Positions 1 to 64,000 of a stretch of DNA of 64,000 bases are shown here, in pieces. A program made the translations under genes and the position numbers. The number at the start of each line of letters is the position of its first letter. The stretch's first letter is position 1. This stretch comes from an uncultured Lachnospiraceae bacterium (GTDB lineage: Bacteria; Bacillota; Clostridia; Lachnospirales; Lachnospiraceae). A model generated the notes under the pieces. It saw nothing but the letters and a program-made list of their open reading frames with translations. It was not told where the DNA came from and ran no database searches. The stretch is from assembly GCA_905235745.1 (NCBI GenBank), contig CAJOMN010000002.1, forward strand, positions 62,001-126,000, written 5' to 3'.

Positions 1-693
1 GCCGACACGATTATGTCTGTATTAAAACAATCATATCAGGACTATGAGCTGCTTCTTGTGGATGACGCGTCAACGGATTCGTCACGCGCTGTTCTGGAGA
101 GGTATGCATCCGATAACATACGGATACTTGACAATACGTGCCGTAAGGGAGCAGCAGGCGCCAGAAACACCGGTATCATGGAGGCGACGGGGCGGTTTAT
201 CGCTTTTATCGATGCGGATGATCTGTGGGATGCCGGCAAGCTGTCGAAGCAGGTTGCGTTTATGAGCGACAATGACGCCGCGTTTTCTTTTACCGGATAC
301 GAATTTGCCGATGAAAAAGGCAGGGGCCTCGGTAAGATCGTAAGAGTGCCGCATACTATCTCATACAGGCAGGCTCTCAGGAATACAACGATCTTTACGA
401 GTACGGTCATGTTCGACATGGAAAAGCTTGCCAGGGAAGATATACTGATGCCATATGTCCCAAGCGAGGATACCGCGACATGGTGGCAGGTTCTGAAGAA
501 GACAGGCGTTGCCTACGGGCTTGATGAGAGCCTTACACTGTACAGGCGGATGGGTCACTCCCTTTCCTCGAATAAGCTTGAGGCCGTGAGCAGAATATGG
601 AATCTTTACAGAAAAACAGAACATCTGAGTGTGGCATACAGTCTGTACTGCTTTTGCAACTGGGCTGTGCGTGCCGTGGCAAGGAGAGTATAG
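1..693 (+). CDS. GT2 glycosyltransferase, TuaG-like (5' end outside window)
   Basis: The reading frame is open from base 1, so the start codon lies upstream. About 20-25 N-terminal residues, normally the first beta strand, are missing. The visible 230 residues carry the GT-A fold features LLLVDD (18-22) and the metal-binding DAD (71-73). The later part, with FTSTVMFD, SEDTATWW and LYRRMGHSLSSNK, resembles TuaG, the teichuronic-acid glycosyltransferase of Bacillus. It should transfer a sugar from a nucleotide donor to a lipid-linked acceptor at the inner membrane face. The next gene starts directly after its stop codon, so the two are probably co-translated. Family is confident; the sugar is unknown. 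Confidence 0.88.
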   Translation, partial: ADTIMSVLKQSYQDYELLLVDDASTDSSRAVLERYASDNIRILDNTCRKGAAGARNTGIMEATGRFIAFIDADDLWDAGKLSKQVAFMSDNDAAFSFTGYEFADEKGRGLGKIVRVPHTISYRQALRNTTIFTSTVMFDMEKLAREDILMPYVPSEDTATWWQVLKKTGVAYGLDESLTLYRRMGHSLSSNKLEAVSRIWNLYRKTEHLSVAYSLYCFCNWAVRAVARRV

Positions 694-1497
694 ATGACGC
701 CGGAAGTACTGCTGTCAGCCATGTATCTGGAGGATGAGAACTATATAGATTCCCTTAACATACACACTGACTGTGTGGTCATCAATCAGTGCGACCGGAA
801 TGCGCACCGCACGACGCTTCACGCCACTTCCCGCGGATCTGTGAACGTAACATATGTCGAAACAAAGGAGCGGGGACTTTCGAAGAGCCGCAACGAGGCG
901 ATCGCCAACGCGGCGGAAAGCATATGCATATTGTGCGACAATGACGTGGAGTATGTCGAAAACTATGATGAGATCGTTAACGGTGCGTTTAATGCCCATC
1001 CCGAAGCGGATGTGATCGTTTTTTTCATAAAAAGGCCGGAAAGGGATCATCCGGTATTTGACAGGGAAAAAAGGATGGGATATCTGTCCGTCCTCAAGAT
1101 ATTTTCTCCCGAGATAGCGTTTCGCAGACAGGCTATAGATGATATCCGGTTTGACGAGATGTTCGGTGCCGGAGCGAGATATCATCTCGGCGAGGAAAAC
1201 CTGTTCTTATATGAATGCTTAAAGAGACGGAAAACAATACTGTATGTTCCGGAAATGATCGCTGCCGTCAGACACGAAGAGTCTACATGGTTTAAAGGTT
1301 ATGACAGAGACTTCTTTGTGAGCCGTGGTGCGAATTATGCCGCCATGAGCAGGGCTTTTTCCGGCATACTGATTCTGCAGTTTGCCCTGCGCAAGAGAAA
1401 GCTGTATGCCGGGAGCATGAGTATCTTTGGCGCGTTATCGGGAATGCTGGAAGGCAGGCGCGAATACCGGAAAAGGATAACGGGAAACTTAAAATGA
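694..1497 (+). CDS. GT2-type glycosyltransferase
   Basis: This 267-residue protein lacks the usual N-terminal VSIIIP strand but keeps GLSKSRNEAI (61-70) followed by CDND (81-84), the nucleotide/metal-binding region of GT-A enzymes. Further on, HLGEENLFLYECLK is typical of the acceptor/catalytic region. It has no membrane segment apart from weak hydrophobicity near the C-terminus. It starts immediately after the upstream GT stop and overlaps the next gene by 4 nt (ATGA). It is probably a cytosolic, membrane-associated transferase of the same repeat unit. Donor and acceptor cannot be read from the sequence. Confidence 0.82.
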   Translation: MTPEVLLSAMYLEDENYIDSLNIHTDCVVINQCDRNAHRTTLHATSRGSVNVTYVETKERGLSKSRNEAIANAAESICILCDNDVEYVENYDEIVNGAFNAHPEADVIVFFIKRPERDHPVFDREKRMGYLSVLKIFSPEIAFRRQAIDDIRFDEMFGAGARYHLGEENLFLYECLKRRKTILYVPEMIAAVRHEESTWFKGYDRDFFVSRGANYAAMSRAFSGILILQFALRKRKLYAGSMSIFGALSGMLEGRREYRKRITGNLK

Positions 1498-2492
1498 GGA
1501 TATTTCTTGCGGGCGATCACTATACCGGAACCGGACCTGCAAATGTGACCCAATATTATATTGACAATCTTCCTGCCGGAACACTTTATCAAAAGAGAAG
1601 AAGCAAACTGCTTCGCGCAGCGGAGATCGTGATCGATACCGTGAGGGCGGATGTTGTTGTCTATTCCGGATACTCAAAACAGAACATATTCGGGATGAAA
1701 GCCGCGAAAATACTGGGGAAACCGACCGCCTACATTATGCACGGGTGTGTAGAGCATGAAAATGAGATCAATCTTGAGCCTGACGAAGAGATGAATAGTG
1801 TCGAGAGGAGAACGCTCGATATGGCCGATCTTGTCATAGCGGTCAGCAGAACATTCTGCTCGTGGCTTAAAGAGTATTACCCCGTGTATTCCGGGAAGTT
1901 TGACTATATAACCAACGGGGTCGATACGTCTCTTGCAGGGCGGGAGAAGGATACGCGGGAAAGAGACAGACATATGATCTATACGGTCGGCGGCGGAATG
2001 CCGAGGAAGAAGATCAGATACATATGTTCGGCAATAAAGATACTGCGCGAAACATATGACCCCGATTTGTATCTGTGCATCACGGGAGCTTCGGGAGCCG
2101 ATTCGGATGCGATAGGATCATTTGATTGTGCGGATAACAGAGGACTCGTTACGTATGAAGAGAGCACCGGGCTGTTTCGTAAAGCGGCTTTGTTTGTTCA
2201 GAACAGCTGTTTCGAGACTTTCGGGCTCGCCCCGGTCGAAGCGCTTATGTGCGGGTGCCCGATACTGTGTTCCCGACATGTCGGGGCACTTGAACTGTTT
2301 GATGATCTTCGTGCCAATGATATCATCGATAATTATGACGACCCACATGAAATAGCCGAAAAGATCAGATATAATCTGGAAAATCCCAATGCGGACAGGC
2401 TGTCCGGTTGTTTTGGACGGGAGAAGAGTTCATGGAAAGCAAGAAGCATGGTTTTGGAGTCGAAGCTTTCAAAACTTGTATCGAAAAGATAA
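1494..2492 (+). CDS. GT4 family glycosyltransferase
   Basis: A 332-residue GT-B enzyme. The N-terminal half has the acceptor-side fold, with AYIMHGCVEHENE and a linker ending ITNGVDTS. The C-terminal half carries the GT4 donor signature SCFETFGLAPVEALMCG, with the two glutamates of the E-x7-E motif, followed by HVGALELFDD. The start ATG overlaps the preceding stop (ATGA). The 3' end overlaps the next gene by about 60 nt. The family predicts retaining transfer from a nucleotide sugar; the sugar is unknown. Confidence 0.88.
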   Translation: MRIFLAGDHYTGTGPANVTQYYIDNLPAGTLYQKRRSKLLRAAEIVIDTVRADVVVYSGYSKQNIFGMKAAKILGKPTAYIMHGCVEHENEINLEPDEEMNSVERRTLDMADLVIAVSRTFCSWLKEYYPVYSGKFDYITNGVDTSLAGREKDTRERDRHMIYTVGGGMPRKKIRYICSAIKILRETYDPDLYLCITGASGADSDAIGSFDCADNRGLVTYEESTGLFRKAALFVQNSCFETFGLAPVEALMCGCPILCSRHVGALELFDDLRANDIIDNYDDPHEIAEKIRYNLENPNADRLSGCFGREKSSWKARSMVLESKLSKLVSKR

Positions 2493-3640
2493 AGGAAGAG
2501 GCAGGCATCAGGGATATATGCAATACGTTGCTGATATTCTGCCTGTTTGTTTTTTACACATTGACTTTTTTTGTGCCTCGTTTTTACGGAAAGACCGAAA
2601 AATACGTGGGCGTGTTTGTATTTGCCGTGCTTGCTGCCATTGCGGCAATCAATATCAACCCGATTGAAAAGATCCGGCAAAAGGACAGAAGATTCATCGC
2701 ACTTATACTGCTTGTTGTATTAACGGGAGTCAATATACTGATCGTTGACAGCGGTCTCGGATGTTTTTTTGTAATGGCGGATTTTGCGCTTGTCTGGTAC
2801 ATTTCCTCCGAGATAAGGTTTGCAAAGTGGCAGTTCTGTCTTATGGGCATTTTATACACCGCCATGCTCCTGTACTGGTTCTTCGGCGTATATACATGGA
2901 TGTTCGCGGATTACACATCATTTGCGATGAATACGAATACTGCGGCAACTTTCACGGTATTTTCCATGCTGTGCGCCCTTGTCTTTTTCGATTCGCTTCG
3001 CGATAAGCATACAATTGCCGGTCTGCTGATCGTGATCGCGCTTGTAAAATGCCTTCAGATAAGCCTGTATCACAGATCTCGCGGCGCATTTATAATGCTT
3101 GTGGCGTTCTTTGTGCTGAGGTTCCTGGTTCCGGCCAAATTATGGAACAGAAAGGGGTTTTACTATTTCCTGTGCACTTTTGCGACATTCGGGTCTCTCG
3201 TATTTGTAGCGCTTTACATCTGGCTTGGTACAACGGGAATAAACTTCCGGATGCCTTTCTTTTATAAGAACCTGTTCTCGGGACGGGAGGCCATATGGCT
3301 CGAGTTCTGGGAAATGTTCAGACATAAGCCTTTAACGGGCATCGGCACCGGGGTGACAATAACATCTTTCTTTGAGTTCAATGTGCATAATGCGATGTAC
3401 AATATACTTGTTATCCACGGCGTGATCGTGTTTGCCCTGATGATGTACATGATGTTTGGATCGTGGGCCGCATGCCGGAAGGATGCGGGACGCGGAAGCA
3501 TTGCAGGATGCGCCATGGCTGCCGTATTTGCCATATGCATCGAGTCCTTTTTTGATGTTGATCTTATATGGACCAATTATACGGTAAATATGCTCTTTTT
3601 ACTGCTTGCGGCCAATTCGAAGTATGATCACGGGGAGTGA
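2432..3640 (+). CDS. O-antigen polymerase/ligase-like membrane protein (Wzy-type, copy 1)
   Basis: A 402-residue polytopic membrane protein with about ten hydrophobic segments and a long loop before the C-terminal helices. The RSRGAF, SGREAIW, TGIGTG and VHNAMYNILVIHG segments are typical of the Wzy/O-antigen ligase superfamily. The ATG at 2432 is preferred over one at 2408 because a GGGAGAAGAG purine run precedes it; even so, it overlaps the upstream gene by 61 nt. It is clearly paralogous to the gene at 5074 (shared IVDSG, IRF, YIWLG/YVWLG, SGR.EIW, TGIG, NILVIHGVIVF). It probably polymerises repeat units on the outer face of the membrane. Polymerase and ligase cannot be told apart here. 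Confidence 0.82.
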   Translation: MESKKHGFGVEAFKTCIEKIKEEAGIRDICNTLLIFCLFVFYTLTFFVPRFYGKTEKYVGVFVFAVLAAIAAININPIEKIRQKDRRFIALILLVVLTGVNILIVDSGLGCFFVMADFALVWYISSEIRFAKWQFCLMGILYTAMLLYWFFGVYTWMFADYTSFAMNTNTAATFTVFSMLCALVFFDSLRDKHTIAGLLIVIALVKCLQISLYHRSRGAFIMLVAFFVLRFLVPAKLWNRKGFYYFLCTFATFGSLVFVALYIWLGTTGINFRMPFFYKNLFSGREAIWLEFWEMFRHKPLTGIGTGVTITSFFEFNVHNAMYNILVIHGVIVFALMMYMMFGSWAACRKDAGRGSIAGCAMAAVFAICIESFFDVDLIWTNYTVNMLFLLLAANSKYDHGE

Positions 3641-3641
3641 T

Positions 3642-5081
3642 ATGAAAAAAGGCGGGGAACAATCAAAGAGCAGATATCAATATCTGGCGGGAAATATTGC
3701 CCTGTTTACAGTCAGTAATTTCGTATCGAAGATACTGGTGTTTCTTCTCGTACCGCTATACACCGGAGTACTGACGACATATGAATACGGTATCGCGGAC
3801 ATAATGCAGGTCACGCTGCTGCTCCTTGTACCGATGCTCACTCTTAATATGGGCGAGGCGGCTCTGCGGTTCGGGATAGAAAATGCCGGCAAAAGAGGAA
3901 GCATATTAAGGATCGGCCTGTCATATGTGGTCCGTGCCGATGCGGTCACGGTCGGCCTGTGTATCATATCGTTCGCCTTTGTCGGCAACGAGGTCAAATG
4001 GTATGTATTCCTGTTTGCCCTGCTGTTTGCCGCCAACTCGCTGTACGAATATCTGATACTGTACTTTCAGGGCTGCGAAGCAGTACCGATAGTCGTGACG
4101 GGGTCGGTTGCATCGACGGTCATTACGATATTGTCCAACATCATATTCCTGCTCGTGATCAATATCGGCCTTAACGGTTATATCTTCTCCCAGGTACTTG
4201 CATATCTGTTTTCCGCAGTCATTATGGCGGCGCTCGGAAAACGTGCCGGGATCATCGGCAGCTATAAGGAAGATAATGAACTGAGGATGGAGATGCTTGG
4301 CTACGGAGTTCCGCTTATAGCGTATTCCACGGGAAGCTGGGTCAATAACGCGGCAGACAGATATATCGTCCTTGCGATCTGCGGAGCGGCGGTAAACGGA
4401 GTCTATGGCGTGGCATACAAGATCCCGGCGATACTGATGGTATTTCAGAGGATTTTCGCGCAGGCGTGGCAGATGTCAGCCACCAAGAGCTATAAGGATG
4501 AAAAGAGCCCGGAATTCTTCACGCAGATGTACAGGACGTACAACTGCTTCATGGTCGTGATATGCGCGATACTGATATTGCTTGTCAATCCGGTCGCATC
4601 GTTTATGTTCAGGAATGATTTCTATGAAGCGTGGATATACGTTCCGCCCCTTCTCATATCGGTAATATTCGGTGCGCTGACAGGGTTTCTCGGGTCTATA
4701 TGTCTGGCATACAAGGATTCGAAGTCAATGGGGATCGCAACAGGAACGGGAGCGGTTGCAAATGTGGCGATGAATCTGGCGTTTATACCGTACTTTTCCG
4801 CTATGGGAGCTGCCGCTGCCACCGCCATAAGCTATGCTCTGATGTGGGCGATCGCCTATAAGTATGTCAGGAAGTATGTTGTTATCGATAACAATATGCT
4901 TGCTGATATTTTGAGTTATCTTATACTTGTGGCAATGTCGATTGCAATGATAGGACGCATCCCGGCCAGATACGCCGTATGCGCCGCATTGACCATTGTG
5001 GTCATCCTCATCCATTTAAAGGATGAGAAGGCGATAGTTCAGGAGTCTTACAGGATATTGAAAGGCAGATTGAATGGATAA
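3642..5081 (+). CDS. Oligosaccharide flippase, Wzx/MVF-type (copy 1)
   Basis: A 479-residue integral membrane protein with 12-14 predicted helices. Its N-terminus (LAGNIALFTVSNFVSKILVF, then LVPLYTGVLTTYEYGIADI) is the standard beginning of the polysaccharide transporter family of the MATE/MVF superfamily. It should flip undecaprenyl-diphosphate-linked repeat units to the outer leaflet. The start at 3642 sits 1 nt after the upstream stop and has GGGGAGTG just before it; the upstream TTG in the same frame is inside the previous gene and is rejected. It is sandwiched between two polymerase paralogues. Confidence 0.92.
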   Translation: MKKGGEQSKSRYQYLAGNIALFTVSNFVSKILVFLLVPLYTGVLTTYEYGIADIMQVTLLLLVPMLTLNMGEAALRFGIENAGKRGSILRIGLSYVVRADAVTVGLCIISFAFVGNEVKWYVFLFALLFAANSLYEYLILYFQGCEAVPIVVTGSVASTVITILSNIIFLLVINIGLNGYIFSQVLAYLFSAVIMAALGKRAGIIGSYKEDNELRMEMLGYGVPLIAYSTGSWVNNAADRYIVLAICGAAVNGVYGVAYKIPAILMVFQRIFAQAWQMSATKSYKDEKSPEFFTQMYRTYNCFMVVICAILILLVNPVASFMFRNDFYEAWIYVPPLLISVIFGALTGFLGSICLAYKDSKSMGIATGTGAVANVAMNLAFIPYFSAMGAAAATAISYALMWAIAYKYVRKYVVIDNNMLADILSYLILVAMSIAMIGRIPARYAVCAALTIVVILIHLKDEKAIVQESYRILKGRLNG

Positions 5082-6225
5082 TAACAGCATTTCCAATAGA
5101 AGACAAATGTGGGGGAATCTTTCTCTTTTTGCCGCGTGTCTGATATTAACGGTCTTGTTATGGAACGAACACGAATGGTACGAGGCGATAGTGCCGTACG
5201 CAACATTGATATCGTTCGTGTTCCTTGCGGTGACCTTCTTTTGTTACGTGCCGGTAAAGACGGCAATAACAGACAGGTACTTCCTGCTGACGGCTGCCGC
5301 CTGCGGTGTTGCGGCCGTCAATCTGTTCATTGTTGATTCGGGCAAAGGCGCGTGGCTTACTGCCGCCGATCTGCTGCTTGTGATATATCTTGCAGGCAGG
5401 ATAAGGTTTGGCAACACGTTTATCATACTCTTCTGCGTGTATATCGGCTTTTATTTCTTCTACTGGACATTTGACGTCAAGGGATACTTTAAGGGCTATA
5501 ACACCAACTACGGCGGACTTGTTCTTATCACGGGATTCGTATTTGCCGTAACCGGCCTCATCAAACTGTATGAGGGGCTGAAGGATACCGAAAAGCACGG
5601 CTCGAGGTTCCTGTTTGCGTTTATACTGTTCATGTTTGCGTGGGCGTATAATATCATTTCGTGGTACAGGTCACGATGCGCTCTTCTGGGCCTTGTCGTA
5701 TTTGCCATACTGCTCCTGATACCGGGGAGGGTGTGGAAGAACAAGGTATTCTATACGGTCCTGACGCTTGCAATGACAGCAGGCTCGATATTGATATCCC
5801 TTGTATATGTCTGGCTGGGACGTTATGCACGGTCACTGGATATCAAGCTCTTTTACAAAGACATAATGTCTGGACGCGATGAGATATGGTCGGATCTGTG
5901 GTCGGCATTTTCCAGAGCCCCGATAACGGGGATAGGCAGTTCGTACAGGATAAATGTTGTCTGGATGGGAGGAATATTTGAGGTTCATAACGGGCTTCTC
6001 GATATACTGATCGTTCACGGAGTCATAGTATTTGCGGTTACATTTGTTCTTCTTGTCAGGTGTCTTGCGGGATTAAGGGAAGCGGCAGCAAGTGATCTTG
6101 TCGCCAGATCCGCTGTATCTGCGGTGTTTGCGATACTTGCGGTATCTTTCATGGAGAACTGTTTCATCGTTCCGCCGTTCCTTCTGTGCACCCTTGCGTT
6201 AATTGCAATAGCAAGGTCTGTTTGA
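5074..6225 (+). CDS. O-antigen polymerase/ligase-like membrane protein (Wzy-type, copy 2)
   Basis: A 383-residue membrane protein with ten or so hydrophobic helices. It shares block after block with the gene at 2432: FIVDSGKGAW, a helix followed by RIRFG, WYRSRCALLG, YVWLGRY, SGRDEIWSDLW, TGIGSS and ILIVHGVIVFAV. The superfamily is O-antigen polymerase/ligase. It overlaps the flippase gene by 8 nt. Having two paralogues around one flippase suggests a duplicated polymerase now used for two linkages or two polymers. Either copy could instead be a ligase that attaches the polymer to its carrier. Confidence 0.82.
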   Translation: MDNNSISNRRQMWGNLSLFAACLILTVLLWNEHEWYEAIVPYATLISFVFLAVTFFCYVPVKTAITDRYFLLTAAACGVAAVNLFIVDSGKGAWLTAADLLLVIYLAGRIRFGNTFIILFCVYIGFYFFYWTFDVKGYFKGYNTNYGGLVLITGFVFAVTGLIKLYEGLKDTEKHGSRFLFAFILFMFAWAYNIISWYRSRCALLGLVVFAILLLIPGRVWKNKVFYTVLTLAMTAGSILISLVYVWLGRYARSLDIKLFYKDIMSGRDEIWSDLWSAFSRAPITGIGSSYRINVVWMGGIFEVHNGLLDILIVHGVIVFAVTFVLLVRCLAGLREAAASDLVARSAVSAVFAILAVSFMENCFIVPPFLLCTLALIAIARSV

Positions 6226-6253
6226 TATAATGAAAAGTCGAGCGTGACTGATT

Positions 6254-8179
6254 ATGATAAAGAGCAAACAACTGATTATAAGACGAATAGGGCTTATGCT
6301 CTGCGATGCATTAAGCGTTATGGTTGCAACGTTTCTTGCACTGATAGCAAGGTTCGATTTTTCGATCGCCGAGATCCCCGACAGGGTATATGTGGATACG
6401 GCGGTTGACTTTCTGCCCTTTTCGATAATATTAACGCTTGTACTGTTCTGGCTGTTCCATCTGTACCAGAGTCTGTGGGAATATGCCGGGGCGCCTGAAC
6501 TGGTCGGTATTTTCGGCGGATGCTTCTGTTCGGCCGTTGTTCAGATGATAGTCGTCAACCGTATACTTCACTGGCCTTATCCCAGAAGCTGTTATGTGTT
6601 CTTCGGCGGGTTCCTGCTGTTTCTCGTTGCGGTCACCAGATTTTTCTACAGAGCGTTCCGTACGTTTGTGGAAAAGCGCGTGTCCAATGCCAAGAGCGTA
6701 AACGTGATGATAATAGGTGCCGGTGATGCCGGCAATTCCCTGATCCGTGAGATGCGTTCATCGAGCTATATCGAGAAGAACGCGATGTGCGTGATAGATG
6801 ACGATTCGACCAAGATAGGAAACTATATTCACGGCGTCAAGGTGGTCGGAGGCAGGGATGCGATAATAGAAAATGCGGTTAAATACGACATTGACGAGAT
6901 CATTATCGCGATGCCGGATGCATCCAGATCCACCATAAGGGAAATCCTCGAGATATGCAAACAGACCAAATGCGAGCTTAAGACGCTGCCGGCCATGTAC
7001 CAGCTCGTTAACGGGGAGGTGAACGTTAGCCAGCTGCGCAGGGTTGATATCGCAGACCTTCTCGGAAGGGATCAGGTCAAGATCGATCTTGATTCGATAA
7101 TGAGCTATGTCAAGGATCAGGTGATCCTCGTGACAGGAGGAGGCGGATCGATCGGGAGTGAGCTGTGCCGCCAGATAGCGACCCACAAGCCCAGGCAGCT
7201 TATACTCTTCGACATATACGAAAACAGCGCTTATTCGATACAGCAGGAGCTTATGCGCAAATATCCGGATCTTAACCTTAAGGTTCTGATCGGGAGCGTA
7301 AGAAATACAAACAGGGTCAACTCCGTGTTTGAAAAATATCATCCGGATATCGTGTACCATGCAGCCGCCCACAAGCATGTCCCGCTAATGGAGGATTCAC
7401 CGAACGAAGCGATCAAAAACAACGTAATGGGCACATGGAAGCTGGCAGAGGCGGCATCACGTTACAAAACAAAGAGATTTGTACTCATATCCACAGACAA
7501 GGCCGTTAATCCCACGAATATTATGGGAGCAAGCAAACGTATCTGCGAGATGATCGTGCAGTCGTACAACCAGAGGAGCGAAACGGAGTTTGTCGCCGTA
7601 AGGTTCGGAAACGTCCTCGGGAGCAACGGTTCCGTCATCCCGCTGTTTAAGAAACAGATCGAGGCAGGAGGCCCCGTAACCGTTACACATCCAAACGTTA
7701 TCAGGTATTTCATGACGATCCCGGAGGCGGTGTCTCTCGTACTGCAGGCGGGTGCGTACGCAAAAGGCGGAGAGATATTTGTGCTTGAAATGGGTGAGCC
7801 TGTCAGGATACTTGACCTTGCGATCAATCTTATACGGCTGTCGGGATACGTTCCCGGAGAAGACATACAGATACAGTTTACGGGACTGCGCCCCGGGGAG
7901 AAGCTGTATGAGGAAATGCTGATGGAAGAAGAGGGAATGCAGGACACCGCCAACAGCAAGATACATATAGGCAAGCCGATAGAATTCGACGAGGATGAAT
8001 TCTTCAGGGAACTTGAAGTAATGAACGAATTGTCCAGGGAAGAGACAGATGATGCGACAATACGTGAATGGGTCAAGAAGATCGTTCCGACATACCAGAT
8101 GAGGAATCCGGACGGAACGCTTCCGATAGACACGTCATATGACGATAAACCTCACAAATGGGAGAGAACAAATGACTGA
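6254..8179 (+). CDS. Membrane-bound nucleoside-diphosphate-sugar 4,6-dehydratase (CapD/WbpM/PglF type)
   Basis: A 641-residue protein. Four N-terminal membrane helices (roughly residues 10-130) are followed by a CoA-binding-like Rossmann domain (VMIIGAGDAGNSL) and a C-terminal SDR domain with VTGGGGSIGSEL. The catalytic segment reads STDKAVNPTNIMGASK, that is MxxxK in place of the common YxxxK, as in this family. Known members dehydrate UDP-GlcNAc to a 4-keto-6-deoxy sugar feeding QuiNAc, bacillosamine or FucNAc branches. It precedes capEFG and overlaps the next gene by 8 nt. No recognisable purine-rich ribosome site stands before the ATG. Family is certain; the product sugar is not. Confidence 0.93.
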   Translation: MIKSKQLIIRRIGLMLCDALSVMVATFLALIARFDFSIAEIPDRVYVDTAVDFLPFSIILTLVLFWLFHLYQSLWEYAGAPELVGIFGGCFCSAVVQMIVVNRILHWPYPRSCYVFFGGFLLFLVAVTRFFYRAFRTFVEKRVSNAKSVNVMIIGAGDAGNSLIREMRSSSYIEKNAMCVIDDDSTKIGNYIHGVKVVGGRDAIIENAVKYDIDEIIIAMPDASRSTIREILEICKQTKCELKTLPAMYQLVNGEVNVSQLRRVDIADLLGRDQVKIDLDSIMSYVKDQVILVTGGGGSIGSELCRQIATHKPRQLILFDIYENSAYSIQQELMRKYPDLNLKVLIGSVRNTNRVNSVFEKYHPDIVYHAAAHKHVPLMEDSPNEAIKNNVMGTWKLAEAASRYKTKRFVLISTDKAVNPTNIMGASKRICEMIVQSYNQRSETEFVAVRFGNVLGSNGSVIPLFKKQIEAGGPVTVTHPNVIRYFMTIPEAVSLVLQAGAYAKGGEIFVLEMGEPVRILDLAINLIRLSGYVPGEDIQIQFTGLRPGEKLYEEMLMEEEGMQDTANSKIHIGKPIEFDEDEFFRELEVMNELSREETDDATIREWVKKIVPTYQMRNPDGTLPIDTSYDDKPHKWERTND

Positions 8180-9206
8180 TAACATATTCAGGGACAAGAC
8201 GCTGCTGATAACCGGAGGAACGGGATCTTTCGGCAATGCCGTTCTTAACAGGTTTCTCGAAACGGATATACGGGAGATCAGGATATTTTCGCGTGACGAA
8301 AAAAAACAGGATGACATGCGGCATCATTATAACAATCCCAAGATCAAATACTACATAGGAGATGTCCGGAACATCCAAAGCGTAAGGGATGCAATGCATG
8401 ATGTTGACTACATATTTCATGCCGCGGCGCTCAAACAGGTTCCGAGCTGTGAATTCTTCCCGATGGAGGCAGTGCGAACCAATGTTATCGGAACCGATAA
8501 CGTGCTGACATGCGCAATAGAAGCCGGGGTATCCAAGGTCATATGCCTGTCGACCGACAAGGCCGCTTATCCGGTAAATGCAATGGGAACAAGCAAGGCG
8601 ATGATGGAAAAGGTGTTTGTTGCCAAATCACGGACTGTTGACCCCGATAAGACACTGATATGCGGTACGAGGTACGGAAATGTTATGTGCTCGCGCGGCT
8701 CGGTCATCCCGCTCTTTATAGAGCAGATCAAGCAGGGGCTTCCGCTTACCGTTACGGAGCCTGCGATGACGAGGTTCATAATGAGTCTCGAAGAGGCAGT
8801 AGAACTGGTAATATTTGCCTTCGGAAATGCCGAAGCAGGCGATATAATGGTACAGAAGGCACCGGCGTGCACTATAGAAACGCTCGCAACGGCCGTAAAG
8901 GAGCTGTTTTGTGCCGATAATGAGATCAGGGTCATCGGTATCAGGCACGGAGAGAAGATGTATGAGACGCTCCTGACCAACGAGGAATGTTCGCGGGCGT
9001 TCGATCTGGGGAACTTTTACAGGGTTCCGGCCGACCAGAGGGATCTGAACTACGACAAGTATTTTAAGGAAGGCAGTGTGGAACGTGCCGCTCTTACGGA
9101 GTTTAATTCAAACAATACGACGATATTAAACGTTGAACAGGTCAAAGAGAAGCTTTTGTCGCTTAAGGTTATCCGCGATGAGATAAGGGAGTGGGAGTCG
9201 AGATAG
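8172..9206 (+). CDS. capE: UDP-GlcNAc 4,6-dehydratase/5-epimerase (CapE/FnlA type)
   Basis: A 344-residue soluble SDR enzyme. The N-terminal cofactor motif is ITGGTGSFGNAV, and the active-site segment STDKAAYPVNAMGTSK again has Met in place of Tyr, the hallmark of the CapE/FlaA1 short dehydratases. In the CapEFG pathway it converts UDP-GlcNAc to the UDP-4-keto-6-deoxy-L-hexosamine intermediate. The start at 8172 is chosen because GGGAGA lies 7 nt upstream and the protein then begins just before the cofactor strand; the longer in-frame start is within the previous gene. Its role follows mainly from the capF and capG genes directly behind it. A PseB-type role is the alternative. Confidence 0.9.
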   Translation: MTDNIFRDKTLLITGGTGSFGNAVLNRFLETDIREIRIFSRDEKKQDDMRHHYNNPKIKYYIGDVRNIQSVRDAMHDVDYIFHAAALKQVPSCEFFPMEAVRTNVIGTDNVLTCAIEAGVSKVICLSTDKAAYPVNAMGTSKAMMEKVFVAKSRTVDPDKTLICGTRYGNVMCSRGSVIPLFIEQIKQGLPLTVTEPAMTRFIMSLEEAVELVIFAFGNAEAGDIMVQKAPACTIETLATAVKELFCADNEIRVIGIRHGEKMYETLLTNEECSRAFDLGNFYRVPADQRDLNYDKYFKEGSVERAALTEFNSNNTTILNVEQVKEKLLSLKVIRDEIREWESR

Positions 9207-10315
9207 TGAATGCAGTCGTTACCGGAGCAAACGGATTTATAGGGAAGAACCTTATTGAGCGTCTTAAACGGATGGAAGGTATCAGCGTATTTCCGTATGA
9301 TATCGACAGTCCGCCCCAAAGCCTTAAGCAGATATCGGAGGACTGTGATATCGTATATCACCTTGCGGGCATTAACAGACCGAAGAATACGGATGAATAT
9401 ATGGACGGAAACTTCGGGTTTACCAATACTTTGCTTGATACGCTGCGAAGTGTGAACAGTAATGCCAGGATCGTCGTATCTTCCTCCGTTCAGGCAGCGC
9501 TTTCCAACCCGTACGGGCAGAGCAAGAAAGCCGGGGAAGAGGCCGTGCGCACGTATTGCGACGATACGGGAACAAGCGCGGTAATATACAGATTCCCGAA
9601 TGTATTCGGAAAGTGGTGCCGCCCGAATTACAATTCGGCGGTAGCGACGTTCTGCCACAATATAGCAAGATCCCTTCCGATAACGGTCAATGATCCCGAG
9701 ACACTTCTTCATCTCGTATATATTGATGATGTGGTCGATGAGCTGCTATTGTGCCTTGACGGCAGGGAGCATGTCAGGGACGGCTACGGCTATGTGCCGT
9801 GTGTATATGATGTAAGGCTCGGGGATATCCCCGATCTTCTGTATTCGTTTGCGGATAGCCGCAAGGATCTGTCTATCCCGAACCTTGCAGACGGTTTTGA
9901 GAAGAAGCTGTACAGTACATATCTGAGCTATCTGCCGGAGGATGATTTTTCATACCCTCTTAACATGCACTGTGACGAGAGGGGATCTTTTACGGAGTTT
10001 ATCAAGACATACGACCGCGGACAGGTCTCGGTCAATATTTCCCATCCCGGCATAGTAAAGGGCAATCACTGGCACAACACGAAGAACGAGAAGTTCCTTG
10101 TGGTAAAGGGAGAGGGGATCATCAGATTCAGAAAGGTCGGAGACGATAAAGTCACGGAATACCATGTTTCGGGCGACAGGCTTGAAGTTGTGGATATCCC
10201 GTGCGGATACACCCATAATATTGAAAATGTCGGAAATGACGATATGGTCACCGTAATGTGGGTCAATGAGATATTTGATCCCGACAGGGGAGATACATAT
10301 CACGAAGAGGTATAG
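9206..10315 (+). CDS. capF: Bifunctional epimerase/reductase of UDP-FucNAc synthesis (CapF/FnlB type)
   Basis: A 369-residue two-domain enzyme. The N-terminal SDR domain has VTGANGFIGKNLIERL and a YGQSK catalytic YxxxK motif. The C-terminal cupin (about the last 120 residues) has a metal-binding HWH in GIVKGNHWHNTKNEKFL. In S. aureus CapF the cupin performs C3 epimerisation and the SDR domain reduces C4, giving UDP-N-acetyl-L-talosamine. The start is taken as GTG 9206, which overlaps the capE stop by 1 nt and has GGGAG 8 nt before it; an in-frame GTG at 9191 is possible. Fusion and order are diagnostic for CapF. Confidence 0.93.
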   Translation: MNAVVTGANGFIGKNLIERLKRMEGISVFPYDIDSPPQSLKQISEDCDIVYHLAGINRPKNTDEYMDGNFGFTNTLLDTLRSVNSNARIVVSSSVQAALSNPYGQSKKAGEEAVRTYCDDTGTSAVIYRFPNVFGKWCRPNYNSAVATFCHNIARSLPITVNDPETLLHLVYIDDVVDELLLCLDGREHVRDGYGYVPCVYDVRLGDIPDLLYSFADSRKDLSIPNLADGFEKKLYSTYLSYLPEDDFSYPLNMHCDERGSFTEFIKTYDRGQVSVNISHPGIVKGNHWHNTKNEKFLVVKGEGIIRFRKVGDDKVTEYHVSGDRLEVVDIPCGYTHNIENVGNDDMVTVMWVNEIFDPDRGDTYHEEV

Positions 10316-10317
10316 CA

Positions 10318-11448
10318 ATGTCGGATAAGTTGAAATTGTGTACGATTGTGGGAACACGCCCGGAGATAATCAGGTTATCCTCGGTCATTAAATGCTGCGA
10401 CAGGTATTTTGACCATATCCTTGTTCATACGGGGCAGAATTACGATTATACGCTGAATGAGATATTCTTTCAGGATCTTGACCTTAGAAGCCCTGATCAT
10501 TACCTTGATTCGGTCGGTGAGAACCTCGGAGAAACAATGGGGAATATAATCGCAAGATCGTACACCCTTTTGGAACAGGAACGCCCCGACGCCCTTCTGG
10601 TGCTTGGAGATACCAATTCGGCGCTTTCCGCGATAAGCGCAAAGAGACTGAAGATCCCGATCTTTCATATGGAGGCGGGAAACCGCTGCTGGGACTGGAA
10701 TGTTTCCGAGATGATCAACAGGAAGATAGTGGATCATATCTCGGATATCAATATGCCGTACACGGAACATTCGCGCCGGTATCTTCTGTCGGAAGGTATT
10801 GACGGCAAAACGGTATTTGTTACAGGCTCGCCGATGAAAGAGGTGATACGGGATCATATCGACAAGATAGAAGCAAGCGATGTGCTCACCCGTCTCGGAC
10901 TTGAAAAGGGTAAATATATCCTTCTGTCCGCTCACCGGGAAGAGAACATAGATATCGAAGATAATTTTATGGAACTGATGAATTCCGTAAATGTCATCGC
11001 GAAGAAGTACCGGATGCCGGTGATCTATTCAACACATCCGAGAAGCGCCAAGTATATAGACAAGAGGAACTTCAAGTTCGATCCTCTTGTTACGAACATG
11101 AAACCGTTTGGATTCTGCGACTACAACAAGCTTCAGAAGAATGCCTACTGCGTGCTTTCCGATTCGGGAACGCTCTCCGAGGAATCGGCCATGCTCGGAT
11201 TTCCGGCTGTACTTATCCGCACGTCGACCGAACGGCCCGAAGTGCTTGATAAGGGAACCATCGTGGTCGGCGGCATCAAAAGCCGTGATGTCTGCCAGGC
11301 AGTTGAACTTGCGACTGCCATGTACGAAAACGGCGAAGAGGGCACGGAGTCGCCGGATTACGCAGATGACAATGTGTCGGTCAAGGTGGTCAAACTGATC
11401 CAGAGCTACACGCATATAGTCAACAAGACCGTTTGGATGAAACCTTAA
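10318..11448 (+). CDS. capG: UDP-HexNAc 2-epimerase (CapG/FnlC type)
   Basis: A 376-residue non-hydrolysing UDP-N-acetylhexosamine 2-epimerase-family protein. It has GTRPEIIRLSSVI at the N-terminus, HTGQNYDYTLNEIFF, and a C-terminal DSGTLSEESAMLGFPAV donor-site segment. The spacing of 2 nt from capF and the complete CapE-CapF-CapG order point to the last step, UDP-L-TalNAc-type sugar to UDP-N-acetyl-L-fucosamine. By sequence alone it could be a WecB-like enzyme, but the context makes CapG much more likely. Confidence 0.92.
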   Translation: MSDKLKLCTIVGTRPEIIRLSSVIKCCDRYFDHILVHTGQNYDYTLNEIFFQDLDLRSPDHYLDSVGENLGETMGNIIARSYTLLEQERPDALLVLGDTNSALSAISAKRLKIPIFHMEAGNRCWDWNVSEMINRKIVDHISDINMPYTEHSRRYLLSEGIDGKTVFVTGSPMKEVIRDHIDKIEASDVLTRLGLEKGKYILLSAHREENIDIEDNFMELMNSVNVIAKKYRMPVIYSTHPRSAKYIDKRNFKFDPLVTNMKPFGFCDYNKLQKNAYCVLSDSGTLSEESAMLGFPAVLIRTSTERPEVLDKGTIVVGGIKSRDVCQAVELATAMYENGEEGTESPDYADDNVSVKVVKLIQSYTHIVNKTVWMKP

Positions 11449-12536
11449 TGAAAGTAATGTGCATGTATCTGCCGCAGTTCCATTCGTTTCCCGAAAATGA
11501 CGAGTGGTGGGGCAGCGGTTATACGGAGTGGGTCGCGGTAAAACGCGCCAGACCGTTATACAAAGGACATATTCAGCCCAGGGTTCCTCTGGGCGGCGAT
11601 TATTATGATCTCGATAAGGACGGGGCATCTACCCTTGCCCGGCAGGCAGAGCTTGCCCGCCAATACGGGGTATACGGTTTTAGTATCTATCAGTATTATT
11701 TTTGCGGCAGGACACTGATGGAAAAGCCGCTTCAAACACTTCTTCGGCATCCCGAGATAGATATCAGATACAATATATGCTGGGCCAATGAAACATGGAC
11801 CAGAACGTGGTACGGGCAGTCGGATCAGGTCCTTATTGCCCAGGAATACGGGGACAGGGATGACTGGAAGGAGTATTTTGACCATATACTGCCGTATTTT
11901 CGCGACAGCAGGTATATCAAGATCGGCAACAGACCGGTCTGGCAGGTCTATAAGACATTTGACATACCGTGTTTTTGTGATATGACCGCCGCTTTCAATG
12001 AGTGGGCAAGAGCGGAAGGGTTTGACGGTATATATGTCGTATCCGGAAAGACGGCGGCAGGATCGGATGACAGGGACGACCTTATCGATGCCTATTATTA
12101 TTTTGAACCGGGCTATACTCTCAAAAATGATCTCGGACTTGTCGGAAAATTGTGTTATAACGGGGGGACATTCGCGAGAAGCCTTAGAAACAGGGTGTTT
12201 GGGAGCAAGGTCGGATATGCACTTGAGAGAAGGGTCGATGCAAAGAGTATAATGAGAGCGATAAGAAACCGGTCATATCCGGACAATGAATTTCCCGGAA
12301 TAATACCCGGCTGGGACAATACCCCGCGAAGGGATTATAAAGGACTGGTGTATACGGGGACGAGCCCCGAACTGTTTGAGGCCACCCTCAGGGCGCTCGG
12401 CGAGAAGGTTTCCGGCCGGGAAGCCGATTTTGTGTATGTCAATGCATGGAATGAATGGGGTGAAGGGGCATACGTGGAGCCCGATGAAGAACTGGGATAT
12501 GCGTATCTTGAGGCTATTAAAAGGGCAGTCGGATGA
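11448..12536 (+). CDS. WbsX-type glycosyltransferase (GH99-like fold)
   Basis: A 362-residue protein with the signature of the WbsX family: YLPQFHSFPENDEWWG, GYTEWVAVKRARP, NICWANETWTRTW, then GRPVW-like and NAWNEWGEGAYVEPD segments. The family is annotated as polysaccharide-linked and resembles glycoside hydrolase family 99. Whether members transfer or cleave sugar is not settled in my knowledge. The ATG at 11448 overlaps the capG stop (TAATG) and is preferred over the in-frame TTG at 11433. It is cytosolic, with no signal peptide, which supports biosynthesis rather than degradation. Confidence 0.85.
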   Translation: MKVMCMYLPQFHSFPENDEWWGSGYTEWVAVKRARPLYKGHIQPRVPLGGDYYDLDKDGASTLARQAELARQYGVYGFSIYQYYFCGRTLMEKPLQTLLRHPEIDIRYNICWANETWTRTWYGQSDQVLIAQEYGDRDDWKEYFDHILPYFRDSRYIKIGNRPVWQVYKTFDIPCFCDMTAAFNEWARAEGFDGIYVVSGKTAAGSDDRDDLIDAYYYFEPGYTLKNDLGLVGKLCYNGGTFARSLRNRVFGSKVGYALERRVDAKSIMRAIRNRSYPDNEFPGIIPGWDNTPRRDYKGLVYTGTSPELFEATLRALGEKVSGREADFVYVNAWNEWGEGAYVEPDEELGYAYLEAIKRAVG

Positions 12537-13498
12537 TCAGCATCATAATGATAGTATACGACGTGGAACGATACGTCGAAGAAAGCATAAAGAGCGTCAT
12601 AGCACAGACCTGTGAAGATATAGAACTGATAATCGTAGCGGATCACGGAGATGACAGATCCGAGGAGATATGTCGCAAATATGCGGATATCGATCCGCGT
12701 ATCAGACTGATCACGGGAGAGGCAAGAGGGATAGCCGACGCAAGGAACCGGGGGCTGGAAGCGGTCCGGGGCGATTATATCGGATTTGTGGACTCTGATG
12801 ATTATATCGAGCCCGATATGTTTGAGACCATGCTCGGTAACCTGCGCCAATATGACGCCGATATAGCGATCTGCGGAAGATTTTACGAATATCGTAACAG
12901 GACGCTTAAGGATGAGGCCCAAGAGCCAAGGGTCATGTCGGCCGAGGAAGCCCTCTCGGTCACGCTCGGCCACACAGGTTTTTTCCTTCACTGCTGGGAT
13001 AAGCTGTTCAAGGCGGAGCTGTTCTCGGGGATCGATTTTCGAACCGATGTGACGGTGGAAGACCGTATTGTAGTTGACAGGCTTTTGTCAAGAGCTGACA
13101 GGATAGTATACGATCCCACCCCGAAATACCATTTCAGGGAGCGCAGCGGCAGCAATTCCAAAAGGAGCGGGATGGTCCGCAAGAACATTCAGGCAAACAT
13201 TCTGATGGAGGAGTTTGTTACCGGAACTTTCCCCGGACTTGCCGACAAATGCGCGGCATTTATGCTGTACGAATATATAACGGCGATACAGAATGAACTT
13301 GTATGCGACAGCCCGGATGGGGACGATATAAGAGAATATGCAGATTATGTGAAACGAACGGCGGGAAGCCGTAATCCGCTGATCGGCAGAGGACTCAGGC
13401 TCAAAGCGTTCATGGCGGTATATGCACGGCCGGTCCTGAAGGTATATACAAAGCGCCGGCAGAACAAGACTGCCGCCCGACTGGAGAGGTTTCCGTGA
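12533..13498 (+). CDS. GT2 glycosyltransferase
   Basis: A 321-residue GT-A enzyme that begins MISIIMIVYDVERYVEES, the first strand and nucleotide-binding loop. The DxD-type motif is FVDSDDYIEPDM, and the catalytic region is VTVEDRIVVDRLLSRA followed by YHFRERSGSNSK. It overlaps the preceding stop by 4 nt (ATGA). It is an inverting transferase by family, working on lipid-linked oligosaccharide at the cytoplasmic face. The sugar is not predictable. Confidence 0.88.
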   Translation: MISIIMIVYDVERYVEESIKSVIAQTCEDIELIIVADHGDDRSEEICRKYADIDPRIRLITGEARGIADARNRGLEAVRGDYIGFVDSDDYIEPDMFETMLGNLRQYDADIAICGRFYEYRNRTLKDEAQEPRVMSAEEALSVTLGHTGFFLHCWDKLFKAELFSGIDFRTDVTVEDRIVVDRLLSRADRIVYDPTPKYHFRERSGSNSKRSGMVRKNIQANILMEEFVTGTFPGLADKCAAFMLYEYITAIQNELVCDSPDGDDIREYADYVKRTAGSRNPLIGRGLRLKAFMAVYARPVLKVYTKRRQNKTAARLERFP

Positions 13499-15132
13499 TG
13501 GTTAAGGATTCTATGTTCAGGAATAAAAGAATACTGATGATATGCCGCGAGACTTATTCGAAACCCCTGTGGTTTCTTGCCGAAAAGCTCAAAGAGGACA
13601 ATGAAGTTGCGGCATTTTTTATCATGTCGAGCGAGTGCAGCTACAGCAAGACCTACTATAATGAGCATACGTATTATGAGTTCAAAAAGCTCGAGCCCGA
13701 TATAAAGGTTTATGATGTCAGGGATATATGCGAACAGTTCATAAACGGAATGAATGAGAGCGATAAGCCTTACGATATGGATTATCTCGGGATGATCGAC
13801 AGACAGTACAGCCACTACAAGAATCTCAACATGCAGCTTATGAGTTCGCAGATGAATACGAGGCATTATCACTGGCGGATGTATTGGAAGGTCACGAGCT
13901 ACGCGGAAAATCTGTACTGGCTGGAGCTCAATTACAGGAAGATAATCGGTCTCATAGAAGAATTCAGACCCGATGTAATATTTGACACGGATAATGCCGA
14001 GCTTCAGAGGACCATACTGTGCGAGGTATGCTACAGGAAAAAGATCCCGTACATGACGATAGAGTATTCCAAGCTCGGATATTACAAATACCCGAGTTTT
14101 CAGAACGCATTCGGGATCGATCCGTATTTTGAAAACCTGTTCAATGAGATAAAAGAGCTTCCCGAGAGTGAAATACGGGACAGTATAGAGTATGTGGAGG
14201 ATTACCGCAGGGAAAACTCGATAATGAACAAAGAGTTTGCGGGATCTGTCACATCCAAGTATGAGAAGGATTCTCTTATATGGATAGCCCGGGTAATGCA
14301 CGGGAAGCTTGAGTATTTCTATGACATGGATATCAGGAAGCATAACCTGCGCCTGAAGAAAAAGAGCCTGATGCTCTATGCGCCGTCCATGCCGTACATA
14401 CGCTATTATCTCGAAGAGGAATTGAAGAAACGGTATCTGTACGGTAAAAACAAGTATTTTGAGGATCCGGTTCCGGGAGAGGATTATGTGTATATGCCGC
14501 TCCACCTTATCCCGGAGTCGTCGGTATTTGTCAAAGCATCATACTATGTTGACGAGCTCAACCTTATCGAACAGGTGTCAAAAGCCCTTCCCATCGGATG
14601 GAAGCTGTATGTCAAGGAACATCAGGCCATGCTCGGTGAGAGAGGATTTGATTTCTACAAAAAGGTTAAAGAGATACATAATGTGCGGCTGGTACAGATC
14701 AATTATTACAAGGATCCGAAGCCGTGGATCGTTAATGCGAAGGGTGTAGTTACGATAACCGGAACAGCGGCATACGAGGCCGCACTTCTCGGGAAACGGT
14801 CGATCATATTCGGAGATGTCCCGTTTGCCCTAATTGACGGTATTACGCGGATAAAATCATTTGATGAACTTCATGATGCTATAATGTCGTTCGGTCCCGT
14901 TGATTCGCTCCATTCTGCCGCATGTTACGTTGAAGCCGTAAAGCGGGCCGGATCGGAGGTTAAGATATTTGAACTGATGGATGATGCCGATGCGATATTT
15001 GCCGGCAAGAAGGAGCGTACACAGGAGTTCGACGATATGCTGAACGAACTTATCGTATTCTACGAGAAGGGATATCAGAGATATCTTGAGGCCCTTGAAG
15101 AGGGATATTTTATTTCCGACCTGAAGTTATAG
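13498..15132 (+). CDS. Capsule-synthesis (KpsC/KpsS-like) GT-B protein
   Basis: A 544-residue soluble protein that I place, with reservation, near the capsule-synthesis family (KpsC/KpsS). Supporting segments are ILMICRETYSKPLWF at the N-terminus, and GWKLYVKEHQAMLGERGF followed by ITGTAAYEAALLGKRSIIFG near the C-terminus, where KpsS-type Kdo transferases have VKEHP and a TGT.G.E motif. KpsC/S use CMP-Kdo. Here the next gene is a nonulosonic-acid synthase, so transfer of a CMP-activated nonulosonate is an attractive but unproven role. The ATG at 13498 has GGAGAGG 8 nt upstream; GTG 13495 is an alternative. A short 74-nt gap follows. Confidence 0.6.
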   Translation: MVKDSMFRNKRILMICRETYSKPLWFLAEKLKEDNEVAAFFIMSSECSYSKTYYNEHTYYEFKKLEPDIKVYDVRDICEQFINGMNESDKPYDMDYLGMIDRQYSHYKNLNMQLMSSQMNTRHYHWRMYWKVTSYAENLYWLELNYRKIIGLIEEFRPDVIFDTDNAELQRTILCEVCYRKKIPYMTIEYSKLGYYKYPSFQNAFGIDPYFENLFNEIKELPESEIRDSIEYVEDYRRENSIMNKEFAGSVTSKYEKDSLIWIARVMHGKLEYFYDMDIRKHNLRLKKKSLMLYAPSMPYIRYYLEEELKKRYLYGKNKYFEDPVPGEDYVYMPLHLIPESSVFVKASYYVDELNLIEQVSKALPIGWKLYVKEHQAMLGERGFDFYKKVKEIHNVRLVQINYYKDPKPWIVNAKGVVTITGTAAYEAALLGKRSIIFGDVPFALIDGITRIKSFDELHDAIMSFGPVDSLHSAACYVEAVKRAGSEVKIFELMDDADAIFAGKKERTQEFDDMLNELIVFYEKGYQRYLEALEEGYFISDLKL

Positions 15133-15206
15133 ATGTATTTGCTCGGTTAATAAATAAGAGCGTGGGTTTCCGCGCGCAATATAATAAGACTTATGGGGAA
15201 AATCAT

Positions 15207-16283
15207 ATGGAAAGTACAATAATGAACAACCTCTCCGAGGGCAGATTTGTTCTTATCGCCGAGATCGGAGTCAATTATTATGATATAGCCGGGGTCAGAG
15301 GCATTTCGAACATAGAAGCCGCAAAGCTTATGGTACAGGAAGCCGCCCGGGCCGGCATTCACGCTGTCAAGTTCCAGACATATAAGGCCGAAACGCTTGC
15401 CGCGAAGGACTCGCCGTATTACTGGGACATAACCGAGGAGCCTACAAGATCACAGTATGAGCTGTTCCGCAAGTTTGACAGCTTCGGATATGACGAGTAC
15501 CGCGAACTGAAAGACTATTCCGATGAGCTCGGTATCGAGTTCCTGTCCACGGCGTTTGACTTTGAATCGGCTGACTACCTTGATGAACTGATGAACGTAT
15601 ATAAGATATCTTCGTCGGATCTGTCAAACATTCCGTTTATCGAGTATCAGGCCAAAAAGAACAAGCCGATACTCCTGTCGGTGGGTGCATCGAACGAGGA
15701 TGAAATAGAGCGTGCGCTTGATGCCATAAGGAGAAATACGGATGCTCCGGTGACTTTGCTGCACTGCGTTCTCGAGTATCCGACTCCCCTTGAGGATGCC
15801 AATCTGTTAAAGATTGCGACGCTGAAGCAGAGGTTCCCCGATGTGTATATCGGATACAGTGACCACACCAAGCCGACAGACGACTGTGATGTTATAAAGT
15901 GCGCATATAATCTCGGGGCGCAGCTCGTAGAGAAGCATTATACTCTTGATAAGACGCTTAAGGGCAATGATCATTACCATGCCATGGATCCGGAAGATGC
16001 CGCAAGAATACTTGCTGCAATAGACAGGATGGATATGATACGCGGAAGAGGGGAATTAAAGTGCCTCAAAACCGAAGGTGCGGCAAGGAGTAATGCCAGA
16101 AGATCGATAGTATCCGCCGGGCATATATCCGCCGGAGAGCTCATTACCGAAAGCATGCTTACGTTTAAGCGTCCCGGAACGGGAATCTCCCCGGATAAGA
16201 TTGACAGGGTCATCGGAAGCAGGGCGGCATTTGACATAGAAGACGACACCATCATACAGGAGAATATGCTCATATATGACTGA
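15207..16283 (+). CDS. neuB: Nonulosonic-acid synthase (NeuB/SpsE family)
   Basis: A 358-residue enzyme that condenses phosphoenolpyruvate with an N-acetylhexosamine to a nine-carbon 2-keto-3-deoxy sugar acid. The TIM-barrel part has LIAEIGVNYYDIAG, HAVKFQTYKAETLA, YKISSSDLSNIPF, LLSVGASNEDEI and GYSDHT. The C-terminal SAF domain starts near NARRSIVSAGHISAGELI. The EIGVNYYD and GNDHYHAMDPED segments differ from classic NeuB (EIGINHNG), so the substrate may not be ManNAc. The start at 15207 has GGGGAA 6-8 nt upstream; the earlier in-frame GTG lacks a site. Whether the product is Neu5Ac-, Leg-, Pse- or another type is open. Confidence 0.9.
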   Translation: MESTIMNNLSEGRFVLIAEIGVNYYDIAGVRGISNIEAAKLMVQEAARAGIHAVKFQTYKAETLAAKDSPYYWDITEEPTRSQYELFRKFDSFGYDEYRELKDYSDELGIEFLSTAFDFESADYLDELMNVYKISSSDLSNIPFIEYQAKKNKPILLSVGASNEDEIERALDAIRRNTDAPVTLLHCVLEYPTPLEDANLLKIATLKQRFPDVYIGYSDHTKPTDDCDVIKCAYNLGAQLVEKHYTLDKTLKGNDHYHAMDPEDAARILAAIDRMDMIRGRGELKCLKTEGAARSNARRSIVSAGHISAGELITESMLTFKRPGTGISPDKIDRVIGSRAAFDIEDDTIIQENMLIYD

Positions 16284-17730
16284 TGATAAGGAAAAAAGCA
16301 GTAAGGTCATAAAATCAAGTATATGGTATACCGTCGCCAATGTGTCGATAAGAGCGGTCGCGATAGTAACTACCCCGATATATACCGGGATGCTCACTAC
16401 CGCGGACTACGGAAAAGCCAATACATTCAATTCGTGGATAGATGTGTTCAATGTATTTGCGTGCCTGTGCGTCGTATATTCGATAGGCCGCGCGAAGCTC
16501 GATTATTCCGACAGGTTTGATGAATACATGTCCGCTCTTCAGGGTCTGTCGAGCTCATTTGGACTGATACTTCTGGTACTGGCATTTATATTCCGCGAGT
16601 CGCTTGCGGGGTGGATCCACTACGAGGTTCCTCTTGCGGTGGGTCTTTTTGCGTATCTGTGCGTATCTCCTTCCGTGGAATATATGATGCAGAAATGCCG
16701 GTATGAGTACAGGTACAAGGAAAACATCCTCATTTCCGTTATTACATGCGTGGGGCAGGTGGCACTGTCTATCCTGCTGATGCTGCTGTTTAACGACAGC
16801 AGGTACATCGGAAAGATACTGGGCGTGATGCTCCCGACGGCGATAATGGGCATCATATTCTATGTCCGCTTCATTGTAAAAGGCAGGGTGTTCTACAACA
16901 GGGAGTACTGGGTATATGCTCTTAAGATAGGTCTCCCGATGATACCGCACGCCCTTGCCCTTATCCTTCTTGCCCAGATGGACAGGATCATGATAAAGGG
17001 AATATGCGGAGACGGTGAAGCGGGATTGTATATATTCGGATATTCGTTTGCAACGCTTCTCATGATATTTACCAATGCGATAGGGCAGGCATATCTCCCG
17101 TGGTTTAACGAGACGCTGTATGACGGAAAGGCCGATAAGATCAGGCAGGTTCAAAAGAAGCTCGTACTGCTCGGGTGTTTTCTTTCGCTTATTTTCATTG
17201 CTGCTGCTCCCGAGGCGCTGATGCTGCTGTCGATATCAAACAACTCGTACTGGATCGCCAAGTATGTCGTACCTCCCATCGTGCTGGGAACGCTTGCCCA
17301 GTATTTCTATACGAACTATGTAAATGTTGAGATATTCTGCAAGAAGACTTCGATAATAGCCGCGGGCTCATGTTTCGCCGCCCTGGTCAACTATGTGCTG
17401 AACCACACGTTTATCCCCAGGTTCGGATATATTGCCGCGGCATACACGACCCTTGCAAGCTACGTTGTTCTCATGGTCATGCATTATATAATGGTAAGGT
17501 TTGTGCTGCGTCGGAAGGTATATGATGATATGTATATGTTTACGGCGATGCTAATAATGATCGTTGTGGGGATCGCCTATATTTTCCTGTACGGTGATTC
17601 GGCGGTTATGATCATAATGCGGTATGCTCTGACCATAGCGATCGCCGCCGCTTTTGCAATCGTACACAGACGTGATATAATTACGCTGATTCATTATGTG
17701 AAAATGCGGTTTTCGGGTAAAAATCAATGA
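16276..17730 (+). CDS. Oligosaccharide flippase, Wzx/MVF-type (copy 2)
   Basis: A 484-residue protein with about 14 membrane helices. The N-terminus SSIWYTVANVSIRAV followed by TTPIYTGMLTTADYGKAN is typical of the polysaccharide transporter family. It lies inside the nonulosonate module, overlapping the synthase gene by 8 nt and the cytidylyltransferase gene by 4 nt. It may therefore flip the repeat unit that contains the acidic sugar. It is distinct in sequence from the flippases at 3642 and 25351. Confidence 0.92.
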   Translation: MTDDKEKSSKVIKSSIWYTVANVSIRAVAIVTTPIYTGMLTTADYGKANTFNSWIDVFNVFACLCVVYSIGRAKLDYSDRFDEYMSALQGLSSSFGLILLVLAFIFRESLAGWIHYEVPLAVGLFAYLCVSPSVEYMMQKCRYEYRYKENILISVITCVGQVALSILLMLLFNDSRYIGKILGVMLPTAIMGIIFYVRFIVKGRVFYNREYWVYALKIGLPMIPHALALILLAQMDRIMIKGICGDGEAGLYIFGYSFATLLMIFTNAIGQAYLPWFNETLYDGKADKIRQVQKKLVLLGCFLSLIFIAAAPEALMLLSISNNSYWIAKYVVPPIVLGTLAQYFYTNYVNVEIFCKKTSIIAAGSCFAALVNYVLNHTFIPRFGYIAAAYTTLASYVVLMVMHYIMVRFVLRRKVYDDMYMFTAMLIMIVVGIAYIFLYGDSAVMIIMRYALTIAIAAAFAIVHRRDIITLIHYVKMRFSGKNQ

Positions 17731-19388
17731 AAACACTTATTGTCATACCCGCAAGGGGAGGATCCAAGAGAATACCGAGAAAAAATGTGCGGCTGCTGTG
17801 CGGCAAGCCGCTTATCCGTTATTCCATAGAAAACGCAAAGGCTCTGAGGGATGCGATGCATCTTGATGTGGATGTCGCCGTGTCAACCGACGATGAGGAG
17901 CTCGGCGGAATAGTCCGCAAGAGCGGGGTGGAGGTTATCGCGCGGCCGGCGGAACTTGCAACGGATACCGTTACGCTCGATCCGGTCATATACCATGCGG
18001 TCCGGTATATGGAAGACCATAAAGGCATCAGATATGACACCGTGATCACTATGCAGGCGACCAGTCCAACACTCAGGATGACTACGATAGGGGATGCGAT
18101 AAAATACTTTGAAGATCACGACTATGACACCGTAATCTCCGCAACCAACAAGCCTCATCTGTCATGGGGTGTCGATCCTTCGGGAGCTTATGTCAAGAAC
18201 TATGATAAACGTCTCAATTCCCAAGAGCTGCCTCCGAACTATATTGAAACAGGTGGCTTTCTGATCACAAGGCGTGATTGCGTCAGCGAGAGCGGACGCA
18301 TAGGGAACAGGGTCAGTATATTTGAGATACCCGAAGACGAGGCGGTTGATATTGACACATATTCGGACTGGGTTCTGTGTGAGAATATATTGCGGCGCAA
18401 GAAGATAATGTTCCGCACAGTCGGTAAACGCGCGGTAGGAATGGGACACATATACCGTTGCCTGACCCTCGCATATAAGCTCACGGGTCACGAAGTGATA
18501 TTTGTCGCGTCATCGGATTCGGATATAGGTATAGAGAAGATCACCGAGTCAAATTTCAATGTCATCAAAACGGATGATGACTGTGATTTTGAAGATATCC
18601 TTATAAGGGAAAAGCCCGATATACTCATAAACGATATACTTGATACCACGAGCGAATATATGCGCATGGTGACAAAGCATGTAGGCCGTGTGATCAATTT
18701 TGAGGATGTGGGACCGGGAGCCAAATATGCCGACGCCGTCATAAATGCCCTGTATGAAAAGGGTGACAAGCTTCACAACGAGTATTACGGAAGCAGGTAC
18801 TTCTGTATAAGGGATGAATTCCTTGAAGAGGAGCCGAAGGAATTTGCCGAGAAGGCGGAGAATGTTCTTGTCATATTCGGAGGCGCGGATCCGTCCGATC
18901 TTACCGGGAGACTATATTCGATATGCCAAAGGCTCCATGCCGGCAATCCCGATGTGAAGTTCCATTTTCTGCTCGGGTTTGCCTATCCGTACTCCGACAG
19001 GATAGTTACGGACGAAGATCACAATATATATGTATATAAGGATGTTAAACGTGTAAGCTCTTACATGAACCGGATGGATCTGGCTATCACGAGTCAGGGG
19101 CGTACCGTCTACGAACTGGCCAGTATGGGAGTACCCGCAATTGTCATGGCACAGAATGAACGGGAAGCCAGGCATGTGTTTGCAGGGATCCAGAACGGGT
19201 TCATCAATCTCGGAGTCGGAACCGAGATCGACGACGAGACTGTTATATCAACAATAGAATGGCTCCTGTCCACCCCGAATGTACGCAGGGAAATGCGAAG
19301 GCTCCAGCTTCAGAAGGATTTTTCCAAGGGACATGAGCGTGTGATCAAACTGATACTTGACGATACCGACGAGAATACGGAGGGATAG
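17727..19388 (+). CDS. neuA: CMP-nonulosonate cytidylyltransferase fused to PseG-like UDP-sugar hydrolase
   Basis: A 553-residue two-domain protein. Residues 1-225 form a NeuA/PseF-type cytidylyltransferase: IPARGGSKRIPRKN (7-20), TMQATSPTLR, and the metal-site segment AVDIDTYSDW (206-215). Residues 228-553 form a PseG/SpsG-like GT-B hydrolase with GMGHIYRCLTLA (catalytic-type His241) and VIFGGADPSD (382-391). PseG removes UDP from a 6-deoxy-diacetamido sugar to free the substrate for NeuB-type condensation, so the two domains catalyse the steps before and after the synthase at 15207. The gene is not frameshifted. No PseC- or PseH-type gene is nearby, which leaves the real substrate open. Confidence 0.9.
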   Translation: MKTLIVIPARGGSKRIPRKNVRLLCGKPLIRYSIENAKALRDAMHLDVDVAVSTDDEELGGIVRKSGVEVIARPAELATDTVTLDPVIYHAVRYMEDHKGIRYDTVITMQATSPTLRMTTIGDAIKYFEDHDYDTVISATNKPHLSWGVDPSGAYVKNYDKRLNSQELPPNYIETGGFLITRRDCVSESGRIGNRVSIFEIPEDEAVDIDTYSDWVLCENILRRKKIMFRTVGKRAVGMGHIYRCLTLAYKLTGHEVIFVASSDSDIGIEKITESNFNVIKTDDDCDFEDILIREKPDILINDILDTTSEYMRMVTKHVGRVINFEDVGPGAKYADAVINALYEKGDKLHNEYYGSRYFCIRDEFLEEEPKEFAEKAENVLVIFGGADPSDLTGRLYSICQRLHAGNPDVKFHFLLGFAYPYSDRIVTDEDHNIYVYKDVKRVSSYMNRMDLAITSQGRTVYELASMGVPAIVMAQNEREARHVFAGIQNGFINLGVGTEIDDETVISTIEWLLSTPNVRREMRRLQLQKDFSKGHERVIKLILDDTDENTEG

Positions 19389-19425
19389 ACCCTCCTGAGG
19401 GTTCAAAAGGCAGAAGCCGGGATAT

Positions 19426-20889
19426 ATGAATAAGCGAAATACAGATGATCTTCTTGCCGATGCGAGAGCACTGGAGCAGGAAAAACAGGAAAGACAGCGT
19501 CAGGAAATGATCAGGGCACAAAACGATGTTTCCGTGATCTCTCTTGACGGTAATATAGAAAACACATATATCGGGCAGGGCATGAGAGAGCCGGAACCGG
19601 AGGTTCTGTATACCCGGGAGGCTCAAAAGGTCGGCAGGTCGCTGAATCACCTTGAAAACAGAAAAGTCATGCTCGTCAATACCGTGGTCGGAACCGGCTC
19701 CGTCGGAAGACTGGTACAGGGATTGTATGATACTCTTACAGCAAACGGTTATGAGTGCATGGTCGCATACGGAAGGGACACCCACCCGGAGGGAATGAAT
19801 GCGTACAGGATCGGTCAGGATCTTGATGTATATGTTCACGGAGGCCTGTCGAGGATAACCGACAGGCACGGGTTCTATTCCAGGAGGGCAACGCAGCAGT
19901 TCATAAACGTGATCGAGGAATTCGGGCCCGATATCATCCACCTCCATAATATTCATGGGTATTATCTGAATATCCGAGTTCTCTTTGAATATCTGAAGAC
20001 GACCGATATCAGGGTGATATGGACTCTTCATGACTGCTGGACATTTACGGGACACTGCTCCCATTTTGAATATATCGGATGCACAAAGTGGATGAGCGGA
20101 TGCTATTCGTGCGAACAGCTTTCCGAATACCCGAAATCGGTTGCAAAGGACAATTCGTCACGAAACTGGAACGACAAGAGGGAGCTGTTTACGGGGTTTG
20201 CGAATATGACGCTCGTGACACCGTCGCAGTGGCTGAAGGCAAGGGTCGAACAGTCATTTATGGGCGAGTACCACACTGTCGTTGTGCATACCGGGATAGA
20301 TACCGATACATTTCATCCGGTCAGTGAGGAAAGAAGAGACGATAACCTTGTATTCAGGCTCAGGAACAGTCTTAACCTGCGCAACAAGAACGTGCTCCTC
20401 GGGGTAGCCAATCCGTGGCGTACCAGAAAAGGCCTGATGCAGTTTGTCAATCTGTCCAAGATGATCAATGAAAGGTGTGTCATAGTGCTCGTCGGGCTTA
20501 ATGATGAGCAGCTTTCGTCCCTTCCCGAATCCATTATCGGGATAGGGCATACCGACAGCCCGCAGGAGCTTGCGGCGCTGTACTCGATGGCGGATATATA
20601 CGTCAATCTGACTCTAGAAGATACGTTTCCGACAACGAATCTGGAGGCGTTGGCGTGCGGCACCCCGGTAATAACTTACCGCTCGGGCGGAAGTGCGGAA
20701 ACGATCGATGACACCTGCGGAATTTCCGTGGAACGCAATTCGGTGCAGGGTGTTGTTGCGGCCATCGACACGATCCTGTCACAAAAGGGGATCGCCTATA
20801 CCCGGGAAGACTGCCTGAGAAGAGCGGCGCTTTTTGACCGGGAAGTACGATTCGAGGAATACATCCGGGAAGTATATGAGGGGATGTAA
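19426..20889 (+). CDS. GT4 glycosyltransferase with charged N-terminal extension
   Basis: A 487-residue protein. The first 75 residues are a charged, helix-forming extension (RALEQEKQERQRQEMIRAQN) not usual in the family. The GT-B catalytic part starts at KVMLVNTVVGTGSVGRL. It has LHNIHGYYLN, the WTLHDCWTFTGHC block and a Cys-rich loop (CTKWMSGCYSCEQ), as in WcaC/colanic-acid-type GT4 enzymes. The donor-site E-x7-E is in LEDTFPTTNLEALACG. The short gap before it contains only a small CCCTC/GAGGG hairpin. The extension may mediate protein contacts, which is inference. Confidence 0.88.
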   Translation: MNKRNTDDLLADARALEQEKQERQRQEMIRAQNDVSVISLDGNIENTYIGQGMREPEPEVLYTREAQKVGRSLNHLENRKVMLVNTVVGTGSVGRLVQGLYDTLTANGYECMVAYGRDTHPEGMNAYRIGQDLDVYVHGGLSRITDRHGFYSRRATQQFINVIEEFGPDIIHLHNIHGYYLNIRVLFEYLKTTDIRVIWTLHDCWTFTGHCSHFEYIGCTKWMSGCYSCEQLSEYPKSVAKDNSSRNWNDKRELFTGFANMTLVTPSQWLKARVEQSFMGEYHTVVVHTGIDTDTFHPVSEERRDDNLVFRLRNSLNLRNKNVLLGVANPWRTRKGLMQFVNLSKMINERCVIVLVGLNDEQLSSLPESIIGIGHTDSPQELAALYSMADIYVNLTLEDTFPTTNLEALACGTPVITYRSGGSAETIDDTCGISVERNSVQGVVAAIDTILSQKGIAYTREDCLRRAALFDREVRFEEYIREVYEGM

Positions 20890-22248
20890 ATGAAATTACG
20901 TGATTTTTGCACCAAATTCCAGCATTCCATAGTGTTTGTGATCGAAGTCATCCTCTATCTGGTCTGTCTTCTTACATTCTTCCTGATGTTTTCGATCGAC
21001 AATCCGGAAATAATCGTGCTGTCGAGAACGGCTGCGGTGACGCTTTCAACATTTGTGATCATGCTTGTTCTCCTGTCATTTATGTACGGAAAGTATGACG
21101 TTGGGAGGCGCAGATGGAGCCAGGTGGCGCTTGCCGTATCGATCACGGTCATTTTTACCGATCTTGTCACATATCTCGAACTGTCCATCATGAAAACAAA
21201 TGAGGCGAACAATACAACATTCCGGCTTGAGAATATCGGGATACTGTTCCTCGTGTTTATCATCCAGATACTGGCGATAATGCTGATATCATATCTGGGT
21301 GAACTGTTCTATTTCTGGATCAATCCGAAGGAAAAGTGCGTTATAGTCACGTTTGATGCGGAAGGCGCAAAGCGTGTTGCCGCAGCGCTGTCTTCATTTG
21401 AGAAAAAGTATGAGGTTACCGGCATAGTCCCGCCGGATGATCCCGCTCTTGAAGCCGCGATGGTCGCGGCCGATACGATAGTATTGTATGAACTTCCCGT
21501 TAATGAAAGAACCCGGATAGTTGATTTTTGTTATCAGAATCTGAAGAATATATATTTTAATCCGAGCATAGCCGATATACTCGAGCAGAATTCCCATTCC
21601 GTCATAATGGATGATATTTCTCTGTTCTCCACCAGATATCACATGATCACGTTTGAGGAAAGGCTTGTCAAACGCTTCATGGATATCGTGATCTCGCTCG
21701 TAGCGCTCATCATAACGAGTCCCGTCATCCTCATATCCGCTATCTGTATTAAAAGGTGTGACGGAGGAAGTGTGTTCTTTGTACAGAAAAGAGCAACCGT
21801 TCACGGAAGGGTATTTGAGATAATCAAGTTCCGCACGATGAAGGAAAACGTTGAGAATTTCTCTTCGACGGAGAGGGACGAGAGGATCACGAAGGTCGGA
21901 AAGGTTCTGCGAAAGTACAGGATAGACGAGCTTCCGCAGTTCGTTAACATCCTTAAAGGCGACATGAGCCTTGTCGGACCGCGCCCCGAGATGCTTGAAA
22001 ATGTTGAGGATTACGAAAAAGAGCTTCCGGAGTTCCGCTACAGACTCAGGATGAAAGCGGGGCTTACGGGACTTGCCCAGATATACGGCAAGTACAATAC
22101 GTCATCGCGCGATAAGCTGATGCTGGATCTTATGTACATTGAGAATTACAGCCTGATAAGGGATATACAGCTTCTGTTCCAGACGATACTCGTGCTCTTC
22201 AAAGCGGAGGATTCCACGGAGGCTTTTAAGACACCGGACGAAGAATGA
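20890..22248 (+). CDS. Initiating polyprenyl-phosphate glycosylphosphotransferase (copy 1)
   Basis: A 452-residue membrane enzyme that would start a repeat unit by moving sugar-1-phosphate from a UDP-sugar to undecaprenyl phosphate. Four N-terminal membrane helices (about residues 13-140) precede a cytosolic nucleotide-binding-like domain. The C-terminal bacterial sugar-transferase domain (about 247-452) has a re-entrant helix (FMDIVISLVALIITSPVI), IIKFRTMKENVENF, DELPQFVNILKGDMSLVGPR and GLTGLAQIYGKYN. It starts immediately after the preceding stop, with GAGGGGATG as ribosome site. A second, different initiator is at 58942. Confidence 0.93.
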   Translation: MKLRDFCTKFQHSIVFVIEVILYLVCLLTFFLMFSIDNPEIIVLSRTAAVTLSTFVIMLVLLSFMYGKYDVGRRRWSQVALAVSITVIFTDLVTYLELSIMKTNEANNTTFRLENIGILFLVFIIQILAIMLISYLGELFYFWINPKEKCVIVTFDAEGAKRVAAALSSFEKKYEVTGIVPPDDPALEAAMVAADTIVLYELPVNERTRIVDFCYQNLKNIYFNPSIADILEQNSHSVIMDDISLFSTRYHMITFEERLVKRFMDIVISLVALIITSPVILISAICIKRCDGGSVFFVQKRATVHGRVFEIIKFRTMKENVENFSSTERDERITKVGKVLRKYRIDELPQFVNILKGDMSLVGPRPEMLENVEDYEKELPEFRYRLRMKAGLTGLAQIYGKYNTSSRDKLMLDLMYIENYSLIRDIQLLFQTILVLFKAEDSTEAFKTPDEE

Positions 22249-22994
22249 ACAAAGAGGATCTTAAGATATCGGTAATAACGGTAACACATAATTCCGCAGC
22301 TACGCTTGCAGATACAATGCGTTCGGTGGCTGATCAGACTGTTACGCCGTATGAGTATATAATAATCGACGCACTGTCGACGGACAGCACACTGGCAGTG
22401 GCAGAATCTTTCAGGGAAGAGCTTGAGGCAAAGGGCGTCAGACTTGATATTGTGAGCGAGCCGGACAACGGAATATATGACGCCATGAATAAAGGTATCG
22501 CCAGGGCTTCCGGGGATATAATAGGGATCATAAACAGTGACGACTGGTATGAAACGAACGCGCTCATGGTCGTCGCCGGTGAATACGAAAAGGAAGAATT
22601 CGACCTGTTCTATGCCAATGTCCGGATGATAAAGCCTGACGGATCATCGTTTATCAAGCATGCACGCAACAGAAGATATGCCACGAGCCGGGACTGGAAC
22701 CATCCGACCACGTTCATAACGAAAGAGATCTATAACAGTTATCAATACAGGAATGAATCGATACATGATGATTATGACCTTATCCTCCGGCTCAAAAAGG
22801 ACGGTGTCAGGACAAGGGTTGTAAATGTTACGCTGGCAAACTTCAGGATGAACGGGGTCAGTCACAGCCGGTCGATCAAAGCGGCGGTTTCCAGTATCAG
22901 GATCAAATACGGGATCTACAGACAAAACGGCTACGGTTGTTACTACATCTTTGAATGTATTATCGTGGAGGCCGGAAAGCTAATAATCGGATAA
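22245..22994 (+). CDS. GT2 glycosyltransferase (WcaA/WcaE-like)
   Basis: A short 249-residue GT-A protein. It begins with ISVITVTHNSAATLADTMRS and has the donor-site block DNGIYDAMNKGIARASGD, then INSDDWYETN with the DxD-type metal site, followed by a HPTTF block. This combination is typical of the colanic-acid-type WcaA/WcaE branch of GT2. It overlaps the initiator gene by 4 nt, so it may add the second sugar of the unit started by that enzyme (inference from order). Confidence 0.87.
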   Translation: MNKEDLKISVITVTHNSAATLADTMRSVADQTVTPYEYIIIDALSTDSTLAVAESFREELEAKGVRLDIVSEPDNGIYDAMNKGIARASGDIIGIINSDDWYETNALMVVAGEYEKEEFDLFYANVRMIKPDGSSFIKHARNRRYATSRDWNHPTTFITKEIYNSYQYRNESIHDDYDLILRLKKDGVRTRVVNVTLANFRMNGVSHSRSIKAAVSSIRIKYGIYRQNGYGCYYIFECIIVEAGKLIIG

Positions 22995-22996
22995 AA

Positions 22997-24181
22997 ATGA
23001 CGATCACTTTTTTCTCAAACTATTTCAATCATCATCAGAGAGCCCTTTGCGATGCTTTTTATGCGCTTATCGGAGACGGGTTCACCTTCGTTGAGACGAT
23101 GCCGATGGAGGAGTTCCGCGCCGGCATGGGATGGGGTGAGGACCGTCCGTCCTATGTGCTTGCATCGTATGAGAGCGGCGAAAATGAAAAAAAAGCAGCA
23201 GCACTTGGCTTATCGTCGGATCTTGTGATCATGGGAACGGCTCCCGAATACTATATAGAACCGAGGATATCCGGGAACCGTATAGTATTCCGGTATTCGG
23301 AAAGACCGCTCAAGGAAGGCTTCATCAAATTCTTCATTCCGAGACTTACGAAAAAGTATATCCATCTGCATGTACGCAACAGAAACAGGAATGTATATGT
23401 TCTGGCGGCGAGCGCATTCGCATCATATGATTTTCGGAAGATGTTCGGGAGCTACTCCGGCAAATGCTATAAGTTCGCGTATTTTCCCAAACATATAAGC
23501 TATGACATAAACGAACTGTTTGACAGAAAAAAGAAGGCCGAAGAAGAGGCCGGAGCCGTGACCGTTCTGTGGGAAGGCCGTATGATCAGACTCAAAAGAG
23601 CGGATCTTGTAATAAAAGCCGCAGCGCGACTTCGCGCGGAAGGGTATGATCTTCGTCTGAGGATGGTCGGCGACGGTGAGGAGAAGGATAACCTCATCGC
23701 TCTTGCGAAAAGGCTCGGGATAAGCGATATCGTCACTTTTGAAGGCTTCCTGAAGCCGGATGAGGCAAGAGAGCGCATGGCGGATGCCGATATATACGTG
23801 ATGACGAGCAACAAGCTGGAGGGCTGGGGTTCGGTCATATACGAGGCGCTCAATGCGGGGTGTGCGGTCGTTGCCAGCTCGGCCTGCGGAGCAACGCCCT
23901 GGCTTGTGAAGCCTGGCAGGACGGGAGAAGTGTTCAGGTCGGAAAGCGAGAGGAGCCTTACGGACAAACTGAGGCCGCTGCTTACGGACGATGGGCTGCG
24001 GCGGACTCTGGGAGCGCAGGCCTATGAGCAGATGGCAGCATTATGGAATCCGTCCGTAGCGGCGGAGCGGGTCATCAAACTGTATGAAGCGCTGTCGGAA
24101 GGTGGGGATACGCCCTACACGGACGGGCCTCTCTCCAAAGCGCAGATCATCAAGAACAACTGGTATGGCAGGCAGTCATGA
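22997..24181 (+). CDS. GT4 glycosyltransferase
   Basis: A 394-residue GT-B enzyme. The N-terminal domain starts MTITFFSNYFNHHQRALCDA, a strand-loop typical of this branch. The C-terminal domain has TVLWEGRMIRLKRAD, FEGFLKPDEARERMADADIY and the donor motif LEGWGSVIYEALNAGCAVV, ending ACGATPWLV. The ATG at 22997, 2 nt after the upstream stop, is preferred over the in-frame ATG at 22955 because the protein then starts at its first beta strand. The sugar is unknown. It overlaps the next gene by 4 nt. Confidence 0.87.
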   Translation: MTITFFSNYFNHHQRALCDAFYALIGDGFTFVETMPMEEFRAGMGWGEDRPSYVLASYESGENEKKAAALGLSSDLVIMGTAPEYYIEPRISGNRIVFRYSERPLKEGFIKFFIPRLTKKYIHLHVRNRNRNVYVLAASAFASYDFRKMFGSYSGKCYKFAYFPKHISYDINELFDRKKKAEEEAGAVTVLWEGRMIRLKRADLVIKAAARLRAEGYDLRLRMVGDGEEKDNLIALAKRLGISDIVTFEGFLKPDEARERMADADIYVMTSNKLEGWGSVIYEALNAGCAVVASSACGATPWLVKPGRTGEVFRSESERSLTDKLRPLLTDDGLRRTLGAQAYEQMAALWNPSVAAERVIKLYEALSEGGDTPYTDGPLSKAQIIKNNWYGRQS

Positions 24182-25347
24182 GCAAAGACAAGAAAAAGAT
24201 CCTGTATTTAATGGAATATCCGATCGATCTGCCCGGAGGCGGTCAGGAATCGACCAAGACTCTTTGCGAGCAGATCGCAAAGGACGGATCGTTTGAGCCG
24301 ATAGTCGCCTGCCCGGAGCTGCTGTCGACCTCTGCGGACGATTACGGTTACAGGGTCATAACTTATCCGTCGGATGAAAACCGTGAGTGGTCAAGGATTC
24401 GCAGGATCAGAAACTTCATAGGAAGGATCGGACAGTTCAGAAAGATAATAAACGATGTCAGACCGGATCTCATTCACGTGTCCATGTCGGAATCGCTTAT
24501 TACTTACGGCTTCGTGCGCAGAGCCGGAAGGTATTCCGATATACCGTTCATATATACCGACAGAGGTCTTCGGACCGGATACAGGAAGCATTCCCTTATA
24601 TGCATCAAGGCAACGATGAAGCATGCACAGAGGATGCTTACGACTACGCAGTATAACGCATCGTTATGGAAGAGCGAGATATCCACTCCGGTGACGGTGA
24701 TATACAACACTATAAGCGGTGCATTTGCCAATTACGATCCCGACGGACGCAAAATGGCAAGAGTAAAATACGATATACCGGACAAAATGCCTGTTATCGG
24801 ATTCGCGGGACGTATATCCGGGGAAAAGGACTGGGGAAAGGTTCCCGGAGTCGTTGCCGCCATAGCGGCAGCGGGGATAGAGTTCAAGGTCGCTCTTGTC
24901 ATGTCGGTATACGAAGACAGGGACGCGGAAACAGTACGAAACGTCAGGAGCGGCATCTCGGACGTTATCGGTATAGACAATCTTATCTATATGCAGGATC
25001 TTAACCAGAACGAGATCTCCGATTACTATTATCTCGTGGATTATTTCATAATGACAAGCTGCTTCGAGTCATTCGGGAAAGCCGCAGTTGAGGCGATGAG
25101 CAGAAAGTGTGTCGTACTGTCCACCGCGGTCGGGGGTCTTCCGGAGGTGATAGGAACCCCCGATGATCTGTATGATATGGAAGACCTTTCAAAGCTTACG
25201 GACAGGATAAAAGCGCTTGAAGCAGATGAGGAAGCAAAAGACCGCGAACGCGAAATGTTCTATAAGCGGTATATGGATAATTTCACACAGGACAGGAATA
25301 CCCGGGGTCATCTGAATGTCTACCGCGAAATACTCGAGACGGAGTAA
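24178..25347 (+). CDS. GT4 glycosyltransferase
   Basis: A 389-residue GT-B protein beginning KKKILYLMEYPIDLPGGGQE, the glycine-rich acceptor loop. It continues with IGFAGRISGEKDWGKVPGVV and the donor signature CFESFGKAAVEAMSRKC, with both glutamates, then STAVGGLPEVIG. It is a retaining transferase by family. It sits between another GT4 and a flippase in an unbroken run, so it probably contributes to the unit exported by the flippase at 25351. Confidence 0.88.
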   Translation: MSKDKKKILYLMEYPIDLPGGGQESTKTLCEQIAKDGSFEPIVACPELLSTSADDYGYRVITYPSDENREWSRIRRIRNFIGRIGQFRKIINDVRPDLIHVSMSESLITYGFVRRAGRYSDIPFIYTDRGLRTGYRKHSLICIKATMKHAQRMLTTTQYNASLWKSEISTPVTVIYNTISGAFANYDPDGRKMARVKYDIPDKMPVIGFAGRISGEKDWGKVPGVVAAIAAAGIEFKVALVMSVYEDRDAETVRNVRSGISDVIGIDNLIYMQDLNQNEISDYYYLVDYFIMTSCFESFGKAAVEAMSRKCVVLSTAVGGLPEVIGTPDDLYDMEDLSKLTDRIKALEADEEAKDREREMFYKRYMDNFTQDRNTRGHLNVYREILETE

Positions 25348-25350
25348 TAA

Positions 25351-26796
25351 ATGGCAATAAAGAATACCGGTAAAACGGAAAAACAATCAAATATACTGTC
25401 GTCTTTTCTGGAGTATTTCTACGGTAATTTTGTCGTGCTCCTTCTCGGGTTCATATCCCTTCCTATGTTTACAAGGATACTGTCCACGGAGGAATACGGA
25501 AGATCCTCGCTCTTTCTGTCGGTGGTTTCTATCATATATATTTTTGCGATACTGGGTCTCGACCAGTCATATATAAGGTACTTTTACAAAGAGGGAGTGG
25601 ATGAGCGGAAACTGTTTGTCCAGTGTCTGAGACCACCTCTTGTGCTCATCATCATCCTGTCGGGGGTCTATTTCATCTTCTCCGGCTTTTTCAACAGACT
25701 GCTGTTCGGAAAGGGTGGGTTTGATGTTACGCTTCTTGTAATAGGTTATACGATCACTTCCGTATTCGAGAGGTTCCTGTTCCTGAATATCAGGATGCAG
25801 CAGCGCGGAAAGCTTTATTCCAATCTGAATATATTAAGCAAGGTTCTGAATATCATCTTTATCGTGCTCTTTGCGTATATTTTCGGAGACGATTTCAGGG
25901 TAGGACTCTATTCACAGACACTTCCGCTTATCGTTGTGACTCTTATGCTGCTTGTGGCGTATGCGTTAAAGGGAAAGGGATATACCGCAGGGACTCATGA
26001 CCTTACGGAAAGGGAGCTCCTCAGATACGGGATACCGTTTGTTCCGATGCTTCTCATGGAGTGGCTCCTGTCGTCGATGGATAAGTGGTCGATACGCTTC
26101 CTGAATGATTTTTCCGAAACGGGCGTATATTCGTCGGCAATGCAGATCATGACGATACTTATGACGTTCAGGATAACCTATGTTGCCTTCTGGTCCCCGA
26201 TCGCCATGAAGAAATATGAGCAGGAAGATGAGAGCATAGTCAAGCCCTTCTTTGCCGACATGTTCCAGAAAGTCCAGTTCCTGTGCCTTCTGGCAGCATT
26301 TGGCCTTACGGCTTTTCGGAGCGTTATCGTCCTGATACTCGGCAGGGATTACAGGGAGGCGTCGAGGATCATTCCGTTCCTGTCACTCATGCCCGTGCTG
26401 TCGATATTGTTTGAAATGACAGGTCAGGGTATCAAGTTCAAGAAGAAGCCGGTTTACTTTAATTATGCGTCCGCCGTGGCGATATGCTGTAATCTTGCGG
26501 GGAATCTCCTGCTCGTGCCACGGCTTAAAGGGGTCGGAGCCGCGATCGCAACGGCTGTCACGTATATTGTTTATTTCGTGATAGGAACTTACTATGCGAA
26601 CAAGTGTTATCCGGTCAGGTACAATTATACCAATTTTGTCATAATGCTTGCCCTGTATATCGCATATGCGGCATATGCAACGGTCTGTGCGGCCGAGTGG
26701 GTGAATATTGCAGCGGGCTGTGTGCTTATCGCCCTTTTGTTCGTCATCAACCGTAAGGTAGTAAAGGCGCTGCTAAATGAATTTTTTGTGAAATGA
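25351..26796 (+). CDS. Oligosaccharide flippase, Wzx/MVF-type (copy 3)
   Basis: A 481-residue membrane protein with about 14 helices. It has FLEYFYGNFVVLLLGFISLP, then LPMFTRILSTEEYGRSSLF, the hallmark opening of the polysaccharide transporter family. It is the last gene of the first long run and is followed by a promoter-bearing gap. With the copies at 3642 and 16276 it gives three flippases in 22 kb, so more than one type of lipid-linked unit is likely. Confidence 0.92.
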   Translation: MAIKNTGKTEKQSNILSSFLEYFYGNFVVLLLGFISLPMFTRILSTEEYGRSSLFLSVVSIIYIFAILGLDQSYIRYFYKEGVDERKLFVQCLRPPLVLIIILSGVYFIFSGFFNRLLFGKGGFDVTLLVIGYTITSVFERFLFLNIRMQQRGKLYSNLNILSKVLNIIFIVLFAYIFGDDFRVGLYSQTLPLIVVTLMLLVAYALKGKGYTAGTHDLTERELLRYGIPFVPMLLMEWLLSSMDKWSIRFLNDFSETGVYSSAMQIMTILMTFRITYVAFWSPIAMKKYEQEDESIVKPFFADMFQKVQFLCLLAAFGLTAFRSVIVLILGRDYREASRIIPFLSLMPVLSILFEMTGQGIKFKKKPVYFNYASAVAICCNLAGNLLLVPRLKGVGAAIATAVTYIVYFVIGTYYANKCYPVRYNYTNFVIMLALYIAYAAYATVCAAEWVNIAAGCVLIALLFVINRKVVKALLNEFFVK

Positions 26797-26797
26797 A

Positions 26798-26826
26798 TTT
26801 ACATCCCGTCCGGGTAGTGCTATACT
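26798..26826 (+). promoter_or_regulatory. Putative sigma-A promoter for the RND efflux genes
   Basis: TTTACA at 26798-26803 and TATACT at 26821-26826 are separated by 17 nt, one mismatch each from the consensus -35 and -10. The expected transcript would start near 26833 and have a leader of about 130 nt before the adaptor gene. This is a pattern match only. Confidence 0.55.
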
Positions 26827-26876
26827 TTGTTCTCGCATTCTTGGAAATACTGTCGGAATCTAAATATAGCGCGCAT

Positions 26877-26936
26877 AGTGAACAGATTACAGTGAACATA
26901 TTTATTTAATGCGTTTACTGTATATTCGTTTGCTGT
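26877..26936. promoter_or_regulatory. Repeated half-sites in the RND leader, possible operator
   Basis: AGTGAACA occurs at 26877-26884 and again at 26891-26898. GTTTACTGT at 26913-26921 and GTTTGCTGT at 26928-26936 are near reverse complements of ACAGTGAAC. The two pairs point toward each other around an AT-rich centre. Such clustered, inverted half-sites are what a dimeric repressor would bind. No regulator gene lies in the window, so the binder is unknown. Confidence 0.35.
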
Positions 26937-26961
26937 AACATAGGAAGGTACGGGAGTTATT

Positions 26962-28731
26962 ATGAAAAAATCATATTCCGCAAAATGTCTTCTGATCCTT
27001 GCGTTTGCTGCTGCGCTTCTTGCGGGCTGCAATGGTAAAGGCTCCAAAGAGTCACAGGATGAGCAGGAGACAAAGAAGATAAGCGTATCTGTCGAAAATC
27101 CTGTAAGATCCGATATTGAGATCACGGGGGATTTTATCGGAACCGTGTCTGCCGATTCTACGGTCAACATTGTATCCAAACTATCCGGTGATGTTACAAA
27201 TACATATTTTGAAGTGGGCGATCATGTGAATGCCGGCGATCTGATGTTTACGATAGACGATACCTCGGCCAGGATATCAATGAAACAGGCACAGGCAGCG
27301 CTTGATTCAAGCCGCGCATCCCTTGGCTCGGCACAGGCGGGGCTTGATGCCGCCAAAGTATCCAATCTGTATACAACTGCCCAGGTCACCCAGCAGTGGG
27401 GTACTGCGGCGACAAACGAGATGCAGCTTGCCAATGCGGTCAATTCTGCCAAATACGGACTCATGAATGCAAATGAGAACAATGATGCCGCCTCGGTACA
27501 GCTTGATTATATCAGGGATCAGATATCAGATATTGACGATCAGATAGACGATCTTGAAAACAATAAGAGCAATATGGAAAAATATGCCAAGTCGCTTTCG
27601 CAGACCAAGAGTATATATACGCAAATATCCGCATGCGCAGGCCTTCCATTAGGGGAGGTCACGACTGCTCTTAATCAAATATACACTGCTTATGATCTTG
27701 CAAAGCTTGACCTTAGTATAACCGATCCCGAGGCGGCAGCAAAAAGATATCTTCAACTGAACACCGGCGCGTCCACGGTTCAGGAGCTTGACTCCATGAT
27801 TTCGGGAGCAAATTCTGCAGCTTCCGCTATAGATTCCCTTGAAAGCGCCAAGGATCAGCTCCTTGTAAGTAAGGCCCAGGCCGAGGTTGCCAAGGTAGCG
27901 GCCTCCACCGGCGTATGCCAGGCACAGGAAGCGGAAGCTCTCGCCCAGAGAATGCTTGATGACTACAGGAACTATACGCTTGCTACGATAATAACAGGCG
28001 GGAATGCCCAGCTTGCGGGAGCCAATTCACAGGTGGCATCCGCCGAGGCGGGAGTCAAGCAGGTGCAGGCCGGGGTTACACAGGCCGAGACAGGCGTTGA
28101 AGCAGCCCAGCTCCAGCTTGATTACGCAAATGTCAAAGCCCCCGTATCCGGAATAGTCACATCAAAATACATTACGGTCAACAACATGGCGGCCGCGGGC
28201 TCACCGGCATATACGATAATGGCCGATGATACGCAGTATGTGGATTTCTATGTTTCCGAGGCTGTCATGGAAAGGCTCATGATCGGACAGGAGATAACCG
28301 TTACGAGAAACGGAGGCACATATAAGGCCCAGATTACAGAAAACGCGGGAGTTGCCGATGTCACAAACGGCCTGTTCTTTGTAAAGGCACAGCTTCTGCC
28401 CGGAGGAGACAGGCTAATCAACGGAACAAAGGTAAAGCTTACGCTTGCAACCGACAGCAGAAGCTCCGTAATGACAGTTCCCATTGATTCGGTATACTAT
28501 CTGAACGATGCTGCGTATGTGTATCTGTATTCCAACGGAAAAGCGGCAAAAGCGGATGTTGTGACCGGTATATCCGACAGTGACAGGATAGAGATAACGG
28601 ACGGACTCAGTGAACAGGACAGGGTGATAACGACCTGGGCAAGCCAGTTGAGGGACGGCATGGAAGTTGAGATCGAAGGCGGCCCTTCTGCCGGAGACAA
28701 AATAGAGGTATTAAATGAGATCCCTGATTAA
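26962..28731 (+). CDS. RND efflux adaptor (membrane fusion protein), lipoprotein
   Basis: A 589-residue HlyD/AcrA-type adaptor. The signal peptide ends in the lipobox LLAGC (Cys23), so the mature protein is lipid-anchored outside the membrane. The first lipoyl half is around SKLSGDVTNTYFEVGDHV. A very long helical hairpin rich in Ala, Gln and Ser follows (about residues 95-400), and the second lipoyl half is LDYANVKAPVSGIVTSKYI. Beta-barrel and membrane-proximal domains complete it. It partners the permease encoded 17 nt upstream of its own stop. The hairpin is longer than in AcrA. Substrates are unknown; export of a glycan precursor or a toxic compound are both possible. Confidence 0.92.
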   Translation: MKKSYSAKCLLILAFAAALLAGCNGKGSKESQDEQETKKISVSVENPVRSDIEITGDFIGTVSADSTVNIVSKLSGDVTNTYFEVGDHVNAGDLMFTIDDTSARISMKQAQAALDSSRASLGSAQAGLDAAKVSNLYTTAQVTQQWGTAATNEMQLANAVNSAKYGLMNANENNDAASVQLDYIRDQISDIDDQIDDLENNKSNMEKYAKSLSQTKSIYTQISACAGLPLGEVTTALNQIYTAYDLAKLDLSITDPEAAAKRYLQLNTGASTVQELDSMISGANSAASAIDSLESAKDQLLVSKAQAEVAKVAASTGVCQAQEAEALAQRMLDDYRNYTLATIITGGNAQLAGANSQVASAEAGVKQVQAGVTQAETGVEAAQLQLDYANVKAPVSGIVTSKYITVNNMAAAGSPAYTIMADDTQYVDFYVSEAVMERLMIGQEITVTRNGGTYKAQITENAGVADVTNGLFFVKAQLLPGGDRLINGTKVKLTLATDSRSSVMTVPIDSVYYLNDAAYVYLYSNGKAAKADVVTGISDSDRIEITDGLSEQDRVITTWASQLRDGMEVEIEGGPSAGDKIEVLNEIPD

Positions 28732-31700
28732 GACCAGCCTGAACCGTCCGGTTGCTGTAATAGTACTTATAGCGGGACTGATCATATTCGGCATCAGCTC
28801 GATAACCGGTATGTCCTTACAGCTGATCCCCGATATGGAGATGCCCATGGTAATGATACAGACTGTGTATCCCATGGCAGGGCCGGAAGATGTTGAAAGA
28901 CTCGTCACCAAAAAGATAGAGGACGGATGCGGCTCCCTATCGGGACTTGATACGACCTATTCATATTCAATGGAGAATGTATCCATTGTTCTCCTGCAGT
29001 TCGAGTACGGCACGGATATAGATGATTCCTACATGGATGTCAGGGAAGCCCTGGACGTTGTCAAGCCCGAACTTCCCGATGATGCAAAGGATCCCGTTGT
29101 TGCCACGATGGACTTTAATGCTGCTCCGGTGATGGAGCTGTCGGTTGATTCAACGACCGATGATGTCAGTGAGTTTGTCGAGGAAACCCTTACTCCCGAG
29201 CTTGACAAGATCAGTACGATCACCCAGATCGAAGTAAGCGGCGGGCAGGAAGATTACATATCGATAGAACTGATCCCCGAGAATCTGAAACAGTATAATG
29301 TCAGCGTCAATACTATCGCAACCACGGTTGGAAGCGCCAACTTCACGTACCCTGCCGGCTCGGCCAATTATGGCGGCCAGCAGGTGGATATAAGCTCAAG
29401 GGTCGAATACAAAACCCCGGAGGAATTGCGGCAGATCCCGATAAGTACGGCAACCGGACAGACCATACATCTGTCTGACGTTGCGAATGTCCACTATGCC
29501 TCGAAAGAGGGGTCATCATACAGCCGTTTTAAGGGCGAGGACAACCTAAGCGTTTCCATATCCAAGCAGCAGTCGGCATCTGCGGTAACTGTCTCATCAA
29601 AGGTTCACGACGTTATAGACAGCCTCAGGGACAGGTATCCCGATATAGAGATCTACGTAGTATATGACAGTGCGGATGTTATCAAATCATCACTTCAGTC
29701 AATTGCCGAAACGCTGCTGCTGGGTATCGTGATCACGATGATCGTCCTGTTCATATTCTTCGGGGATATAAAGGGAAGCCTCATCGTCGGCTCATCCATG
29801 CCGGTCTCGCTTCTCATGACATTCCTGCTCATGAGCTTTATGGGCTATTCTCTTAACATGATAACAATGGGCGCCCTTGTCATTGCGATAGGCATGATGG
29901 TGGATAATTCGATCGTTGTTATCGAAATGTGCTTCCGGAAGAAGGATGACGGGCTTGACTATAAAGACGCGGCATATGAAGGAACCCGTATCGTTCTCAA
30001 TTCCATCATTGCTTCAACTATTACCACGATGGTCGTATATCTGCCTCTTGCGGCGATGAAGGATCTGTCGGGGCAGCTGTTCGGTCAGCTCGGCTACACG
30101 ATAGTCTTCGCCCTTGCGGCATCTCTTATATCTGCGATCACGCTTGTTCCGCTGTGCTTCGCATACTACAGACCGGTCGAGAAGAAGGAATCCGCGGTGA
30201 ACCGTTTTCTTGACAGGTTCTCGGCGGGGTATTCCAAGGTTCTCGCAAAATTCCTGAATCATAAGATCACAACAGCGGTTACGGCACTTGTGATCTTTGC
30301 GGTTTCCATCGTGCTCATACAATTTATCAACAAGCAGCTATTTCCCGATACCGATGAGGGACAGCTCGCGATCACGGTAACATACAGACCCGGGACGAAT
30401 ATTGATACCGTAGATGCAAAGGTCAGACAGATCGAGGAGTTTGTAAAGGAAAGTGAGTATATAGACAACTATTCCGGAACGGCAGGCGTCACATCAGGCA
30501 CCGTAAATGCATATGTTGCCGACGGCGTGAAGAAATCAACCGCACAGATCGTTGACGAGTTCACGCAGGAACTTGAGGACTATGCCGATAACTGCGAGAT
30601 ATCCGTGACCGCAACGTCTTCAATGGGAATTACGTCCTTTGGAGGCGGCAATACATATGAAGTCGCTTTTGAAGGGACTGACCTTGAGGATCTTGAGGAG
30701 ACGCTTCTTGAGGTGGATTCCATAGTAATGAATGTGGAGGGAGTGATCAGTTCATCATCATCCATGGGAAATACTGCTTCGAGGGTAAAGGTGGATATCG
30801 ACCCGATAAATGCAGCGGCAAACGGCCTGACCCCCGTTATGATAGGGGCATCACTCAACACTGCCATTAACGGTTCGAATGCCATGAAAGTCACTATTGA
30901 TGACAAGACATACCAGATCACGGTCGAGTATCCAAGGGATGAATATGAGACCATGAATGATGTGGAGAACATGTTTGTTACGAATGCGATGGGTAATGAT
31001 GTTCCGTTAAGGGATGTGGCAGATTTCGTATACACTGATTCCCCGCAACAGATAGTCAGACAGGACGGAAGATATTATGCATCGGTCACGGCAACGGTAA
31101 GATCAGATGAGAGGGCTGCCGTTACGGAGGCGATCGAGGATGCACTTGCCGGCTATGTTCCGCCGAGAACGGTCGAGAAGACCGAAAATCAGGAGACGGA
31201 GATTATGAATGATGAATTTGCGTCTATATTTAAGGCCATTGCCACAGCCATAATACTGGTGTATATGGTCATGGCGATAGAATTCGAGAACCTGCGATAT
31301 TCCGTGATGGTAATGTTCTGTATTCCTTTTTCGCTCATCGGCTCTATATTCCTGCTCCTTGTGACAAGAGGACTCCTTTCAATGGTATCTCTCATGGGAT
31401 TTCTGATGCTGATAGGTATCGTTGTCAATAACGGGATCATATTTGTGGACTATACCAACCAGCTCCGCGATGATGGAATGAATACTGCCGATGCACTTAT
31501 AGAAACCGGAAAATCAAGACTCCGTCCGATACTTATGACGACGCTTACAACAATACTGTCAATGATCCCCATGGCGCTCGGTATCGGCAGGAACGGCAAG
31601 CTGATGCAGGGAATGGCTCTTGTCATATGCGGAGGACTCCTTGCTTCAACGACGCTTACTCTTCTGCTTCTGCCCACATTCTTTATGATCATTCACAAGC

Positions 31701-31771
31701 GCAGCGATGATACCGGCAGCAGGAAGGAGAAAAAGCCGCGCAAAAAAGCCGGAGTTAAGGCGGCAGATTGA
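28715..31771 (+). CDS. RND efflux permease (AcrB/HAE family)
   Basis: A 1018-residue inner-membrane pump. It has the usual twofold layout: one helix, a large periplasm-type domain, six helices, and repeat. Signatures include the N-terminal LNRPVAVIVLIAGLI, helix 4 GMMVDNSIVVIEMCF (one acidic residue where AcrB has Asp-Asp), and the second-half GFLMLIGIVVNNGIIFVDY. It is driven by the proton or ion gradient. It is translated with its adaptor (17-nt overlap, GAGG before the ATG). No TolC-like partner is present, as expected for a Gram-positive. Confidence 0.94.
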   Translation: MRSLIKTSLNRPVAVIVLIAGLIIFGISSITGMSLQLIPDMEMPMVMIQTVYPMAGPEDVERLVTKKIEDGCGSLSGLDTTYSYSMENVSIVLLQFEYGTDIDDSYMDVREALDVVKPELPDDAKDPVVATMDFNAAPVMELSVDSTTDDVSEFVEETLTPELDKISTITQIEVSGGQEDYISIELIPENLKQYNVSVNTIATTVGSANFTYPAGSANYGGQQVDISSRVEYKTPEELRQIPISTATGQTIHLSDVANVHYASKEGSSYSRFKGEDNLSVSISKQQSASAVTVSSKVHDVIDSLRDRYPDIEIYVVYDSADVIKSSLQSIAETLLLGIVITMIVLFIFFGDIKGSLIVGSSMPVSLLMTFLLMSFMGYSLNMITMGALVIAIGMMVDNSIVVIEMCFRKKDDGLDYKDAAYEGTRIVLNSIIASTITTMVVYLPLAAMKDLSGQLFGQLGYTIVFALAASLISAITLVPLCFAYYRPVEKKESAVNRFLDRFSAGYSKVLAKFLNHKITTAVTALVIFAVSIVLIQFINKQLFPDTDEGQLAITVTYRPGTNIDTVDAKVRQIEEFVKESEYIDNYSGTAGVTSGTVNAYVADGVKKSTAQIVDEFTQELEDYADNCEISVTATSSMGITSFGGGNTYEVAFEGTDLEDLEETLLEVDSIVMNVEGVISSSSSMGNTASRVKVDIDPINAAANGLTPVMIGASLNTAINGSNAMKVTIDDKTYQITVEYPRDEYETMNDVENMFVTNAMGNDVPLRDVADFVYTDSPQQIVRQDGRYYASVTATVRSDERAAVTEAIEDALAGYVPPRTVEKTENQETEIMNDEFASIFKAIATAIILVYMVMAIEFENLRYSVMVMFCIPFSLIGSIFLLLVTRGLLSMVSLMGFLMLIGIVVNNGIIFVDYTNQLRDDGMNTADALIETGKSRLRPILMTTLTTILSMIPMALGIGRNGKLMQGMALVICGGLLASTTLTLLLLPTFFMIIHKRSDDTGSRKEKKPRKKAGVKAAD

Positions 31772-31795
31772 GCGGAATGGAAAATCATCCGCTCA
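31769..31795. other. Stem-loop directly after the RND permease
   Basis: TGAGCGGA (31769-31776, including the stop codon) pairs with TCCGCTCA (31788-31795). The stem can extend as TGG/TCA around an AAAA loop. No T-run follows, so it is not a classic intrinsic terminator. It may still limit read-through or protect mRNA ends. Confidence 0.4.
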
Positions 31796-31857
31796 TGTGG
31801 TAGTATATACGGTGACATTGCAGAATTCTATAAAAAAACAGGAGAATATTGGATAAT

Positions 31858-33177
31858 ATGAGTCTGTATGAAGATATCAGGAACCAGAAGGAAAAGATAG
31901 CTCTTGTCGGTCTTGGCTATGTGGGAATGCCGATAGCAGTTGCTTTTGCCAAAAAGGCAAAGGTGATCGGATTTGATCTGAACAAGGAGAAGATTGCCGC
32001 ATATAAGGCCGGTAAGGATGCTACCAAGGAGGTCGGTGATGATGCGATCTCCAAGACTACGGTTGAGTTCACATCCGATCCGTCGGATCTTAAGGGAGCC
32101 AGATTCCATATAGTTGCGGTTCCGACACCGATCAATCAGGACAAAACTCCCGATCTGTATCCGGTTGAGTCCGCAAGTGAGATACTGGGACGCAATCTTA
32201 CAAAAGGATCGATAGTCGTGTATGAATCGACAGTGTATCCGGGTGTTACGGAGGATATATGCGTGCCTATACTCGAAAGGGAATCGGGCTTAAAATGCGG
32301 AGTTGATTTCAAGGTCGGCTATTCACCGGAAAGGATCAATCCCGGCGACAAGGTACATCGTCTTGAAAACATCAAAAAGATAGTATCGGGAATGGATGCC
32401 GACACACTTGAGGAGATCGCGAACGTCTATGAGCTCGTGATAGAAGCGGGAGTGCACAGGGCAGGCAGCATAAAGGTTGCCGAGGCGGCAAAGGTAGTCG
32501 AGAATTCCCAAAGAGATATCAATATCGCATTCATCAACGAGCTGGCGATGGCATTTGACAAGATGGGCATTGATACGAACGAGGTCATCGATGCCATGAA
32601 TACGAAGTGGAATGCATTGGGATTCCGTCCGGGGCTTGTCGGAGGGCACTGCATCGGCGTGGATCCGTATTATTTTGTATACGAGGCCGAAAGGCTCGGA
32701 TATCACTCGAGGATAATATCCGCCGGAAGGCAGATCAATGATGATATGCCCAATTACGTCGGAGAGCAGATAGTAAAGCAGCTTGTACTTGCCGGCAAGA
32801 GGGTCAGGGATGCCAAGATCGTGTTCTTCGGAGCAACATTCAAGGAAAACTGTCCCGATGTCCGTAATTCCAAGATAATGGAGATACTCCGCTATCTTGA
32901 GCAGTATGAGATAAAGCCGCACCTTGTGGACACGTGGGCAGATCCGCAGGAGGTAAAACGCGGATACGGATATGATCTTGACAGCGAGAAGAACTCATAT
33001 GATGCCGATTGCATCGTACTTGCGGTAGCGCATGAGGGCTATAAGAACAGGTCGCTCAAGGAATGGGATTCCTTCTTTAAGCCGGGCGACAACAGTGAGA
33101 AGGTAATAATAGATATTAAGGGTATACTTGATAACAACGAAGTTACGGAAGCGGGGTACAGATATTGGCGCTTATAG
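31858..33177 (+). CDS. UDP-HexNAc (or related) 6-dehydrogenase, TviB/WbpA-type
   Basis: A 439-residue nucleotide-sugar dehydrogenase that oxidises C6 of a UDP-sugar to the acid, giving for example a UDP-N-acetylhexosaminuronate. The NAD-binding start is IALVGLGYVGMPIAVAFAKK; the catalytic cysteine lies in GLVGGHCIGVDPYYF. The MSLYEDI opening and the block lengths fit the TviB/VipA group better than UDP-glucose dehydrogenase. The ATG at 31858 gives that opening; TTG 31849, closer to GGAG, is also possible. The deacetylase gene behind it overlaps by 13 nt. Confidence 0.88.
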   Translation: MSLYEDIRNQKEKIALVGLGYVGMPIAVAFAKKAKVIGFDLNKEKIAAYKAGKDATKEVGDDAISKTTVEFTSDPSDLKGARFHIVAVPTPINQDKTPDLYPVESASEILGRNLTKGSIVVYESTVYPGVTEDICVPILERESGLKCGVDFKVGYSPERINPGDKVHRLENIKKIVSGMDADTLEEIANVYELVIEAGVHRAGSIKVAEAAKVVENSQRDINIAFINELAMAFDKMGIDTNEVIDAMNTKWNALGFRPGLVGGHCIGVDPYYFVYEAERLGYHSRIISAGRQINDDMPNYVGEQIVKQLVLAGKRVRDAKIVFFGATFKENCPDVRNSKIMEILRYLEQYEIKPHLVDTWADPQEVKRGYGYDLDSEKNSYDADCIVLAVAHEGYKNRSLKEWDSFFKPGDNSEKVIIDIKGILDNNEVTEAGYRYWRL

Positions 33178-33920
33178 TCAATGCGGACGACTTCGGGATA
33201 AGCGAAGAAGTAAATGCTGCAATAGCTGAGGCGTTTGAAAAAGGACTTGTTGACAGAACGACGCTTATGGTGAATATGCCCGATGCTGCTGGTGCAATGG
33301 AGATTGCGCGTAAGAGAGGATTTGCAGATAAGGTCGGACTTCATCTTAATCTTACATCCGGAAAACCGCTTACCCGCGAAATGGCAGCCGACAGGCTGAT
33401 GTGCGGTCAAAACGGCGAATATACGGCAGAGTTTGCCGGATGCCTTAAGACGCGATTTTTTCTCCCGAAGGATACAAGGGATAATATCGGGAAGGAGCTT
33501 CGGGCCCAGCTTGATGAATACGGAAAGCTCGGAGGAACGCTGTGGCATATTGACTCGCATCATCATGTCCATACAGATCCGTCCGTATGGAGTGTATTAC
33601 AGAAGGTCTTGAAGGACTATCCGGTCACGTCGGTCCGCCTGGGAAGAAATATGTACAGGGGAGGCAATCCCCTCATGCACCTGTATAAGGCGATGCTGAA
33701 TGCCTCAATCAGGCGGTTTTGCAACGGCAGACCGCGCTATTTCGGTTCTGCCCGGGATTATGCGGCATTTGAGCCGTATATCGCCAATATGCCGCCGGAC
33801 GAGCAGGCCGAGATCATGGTGCATCCGGTCTATGATGATAACGGGAATGTTTGCGACAAGTGTATGGATCAGTTGTTGGTAATGAAGCCTGTTCGGTTCT
33901 TCGATGAAGCAGGGTCATAA
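33165..33920 (+). CDS. YdjC/ChbG-family carbohydrate deacetylase
   Basis: A 251-residue protein with the family motifs ALIVNADDFGISEEVN (metal-binding Asp-Asp at 9-10), GLHLNLTSGKPL, and the histidine cluster HIDSHHHVH. Members remove acetyl groups from N-acetylated sugars in a metal-dependent way. The protein must start at TTG 33165, because the next in-frame Met is after the essential Asp-Asp. The 13-nt overlap with the dehydrogenase suggests that the two act on the same amino sugar or glycan. No signal peptide, so it is cytosolic. Confidence 0.88.
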   Translation: MALIVNADDFGISEEVNAAIAEAFEKGLVDRTTLMVNMPDAAGAMEIARKRGFADKVGLHLNLTSGKPLTREMAADRLMCGQNGEYTAEFAGCLKTRFFLPKDTRDNIGKELRAQLDEYGKLGGTLWHIDSHHHVHTDPSVWSVLQKVLKDYPVTSVRLGRNMYRGGNPLMHLYKAMLNASIRRFCNGRPRYFGSARDYAAFEPYIANMPPDEQAEIMVHPVYDDNGNVCDKCMDQLLVMKPVRFFDEAGS

Positions 33921-33962
33921 AGAGCCGGATCGGCTCGCAGCCCCCTTCTGGTATATTATGTT

Positions 33963-34007
33963 AACATAAATGCCTTCGAAAGGTTGTCTTTCGGGGGCAT
34001 TTATGTT
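33963..34007. terminator. Long stem-loop, possible terminator or attenuator before rmlB
   Basis: Bases 33963-33982 pair with 33988-34007 across a 5-nt loop. There are 12 perfect pairs (AACATAAATGCC/GGCATTTATGTT), two G-T pairs and six perfect pairs (CGAAAG/CTTTCG). The GC-rich inner stem followed by a T-rich arm on either strand could act as a two-way intrinsic terminator. It ends 39 nt before rmlB, so it separates the dehydrogenase/deacetylase genes from the Rml block. Confidence 0.5.
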
Positions 34008-34046
34008 ATGCTTACAAATGATTATGTTCAAATGGAAGGAACTGAT

Positions 34047-35120
34047 ATGAAAACATACCTTGTGACCGGAGGCGCCGGGTTCATAGGATCGAACTTTATA
34101 CATTATATTCTGGACAAATATGGGAACAATGTGAGGGTGATAAACGTTGACCTTCTTACCTATGCCGGTAATCTCGGGAATCTTTCCGATGTCGAGGATC
34201 GTCCGGAATATTCGTTCGTGAAGGCGGATATATGTGATTCCGATGCCATATCCGCTGTGTTTGACAAATATGATATAGATTATGTGGTCCATTTTGCCGC
34301 AGAGTCACATGTTGACAGAAGCATACGCAATCCCGAAGTTTTTGCGAGAACGAATGTACTGGGCACTCTTAATATGCTTAACTGTGCCAGGAATGCATGG
34401 CAGGACGGTGACGGATTCAGGAAGGGAGTAAGATTCCTTCATGTATCGACGGATGAAGTGTACGGATCTCTTGCCGATGAAGGGGAATACTTCTACGAGA
34501 CCACTCCTTACGATCCTCACAGCCCGTATTCGGCAAGCAAGGCGTCGTCGGACTTCATGGTAAAGGCTTATGTCGATACCTACGGTTTTCCGGCGGTCAT
34601 AACTAATTGCAGCAATAACTACGGGCCTTTCCAGTTCCCGGAAAAGCTGATACCTCTTATGATCAATAATGCGCTTGAGGGCAGGAAGCTTCCGGTATAC
34701 GGCGACGGTAAAAACGTCAGGGACTGGCTGTATGTCATGGATCATGCCAAGGCAATAGACATGGTTCTTGAGAAGGGACGGATCGGGGAAAAGTATAACA
34801 TCGGCGGACACAACGAAAAACAGAACATAGAGATCGTCAGGATCATAATAGATACCATAAAGGAAATGCTTCCCGATGACGACAAGAGGCAGAAATATAT
34901 CAATTATGATCTTATAACATATGTTGAAGACAGAAAGGGTCATGACAGAAGATACGCCATTGCCCCCGACAAAATCAGAAGCGAAATAGGCTGGGAGCCC
35001 GAGACTATGTTTGCCGAGGGTATCAGGCTTACTATCCGCTGGTATTTCGAACACACCGAATGGATGCGGCAGGTAACGAGCGGCGACTATCAGAAGTATT
35101 ACGAGGAAATGTACAAATGA
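34047..35120 (+). CDS. rmlB: dTDP-glucose 4,6-dehydratase
   Basis: A 357-residue extended SDR enzyme forming dTDP-4-keto-6-deoxyglucose. The N-terminal cofactor site is [18 protein letters not shown]. The catalytic region has the STDEVYGSL segment with Asp-Glu, and [11 protein letters not shown] with Yxxx[17 protein letters not shown] is the substrate-binding block of RmlB. GGAAGGA lies 6 nt upstream of ATG 34047, which fixes the start. With rmlA and rmlC nearby the expected route leads towards dTDP-L-rhamnose. Confidence 0.96.
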
Positions 35121-35986
35121 AAGGCATAATTCTCGCGGGCGGGTCGGGAACGAGATTGTATCCGCTCACAAAGGCGATGTCAAAACAGATGATGCCTGTA
35201 TATGACAAGCCCATGATATATTATCCGCTTTCGATACTTATGCTGTCCAATATCAGGGATATCCTCATAATATCTACGCCGAGGGATCTGCCGGCATTTC
35301 GCGAGCTGTTCGGAGACGGAAGCCAGCTGGGTCTTAATATGACCTATGCCGAGCAGCAAACGCCGAGAGGATTGGCCGATGCTTTTATAATAGGTGAGGA
35401 CTTTATAGGAAACGACAGTGTCGCCCTGATCCTTGGAGACAATATATTCTACGGACAGAGCTTTTCGAAGGTCCTGAAGGAAGTGGCGGCAAGGGATTCG
35501 GGCGCAACGATCTTCGGCTATTATGTGAGAGATCCGAGAGAATACGGGGTCGTCGAGATAGGTGAGGACGGAAGAGCCCTGTCGATCGAAGAGAAGCCGC
35601 AGGATCCCAGGTCCAATTACGCCGTTCCGGGGCTGTATTTCTATGACAACGATGTTGTACGTATAGCAAAGGAAGTCAAGCCCTCCGCAAGAGGAGAGAT
35701 AGAGATAACATCGGTTAACAATGCCTATCTGGAGCGGGGCGCGCTCTATGTTGAAAAGCTCGGACGCGGTTTTGCCTGGCTTGATACGGGAAATCACGAA
35801 AGCCTGCTTGACGCGGCGGATTTTGTACGGGCGTTCCAGAAACGGCAGGGAATGTATATATCTTGTATAGAGGAAATAGCATACAGAAGGAACTTTATTG
35901 ATAAGGATCAATTGCTAAAGCTTGCAGAGCCTTTGCTCAAAACGGACTACGGGAAGTATCTTGTGGACGTTGCCAACGGTCTGTAA
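35117..35986 (+). CDS. rmlA: Glucose-1-phosphate thymidylyltransferase
   Basis: A 289-residue nucleotidyltransferase making dTDP-glucose. It begins [18 protein letters not shown], with the signature G-x-G-T-R and a downstream catalytic lysine in [17 protein letters not shown]. It also has [10 protein letters not shown] and [17 protein letters not shown], all characteristic of RmlA. ATG 35117 overlaps the rmlB stop (ATGA) and follows GAGGAAATG. It supplies the substrate for RmlB. Confidence 0.96.
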
Positions 35987-35993
35987 GAGGTGC

Positions 35994-36024
35994 GCCGCTT
36001 CGGAAGAGGGAACCGAAGAGCGGC
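35994..36024. other. GC-rich stem-loop between rmlA and the muramidase gene
   Basis: GCCGCTTCGG (35994-36003) pairs with CCGAAGAGCGGC (36013-36024), leaving a two-base bulge and a 9-nt loop. No T-run follows. It could be an mRNA processing or stabilising element that sets the muramidase level apart from the sugar enzymes. This is a fold by eye. Confidence 0.35.
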
Positions 36025-36048
36025 ATGACATGTAATAAGGGGAAGATC

Positions 36049-38604
36049 ATGAAAAAAAATGAATTTGACGGCAGGGGAGCCGAAGAATGTTCGGAGTTTA
36101 ACTGGGTTGAACTTTCCGAGAAGTTTGATGCCGAAGATGACACATCGGGAATGATCGGTTCGATCAGTTACACGGAACCGGAATCAAACGCAATCGTCAA
36201 TGAGACTTTATCACAGATCGTATCGGAAGATCTGAAGGTCGACACATCAGATATGGACGGCGTCAGAGAGGCTGTCGAGTCTTTTTATGCTTATGAGGTA
36301 AAGCCCGCCGGGAAAAAGAATAATCCCAAAGAGCAGGACAGTGAACAGGCAATCCGTAAATCCGTTGATGAAAAGATCATAATCAGATCCGAGGAACTGA
36401 AGAAGAAGCGCAAAACCGGGAGCAAACCCTCCGGCAGGAAAAAACCCGAAAAGGCTGCAGCGAATCCGGCACCGGCGAATGATTCTTTCAGACACGCAAA
36501 GGGTCTCGAAAAATACAGAAAAATGGGGATACTTCCCACCAAGACAGACGGCCCATCCGAGTTTCGCAGGAAATCGGCGAACTGGCGGTACGATGACGTT
36601 CCCGAAGCTTTGGTTACGGATGAAGCAATAGATAAGGCGGCCGAGGAAGAATCCTTCAAAGATAAACTGAAGAAAATGACCTCCGTCCAGTGGGGAGCCG
36701 TTGTAATGGCAGCTGTCGTACTCATAACTTCGGTCATGACTACGAACGTATATGCGCAGTACAGAGGCGAACTCAACAAGGAAACCGCTTTGACCGGACT
36801 CCCTGCTTATATCGACGATGCATCCGCAATTGCCTATTCCGGAGAGGATTACCTGACCGAAGATGTGGAAATGGAGGATGCTGCATCCCCCCTGACCGAT
36901 TCGGAAGGAAAGATACTCTCGCTTATACTTACAAGTGTTGAGAAGGATCTCAAGGTAAAGCTTGTCGATGAAGATGATACACTTGTAAAGGGTGTGGAAT
37001 GGGGAATAACGGTAACTGACAGCAAGGATAATGAGAGCAGCTACGAAGATGATGACGAGGACGGGATAATCCACCTTACCGGCATCAGTGCCGGAGATTA
37101 TTCGGTCTCGATAAATGAATCGGACTCCCTCAGCGGATATGTGTATCCTACGGTCGGTCAGAAGGTAAGCGTAAAGGCCAAGGTAGAATATAAGGTTATC
37201 GCCAATATCAAGGACGAGATCAAGAAGGAGAGCGAGGTTAACGCCGCTGCCGAGGACAATGGCAACAAAGCGGCCGATGTCGAGGTCGGAACAGCGCCGG
37301 CGGATACGGTAGAGTTTGTTGAATCCTCAAGGGAAGAAAACGGAGAGACCTATGTTGAGGCAACGGTAGATATTAGCAAGACCGAAGTGATCGCTTCGGC
37401 TGGAGATCGGCTGATAAGTGCCATTCATAAGCTCTCGGATTCTGTCAGAACCGGCTCGGAAAATGTAATTGCGGGCATCGGGATCAGGATGGTTGCCGAT
37501 GATGATCCGACACCTACGGAGACGCCGACACCTACGGAAGAACCGACCCCCACGGATACACCGACACCTACGGAAGAACCGACCCCGGTGGAGACACCGA
37601 CACCGACTCCGGTTCCGACAGCGACTGCGACGCCGACACCAACGCCGACACCAACGCCGACGCCTACATCGACACCGACGCCAACCCTTACCCCGACGCC
37701 GACACCGACGCCAACTCCTACGGTGATACCGGCAGATACATACAAGCCCGAAGCACAGCTATATGACTCTGCGAAGAACCCTCTGTATGTATATGATAAC
37801 GGAGCGTACAGACTGGCAAAATATGCCGACTACAATAATTTCTCGACCTTCTACAGAAAAGAGGTCGGCTATGTATACACCGGCTGGCAGAATATAGACG
37901 GCAAAACATATTATTACACCAAGGATCACGAGAAGGTTACCGGCACCCAGATTATCGGCGGAGTCTCCTATACGTTCAATTCGGACGGCTCGCTTGACAA
38001 CGGGTCAGGTGTTCTCGGAATAGATGTTTCCAAATATCAGCCGAGTATCAACTGGAGTTCCGTGAAGTCTTCGGGGATTGATTTTGTAATAATCAGATGC
38101 GGATACCGCGGAGCATCGACCGGCGCACTTATCGAGGATCCGTACTTCAAGAGCCATATCAAGGGCGCCAAGAGTGCGGGGCTTAAGGTCGGGGTATATT
38201 TCTTCTCCACGGCGCTTTCGGAGGCCGAGGCGGTCGAGGAAGCAAGTATGTGCGCGGCTCTGTGCAGCGGGTATGGATTGAATTATCCGGTATTCCTGGA
38301 TGTCGAGTCATCATCGAGACCGGGCTACAACTCATTGTCGGCATCAGAAAGAACCGCCAATATCAAGGCTTTCTGCCAGACTATCGCATCCGCCGGATAT
38401 ACGCCGGGGCTGTATGCGAACAAGACATGGCTGACGGAGAAGATCAATACGTCATCGCTTTCATGCAAGATATGGCTGGCACAGTATAACGCAAACGGTC
38501 CCACATACAGCGGACGCTATGACATCTGGCAGTATACGTCCAAGGGAAGCGTTAACGGTATCAGCGGAAATGTTGACATGAATAAGAGTTATCTGAAGTA
38601 TTAA
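36049..38604 (+). CDS. Membrane-tethered GH25 muramidase with long cytosolic N-terminus
   Basis: An 851-residue type II membrane protein. Residues 1-212 are charged and predicted cytosolic. One helix (about 213-235, [16 protein letters not shown]) crosses the membrane. An outside region of about 250 residues with a Cna-B-like segment is followed by a Pro/Thr repeat stalk (about 485-563) and a choline/glucan-binding-like repeat (about 596-650, [17 protein letters not shown]). The GH25 lysozyme domain spans 655-851, with [10 protein letters not shown] (Asp659) and FLDVES (Asp751, Glu753) as catalytic residues. It should cleave peptidoglycan between MurNAc and GlcNAc. GGGGAAG precedes ATG 36049. 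Its place inside the Rml/export operon suggests remodelling the wall for polymer passage or attachment. Confidence 0.92.
37502..37735 (+). repeat. In-frame Thr-Pro repeat region (TPTP / TPTEEP)
   Basis: About 78 codons of short tandem repeats built on ACACCGACGCC- and ACACCTACGGAAGAACCGAC-like units encode Thr-Pro, Thr-Glu-Glu-Pro and Thr-Pro-Val. The repeats form an extended stalk in the muramidase. Repeat number may vary between strains by slippage or recombination. Confidence 0.9.
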
Positions 38605-38613
38605 GGAGGATTA

Positions 38614-39162
38614 ATGGGAAAGATCATAGTTGAAACCACGCCGATAGACGGTCTGTATACAATCACCCCCACGGTATTCGGGGACAATCGCGGATATTTT
38701 ATGGAGACATACAATATAGCGGATTTCAGAGAAGCCGGGATCGACTGCGAGTTTGTTCAGGACAACCAGTCGGCGTCAAAAAGGGGAGTGATAAGAGGAC
38801 TTCATTTTCAGATCAATTACCCGCAGGACAAGCTTGTACGGGTTATCAGAGGCGAAGTATTCGATGTAGCCGTGGATATGCGCAGGGATTCCGCAACATA
38901 CGGGAAATGGTACGGGGTACGATTATCCGAGGAAAACAAGAAAATGTTTTTTATACCGAAGCATTTTGCACACGGATTCCTCGTGCTTTCGGACTATGCC
39001 GAGTTCACATATAAATGCACCGAACTGTATCATCCCAATGATGAGGGCGGGATCATCTACAATGATCCCGATATCGGGATCGAATGGCCCACAGATGACG
39101 GGATGGAACTGATCTTTTCGGATAAGGACAAGAAGTGGCCTACTCTCAAGGAGCTTAAATGA
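38614..39162 (+). CDS. rmlC: dTDP-4-dehydrorhamnose 3,5-epimerase
   Basis: A 182-residue cupin enzyme. It has DNRGYFMETYNIADFREAG, FVQDNQSASKRGVIRGLHFQ (with the catalytic-type His), VRVIRGEVFDVAVDMR, and FIPKHFAHGFLVLSDYAEF. GGAGG immediately precedes the start. It converts the RmlB product to the L-rhamno 4-keto sugar. The following reductase gene rmlD is not present in the window, so the reduction is encoded elsewhere or a different 6-deoxy sugar is made. Confidence 0.95.
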   Translation: MGKIIVETTPIDGLYTITPTVFGDNRGYFMETYNIADFREAGIDCEFVQDNQSASKRGVIRGLHFQINYPQDKLVRVIRGEVFDVAVDMRRDSATYGKWYGVRLSEENKKMFFIPKHFAHGFLVLSDYAEFTYKCTELYHPNDEGGIIYNDPDIGIEWPTDDGMELIFSDKDKKWPTLKELK

Positions 39163-40142
39163 CAAAAAAGAAAACGGTCATCGCAATTGTTACTGCGGTG
39201 ATCGCAGCGCTTTTATTCTATATCATCTTTCATCATAATCCGTTTGCAAATCCTAACGAGGAAATGATCAAAAAGATCATTTCCTGCGTTATTCTTATTG
39301 CTGTATATATTGTATTCATATTCAAATATGACAAGATTGTTATCCTTCCCGTAGAGCTGTTTCAAAACCGGCAGCTTATATGGAAGCTTGCAAAGAATGA
39401 TTTTAAGACAAGGTATGCGGGATCTTATCTGGGGATAGTCTGGGCGTTTGTCCAGCCGGTCATTACCGTACTGCTGTACTGGTTTGTGTTTACGGTAGCG
39501 CTGCCGACGAGAGCGGTTGCCGTCAAAGGTGATATAGAGGTACCGTATATACTGTGGCTTATTGCCGGTATCGTTCCGTGGTTTTTCTTCTCGGAGGCGC
39601 TCTCAAACGGGACCAACGCTCTTCTCGAGTACAATTATCTTGTCAAAAAGGTTGTTTTCAAGATCAGTATCCTTCCGATAATCAAGATAATATCGGCACT
39701 GTTTGTTCACGCATTCTTTATACTGTTTACGATCTTATTGTTTACCTGTTACGGCTACTATCCCGATCTGTATACATTGCAGCTTATATACTACAGCGCG
39801 TGCATGTTTATATTTGTGCTGGGATTATGTTACATCACCTGTTCGATAATAATATTTTTCCGCGATCTGGGACAGATCATATCCATTGCGCTTCAGGTCG
39901 GTATATGGGCGACCCCGATTCTGTGGAATATTTCGACGCTGTCCCCGCGCCTTCGTATTATATTCAAGCTGAATCCGATGAACTACATCGTTGAAGGCTA
40001 CCGTGATTCGCTGATCGACAAGATATGGTTCTGGGAGAACTTCTACTCCACGGCGTATTTCTGGATACTGACCATGTGCGTGTTTGCGTTCGGAGCCATC
40101 ATATTTAAGCGTTTGAAAGTGCATTTTGCGGATGTACTGTAA
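39159..40142 (+). CDS. wzm: ABC-2 polysaccharide export permease (Wzm/TagG type) with extra N-terminal helices
   Basis: A 327-residue membrane protein of the polysaccharide ABC-2 permease family. It has the cytosolic amphipathic stretch LIWKLAKNDFKTRYAGSYLG, then IVWAFVQPVITVLLYWFVF, WFFFSEALSNGTNAL, and a C-terminal MNYIVEGYRDSLI block. Two extra hydrophobic helices (about residues 7-25 and 40-57) precede the usual six. The ATG overlaps the rmlC stop by 4 nt. It should form the channel that exports a finished lipid-linked glycan, with the ATPase encoded next. Confidence 0.93.
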   Translation: MTKKKTVIAIVTAVIAALLFYIIFHHNPFANPNEEMIKKIISCVILIAVYIVFIFKYDKIVILPVELFQNRQLIWKLAKNDFKTRYAGSYLGIVWAFVQPVITVLLYWFVFTVALPTRAVAVKGDIEVPYILWLIAGIVPWFFFSEALSNGTNALLEYNYLVKKVVFKISILPIIKIISALFVHAFFILFTILLFTCYGYYPDLYTLQLIYYSACMFIFVLGLCYITCSIIIFFRDLGQIISIALQVGIWATPILWNISTLSPRLRIIFKLNPMNYIVEGYRDSLIDKIWFWENFYSTAYFWILTMCVFAFGAIIFKRLKVHFADVL

Positions 40143-40150
40143 GGAATGAC

Positions 40151-41491
40151 ATGGGTGATTTTCTGGAACAGATTGAACAACCGAATAGCGGCATGATGCA
40201 TACCGATCATGTCAGATCGGAAAAGATATCCGACGAGATCGCGATAAAGGTGGATCACATATCCAAGGTCTATAAGCTCTATGACCGGAACCGTGACAGG
40301 CTCAAGGAAGCCTTCCACATGGGAAAGAACATCCACTGCCGGGAGCACTACGCCCTCGATGACGTAAGCTTTGAGGTATACAAGGGGGAAACCGTCGGAA
40401 TAATAGGAACAAACGGTTCCGGAAAATCAACCATTCTCAAGATCATAACCGGGGTTCTCAGTCCGTCGGCAGGGGATCTGGAGATAAACGGGCGGATCTC
40501 GGCGCTTCTTGAGCTCGGCGCCGGGTTTAATATGGAGTTTACCGGGATAGAAAACATATACTTAAACGGCACTATGCTCGGTTTTTCGGAAAAGGAGATT
40601 GACAGCAGGCTGGATTCGATCCTTGAGTTCGCTGATATAGGCGATTTTGTATACCAGAAGGTCAAGACATATTCAAGCGGTATGTTTGTGCGTCTGGCGT
40701 TTGCGGTTGCCATCAATATCGATCCCGAAATACTCATAGTTGATGAAGCCCTGTCCGTCGGGGATGTCTTTTTCCAGAACAAATGCTACAGAAAATTCGA
40801 GGATTTCAAGAAACAGGGCAAGACGATACTGTTTGTCAGTCATGATCTCGGAAGCATCAGCAAATACTGCGACAGGGTCATCCTGCTTGAAAAGGGACAC
40901 AAGATCGGCGAGGGCGACCCGAAAGAGATCATAGATATGTACAAGAAGGTTCTTGTCGGGCAGCTCGACCGGGCGGTCGATGTCGATAAAAGCTCCGAAC
41001 TGTCCGCCGGATCGAAGTGGAAAGACCTTATGCAGCTCAATCCGAACGTGGATGCATACGGAAGCGGGCTTGCCGAATTTGAGGATTACTGTACATACGA
41101 CAACAGCGGAACCATCACGAATACGATAATCAAAGGTGATGAATTCACCGTCAGGGTCAAGATACGATTCTTCGAAACGATACAGGATCCGATATTTGCA
41201 CTTTCGTTCAAAAACATGCAGGGTACCGAGATCACCGGTACGAATACGATGTTTGAAAAGATCACTACCGGAGTGTGCGAAGCCGGGAGTGAATATATAG
41301 TTACTTTTACGCAGAATATGTCGCTCCAGGGCGGCGAATACCTTATTTCACTCGGATGCGTCGGATACAGGGAAGGGAATTTTACCGTTTACCACAGGCT
41401 GTATGACGTATTCAATCTTACAGTTATCTCATCAAAGAATACTACCGGGTTTTACGATATGAATTCGATCGTTACGGTAAGTAAAGTATAG
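40151..41491 (+). CDS. wzt: ABC polysaccharide export ATPase with Wzt-type C-terminal domain
   Basis: A 446-residue protein. The ATPase part (about 30-255) has Walker A GTNGSGKST, signature YSSGMFVRLAF, Walker B ILIVDEALSVGD and the switch FVSHD. The C-terminal 190 residues form a beta-rich extension (TVRVKIRFFETIQDPIFALS, NMSLQGGEYLISLG) like the carbohydrate-binding Wzt C-domain, which in E. coli O8/O9a recognises the capped chain end before export. Plain TagH-type ATPases lack it. The gene is followed after 8 nt by a methyltransferase-kinase fusion. Confidence 0.93.
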   Translation: MGDFLEQIEQPNSGMMHTDHVRSEKISDEIAIKVDHISKVYKLYDRNRDRLKEAFHMGKNIHCREHYALDDVSFEVYKGETVGIIGTNGSGKSTILKIITGVLSPSAGDLEINGRISALLELGAGFNMEFTGIENIYLNGTMLGFSEKEIDSRLDSILEFADIGDFVYQKVKTYSSGMFVRLAFAVAINIDPEILIVDEALSVGDVFFQNKCYRKFEDFKKQGKTILFVSHDLGSISKYCDRVILLEKGHKIGEGDPKEIIDMYKKVLVGQLDRAVDVDKSSELSAGSKWKDLMQLNPNVDAYGSGLAEFEDYCTYDNSGTITNTIIKGDEFTVRVKIRFFETIQDPIFALSFKNMQGTEITGTNTMFEKITTGVCEAGSEYIVTFTQNMSLQGGEYLISLGCVGYREGNFTVYHRLYDVFNLTVISSKNTTGFYDMNSIVTVSKV

Positions 41492-41499
41492 GAGCGGGT

Positions 41500-43833
41500 A
41501 TGTCTTATATGAATCCTGACCGCATCGGAAGCGTGGTCGTTGATTACACATATTACAACGGAGAGGATCTGTACAGCGAGGGTGCTGCCGAGGACAGGCT
41601 TCTTGATTTTGTCAAAAATCATACATCCCTTGAGTATGAGCATTATATCCAGGAGACAAGATCGTGGTCGGTAATGTACCATCTGTCCTACATAAGGGAA
41701 AATGTCATCAGCTGGATCCCGATAAAGGAATCCGACAGCGTGCTTGAGATCGGGAGCGGATGCGGCGCCGTTACGGGAGCCCTTGCAAGGCTTGCAAAGA
41801 GCGTGACGTGTGTTGAACTGTCCAGAAAGAGGAGTCTCATCAACGCATACAGAAATAAAGAGTATGACAATGTGACAATCATGGTCGGTAACTTTGAGGA
41901 TATAGAAAAAGGATTGACCGAAAAGTATGACTACATAACGCTCATCGGCGTGCTCGAGTATGCCGGATCGTATATTAACGACGAAAGACCGTATACCGCG
42001 CTTCTGGAGAAACTGAAAAGCCATCTTAAGCCCGGCGGAAAGATCGTAATAGCGATAGAGAACCGTTTGGGAATGAAGTATTTCGCCGGATGCAAGGAGG
42101 ATCACCTCGGTGTTTATTTCGGGGGGATAGAAGGTTATTCTTCCGATTCGAAGGTCAGAACATTTTCAAAGCGGCGCCTTGAAGATCTGCTTGAAGCGAC
42201 CGGATACAAAAACAGCAGGTTCTATTATCCCTATCCCGATTACAAGCTGCCGCATACAATATATTCGGACGAAAAGCTTCCGGGTATCGGAGACCTGGAC
42301 ACCAATATCCGTAACTTTGATGATGACAGGCTCGTTCTGTTCGACGAAACAAAAGCGTTCGATTCCATGATAGAAGAAGGCCGTTTTCCGGATTATTCGA
42401 ATTCATTTATCGTTCTCGCATCTGTCGCGCAGGACTGGCAGAAGGATATGAACCTTCCGATATTTGCCAAATACGGCAATGAGCGTATGGAAGAATACAG
42501 GGTATGCACTCTGATAGACAGGAATCCGGAGGGAGAATACAGGGTATTCAAGGCAGCGCTTTCAACGCATGCCAATGCGCACGTAGACAAGCTGAGCGCC
42601 AATTACTCCCGGCTGGAGGAACAGTTCGGAAAAACCGGGCTTGCGCCTGTAAAGTGCTATCTGCAGAAAGGACGGGAAAGAGGAGTGGCACTGGCCGGAG
42701 TCGCATCCAAGGCAAAGGATTCGGTCAGATTTGACTATATGTCCGGGATAACGCTTGACGATTATCTCAATGAGCTTGAATCCCGGGGATGCTACCCGCA
42801 AATGGAATCGGTGATATTGGAGTACTGCAGGAAGCTTGAAGGATTAGCCGGTGTTACTGAATTCCGGCGGTCGGTCGGATTTGATGAGGTATTCGGCAAG
42901 AGAGAGTTCAAAAAGAGATATTCCGCCCTCAATCCGTGCAATTTCGATATGATCTTCTCGAATATAGTCCTGGACAGAACAGAGCTTGAAAACGGAACGT
43001 GGAACGTTCTTGACTACGAATGGGTATGGGATTTTCCCATTCCGATCCGGTTTGTGATATACAGGGCACTGTATTATCATTTCCGTAACCGGACGGATGA
43101 CGGGTTTTCGCTGTATCTGTCCAGAAAAGGAATGGATGTGTACAGCCTGTGCGGCATAGATATAGGCGAACGGATGCTTTTCAGTGAAATGGAGCATTCC
43201 TTCCAGGTATATATAATAGGCGGCGCTGCATCGCTCGAAGTCATGCAGGTTCTGATGCCGACGACTACGATCAGGATAGATAATATCGTTAAGATAGGAT
43301 CGTATCTTCGAAATCTCGACACCCCCAAGATATATTTTTCCAGAGGCAACACGTTCATGTCCGATAACCAGCTGGGAATAATAGGTCATGTCGACAACGG
43401 GCATGTATCGATGAATATTCCGTTTGAGCGGTATATCAATTCGCTCAGGATAGATCCGACCGAGTATCCGTGCCTGCTTCATATAGACAAACTGTGTTAT
43501 TCACTGAACGATGGTTTCAAGCAGGATGTCGGGCAGATAATCGTAAACGGTTATGAGATATCAAGCGGTACGTTCCTGTTTGATACGAACGATGCACAGA
43601 TCATCCTCGAAGGCATTCCGCAAAATGCCAAGTCGCTCGAAGTGGGATACCTGGTCTCGATGATAGAGGATCCGTTCTATGAGGATATCCTGAATGTATT
43701 AAAACGGGAAACAGAGCGGGCGGTTGAGGAAAAGCAGACATTTTCGTACCGTTCCAAGAGAAAGCTCGGGATCATTAAAGAGGATACATTGCCCGAAGGT
43801 TATGTAAGAGCCGATCTGGCCGATCTTAGGTGA
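41500..43833 (+). CDS. Methyltransferase-kinase fusion, WbdD-like candidate chain terminator
   Basis: A 777-residue protein with three parts. The first is a class I SAM methyltransferase (about 75-260) with VLEIGSGCGAVTGALA (81-96), an acidic CVELS strand end, and LKPGGKIVIAIEN (176-188). The second is a kinase-like domain (about 330-560) with YRVFKAALS (candidate ATP Lys351), a catalytic-loop NFDMIFSN whose Asp483 and Asn488 have kinase spacing, and VLDYEW with candidate metal Asp505. The third is a beta-rich C-terminal region of about 200 residues. WbdD, which phosphorylates and methylates the growing O-antigen end, has the same methyltransferase-then-kinase order. Neighbouring wzm and wzt fit. 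The kinase call is from motifs by eye; residues await test. Confidence 0.75.
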   Translation: MSYMNPDRIGSVVVDYTYYNGEDLYSEGAAEDRLLDFVKNHTSLEYEHYIQETRSWSVMYHLSYIRENVISWIPIKESDSVLEIGSGCGAVTGALARLAKSVTCVELSRKRSLINAYRNKEYDNVTIMVGNFEDIEKGLTEKYDYITLIGVLEYAGSYINDERPYTALLEKLKSHLKPGGKIVIAIENRLGMKYFAGCKEDHLGVYFGGIEGYSSDSKVRTFSKRRLEDLLEATGYKNSRFYYPYPDYKLPHTIYSDEKLPGIGDLDTNIRNFDDDRLVLFDETKAFDSMIEEGRFPDYSNSFIVLASVAQDWQKDMNLPIFAKYGNERMEEYRVCTLIDRNPEGEYRVFKAALSTHANAHVDKLSANYSRLEEQFGKTGLAPVKCYLQKGRERGVALAGVASKAKDSVRFDYMSGITLDDYLNELESRGCYPQMESVILEYCRKLEGLAGVTEFRRSVGFDEVFGKREFKKRYSALNPCNFDMIFSNIVLDRTELENGTWNVLDYEWVWDFPIPIRFVIYRALYYHFRNRTDDGFSLYLSRKGMDVYSLCGIDIGERMLFSEMEHSFQVYIIGGAASLEVMQVLMPTTTIRIDNIVKIGSYLRNLDTPKIYFSRGNTFMSDNQLGIIGHVDNGHVSMNIPFERYINSLRIDPTEYPCLLHIDKLCYSLNDGFKQDVGQIIVNGYEISSGTFLFDTNDAQIILEGIPQNAKSLEVGYLVSMIEDPFYEDILNVLKRETERAVEEKQTFSYRSKRKLGIIKEDTLPEGYVRADLADLR

Positions 43834-43844
43834 TCAGTGTGAAC

Positions 43845-45890
43845 ATGAGGTCTTCAAGAGAAAATCAACTGCTTGCGTATAGGCAGGAACGCTTCAGGCA
43901 GACCATGCCATACGCATACGAACTGGTCTATATGAGTGATGCGGCAGAAGACGAATCCGGCGATGCCGCGCCATCGGGCAGGATAATCCTGTTTCCCGAT
44001 GACAATGTCAATATACTCAATTTTGAAGGTATTACCGAAGACTATGTGATCTTCGTAAACCGGAGCGGAGTGTGCGAGCCCGACATGGTAAGACGCCTGC
44101 TGGCAGGCGGAAACGGCGCAGATGTTATCTATCCCGATGAGGATTATATAACGGATACTACCGCCGATATCAGTGACATTAACGCCAGGATACGCGTACT
44201 TCGTACACCGTGGAGAAAACCGGACTATTCGCCCGATACTGTCGTATCATTTCCCTATATTGAAACATGCTTTGCGATCAGAACGCACTTTGCCAGACTA
44301 GTTCCGGCCATGAAGCGCTCCCCGGAGATAGGGGATAACGTGCGGTGCCGTGATTTTCTGCTGCGTGCTCTTGAGCGTGCGCAAAGTGTCGCCCATGTTC
44401 CGCAGATACTGTATCACCGCGACCTTTCGGCGCTTACAAAAGATGTGTACGAAATAACCGATGAGCAGATATATGAGGCTCTGTATGAGCAGTATAACAG
44501 GCCGGGGTACATACTCTGCAGGGAGGCAGCAGAAAAGAGACGCGGGATAAATGTTATACCGGCTGCCCCCAAGGAAGGGCCTCTTGTCTCGATCATCATA
44601 CCGTCCAAGGATCAGCCAAGGATACTGAAGGAATGTATAAGGAATATAAGGATAAATGCCGGAAAGGTGCCGTATGAGATCATCGTAGTGGATAACGGCA
44701 GCAGCGATGAGAACCGGGACGTTACGGAAAAATATGTCACCCAGCTCCCGGGAGGGAAGGGCACATATATCTATGAACCCCGGGAATTCAACTATTCGGC
44801 CATGTGCAACCTCGGAGCCGCATCGGCAAAGGGGAAGTATCTTCTGTTTATGAATGATGACGTTGATGTGATAACGGATGATTTTCTGGAAAAACTTCTC
44901 ATATATGCAGCCAGAAGCTATGTCGGAGCGGTCGGCTGCAAGCTTCTCTATCCGGATGATATCACGATCCAGCATATAGGGGTGATGAATATCAACCGAG
45001 GACCGACCCACAAGCTGGCCGGTATGTCCGACGCAAAGGTGAGGTATTATTGCAGAAACCGGTTCGCATGGAATGTGCTTGCGGTAACCGGCGCATGCCT
45101 GATGGTAAACAGGGAAAAATACTATCAAGCAGGCGGTTTTTATGATAAAATAAAGGTCGGCTATAATGACGTGGATCTGTGCGCAAGACTTCTGGAGAAC
45201 GGTTACTATAATGTTGTCAACAATGAATGTGCGATGACACACCATGAATCTCTTGCAAGGGGAGCCGACGGGTTAAGCGACGAGAAGTCGGACAGACTTC
45301 GCGAAGAGAGGCAGGTGCTGTACAGCCTGCATCCGTGGATGACAGAGCGCCCGGATCCGTTTTACGGTTATATGCTCGATGAGGACACTATCGATATAAG
45401 ATCAGGCGCAGTCTGCGAATATCAGATCACCGACCGGCGCAACAAGACAAAAGAACTTCCCAGAGTGCCGGGTAAGAGGTCGGATAAAGCAATGATGTCG
45501 ATAGACATGTGCTCTGTTGAAAGGGCGATCGCACCGGATGCCGAAGACGCCTATGTGATCGAAGGCTGGGGCCTGTACCGTTCGTGGGATAACGCTCTTG
45601 TCAGAAAGTTCATTGTACTCATCCCGCTTGATGAATACGATACACAGCAGAAGGACTGCATTATCGCATCGGTCTGTCCAAAATACAGAAGCGACATAAG
45701 CGAAGTGTTCCCTGATGAGATAAATGTTGATCTTGCAGGGTTTGTATGCAGGATCCCGTTCAGTGCACTTGATCCCCACCGAAGGTACAGGATAGGTGTG
45801 CTGCTTCGAAAAACTACAGGACTGAAGAGCAGCAGGGTTGCTCTGGGTGATATATATGAACCGCGAAGAGGAATTGTTAAGGACGAGTGA
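43845..45890 (+). CDS. Large GT2 glycosyltransferase
   Basis: A 681-residue protein. The N-terminal 230 residues resemble a degenerate GT-A-like domain (GRIILFPDDNVNIL, VIYPDEDYI). The catalytic GT2 domain (about 240-500) starts PLVSIIIPSKDQPRILKECI and has EIIVVDNGSSDENRD, LLFMNDDVDVITDDF (DxD-type), GACLMVNREKYYQAGGF and GYNDVDLCARLLENG. A C-terminal 130-residue tail may bind partners. Start is uncertain among GTG 43830, GTG 43839 and ATG 43845; AGGTGA at 43828 fits the later two. It probably extends the chain exported by the ABC system. Confidence 0.88.
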   Translation: MRSSRENQLLAYRQERFRQTMPYAYELVYMSDAAEDESGDAAPSGRIILFPDDNVNILNFEGITEDYVIFVNRSGVCEPDMVRRLLAGGNGADVIYPDEDYITDTTADISDINARIRVLRTPWRKPDYSPDTVVSFPYIETCFAIRTHFARLVPAMKRSPEIGDNVRCRDFLLRALERAQSVAHVPQILYHRDLSALTKDVYEITDEQIYEALYEQYNRPGYILCREAAEKRRGINVIPAAPKEGPLVSIIIPSKDQPRILKECIRNIRINAGKVPYEIIVVDNGSSDENRDVTEKYVTQLPGGKGTYIYEPREFNYSAMCNLGAASAKGKYLLFMNDDVDVITDDFLEKLLIYAARSYVGAVGCKLLYPDDITIQHIGVMNINRGPTHKLAGMSDAKVRYYCRNRFAWNVLAVTGACLMVNREKYYQAGGFYDKIKVGYNDVDLCARLLENGYYNVVNNECAMTHHESLARGADGLSDEKSDRLREERQVLYSLHPWMTERPDPFYGYMLDEDTIDIRSGAVCEYQITDRRNKTKELPRVPGKRSDKAMMSIDMCSVERAIAPDAEDAYVIEGWGLYRSWDNALVRKFIVLIPLDEYDTQQKDCIIASVCPKYRSDISEVFPDEINVDLAGFVCRIPFSALDPHRRYRIGVLLRKTTGLKSSRVALGDIYEPRRGIVKDE

Positions 45891-47862
45891 ATACTATAAA
45901 GATCTGTACGAGAAGGAACGTTTAAAATGTGCGGATCTGACGGAAAAGCTTGTGGATGCCGAAGCTGCGGTGGCGGATCTTAACTACAAGATGGATAAGC
46001 TCCGCAATTCGCTCATCTGGAAAATGGTATACCCGTTCAGGCTCGCCTGGAGCCATACCAAGAATCTGTTCATCCGGATCAAAAGATACGGCAGTATCTC
46101 AAATCTCAAAAAGAAGATCGAAAGCAAGATAATAGAAAGACGCGCTTACAAGAGTTACGGAACCCTTTCCATGCCCTCGCCCGAAGAGGCACAGCGGCAG
46201 GCAATGACCGTATTTCCGAGGAATATACTGTTTTCGATACTTGTTCCTCTCTACAACACCCCGGAACCTTTCCTGCGTGAAATGATAGATTCTGTCGCTG
46301 CCCAGACCTATTCAAACTGGGAACTGTGTCTTGCGGACGGTTCCGATGAGGAGCATGCATACGTGGAGCAGGTCGTCAGGGGGTACGGCGACGCGAGGAT
46401 CAAGTATGAAAGGCTCGCGTCCAATCTCGGGATATCGGGCAACACCAATAAGTGTTTTGAGATGGCAAAGGGTGATTATATCGGATTGTTCGATCATGAC
46501 GATGTTCTTCATCCGACCGCCTTATATGAATATATGAAAGTCATATGCGACAAAGGTGCCGACTACATATACTGTGATGAGGCGACTTTTTCCGGCAGGT
46601 CGATCGACCATATGATAACAATGCATTTCAAGCCGGACTTTGCCCCGGATAATCTGCGCGCAAATAACTATATATGCCATTTTTCAGTATTTTCGAGAGA
46701 ACTCGTGAAGGAATGCGGAACATTCCGCCCCGAGTACGACGGAAGCCAGGATCACGATATGATATTAAGGCTTACAAGAGCCGCGAAGAATATCGTACAT
46801 GTGCCGCAGATACTGTACTATTGGCGCTCGCATGCGGGAAGCGTTGCCTCCGACATTAATGCGAAAAGCTATGCGATAGATGCGGCAAAGGGCGCTGTGG
46901 CGGCGCACCTGACTGCCTGCGGATTCTCCGGATATAAGATCGAAAGTTCGAGGGCATTTGAGACTATATTCCGGATAAGATATGCATTGACCGCTAATCC
47001 GCTTGTTTCCATAATCATTCCGAACAAGGATCATACGGAAGATCTTCGAAGATGCATAGAATCCGTAACAGACAGAACCTCTTACGATAATTACGAGATC
47101 ATCGTAGTGGAGAACAATTCCGTAACCGACGAGATCCGCCAATACTATGAAGCGATCGGAATGCATCCGAAGATAAGAGTTGTGGAATATGAGGGTGAGT
47201 TCAATTATTCCGCAATCAACAATTTCGGAGCAGGATATGCACGGGGAGAGTATCTCGTGCTTCTTAACAATGATACCGAGGTCATTACGCGCAGCTGGCT
47301 CGAGGAATTGCTCATGTATGCGCAAAGGGATGACGTCGGTGCAGTGGGATGCATGCTGTATTATCCCGATTATACTATCCAGCATGCAGGTATCGTGCTC
47401 GGAATGGGCGCTCACAGGACTGCGGGCCATTCCCATTATAAAATGGCCAAAGAAAACCTCGGATATATGGGAAGGCTGTGCTATGCCCAGAATGTCTCGG
47501 CGGTCACCGGAGCATGTCTTATGGTCCAAAAGGCGCTGTTTGATGATGTGGGCGGGCTATCGGAGGATCTCGCGGTTGCGCTCAACGATGTGGATCTGTG
47601 CCTGAAGCTTCGAAAGCGGGGGCTTCTTAACGTATTTACCCCGTTCGCCGAACTCTTTCACTATGAATCTGCATCCCGGGGAACGGATGTTACGGACGCG
47701 GCGAGTACACAAAACGCCGAAAGATATAACAGGGAGTGCGATCTGTTCAGGGACAGGTGGAAAGCAGAGCTTGAAGCCGGAGATCCGTACTTCAATCCGA
47801 ACTTTTCACTGGATTACTCCAATTTTGTCCTTGCGGGGAACAAAAAGAGCATGGTTGGATAA
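45856..47862 (+). CDS. Double-domain GT2 glycosyltransferase with coiled-coil N-terminus
   Basis: A 668-residue protein. Residues 1-50 form a coiled coil (ERLKCADLTEKLVDAEAAVA). The first GT-A domain begins FSILVPLYNTPEPFLREMID and has LFDHDDVLHPTALYEYM. The second begins PLVSIIIPNKDHTEDLRRCI and has LLNNDTEVITRSWLEEL and ALNDVDLCLKLRKRGLLNVF. Both domains keep DxD-type motifs, so the protein could form two linkages, as in rhamnan-type polymerising transferases. GGGTGAT before ATG 45856 decides the start. The gene overlaps its neighbour by 35 nt. Confidence 0.9.
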   Translation: MNREEELLRTSEYYKDLYEKERLKCADLTEKLVDAEAAVADLNYKMDKLRNSLIWKMVYPFRLAWSHTKNLFIRIKRYGSISNLKKKIESKIIERRAYKSYGTLSMPSPEEAQRQAMTVFPRNILFSILVPLYNTPEPFLREMIDSVAAQTYSNWELCLADGSDEEHAYVEQVVRGYGDARIKYERLASNLGISGNTNKCFEMAKGDYIGLFDHDDVLHPTALYEYMKVICDKGADYIYCDEATFSGRSIDHMITMHFKPDFAPDNLRANNYICHFSVFSRELVKECGTFRPEYDGSQDHDMILRLTRAAKNIVHVPQILYYWRSHAGSVASDINAKSYAIDAAKGAVAAHLTACGFSGYKIESSRAFETIFRIRYALTANPLVSIIIPNKDHTEDLRRCIESVTDRTSYDNYEIIVVENNSVTDEIRQYYEAIGMHPKIRVVEYEGEFNYSAINNFGAGYARGEYLVLLNNDTEVITRSWLEELLMYAQRDDVGAVGCMLYYPDYTIQHAGIVLGMGAHRTAGHSHYKMAKENLGYMGRLCYAQNVSAVTGACLMVQKALFDDVGGLSEDLAVALNDVDLCLKLRKRGLLNVFTPFAELFHYESASRGTDVTDAASTQNAERYNRECDLFRDRWKAELEAGDPYFNPNFSLDYSNFVLAGNKKSMVG

Positions 47863-47894
47863 ACATTATGGAAAATGTAAAAGGAGGAATGGAT

Positions 47895-49622
47895 ATGAGT
47901 TATATGGAGCAGTATCGTTACTGGTGTGAGGACGCGTACTTTGACGATTCCACAAAGGCCGAGCTTGAAGCGATAAGAGGCAACGACGATGAGATCAAGG
48001 AGAGATTTTACAAGGATCTTGAGTTCGGGACGGGCGGACTGCGCGGTATCATCGGTGCCGGAACGAACAGAATGAATATATACACGGTAAGGCGTGCCAC
48101 ACAGGGGCTGGCAAACTATATTACGAAGATGAACGCTGCTGATAAGGGCGTTGCGATAGCTTACGATTCAAGGAGAATGTCCCCGGAGTTTGCCGATGAG
48201 GCAGCGCTGTGCCTTGCCGCAAACGGGATAAAGGCATATGTATTTGAAAGCCTAAGACCGACGCCGGAGCTGTCGTTTGCCCTTAGAACGCTCGGATGTA
48301 CGGCAGGGATCGTCATAACCGCGAGCCATAATCCTCCGGAATACAACGGCTACAAGGTATACTGGGAGGACGGAGCCCAGATCACTTCCCCGAGAGATAA
48401 GGATATCATAGGAGAAGTGGCGGCGGTAAGCGACTACAATGATGTTAAGACGATAAGCAAGGAAGAAGCCATAGCGGATCACCTGTATAATGTGATCGGA
48501 AGCGAGATAGACGACAAGTATATGGCCGAGCTCAAGAAGCAGATCATTCATCCCGAGATCATAAGCGCCGTTGCGGATTCCATAAGGATAGTATATACCC
48601 CGCTGCACGGAACAGGTAATATCCCGGTAAGAAGGATATTGTCGGAGCTCGGATTTAAGCACGTATACGTTGTTCCGGAACAGGAGCTCCCTGATCCTGA
48701 TTTTACAACGCTTGAATATCCCAATCCCGAAGATCCCAAAGCCTTTACGCTTGCCCTGAAGCTTGCACGGGAAAAAGACGCGGACATTGTGCTCGCTACC
48801 GATCCTGATGCCGACAGACTGGGGATATACGCAAAGGATTCGGCAACGGGCGAATATATCCCGTTCACGGGCAATATGTCGGGAATGCTGATAGCGGAAT
48901 ATATCCTTCGCGAAAGAAAGGCATCCGGCACGCTTCCCGCAAACGGAGCGCTTATCAAGACCATAGTTACGACCAATCTTGCGGATGCCATTACAAAAGC
49001 ATATGATGTAAAGCTTATCGAGGTCCTTACCGGGTTCAAGTATATCGGTGAGCAGATCAAGCTTTTTGAGCAGAATCACGATCACGAATATGTCTTCGGA
49101 CTCGAGGAAAGCTACGGCTGCCTTGCGGGAACGCACGCGAGGGACAAAGACGCGGTAGTAGCGGTAATGTGTCTGTGCGAGGTTGCGGCATGGTGCAAAT
49201 ACAACGGCATTACCGTATGGGATCAGATGCTGAAGATATACGAGCGCTACGGCTATTATATGGAGGGCATTCATACGATAACGCTTAAGGGTATCGACGG
49301 AGCGCAGCAGATAAAGGATATGATGGACAGGCTCCGCAGCAATCCTCCCAAAGAGTTTGACGGTTTGAAAGTACAAAAGTTCAGGGATTACGAGAAGGAT
49401 ACGGTCACGGATCTTGCAACGGGAGAAGTAACACCCACGCACCTTCCGAAGTCGAATGTTCTGTATTTTGACATTGAAAATGACAGCTGGTGCTGCGCCA
49501 GACCTTCGGGTACCGAGCCCAAGATCAAGTTCTACATGGGTATAAAGGGCAATGATCTGGAGGATGCGAACAGGAAGCTTGAGAGTTTTAAAGATGCAGT
49601 CGTTAAGGCACTGGAAGGATAA
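47895..49622 (+). CDS. pgm: Phosphoglucomutase/phosphomannomutase
   Basis: A 575-residue alpha-D-phosphohexomutase of the long bacterial type. The active serine is in GIVITASHNPPEYNGYKVYW (Ser144), the metal loop is DPDADRLGIY, the sugar-binding loop is FGLEESYGCLAG, and the phosphate loop is RPSGTEPKIKFYM. It interconverts hexose 6- and 1-phosphates, feeding nucleotide sugars such as dTDP-glucose through RmlA. AGGAGG at 47882-47887 is 7 nt from ATG 47895, which fixes that start over ATGs at 47868 and 47889. Confidence 0.95.
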   Translation: MSYMEQYRYWCEDAYFDDSTKAELEAIRGNDDEIKERFYKDLEFGTGGLRGIIGAGTNRMNIYTVRRATQGLANYITKMNAADKGVAIAYDSRRMSPEFADEAALCLAANGIKAYVFESLRPTPELSFALRTLGCTAGIVITASHNPPEYNGYKVYWEDGAQITSPRDKDIIGEVAAVSDYNDVKTISKEEAIADHLYNVIGSEIDDKYMAELKKQIIHPEIISAVADSIRIVYTPLHGTGNIPVRRILSELGFKHVYVVPEQELPDPDFTTLEYPNPEDPKAFTLALKLAREKDADIVLATDPDADRLGIYAKDSATGEYIPFTGNMSGMLIAEYILRERKASGTLPANGALIKTIVTTNLADAITKAYDVKLIEVLTGFKYIGEQIKLFEQNHDHEYVFGLEESYGCLAGTHARDKDAVVAVMCLCEVAAWCKYNGITVWDQMLKIYERYGYYMEGIHTITLKGIDGAQQIKDMMDRLRSNPPKEFDGLKVQKFRDYEKDTVTDLATGEVTPTHLPKSNVLYFDIENDSWCCARPSGTEPKIKFYMGIKGNDLEDANRKLESFKDAVVKALEG

Positions 49623-50814
49623 CAGCTTTATAAGATACGCACTCCTTGCGGTTCTGGCTCTTGCTGCCGCGGTTTCGGTATATCAGGGCGCGAGGAACGC
49701 TCTGGAGTATTCACAGGATTTTCAGTGGGATGCCGCGAAAGCGCTTGCCATGGGACTGGATCCCTATGAGCTGTCGTATCTTCCGGAAATAGACGACACC
49801 GTATCGCCGGAACTTGCCGCCTTCTACAGGATGTTTACCGACAGGGGGCTTACGCAGACAATGGAGGCCAACCAGTTTCCGTCATTGCTCCTGCTGCTGT
49901 TTCCGATGACGATCTTCGCGCCTCAGACGGCAAAGATCATCTGGCTGGTGTTTAACCTTGCATTTACGGCAGGTATTATCATCATGCTCCGCAGGACTTT
50001 TTTTGAAGATGCGGGCATTTACGAATATGCCCTGATCGTTCTTCTGATGCTTGCGGGAACACCGTACAGGAACCAGCTCGGTGTAGGGCAGCATACGCTG
50101 TTTGCGTTCTTCTTCTTTATGCTGGCGGTCTGTACAGACAGATACGACAGGGACGGGAGCGTATCAAACAGCCTTCTGATCGCGGGATCTCTTGCCGTAT
50201 CGTATTTCAAGTATACGCTTACCGGAGTGCTCGCGCTGTATTTTCTGTATAGAAAAAGGTATAAAGAGCTTGCGATGTCAATTGCGGTGCATGTTGTTCT
50301 AACCGGAGTGTTTGCCGCAATTTTCGATAAGAGCTTCCTGTATATGATAAAGGCGCCGCTTGAAGTGGCCTCGAGACTTGCCGCCGAGGGCGGGATAGAT
50401 CTCGGAGTCATTCTGAAGAGCCCGTTTTCATATGCAGCCGCCTTTATTATAGTCATACTGCTCGTGGTGATAACCGTTATTATGCCAAAGGACAGAGAGT
50501 GCATAATATTTGCTCTGCTTGTTTTCTGGTCGCTCATACTGACCTATCACAGAACATATGATTTCTTTGTTCTGTCGGCGGCATCCGCCATGTTCCTCGA
50601 TAAAGGGGCAGATGCTGACAGGTACAGACCGGCCGGGACAGCAGCATATATGACTGTTATAATATGCGTGTATTTCGTACTCAGGATCTTTAACGAAAAC
50701 ACTGTTTCAAGGATATGCGTCGGCATACTGTACTATGCGTTTACGATCGCACTTACATATATGGCGGTGTCAGGCGTGCGTAAAGAAAGATGTGGAGTCG
50801 GACAAAATGGATAA
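49594..50814 (+). CDS. GT87-like (GT-C fold) membrane glycosyltransferase
   Basis: A 406-residue polytopic protein with about ten helices. The first outside loop has DFQWDAAKALAMGLDPYEL, the acidic catalytic-type loop seen in GT87/DUF2029 enzymes, followed by MEANQFPSLLLLLFPMTIF and GTPYRNQLGVGQHTLFAFFF. GT-C enzymes take sugar from a polyprenyl-phosphate-linked donor on the outer face. The gtrA gene (7-nt overlap) and the Dpm1-like enzyme at 52454 would make and flip that donor. The start overlaps pgm by 29 nt; an upstream ATG at 49552 is less likely. Confidence 0.8.
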   Translation: MQSLRHWKDNSFIRYALLAVLALAAAVSVYQGARNALEYSQDFQWDAAKALAMGLDPYELSYLPEIDDTVSPELAAFYRMFTDRGLTQTMEANQFPSLLLLLFPMTIFAPQTAKIIWLVFNLAFTAGIIIMLRRTFFEDAGIYEYALIVLLMLAGTPYRNQLGVGQHTLFAFFFFMLAVCTDRYDRDGSVSNSLLIAGSLAVSYFKYTLTGVLALYFLYRKRYKELAMSIAVHVVLTGVFAAIFDKSFLYMIKAPLEVASRLAAEGGIDLGVILKSPFSYAAAFIIVILLVVITVIMPKDRECIIFALLVFWSLILTYHRTYDFFVLSAASAMFLDKGADADRYRPAGTAAYMTVIICVYFVLRIFNENTVSRICVGILYYAFTIALTYMAVSGVRKERCGVGQNG

Positions 50815-51283
50815 CAATGAAACTACCGGAAAGCCAAAATGGAAAAAGCTGATCGCGCAGATACTCAAATTCGGAGTAGTCGGGGGGCTTTCGTTCCTGA
50901 TAGATTTTATCATCACGCTCATCGTGTCGGCAATATGCCGTTCGGCCGGAATGCAGGTCGCAACGGCAGCGACGGTCGGCGGGCTGTTCGGGTTCTGCAT
51001 ATCCCTGATATTTAACTACTTCATGAGCATGAAATATGTATTTGAACGCAGAGATGATATCGACCGCAGGAAGGAATTCATGATATTTGCCCTGCTGTCG
51101 CTTATAGGACTGGGAATAAATGAGCTGATATTGTACTTTGGCGTTATAATATGCGACATGGCTGTTCCGAAGCTTGTGGCGGATTATCCTTCGGTAATAA
51201 CCGCTGTTGTCAAGATGGCTGCAACGGGGATAGTCATGGTATACAACTTTATCAGCAGAAAGATGACACTGGAAAAGAAATGA
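50807..51283 (+). CDS. gtrA: GtrA-family membrane protein
   Basis: A 158-residue protein with four membrane helices. ILKFGVVGGLSFLIDFIITL, GLFGFCISLIFNYFMSMKYV and the C-terminal AATGIVMVYNFISRKM are all typical of GtrA. The family is thought to flip undecaprenyl-phosphate-linked monosaccharides, as in serotype-converting GtrA and cell-wall glycosylation systems. GGAG lies 8 nt before ATG 50807. It overlaps the GT-C gene upstream and the lipoprotein gene downstream by 4 nt. Confidence 0.92.
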   Translation: MDNNETTGKPKWKKLIAQILKFGVVGGLSFLIDFIITLIVSAICRSAGMQVATAATVGGLFGFCISLIFNYFMSMKYVFERRDDIDRRKEFMIFALLSLIGLGINELILYFGVIICDMAVPKLVADYPSVITAVVKMAATGIVMVYNFISRKMTLEKK

Positions 51284-52416
51284 GAATACACGGACTTATC
51301 AAAGTAATTCCGGCGGCACTTGTCGCCATTCTTCTGCTTGGCGCTTGTGATGGCGCAGGGGAGACGGCAGCGGTGCCGGATAGCAGTGAGGAGGCAGCTC
51401 CTGTAATGACGGAAGAGCCGGAAGCGGCTACGGATGCCGACAATGACTATACGGACGGACTGGGAGATACCTTTTCCGGCGAGACGACTCCCCCTCAGGA
51501 AGAGGCGGAAGATGATGACGGGGAAGAGGAAGGATCTGACAACGGGATGGACGTTGATCTGATCTTTTTCATGGGACAGTCCAATATGTCGGGAGCCGCA
51601 GGAGATGCATCTCTGGCGCCTTATGTGCCTGAAGAGGCAGGGATGGAGTTTCGCGCGGTATCCGATCCGACGAGGTTATATCCCATAACAGAGCCTTTTG
51701 GAATCAATGAGAACAGCCCCGGGGGATTGAATGAGTATCCGGGCGCCAAGAAGGGATCGCTTGTGTCGGCGTTTGTCAATGAGTATCATCAGGAGACCGG
51801 AAGAAGGGTAATAGCGGTTTCAATGTCCATGGGTGCAACGGATATGGATACGTGGATGCTGCCGGGAGTAACGGCTGATATCGGCAGGCGTTTTGATACG
51901 ACCGTGTCATATCTTAGGAACAACGGATATAACATCGGACATATGTACGCCCTTTGGCTTCACGGGGAATCCGACGGGATAAAGGGAACGGATCCCGAAG
52001 TATACAGAGCCGACCTTGACATTATAATGCGGCCGCTCTTCATCGGAGGAGTCAGGAAGGTATTTATTATCGTTCCGGGAAGGACGATAGATTACAGGGA
52101 CATATTTCTGGATATAATAAATATCCAGAAACAGATCTGCGCAGAAAGCGATTATTATGCGCTTGCCACGACGGTCCTGTCCAGGATCAGTACCGAGTAT
52201 ATGCGGGATCAGTATCATTATAACCAGCATGTGCTTAACCTTGTAGGTATCGAGTCTGCCAAGGCCGTTGCATATTTTGAAGAGCATAATGTCGAAAAGA
52301 TCATATATGACTACAGGGAAGGCGAATATATCATTCCCGACGGTGTGGACGAGGATTCACAGGAGAAGGATGAAAGGATCCCGCTGTCCGAGATCAACAT
52401 AGATGAAATGTACTGA
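51280..52416 (+). CDS. Lipoprotein SGNH esterase, sialate O-acetylesterase-like (SASA domain)
   Basis: A 378-residue lipoprotein. The signal ends in LLLGAC (Cys23), and residues 24-90 form an acidic, disordered linker. The esterase domain has LIFFMGQSNMSGAAG (nucleophile-type Ser101), ALWLHGESDG, and a C-terminal DQYHYNQHVLN with the Asp-x-x-His pair. SASA/CE6 enzymes remove O-acetyl groups from sialic acids or other sugars. Outside location and co-transcription with glycan-decoration genes suggest it edits the acetylation of the cell's own polymer. The substrate is inference. Confidence 0.85.
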   Translation: MRIHGLIKVIPAALVAILLLGACDGAGETAAVPDSSEEAAPVMTEEPEAATDADNDYTDGLGDTFSGETTPPQEEAEDDDGEEEGSDNGMDVDLIFFMGQSNMSGAAGDASLAPYVPEEAGMEFRAVSDPTRLYPITEPFGINENSPGGLNEYPGAKKGSLVSAFVNEYHQETGRRVIAVSMSMGATDMDTWMLPGVTADIGRRFDTTVSYLRNNGYNIGHMYALWLHGESDGIKGTDPEVYRADLDIIMRPLFIGGVRKVFIIVPGRTIDYRDIFLDIINIQKQICAESDYYALATTVLSRISTEYMRDQYHYNQHVLNLVGIESAKAVAYFEEHNVEKIIYDYREGEYIIPDGVDEDSQEKDERIPLSEINIDEMY

Positions 52417-52453
52417 CGGTCAGGAGAAGGATGCTCAATAAGGAGGGCTATAT

Positions 52454-53236
52454 ATGCAGAATGAGAAAATATTGTTGTTTATACCGGTATATAACTGCGA
52501 AAAGCAGATAGTAAGAGTTCTGGAACAGTTAGGTCCTGCGGAGATGGCCTTCATTTCAAAGGTCATAGTCGTTAACAATCAAAGCACGGACGGGACCGAG
52601 GAGGCAGTGCTGTCTTTCATGCGCGCGCATGCATCGCTTCCGATCACGCTGCTGAGAAACCGTGAGAACTACGGACTCGGAGGATCCCACAAGGTTGCGT
52701 TCTCCTACGCCATTGAGCACGGTTATGATTATGTCATAGTTCTTCACGGTGATGATCAGGGAAGCCTTTCCGACTTTATTCCGGTGCTCGGGAAAGGCTA
52801 CTACAGGAAGCATGACTGTATACTCGGCGCGAGGTTTATGAGAGGATCTAAGCTTGAAGGCTATTCACGGTTCAGGACATTCGGTAATATTGTATACAAT
52901 CTGCTCTTTGCAATGGTGACCCGTAAGAGGATATACGATCTGGGATCCGGGCTGAATATGTACAGTGTCAGCATGCTCAGATCGAAGTTCTACGAGAAAT
53001 TCCCCGACAATCTCATGTTCAACTATCTCATGATACTTGCGGCACAGTATTACGGACATGATATCAAGTTCTACCCGATAAGCTGGAGGGAGGATGACCA
53101 GGTATCCAATGTCAAAATGGCAAGCCAGGCAGTCAGAGTGCTGGGAATGTTAAAGGATTATTACCGCGATCCCGCGGTGATCGAGGGAGAATACAGACAG
53201 TCTCCGGTGGAGGCTTATGAGGCATATCCGGTATGA
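52454..53236 (+). CDS. Dpm1-like polyprenyl-phosphate glycosyltransferase (GT2)
   Basis: A 260-residue GT-A enzyme. It has ILLFIPVYNCEKQIVRVL, VVNNQSTDGTEEAV, NYGLGGSHKVAFSYAIEHG and the metal-site VLHGDDQGSLSDF. The GARFM block and DLGSGLNMYS segment are those of dolichol-phosphate mannose synthase-like enzymes. It would load a sugar onto undecaprenyl phosphate for GtrA and the GT-C enzyme. Unlike GtrB it has no C-terminal membrane helices. AGGAGG precedes the start. It overlaps the next gene by 4 nt. Confidence 0.88.
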   Translation: MQNEKILLFIPVYNCEKQIVRVLEQLGPAEMAFISKVIVVNNQSTDGTEEAVLSFMRAHASLPITLLRNRENYGLGGSHKVAFSYAIEHGYDYVIVLHGDDQGSLSDFIPVLGKGYYRKHDCILGARFMRGSKLEGYSRFRTFGNIVYNLLFAMVTRKRIYDLGSGLNMYSVSMLRSKFYEKFPDNLMFNYLMILAAQYYGHDIKFYPISWREDDQVSNVKMASQAVRVLGMLKDYYRDPAVIEGEYRQSPVEAYEAYPV

Positions 53237-54024
53237 GGATACTGATCGGAGCGGCAGTTCTTGTGGGATTTTGTCTTGTTCACGTGATCAAGATGATGAG
53301 ACTGTACCTTGTGGTCATGGATCAGAAGATATCCTTTGACAGATATGTTCCCGCATATCTTCGGACAACGCTTGTAAATCTGATCATTCCGTATAAGCTG
53401 GGCGAGATATACAGGGTGGCGGTGTTTACCCGTATCTCCCATGGCTTTAAGACAGGGTTTTTCTCGGTGCTTATTGACCGGTTTTATGATACGCTGGCGC
53501 TCATACTGATCCTCCTTCCGTATCAGATGTTTATTTCGAGAAATATCACACCGCCGACGGCGCTTCTTGCCGTATTTGTTGTGGTAGTGCTGCTGGCGTA
53601 CAGGATATTTCCGCCTTCGTATGATTTTTTGAACAGATATATAATCACTTCAAAAGAGTCCAAAAGATCGATGATGGCGCTTTCCGTGCTTGAACGCATA
53701 AATGAATGGTACGAATACGTCCGCGGGCTCGTTAAGGGAAGATACGGCATACTGATGCTCTTCTCGCTGACAGCATGGATGCTTGAGATAGCGGTTCTGG
53801 CGCTCTTTAGCAGATTATGCGGACAAAGCTTCGGAGTATCGGATTTCGGGGTATATATCGAGTCGATCGTTACCGGAGCCGATTATGAAACGAAGAGATT
53901 GTATACGATCGCATCGGCAGTCGTGATCGCGGTATTCACAGTGATATTTACAGTAAGGTATCAGATTATAAAAAGGTGTAAACAGGATATACAGTATGTC
54001 AAAAAGCGTAGCGGTCGTCTATGA
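53233..54024 (+). CDS. Flippase-like membrane protein (LPG synthase TM/AglD-type), short
   Basis: A 263-residue protein with six to seven helices. The segment NLIIPYKLGEIYRVAVFTR, then FFSVLIDRFYDTLALILILL, is typical of the lysylphosphatidylglycerol-synthase transmembrane/flippase-like family. Related proteins accompany polyprenyl-linked sugar systems. It is shorter than the usual 300-340 residues. Between a Dpm1-like enzyme and a kinase cassette it probably handles a lipid-linked intermediate, but its substrate is unknown. The 3' end overlaps the next gene by 29 nt. Confidence 0.72.
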   Translation: MRILIGAAVLVGFCLVHVIKMMRLYLVVMDQKISFDRYVPAYLRTTLVNLIIPYKLGEIYRVAVFTRISHGFKTGFFSVLIDRFYDTLALILILLPYQMFISRNITPPTALLAVFVVVVLLAYRIFPPSYDFLNRYIITSKESKRSMMALSVLERINEWYEYVRGLVKGRYGILMLFSLTAWMLEIAVLALFSRLCGQSFGVSDFGVYIESIVTGADYETKRLYTIASAVVIAVFTVIFTVRYQIIKRCKQDIQYVKKRSGRL

Positions 54025-55393
54025 CGACACAAGAAGACCCGGCAGGGAAATAGCGGTTATTACCGGCAATAAGAGTTTTGGTGATACTATATACAAAAGG
54101 CGCACTTTAAGAGAAAGGGTTGCCGAGGTGTTCCTTGGCATGCCTTCGGTGAGCGGATTTTATGTGAAGGGCTCAAGAGAGATTGCCGGGATTAAAGACA
54201 CACCTGTTATTCTATACTTCTCGGACTTCGGGATCGCTAAAACAGAGGATTTGGCGACGATTGTATACAAAGCAGGGTATGCGCATGAGAACTATAAAAT
54301 AACACACCGCAATAGAATTGCATGCGTTATTTTTGAAAATGAGGATGAATACTTCAATGCTTCCGCCGGCGATTACGACAAGTACACGGAGATCGCAAGT
54401 GATGCTTTTACCGACCTGTCGGATGTGGGTAATTTCAGGTCGTTTATCACCGGAGGATTTGATGCGCGATATTTCAATTCCCTGACTGGTGATGAGTACA
54501 CTGTTGTGAAGTCGTCGGAGAAAACAGACAAGATCAAGGCAGAATATTCCTTTTATTATCTGCTCCCTGACGATATGAAGCAGTGGTTTGTAAGACCGTT
54601 TGACTATAGGGAGGATGATTCCGGAGCAAGCTACAGGATGCAGCGTTATTCAATGACCGATCTTGCAATTAGGTATGTTCACGGGTCTGTATCGCTTGAG
54701 GAGTTCGATGAAGTCTTAAAACACCTGTTCCATTTCCTGTCAAACCGTAAACGAGTGGCAGTATCGGAGGCTGATTATGAAGCCATGGCCCGAAGGCTCT
54801 ATGTCACCAAGGTCAATGACAGGGTCGCGCAGCTGAAAGGTTCTCAAGGGTATGGAAAGATCGCGTCTCTTATTATGGCGCTTACCCCCTATCCCGATAT
54901 AGATGCCATAGTAACAAGATACGTTGATATGTATGACCGGGCAAGATCCCAAAAGAGGTTTGAGTATGTCAAGTGCGTAAGCCACGGCGATATGTGCTTT
55001 TCCAACATACTGTATTCCAACCCGGATTCCCTTCTGATAATGGTCGATCCCAAGGGAGCGCTTAGCGAAGAAGAGCTGTACATGGATCCTTATTATGATG
55101 TGGCCAAGCTCTCGCATTCCATATGCGGATATTATGATTTCTTTAACAGCGACCTTTATGAGATAACCGTTGATGCGAACATGATGGCAACAGTCAGGGT
55201 AGATGCCGACAATAGACAGTTTGTCGGGCTGTTCCGGGACAGGCTTGCCGCCTGCGGAATGGATTTTGAACTTGTACGGCTCTATGAGGCGTCGCTGTTC
55301 CTGTCAATGCTCCCGCTTCATATGGACAGACCGCAGAAGGTTTTCGGCTTTATCATAAATGCGCTCGCAATTCTTGACAGTCTGGAGAAATGA
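53996..55393 (+). CDS. APH-family small-molecule kinase with novel N-terminal domain
   Basis: A 465-residue protein. The C-terminal part is an aminoglycoside-phosphotransferase-like kinase: VKSSEKTDKIKAEYSFYYLL (candidate Lys172 and Glu183), CVSHGDMCFSNILYSN with HGD (330-332) and Asn337, and IMVDPKGAL with metal Asp351. The N-terminal 165 residues, with VAVVYDDTRRPGREIAVITG, do not match a family that I recognise. The HAD phosphatase and nucleotidyltransferase genes follow at once. Together they look like an activation route for a small sugar, polyol or head group. The phosphorylated compound is unknown. Confidence 0.78.
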   Translation: MSKSVAVVYDDTRRPGREIAVITGNKSFGDTIYKRRTLRERVAEVFLGMPSVSGFYVKGSREIAGIKDTPVILYFSDFGIAKTEDLATIVYKAGYAHENYKITHRNRIACVIFENEDEYFNASAGDYDKYTEIASDAFTDLSDVGNFRSFITGGFDARYFNSLTGDEYTVVKSSEKTDKIKAEYSFYYLLPDDMKQWFVRPFDYREDDSGASYRMQRYSMTDLAIRYVHGSVSLEEFDEVLKHLFHFLSNRKRVAVSEADYEAMARRLYVTKVNDRVAQLKGSQGYGKIASLIMALTPYPDIDAIVTRYVDMYDRARSQKRFEYVKCVSHGDMCFSNILYSNPDSLLIMVDPKGALSEEELYMDPYYDVAKLSHSICGYYDFFNSDLYEITVDANMMATVRVDADNRQFVGLFRDRLAACGMDFELVRLYEASLFLSMLPLHMDRPQKVFGFIINALAILDSLEK

Positions 55394-55394
55394 T

Positions 55395-55787
55395 ATGTAC
55401 GAGGATATTACGTTTGTGTTCGATGTGGACGGTACCATCTGTCCGATCAAAAAGGAGAATGAGAGATACGAGGATATAGTGCCGTACAGCGAAATGGTGG
55501 ATAAGATCCGGGAATACAAGAGCCGGGGAGCGAAGATTGTCCTGCTGACAAGCAGGAACATGAACTCGTATAACGGGAATATAGGTCTTATCAATGCCAA
55601 TACCGCCAAGATTCTTCTTGCATGGCTCGATAAATGGGAAATACCGTATGATGAGATCATATACGGCAAGCCCTGGCCGGGATATCACGGATTCTATGTG
55701 GACGACAGGACGGTAAGACCGGCGGAATTTCTTACCAAGAGCATAGAGGAGCTTGATGAAACGGTGCGGAGGGATCGATGCAGATAG
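55395..55787 (+). CDS. HAD-superfamily capsule-type phosphatase
   Basis: A 130-residue single-domain HAD phosphatase. Motif I is FVFDVDGTICPI with both aspartates, motif II is the Thr/Ser in VLLTSRNMNSYNG, and the C-terminal YGKPWPGYHGFYVDDRTV holds the acidic motif IV. Proteins like this recur in capsule loci beside kinases and nucleotidyltransferases. The start at 55395 is 1 nt after the kinase stop and has GGAG upstream; the longer frame overlaps the kinase gene. Confidence 0.87.
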   Translation: MYEDITFVFDVDGTICPIKKENERYEDIVPYSEMVDKIREYKSRGAKIVLLTSRNMNSYNGNIGLINANTAKILLAWLDKWEIPYDEIIYGKPWPGYHGFYVDDRTVRPAEFLTKSIEELDETVRRDRCR

Positions 55788-56506
55788 TCATTACGATGGC
55801 AGGACTCGGGAAACGGTTCAGACAGGCCGGAATAACAGTCCCAAAATATGAGATAGAGGTTCGCGGCAGGTCGCTTTTTGCGTGGTCTATGGAGAGCCTT
55901 ACCGGCTATTTTGCTCCGGACAATGATTATTACTTCATAGTAAGGCGCGAAGACAATGCGGGTGATTTTATCAAAAAAGAGTGGGAGAATATTACCGGAT
56001 CATCCGACAGGATACATATAATAGAGCTTGATGAGCCGACCGACGGTCAGGCGACAACGGCCATGCTTGCAGCCCCGTACTGGAGGGGGGAAGATCCGCT
56101 CCTTATCTATAACATAGATACGTATGTAGAGGCGGGGCAGATGAAGAGCGCGGATATTGAGGGCGACGGGTTCATTCCGTGCTTTCGGGGTGAAGGCGAT
56201 CACTGGAGCTTTGTAGCGGTCGACGAAAACGGAGACGCGGTGTCGGTCCGCGAGAAGGATAGGATCTCGGATAACTGTACGCTGGGGGCATACTATTTCA
56301 GGTCATGCCGCCTGTACGAGAATATCTATGATGAGTATTACAAAGACAAGGGTAATATGGAGAAGGGGGAAAAATATGTTGCTCCCCTTTATAACCATAT
56401 GATCAGGCAGGGAATGAAGGTCAGGATATGCCTTGTGGACCCCGGAAGCGTTCATGTGCTCGGGACTCCGGAAGAGGTTGAGGTATTTTCCCGGACAGGA
56501 TTATAA
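55778..56506 (+). CDS. Sugar/polyol-phosphate nucleotidyltransferase
   Basis: A 242-residue protein with an NTP-transferase fold. It starts MQIVITMAGLGKRFRQAGIT with the nucleotide-binding GxGxRF-like loop, then PKYEIEVRGRSLFAWSMESL, and LIYNIDTYVEAG as the metal aspartate strand. It should couple an NTP to a phosphorylated compound, probably the product of the kinase at 53996. The 10-nt overlap with the HAD gene supports a shared pathway. The base (CTP, GTP, UTP or dTTP) cannot be told. Confidence 0.84.
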   Translation: MQIVITMAGLGKRFRQAGITVPKYEIEVRGRSLFAWSMESLTGYFAPDNDYYFIVRREDNAGDFIKKEWENITGSSDRIHIIELDEPTDGQATTAMLAAPYWRGEDPLLIYNIDTYVEAGQMKSADIEGDGFIPCFRGEGDHWSFVAVDENGDAVSVREKDRISDNCTLGAYYFRSCRLYENIYDEYYKDKGNMEKGEKYVAPLYNHMIRQGMKVRICLVDPGSVHVLGTPEEVEVFSRTGL

Positions 56507-56509
56507 CAT

Positions 56510-57976
56510 ATGAGTAGCGGCAGAAATTATGTAAAAAGAGGCTTCGGGTATCTGCACCGGAACGGGATATACAAAACGTTCATCAAGGGTGCGGAAAGGC
56601 TTCATACCGACAGGATGGAAAAGGGCTATGTTCCTTATCATGCGGATGAGGCTGAACTTGCCGCCGAAAGAGCCGGAAAGTTCCAACGGCCATACAAGTT
56701 CAGTATTCTTGTTCCGGTGTATGAGACCGATCCGGTATTGTTCAGGAAGATGCTCGATTCCGTAGGAGACCAGACATACGGAAACTGGGAACTGATACTT
56801 GCGGATGCGAGCCGTGACGATTCAAGGAGGAGCATAGTACGGGAATTTACGGAGGAATACAGCATTTCCTGTAAGGACGATTACGGCAGCGTCTTCGATA
56901 AAGTCCGGTATTATCGCATAGAGGATAATAAAGGTATCAGCGCCAATACAAATGAGGCGCTTTCCAGGGCATGCGGGGATTATATAGCTCTTCTCGACCA
57001 TGATGATCTTTTGGAAAATACGGCGTTGTTTGATATAATGGCGGCTATAGAGAGTGCGGAGGCGGAAGCGGGCAGGAGCGAATCCATTTCCAGGACACTT
57101 GTCGTATACTCGGATGAGGACAAGGTAAGCGCCGACGGCCTTAAGTATTATGAGCCCAACATCAAACCCGGCTTTGATCCCGTACTGCTATGCACAAACA
57201 ATTATATCTGCCATTTTCTTGTTGTGGATACCACTCTTGCCAAAAGTGTCGGAGGATTCCGAAGCGAATACGACGGAGCCCAGGATCATGATTTTCTCCT
57301 CAGGTGCACTGAAGGGATACGCCGCGACCGGATAATCCATGTACCGAAGGTGCTGTATCACTGGAGGAGCACGGGCAGTTCCACATCCGGGAATCCCGGA
57401 GCCAAGATGTATGCATACACGGCAGGAAAGCGTGCCGTGGAGGATGCTTACAAAAGAGCGGGTATCAGCGCGACGGTCACCGATTCACCGCATCTCGGTT
57501 TCTTTGATATTGAATACGAACGCCTTCACCGGTCCGTCATCCCGATCCCTTTCGGTGAATATACTGCCATGACGGCCCGGGAGAGGGATGAGCTTGACTG
57601 CGAATACATAATGTTTCTGTCTCCGGAGCTTGCTGCGGAGGATAACGAATATATCGCTGACATGATGTCATGTATGAATCTGCCGCATGTCGGCGCAGTG
57701 ACCGGAAAGATAATCGGTCCTGACAGAAGAATAGAAAGCGCCGGGTATGATGTATCAAAGGAAGGGGAGAAAACAGCCCGTTTTGCCGGCCTTCGCGCCT
57801 GTTATTCGGGTTATATGCACAGGGCAGTACTCCATCAGCTTGCAGGAGGTTTTACCGATGATTGCGTTCTGGTAAGAAAGGATGCGATCTTGGCCACTGA
57901 TCCCACGATCAGGTTAAAGCGCGGATATGATATTTATTATATGCCGAAGGCTGTGTTCAGAAGAAAGAAAAAATGA
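56510..57976 (+). CDS. GT2 glycosyltransferase with a degenerate second domain
   Basis: A 488-residue protein. An N-terminal basic helix precedes an intact GT2 domain: YKFSILVPVYETDPVLFRKM, ELILADASRDDSR, KGISANTNEALSRACGDYIA, LLDHDDLLENTALF. The C-terminal 170 residues resemble part of a second GT-A domain but lack its first strand and DxD. What remains is HVGAVTGKIIGPDRRIESAG and a closing VLVRKDAIL block. The layout recalls the protein at 45856 after loss of one active site. It probably makes one linkage only. Confidence 0.87.
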   Translation: MSSGRNYVKRGFGYLHRNGIYKTFIKGAERLHTDRMEKGYVPYHADEAELAAERAGKFQRPYKFSILVPVYETDPVLFRKMLDSVGDQTYGNWELILADASRDDSRRSIVREFTEEYSISCKDDYGSVFDKVRYYRIEDNKGISANTNEALSRACGDYIALLDHDDLLENTALFDIMAAIESAEAEAGRSESISRTLVVYSDEDKVSADGLKYYEPNIKPGFDPVLLCTNNYICHFLVVDTTLAKSVGGFRSEYDGAQDHDFLLRCTEGIRRDRIIHVPKVLYHWRSTGSSTSGNPGAKMYAYTAGKRAVEDAYKRAGISATVTDSPHLGFFDIEYERLHRSVIPIPFGEYTAMTARERDELDCEYIMFLSPELAAEDNEYIADMMSCMNLPHVGAVTGKIIGPDRRIESAGYDVSKEGEKTARFAGLRACYSGYMHRAVLHQLAGGFTDDCVLVRKDAILATDPTIRLKRGYDIYYMPKAVFRRKKK

Positions 57977-58923
57977 GCGAAGTAACCATAATAATTCCCA
58001 ATTACAACGGCATACAGTATATCAGGGGCTGTATTGATTCCCTGCTTGCCCAGACAATGAAGCCGGATATAATCGTCGTAGATAATGCTTCTACGGACGG
58101 CTCTGCCGATATAGTCAGGGAATATGACGGTATCAGGCTCATAGAACTGGAGGACAACTTTGGATTCTGCCGTGCCGTCAATGAGGGCATCGCCGTAACC
58201 GCAACGAAATACGTGATACTTCTCAATAACGATACAAAGGCCGAGCCGGATTTTGTCGAGGAGCTTTATCGCGCGATAGATAAGCATGACGATACATTTT
58301 CCGTGGCATCCAAAATGCTGCAGATGGACTCTCCCGACAGAATAGACTCCGCCGGGGACCTGTACTGTGCGCTAGGATGGGCTTTCTCGCTCGGCAAAGA
58401 CCATAAGAGCAGCAGATATGATAAGGAGTCGGTGATCTTCTCCGCCTGCGGAGGGGCTTCGATATACAGAAAAGAGCTGTTTGAGCAGATCGGGTATTTT
58501 GACGAGCTTCATTTTTCCTACCTTGAGGATGTTGATGTCGGATACAGGGCACGGATCATGGGTTATGTTAACCGATACACTCCGAAGGCCGTGGTGTATC
58601 ACGCCGGGAGCGCATCCACGGGTTCACGCTATAATCCATTCAAGGTAAGGCTTGCGGCAAGAAACAGCTGGTATGTCATCTACAAGAATATGCCCGCGCT
58701 TCAGATAGTGATCAATCTTCCTTTTTTCCTGATAGGATTCGGGCTCAAGGCTCTGTTTTTCATATTTAGGGGATACGGGCGTGAGTATCTGTCGGGAATG
58801 AAGCGGGGATACCTTATGTGCGTCGAAGGAAGAAAATATCCTTACGATCACGCATTTATCGGGAATTATTGTCGCATTCAGCTTGAACTGTGGTTTAATA
58901 TCCTGAGAAGGATATTCGGATAG
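57973..58923 (+). CDS. GT2 rhamnosyltransferase-like glycosyltransferase
   Basis: A 316-residue protein of the WbbL/RfbF-like branch. It has VTIIIPNYNGIQYIRGCIDS, IVVDNASTDGSADIV, LEDNFGFCRAVNEGI, VILLNNDTKAEPDFVEELY (metal site), ACGGASIYRKELF and HFSYLEDVDVGYRARI. A C-terminal membrane-associating stretch (INLPFFLIGFGLKALFFI) follows. Enzymes of this branch often use dTDP-L-rhamnose, which fits rmlBAC upstream. The 4-nt overlap with the previous GT suggests joint expression. Confidence 0.88.
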   Translation: MSEVTIIIPNYNGIQYIRGCIDSLLAQTMKPDIIVVDNASTDGSADIVREYDGIRLIELEDNFGFCRAVNEGIAVTATKYVILLNNDTKAEPDFVEELYRAIDKHDDTFSVASKMLQMDSPDRIDSAGDLYCALGWAFSLGKDHKSSRYDKESVIFSACGGASIYRKELFEQIGYFDELHFSYLEDVDVGYRARIMGYVNRYTPKAVVYHAGSASTGSRYNPFKVRLAARNSWYVIYKNMPALQIVINLPFFLIGFGLKALFFIFRGYGREYLSGMKRGYLMCVEGRKYPYDHAFIGNYCRIQLELWFNILRRIFG

Positions 58924-58941
58924 GAATGTAAGAGGGATCGT

Positions 58942-60342
58942 ATGATCAGGGATAATCAAAGGCTTATCAACCGTCTGACGCTTATAATCGACGGATTTGT
59001 GATAGTGCTGAGCTATCTGTTTGCCTATTTTTTGAAGTTTGAGAGCGGGCTTCTTCTCTACGATGAAGGCCTGTCTGTGCGGACATATATGACGGCACTG
59101 TATTTTATCGTGCCGGGATATCTCATATTGTATTCGCGGCTGGATCTGTACAGTACAAGAAGGGCATCCGGAAGGAAAAGGGAGCTGCTCAACGTTATCA
59201 AGGCCAATACTCTTGGTGCCCTGATATTTATGGTAGTACTGTACCTGATCAATCAGCCCGATTTCTCCAGGCAGATGATCTTCATATTCTGGGGCGTGTG
59301 CATCTGTCTTGAGATCGCCGTCAGAAACGGGATGAGAGCACTTATGATCTTCTGGTGGAAGAAGGGGTACAATATCAAGTATGTGCTGCTCATCGGTTAT
59401 TCGGGTTCTGCCGAAAGCTACATAAACAAGCTGCTGCTCAATCCTCAATGGGGATATGTGATAAAGGGAATACTTGACGATAGGACGGAACGCGGCACGG
59501 AATATAAAGGGATCAAGGTGCTCGGAACAATAGACAATCTGCCGCTCATCCTTCCCGAGAACAAGCTTGACGAGATCGTCATAACACTTCCGCTGGGACA
59601 GTACGGAAGACTCAAGGAGATAGTCAACCTTTGCGAGAAATCGGGCGTCCATACCAAGTTCATACCCGATTATGCCGGTATAATACCGAACCGCCCGTAC
59701 ACCGAGGATATTCAGGGACTGCCTGTCATCAATATCCGGCGTGTACCCCTCAACAACACGATCAACAGCTTTATCAAGAGAACGGTTGATATAATCGGAT
59801 CGATCATCGGGATCATACTGTCGTCCCCTGTCATGATCGTCTCGGCGATACTCATAAAAGCAACGAGCGACGGTCCGGTGATCTTCGCGCAGGAGCGCGT
59901 GGGTCTTCATAACAAGCCTTTTCAGATGTACAAATTCAGGACAATGATAGAACAGAACGAAGCCGAGGAAGCAAAGGGCTGGACGACCAGGGACGATCCG
60001 AGGGTCACGAAGATAGGCAGATTCCTGCGCAGAACGAGTCTGGACGAGCTGCCGCAGCTATTTAATATATTTGTGGGGCAGATGTCGCTTGTGGGGCCCA
60101 GACCCGAAAGACCCCAGTTTGTCGAGAAATTCAGGGAAGAGATCCCGAGATATATGATCAAGCATCAGGTTCGCCCGGGGCTTACAGGCTGGGCGCAGAT
60201 CAACGGGCTTCGCGGAGATACATCGATCGAAAAGAGGATCGAGCACGATCTGTACTATATCGAGAACTGGACTCTGGAACTGGACATCAAGATACTGGTG
60301 CTTACCGTCTTCAGGGGATTTATCAACAAAAATGCTTATTAA
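58942..60342 (+). CDS. Undecaprenyl-phosphate glycosylphosphotransferase (WcaJ-like, copy 2)
   Basis: A 466-residue initiating enzyme. About four N-terminal helices (VIVLSYLFAYFLKF onward) and a Rossmann-like middle (LLIGYSGSAESYINKLL) precede the sugar-transferase domain. That domain has the re-entrant helix IIGSIIGIILSSPVMIVSAI, YKFRTMIEQNEAEEA, LDELPQLFNIFVGQMSLVG, PRPERPQF and GLTGWAQINGLRGDTS. The ending matches the WcaJ/undecaprenyl-phosphate glucose phosphotransferase branch, unlike the copy at 20890. It probably primes the second polymer of the locus. GAGGGATCG precedes the ATG. Confidence 0.93.
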   Translation: MIRDNQRLINRLTLIIDGFVIVLSYLFAYFLKFESGLLLYDEGLSVRTYMTALYFIVPGYLILYSRLDLYSTRRASGRKRELLNVIKANTLGALIFMVVLYLINQPDFSRQMIFIFWGVCICLEIAVRNGMRALMIFWWKKGYNIKYVLLIGYSGSAESYINKLLLNPQWGYVIKGILDDRTERGTEYKGIKVLGTIDNLPLILPENKLDEIVITLPLGQYGRLKEIVNLCEKSGVHTKFIPDYAGIIPNRPYTEDIQGLPVINIRRVPLNNTINSFIKRTVDIIGSIIGIILSSPVMIVSAILIKATSDGPVIFAQERVGLHNKPFQMYKFRTMIEQNEAEEAKGWTTRDDPRVTKIGRFLRRTSLDELPQLFNIFVGQMSLVGPRPERPQFVEKFREEIPRYMIKHQVRPGLTGWAQINGLRGDTSIEKRIEHDLYYIENWTLELDIKILVLTVFRGFINKNAY

Positions 60343-61339
60343 AAGCAGGCAGGAGCACCCCGGAACTCAAACGGGCGCTCGTCCGACTATGATGAATAGA
60401 AATATAAGTATAGACATAATCATACCAACCTATAAACCCGGCGAAAGTCTGCTGACCATTGTCGAAAAGCTGAGGGCTCAGACCGTTCCCCCTAACCGTA
60501 TCGTACTTATCAATACCGAACAGAAGTATATGACCAATCTGCTGCGCGGGAAGAGCTACGATAAGACGGGCAGATATTTTGAGGTCAGGAACGTGTCCGA
60601 GAGAGAATTCGATCACGGCGGGACGAGAAACGAAGGAGCAAAGGGCAGTGAAGCGGACTATCTGCTGTTTATGACGCAGGATGCGGTGCCGGCGGATGAC
60701 AGGCTGATAGAAAATATGGCCGGGGCGTTTAGCGACGATAATGTCGCCGCGGTATATGCACGGCAGCTTCCCGAATCCGACGCGTCGCTTGGAGAGCGGT
60801 TTTCGCGGCAGTTTAATTATCCGGACGAATCGTGCGTAAAATCATCCCGTGACAAGGACAGGCTCGGTATCAAGACATATTTCTGCTCGAATGTCTGTGC
60901 GATGTATAGAAGGGAGATATTCGAGCGGCTCGGCAAGTTTCCCAAGGATATGATCTTCAATGAGGATATGGTATTTGCGCATACTCTCATCGTGAATGGT
61001 TACAGCATTGCGTATGCTGCGGATGCCAGGGTCTATCATTCCCACAATTATACTAATATGCAGCAGTTTCACAGGAATTTCGATCTTGCGGTCTCCCAGG
61101 CGATGCATCCCGAGGTATTCGGAGATGTTTCCTCCGAATCCGAGGGAAAATCATATGCAAAGTCAGCATTTGCATATTTCAGGCAGGAAAAAAGGCCTTT
61201 GTATTTTATTCCGTTTGCGGTAACGTGCGCTTTCAGGCTGGCCGGCTATAAGCTCGGCATGAACTACAAAAGACTGACGAGACGCCGGATACTGAAGTGT
61301 ACCGCAAGTCCGGTCTACTTCTACAAGCATTGGAGCTAA
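60332..61339 (+). CDS. GT2 rhamnosyltransferase-like glycosyltransferase
   Basis: A 335-residue protein with IDIIIPTYKPGESLLTIVEK, REFDHGGTRNEGAKGS, LLFMTQDAVPADDRLIENM, CSNVCAMYRREIFERLG and FNEDMVFAHTLIVNGYSIAY. It belongs to the branch that includes rhamnosyltransferases of O-antigen loci. The first 20 residues before ISIDIII are not conserved in type, so the real start may be ATG 60389 or 60392; no clear ribosome site decides. It is the last glycan gene before clpX. Confidence 0.87.
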   Translation: MLIKSRQEHPGTQTGARPTMMNRNISIDIIIPTYKPGESLLTIVEKLRAQTVPPNRIVLINTEQKYMTNLLRGKSYDKTGRYFEVRNVSEREFDHGGTRNEGAKGSEADYLLFMTQDAVPADDRLIENMAGAFSDDNVAAVYARQLPESDASLGERFSRQFNYPDESCVKSSRDKDRLGIKTYFCSNVCAMYRREIFERLGKFPKDMIFNEDMVFAHTLIVNGYSIAYAADARVYHSHNYTNMQQFHRNFDLAVSQAMHPEVFGDVSSESEGKSYAKSAFAYFRQEKRPLYFIPFAVTCAFRLAGYKLGMNYKRLTRRRILKCTASPVYFYKHWS

Positions 61340-61343
61340 CAAG

Positions 61344-62873
61344 ATGAGCGAAACAAGAGATTACTGTAATATGTGCGGCAGATATGAGGAGGACTGCGGG
61401 GAGCTGATCCAGGTTCCCGGCGGACTGAAGGTATGCAGAAGCTGCTTTGAAAAGACCGTTAAAATGGCTGAAAAAATAACGGGACTGACCGGGAATTCGG
61501 ACAATATCGATGAGTTTGTTGCAAGCCTTACGCCTGCCAGGGCCGGGGAGGACAAGGCGGCAGAGGCGGAGAGTGAAAAAACTTCCGCGGACGATCCTGC
61601 GGACAATCCCGATGATCCCGACAAAGAAGAACCGGATAAAGGCGGGCAGAGTATACGTTTTGCGGGCGGATTCGGCCTTCCCAACGTCGGATTCCTGAAT
61701 ATGGCCGATCTGCAGAATATGATGTTCGGAACTCCCGCAGTCAAGAAAAAGAACAAGGATGAGAAAAAGGACGCTCCCGCGATAGATATCAGGGATATTC
61801 CGCTTCCGCATAAGATCAAGGAGATGCTTGATGACTATGTGGTCGGGCAGGAGCAGGCCAAAAAGATGATGGCTGTGGCGGTATACAACCATTACAAGCG
61901 TGTTGCATCCGAGTCGATGAAGCCGGAGGAATTCGACGAACGGCTGCGGGATGTGGAGATAGAAAAATCAAATGTATTGCTTATAGGACCGACAGGGTGC
62001 GGCAAGACCTATCTTGTAAAGACACTTGCGAAGCTTCTCGATGTTCCGCTTGCCATTACCGATGCCACCAGCCTGACCGAGGCGGGATATATCGGAGATG
62101 ATATAGAAAGCGTCGTATCCAAGCTCCTTGCTGCCGCCGATAATGATGTTGAAAGGGCGGAAACCGGAATAATATTCATTGACGAGATCGATAAGATAGC
62201 CAAGAAGAAGAATTCGCATTCAAGGGACGTGTCGGGAGAAAGCGTACAGCAGGGAATGCTTAAGATATTAGAGGGAGCGGAAGTAGAGGTGCCCGTCGGA
62301 GCCAATTCCAAAAACGCCATGGTTCCGCTTGCAACGGTTGATACAAGAAATATATTGTTTGTATGCGGCGGGGCATTCCCGGATCTTGACGAGATAATCA
62401 AGCAGCGGCTGCGCAAACAGACATCCATAGGATTTAATGCGGAACTCAGGGATTCGCTTGACAAGCGCAAGGACATACTGTCGGAAGTAACGGTTGAGGA
62501 TGTCAAGAAGTTCGGGATGATCCCGGAATTTGTCGGACGTCTTCCGGTCATATGCACAATGCAGGGACTGTCTGAGGAAATGCTCGTTGATATACTGGTA
62601 GAGCCGAAGAACGCGATAATCAAGCAGTATCAAAAGCTCTTGTCAATGGATGAAGTTGAACTTGTCTTTACCGATGAGGCACTTCATCAGATCGCGAAGA
62701 AAGCTCAGGAAAAAGATACCGGAGCCCGTGCGCTTCGTTCGATAATAGAGGAGATCATGCTCGATATCATGTATGAGATCCCGAAGGACGACAATATCGG
62801 ACGCGTAACGATCACGGGCGAATATCTTGAAGGCAAGGGCGGTCCTGTCATAGAGACTAGAACGGTTCCATAA
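61344..62873 (+). CDS. clpX: Divergent ClpX-like AAA+ unfoldase
   Basis: A 509-residue ClpX, longer than the usual 415-430. The zinc-binding domain has Cys8, Cys11, Cys31 and Cys34. An acidic, low-complexity linker (about 65-145) follows. The AAA core has GPTGCGKT (215-222), pore-loop GYIG (248-251, usually GYVG), IIFIDE (276-281) and the ClpP-docking IGF (362-364). The RKH pore loop of ordinary ClpX is replaced by a segment with NSKNAM (321-326). Docking to ClpP is therefore likely, but substrate choice may differ. GGAG sits 8 nt before the ATG, only 4 nt after the last GT gene. A standard clpX elsewhere in the genome is probable but not visible. Confidence 0.93.
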   Translation: MSETRDYCNMCGRYEEDCGELIQVPGGLKVCRSCFEKTVKMAEKITGLTGNSDNIDEFVASLTPARAGEDKAAEAESEKTSADDPADNPDDPDKEEPDKGGQSIRFAGGFGLPNVGFLNMADLQNMMFGTPAVKKKNKDEKKDAPAIDIRDIPLPHKIKEMLDDYVVGQEQAKKMMAVAVYNHYKRVASESMKPEEFDERLRDVEIEKSNVLLIGPTGCGKTYLVKTLAKLLDVPLAITDATSLTEAGYIGDDIESVVSKLLAAADNDVERAETGIIFIDEIDKIAKKKNSHSRDVSGESVQQGMLKILEGAEVEVPVGANSKNAMVPLATVDTRNILFVCGGAFPDLDEIIKQRLRKQTSIGFNAELRDSLDKRKDILSEVTVEDVKKFGMIPEFVGRLPVICTMQGLSEEMLVDILVEPKNAIIKQYQKLLSMDEVELVFTDEALHQIAKKAQEKDTGARALRSIIEEIMLDIMYEIPKDDNIGRVTITGEYLEGKGGPVIETRTVP

Positions 62874-62992
62874 AATCCGTATCCATAATCATTTCGGCGT
62901 TTTCCTGCGCGGTATTCGGGCTTTTTGATTATATGGTCAGAACCATGGTAGATTATCGCTGTTCCGATACATTCAGCTACATATTTCTTCAT
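62870..62992 (-). pseudogene. N-terminal remnant of a DUF3990-like gene, antisense beside clpX
   Basis: On the minus strand, CGGGAGGTT stands about 10 nt before an ATG at 62992. The first 41 codons read MKKYVAECIGTAIIYHGSDH and end NDYGYGFY. The YHGS...KPEY...NDYG.GFY pattern is that of the N-terminus of DUF3990 proteins, an ADP-ribosyltransferase-like family. The resemblance stops exactly where the frame meets the clpX stop codon. The frame then stays open to 62705 but is antisense to clpX with no family likeness. It is probably a truncated relic at a rearrangement junction. Confidence 0.5.
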
Positions 62993-63028
62993 CTCTTTAT
63001 AACCTCCCGTAAATAGAGAATATATTTG

Positions 63029-63058
63029 ATAGAACGATTGCACCACAGAATCTGTCAA
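63029..63058 (-). promoter_or_regulatory. Possible minus-strand promoter for the DUF3990-like remnant
   Basis: On the minus strand a perfect TTGACA (63058-63053) is followed after 18 nt by TTCTAT (63034-63029), a weak -10. It faces the ribosome site of the remnant at 62992. It supports former or residual expression but is only a pattern match. Confidence 0.3.
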
Positions 63059-63095
63059 AGAAGTGGGAAATAACACAATATAATGTATTTTATTC

Positions 63096-63123
63096 TTGCT
63101 ATAAACATCACATTTGGTATAAT
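63096..63123 (+). promoter_or_regulatory. Putative sigma-A promoter for the nuoE-like operon
   Basis: TTGCTA (63096-63101) and a perfect TATAAT (63118-63123) are 16 nt apart, in a very AT-rich gap, about 50 nt before the nuoE-like start. The gap 62874-63171 (298 nt) otherwise holds the minus-strand remnant and no clear terminator for clpX. Confidence 0.6.
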
Positions 63124-63171
63124 AAGTATACTATGATTTGATAAGGATTATTATTATTGGCAGGAGGGGCT

Positions 63172-63651
63172 ATGCTCGATCAATCTTTTTATGATAAAGC
63201 GGATGAGATAATATCCGCACATGGGACGGGAAAGGAATCGCTTATTCCGATAATGCAGGATATACAGTCCGTGTACCGGTATATCCCTCCCGAACTGCTG
63301 ACCTACGTTGCGGACAGGATCGGCGTTACGGAGGCCAAGGCGTACTCCGTTGCCACATTTTATGAAAACTTTTCCTTTGACCAAAAAGGGAAGTATGTCA
63401 TCAAGGTATGCGACGGAACCGCATGCCATGTCAGGAAAGGTTCTGAGATCCTCGCGAGGCTGTACAAAGAGCTTGACCTTTCCGACGGCAAGCGCACGAC
63501 GGACGATATGATGTTTACGATCGAAACGGTCTCATGTCTCGGGGCGTGCGGACTGGCGCCTGTCATGACGGTAAATGACAAAGTTCATCCCGCAATGACT
63601 CCCGATAAGGTTACAGCGACCATCAGCAAGATAAAGGAGGACGAGAAATGA
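63172..63651 (+). CDS. nuoE: NuoE-like [2Fe-2S] thioredoxin-fold subunit (HydC/HndA type)
   Basis: A 159-residue subunit of a NADH dehydrogenase or electron-bifurcating hydrogenase. The N-terminal helices have LIPIMQDIQSVYRYIPPELL and AYSVATFYENFSF. The cluster cysteines are in KVCDGTACHVRKG and VSCLGACGLAPVM, the normal C-x4-C...C-x3-C set. AGGAGGGG is 4 nt before ATG 63172, preferred over TTG 63157. It passes electrons between the NADH-oxidising flavoprotein encoded next and partner clusters. It overlaps that gene by 4 nt. Confidence 0.94.
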   Translation: MLDQSFYDKADEIISAHGTGKESLIPIMQDIQSVYRYIPPELLTYVADRIGVTEAKAYSVATFYENFSFDQKGKYVIKVCDGTACHVRKGSEILARLYKELDLSDGKRTTDDMMFTIETVSCLGACGLAPVMTVNDKVHPAMTPDKVTATISKIKEDEK

Positions 63652-64000
63652 ACAGACTTGCATCAAGAGAAGATCTCGTTCTCGCCCGTAAGCAGTCCGA
63701 GGAGCGGATAGCAGGCATGAAGTGCCGTATCCTTGTATGTGCAGGTACAGGATGCCTTGCGGGAGGATCACAGAAGATATATGAGAGACTATGCGAACTG
63801 TGCGGCAGCGATCCGGATGCGCAGATTGTCTTCGGCGAAGGCGCAGCGTGCGCTGATATACACACGGATGTGGAGAAGAGCGGATGCCACGGGTTCTGTG
63901 AAATGGGCCCCCTTGTCAGGATCGAGCCTTATAATTTCCTCTATATCAAGGTAAAGCCGGAGGATTGCGACGAAATCTACAATACAACGATCCTCGGCGG
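63648..64000 (+). CDS. NuoF/HydB-like NADH-oxidising flavoprotein (3' end outside window)
   Basis: Only the first 117 codons are visible and the frame is open at the window end. The N-terminus is a thioredoxin-like ferredoxin domain with RILVCAGTGCLAGGSQKIYE and SGCHGFCEMGPLVRIEP (iron-sulfur cysteines), as in HydB/HndC-type NuoF proteins of clostridia. Complex I NuoF lacks this extension. The flavin and NADH domains would follow downstream. AGGAGG precedes the ATG, which overlaps the nuoE stop. A hydrogenase or formate-linked operon is likely. Confidence 0.92.
   Translation, partial: MNRLASREDLVLARKQSEERIAGMKCRILVCAGTGCLAGGSQKIYERLCELCGSDPDAQIVFGEGAACADIHTDVEKSGCHGFCEMGPLVRIEPYNFLYIKVKPEDCDEIYNTTILG

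Follow-up and report, generated by a model that had tools for sequence, protein, structure and literature searches.

The window, a stretch of 64,000 nucleotides of DNA from an uncultured Lachnospiraceae bacterium, encodes a GH25 muramidase that, judging from sequence comparisons, is co-inherited with one clade of the ABC-2 permease Wzm and has a long N-terminal tail, predicted to be disordered, only where that permease is encoded nearby. Our tentative reading, to which we give somewhat less than even confidence, is that this muramidase is dedicated to one ABC-exported wall polysaccharide and that its disordered tail may dock or position the enzyme at the export site. The presence of a tail with the exporter and its absence without it amount to a natural experiment supplied by comparative genomics, and make the coordination of export with a hydrolase testable in one operon. 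At issue are the way in which a long polysaccharide crosses the Gram-positive wall, the way in which it is attached, and a possible coordination of its export with hydrolases.

Gene and protein architecture

The gene is an open reading frame of 851 residues at 36049-38604 on the forward strand. Its ATG at 36049 is preceded by the purine-rich sequence ggggaag; a second in-frame ATG lies 24 bases upstream, at 36025, and of the two 36049 has the better purine-rich lead. The initial annotation had described a charged N-terminus, one membrane helix, a stalk of Thr and Pro, a repeat that binds the wall and a GH25 domain, encoded within an Rml/export operon, and the reading frame, hydropathy, composition and Pfam matches agree with that description. 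Beyond it, we noted a SpaA-like domain, the conserved extension that follows this domain, and a possible signal peptidase site. About 212 residues come first and are followed by a hydrophobic segment, the SpaA-like domain, the Thr-Pro stalk, the wall-binding repeat and the C-terminal GH25 domain, with these coordinates:

36049..38604, +, gene for the predicted bitopic GH25 muramidase, 851 aa (open reading frame list, Pfam)
36049..36690, +, cytosolic tail, residues 1-214, predicted disordered (pLDDT, conservation)
36097..36120, +, N-terminal short motif FNWVELSE, residues 17-24 (alignment of 17 homologues)
36364..36411, +, central motif of 16 residues, residues 106-121 (alignment)
36556..36585, +, juxtamembrane motif of 10 residues, residues 170-179 (alignment)
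36688..36756, +, hydrophobic segment, residues 214-236; its last three residues, V-Y-A (234-236), may be a signal peptidase I site
36907..37386, +, SpaA-like ectodomain with conserved extension, residues 287-446 (Pfam, conservation, structure model)
37489..37743, +, Thr-Pro stalk, residues 481-565 (composition; unstructured in the model)
37744..38004, +, wall-binding repeat region, residues 566-652 (Choline_bind_3 just under the cut-off; structured in the model)
38005..38601, +, GH25 domain, residues 653-851, with D659, D751, E753 and D843 (Pfam, alignment, structure model)

The GH25 profile of Pfam matches residues 658-838 (E 2.6e-34, 119.6 bits against a cut-off of 27). Residues D659, D751, E753 and D843 align with D9, D98, E100 and D198 of 1jfx, which we take to be the catalytic residues of that enzyme, and all four are invariant in 17 homologues, among which the domain has a mean top-residue fraction of 0.90. 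In a structure model built with 19 sequences (model 2), the GH25 part has a pLDDT mostly around 90, and comparison with the PDB pairs the model with the barrel of GH25 structures, LytC among them, at Z 20.3-24.2, the next entries being at about 14. Alignment and model together suggest that the GH25 domain is catalytically competent, and on the alignment with 1jfx we rejected a pseudoenzyme.

Outside the catalytic domain, Pfam places SpaA at residues 300-379 (E 9.8e-7, above the cut-off) and Choline_bind_3 at residues 611-646 (26.6 bits against a cut-off of 27). The 66 residues that follow the SpaA-like domain (381-446) are strongly conserved, their mean top-residue fraction of 0.86 in the 17 homologues being near that of the enzyme, and they hold a family-wide DTVEWVES-like motif. 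One structure comparison gave weak Fn3-like matches for the SpaA-like part; taken alone, this part had no match among the PDB matches listed with model 2, which carries little weight since the GH25 domain filled that list. The stalk contains 33 T and 28 P in a slice of 86 residues. In relatives its place is taken by domains of the bacterial Ig-like kind, Big_2 in L063 and, with a weak match, aBig_2 in L053, or by other low-complexity stretches, and it seems to be an exchangeable spacer. Minus-strand open reading frames across the stalk were not accepted as evidence.

The region inside the cell had initially been annotated as a 212-residue cytosolic domain rich in serine. The length of about 212 residues before the hydrophobic segment holds, but models and alignments describe a predicted disordered, charged and fast-evolving tail with short conserved motifs rather than a domain, and serine makes up 9.4% of it against 9.5% of the whole protein. 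Nearly all of residues 1-202 have a pLDDT below 50 in the first structure model, which, together with the lack of a convincing profile match over the region in Pfam and NCBIfam, led us to reject a folded sensor domain inside. The mean top-residue fraction of the tail in the 17 homologues is 0.53, against 0.90 for the GH25 domain. Within the short motifs, Trp19 of the N-terminal one is invariant in the 17 aligned homologues, as are S170, F172, R173 and W179 of the juxtamembrane one, and the central motif is recognisable in most of the window's genus. Tails in other genera are charged, of low complexity and without evident sequence similarity; counting only tails of at least 80 residues, their length is 90-541 in 34 proteins outside the window's genus and 168-601 in 19 within it. 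The first 40 tail residues hold more Phe and Trp than expected (42 seen, 22.6 expected; 18 proteins, with tails of fewer than 80 residues left out) in a test that was picked after looking at the data, Lys and Arg are also enriched there, and Trp alone, with one protein per genus, does not reach significance (p = 0.14). We regard the aromatic enrichment of the tails as suggestive only. A search of the window's own genome for paralogues of the tail, up to E 10, returned only the tail itself.

Genomic context

The initial placement of the gene between rmlA and rmlC was borne out, with rmlB and rmlA upstream and rmlC, Wzm and Wzt downstream, the start of rmlC lying 9 bases past the stop of the GH25 gene. 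The genes concerned are:

33984..35120, +, rmlB-like dehydratase
35060..35986, +, rmlA-like nucleotidyltransferase
38614..39162, +, rmlC-like epimerase
39159..40142, +, Wzm-like ABC-2 permease (PF01061)
40151..41491, +, Wzt-like ATPase with a Wzt_C domain (PF00005, PF14524)
41500..43833, +, methyltransferase with a long C-terminal part (MT)
43830..45890, +, GT2 glycosyltransferase (GT2a)
45838..47862, +, GT2 glycosyltransferase with two GT2 stretches (GT2b)

With an ABC-2 permease and an ATPase carrying Wzt_C, this is an ABC-exporter locus by the definition that we used. A strong RmlD match lies outside the window in the same genome (C2:53390-54247), and one LytR-CpsA-Psr gene is found elsewhere in the genome; these two genes make it plausible that the product is a rhamnose polymer and that an LCP enzyme attaches it. 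We dismissed both a special RNA structure in the stretch from rmlA to the GH25 gene (z = -1.28) and an excess of promoter-like sites (17 found against 16.2 expected).

Other genes of the window were also noted. A YdjC-like gene at 33165-33920, inside the rml operon, is conserved in loci of the genus. Directly before the sugar genes, 26962-31771 encodes a HlyD-type adaptor and then a protein of 1018 residues, presumably an RND transporter by its appearance. A second glycan gene set at 20890-26796, comprising a Bac_transf sugar transferase, glycosyltransferases and a member of the polysaccharide flippase family, suggests a second polysaccharide pathway beside the ABC one. Two predicted proteins of 465 and 242 aa, encoded at 53996-56506, have no Pfam match up to E 1e-5.

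The GH25 gene lies between rmlA and rmlC in all 18 loci of the window's genus that have both flanks, among 29 loci tabulated. The usual order in other genera is long GH25, rmlB, rmlA, short GH25, rmlC, Wzm, Wzt, MT and GT2, and some of their loci have the long GH25 only or the short GH25 only. The short paralogue, of about 430 aa, consists of one hydrophobic N-terminal segment preceded in most cases by about 6-10 residues inside, a SpaA-like ectodomain and GH25, and gave no match to the wall-binding repeat. It occupies the position between rmlA and rmlC in many genera (L101, L112, L119, L126 and others); we did not see it in the window's genus. A GH25 tree gathers the long type in a single supported group (SH-aLRT 98) and leaves the short type outside.

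Distribution and association with one Wzm clade

Each of the 37 genomes searched in the genus gave a match to the full protein (E up to 0.001), in some cases through part of it only. Searching with the ectodomain (residues 240-480) gave matches in 36 of the 294 order genomes, of which 34 are from the family, the window's own among them, and two are marginal; in the family sample, 45 of the 250 genomes have it, corresponding to 44 of 249 genera. It lies within about 10 kb of rmlC in 34 of these 45 genomes, a count for which the listings of ectodomain and rmlC matches, each from 250 family genomes, were matched by hand and G262 was included via L098, which is cut. The other 11 genomes are G047, G244, G054, G202, G116, G248, G222, G081, G080, G142 and G113. 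By sequence comparison, the inside region occurs throughout the window's genus and in many other Lachnospiraceae.

In a Wzm tree of 61 rows, made with a quick tree method and with 30 rows from loci found by searching with this GH25 protein and 31 from rmlC-found regions, all 40 GH25-bearing loci sit together in a single clade of 41. The remaining row, L065, was scored as lacking GH25, since the gene is cut by its contig. The GH25 label requires 2 changes on this tree compared with 17.6 in shuffles, none of 500 shuffles being as low. Among the rmlC-found regions, 11 of 40 carry GH25 in the rml cluster, all of them inside the Wzm clade. This tree and its labels indicate that the GH25 gene is co-inherited with one clade of Wzm.

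Presence of the tail with the exporter

We measured the tail as the open frame before the hydrophobic segment, which is independent of the choice of start codon. For long homologues with ectodomain, GH25 and a complete N-terminus, the open frame ahead of the segment is 94-425 residues in all 27 regions where Wzm lies on the same strand, and 6-38 in all seven regions without Wzm (Fisher p = 1.9e-7, uncorrected for relatedness). The seven rows without Wzm represent six genera, L168 and L169 (the latter from the order sample) being of one genus, and one of the seven, L180, has only 477 residues. Left out of both counts were L184 (N-terminus partly masked), L201 (cut), L182 (a short type of 528 residues) and the other short paralogues. 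A possible exception is L183 (G113), which has the ectodomain with about 69 residues inside and no Wzm in 7.7 kb, and whose contig ends before any GH25. On the GH25 tree the tail label takes 3 changes, of which strong branches force only 1, and events of tail gain or loss that are independent of one another are therefore few.

Tail-less forms start with short hydrophobic segments that are signal-like or lipoprotein-like, and in L174 and L175 the segment ends in a lipobox-like LSGC or LGGC. L168 and L169 keep rmlB-rmlA-rmlC-GH25 with no Wzm/Wzt in the region and no tail; a sugar transferase is present in the L168 region, the one scanned for it. The neighbours of the tail-less homologue of L174 are unrelated to glycan export, and those of L181 include a SpaA-repeat protein and a polysaccharide deacetylase. 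A protein of 1332 residues with four SpaA stretches (L181:3200-7198) adjoins the tail-less homologue of L181.

The initial annotation had named absence of the inside region from all homologues as grounds for abandoning its proposal; the tail is instead present in the window's genus and in every complete long homologue at a Wzm/Wzt locus. The absence of the tail from all seven long homologues without that Wzm lends new support to its suggestion of a link between the inside part and the export machinery. The accompanying idea of a sensory domain does not survive, the inside part being a predicted disordered tail. The annotation also proposed that the outside domain may open peptidoglycan to let the polymer pass; in EpaU/AtlE, the closest case that has been studied, loss of the enzyme left the structure and surface exposure of EPA as they were. 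Its interpretation is thus supported in part.

Possible functions of the muramidase and its tail

A muramidase dedicated to one exported polysaccharide would span the membrane, with its disordered tail in the cytosol, one membrane helix and the rest of the protein outside, where the SpaA-like domain, spacer stalk and wall-binding repeat would place the catalytic domain in the wall. Glycan strands might then be cut where the polymer is exported or attached, which could make room or strand ends, or could release polymer-laden fragments. Short motifs near the ends of the tail would let it act flexibly to dock and position the enzyme at the complex for export or synthesis. Several observations weigh against this reading. 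From genus to genus the tail shows no sequence conservation, which makes any docking motif degenerate, and the short paralogue at the same loci has hardly any residues inside in most regions. The cases without a tail are few, with one change forced by strong branches; conservation of V/A-Y-A in the window's genus would allow cleavage; and L183, where the contig ends inside the gene, is perhaps tail-bearing without a visible Wzm. The sequence comparisons hint that cutting and export are coordinated, and the tail could be a physical coupler to the Wzm/Wzt complex, the muramidase being switched on or held at the polysaccharide pore and the tail being lost on leaving the operon, but we consider a coupler of this kind somewhat unlikely.

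The protein might alternatively be an ordinary autolysin of the EpaU/AtlE or LytC type that remodels or sheds polymer-bearing wall, its place in the locus reflecting nothing more than recognition of that wall by its wall-binding part, with the tail as an anchor or solubility element. LytC is indeed among the closest folds. Excerpts of the published reports describe AtlE/EpaU of Enterococcus faecalis as a GH25 autolysin of the EPA locus whose deletion changed neither the structure nor the surface exposure of EPA; release of EPA depends on its activity (PMC12208459), and its wall-binding part binds by recognising decorations of EPA (PMC13343894). We judge this explanation unlikely, as it predicts neither a tail found only with Wzm nor a single Wzm clade.

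We find it distinctly doubtful that the inside region is a giant n-region and that signal peptidase I cuts after V-Y-A (residue 236), releasing the enzyme into the wall and leaving a tail that either has no job or steers secretion in the manner of extended YSIRK signal peptides. The hydrophobic segment spans approximately residues 216-234 (Kyte-Doolittle) and has VYAxYxG at its end in 45 loci of the window's genus; six loci of the genus do not, two of them having AYA or VYAKLKG and the rest being cut or having the region not shown. Cleavage is favoured by V/A-Y-A being kept in those genus members whose region was visible, by a hydrophobic core that is weaker in most of the window's genus (about 1.7-2.3) than in other genera (about 2.2-3.1), by the ordinary signal-like or lipobox-like segments of the tail-less relatives and, according to an excerpt of PMC12004944, by the existence of extended signal peptides with a targeting role. 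Other genera also have tails, yet the alanine at the matching place is not kept in them, and model 2 predicts one continuous helix over residues 212-249, unbroken across V-Y-A, which is mild evidence for a membrane anchor. Cleavage also leaves the occurrence of the tail with Wzm unexplained.

Finally, the tail could connect the enzyme with cell division in the way of MapZ, or with a Ser/Thr kinase in the way of E. faecalis MltG, the link to the exporter then being indirect. Excerpts do describe an FtsZ-binding region in the disordered cytosolic part of MapZ (PMC7055233) and phosphorylation of the disordered cytosolic segment of MltG by IreK (PMC12369325), in addition to which Phe and Trp are enriched at the start of the tails. 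We regard this explanation as very improbable, since division partners and kinases are general and loss of the tail without a Wzm locus would be unpredicted, and since no MapZ or MltG family is among the Pfam/NCBIfam matches.

Comparison with known systems

The window protein shares features with four known proteins. Like EpaU/AtlE, the window protein is a GH25 muramidase with a wall-binding part encoded inside a rhamnose-polysaccharide locus, the nature of the polymer being putative in our case. According to excerpts of its description, EpaU/AtlE has a signal peptide (the recombinant protein was made without residues 1-24), with the catalytic domain at the N-terminus and GW or DUF5776 repeats at the C-terminus, whereas the window protein has a wall-binding repeat followed by a C-terminal GH25 domain, together with a long inside tail, a SpaA-like ectodomain and a Wzm/Wzt locus. 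LytC of Streptococcus pneumoniae (2wwc, 2ww5) is likewise a modular autolysin with a C-terminal GH25 domain and matches our model at Z of about 23. Its wall-binding repeats precede GH25, in agreement with the matched residue ranges. Unlike the window protein, the matched LytC structure is without an inside tail or SpaA-like domain.

MltG of E. faecalis resembles the window protein in being a wall hydrolase that has a single membrane helix and, at its N-terminus, a long cytosolic segment that is disordered, but it belongs to the YceG catalytic family, and a tie to a polysaccharide locus is absent from the excerpted description (PMC12369325). No YceG domain is among the Pfam/NCBIfam matches of the window protein, in which the catalytic domain is GH25. 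MapZ of S. pneumoniae also combines an outside domain and one membrane helix with a disordered cytosolic part, in which a conserved N-terminal region binds FtsZ and there are membrane-binding helices; it differs in being a division beacon that the excerpts do not describe as an enzyme (PMC7055233). The window protein has no MapZ family among its Pfam/NCBIfam matches up to E 1, a comparison made with family profiles rather than with MapZ itself.

In the literature searched for this family and its features, we recognised no prior report of a tailed GH25 muramidase associated with one Wzm clade and bearing its tail only with the exporter. A GH25 autolysin in a rhamnan locus is the known theme of EpaU/AtlE, and what is new here, within that literature, is the combination of the tail with co-inheritance with a Wzm clade and with the presence of the tail only alongside the exporter.
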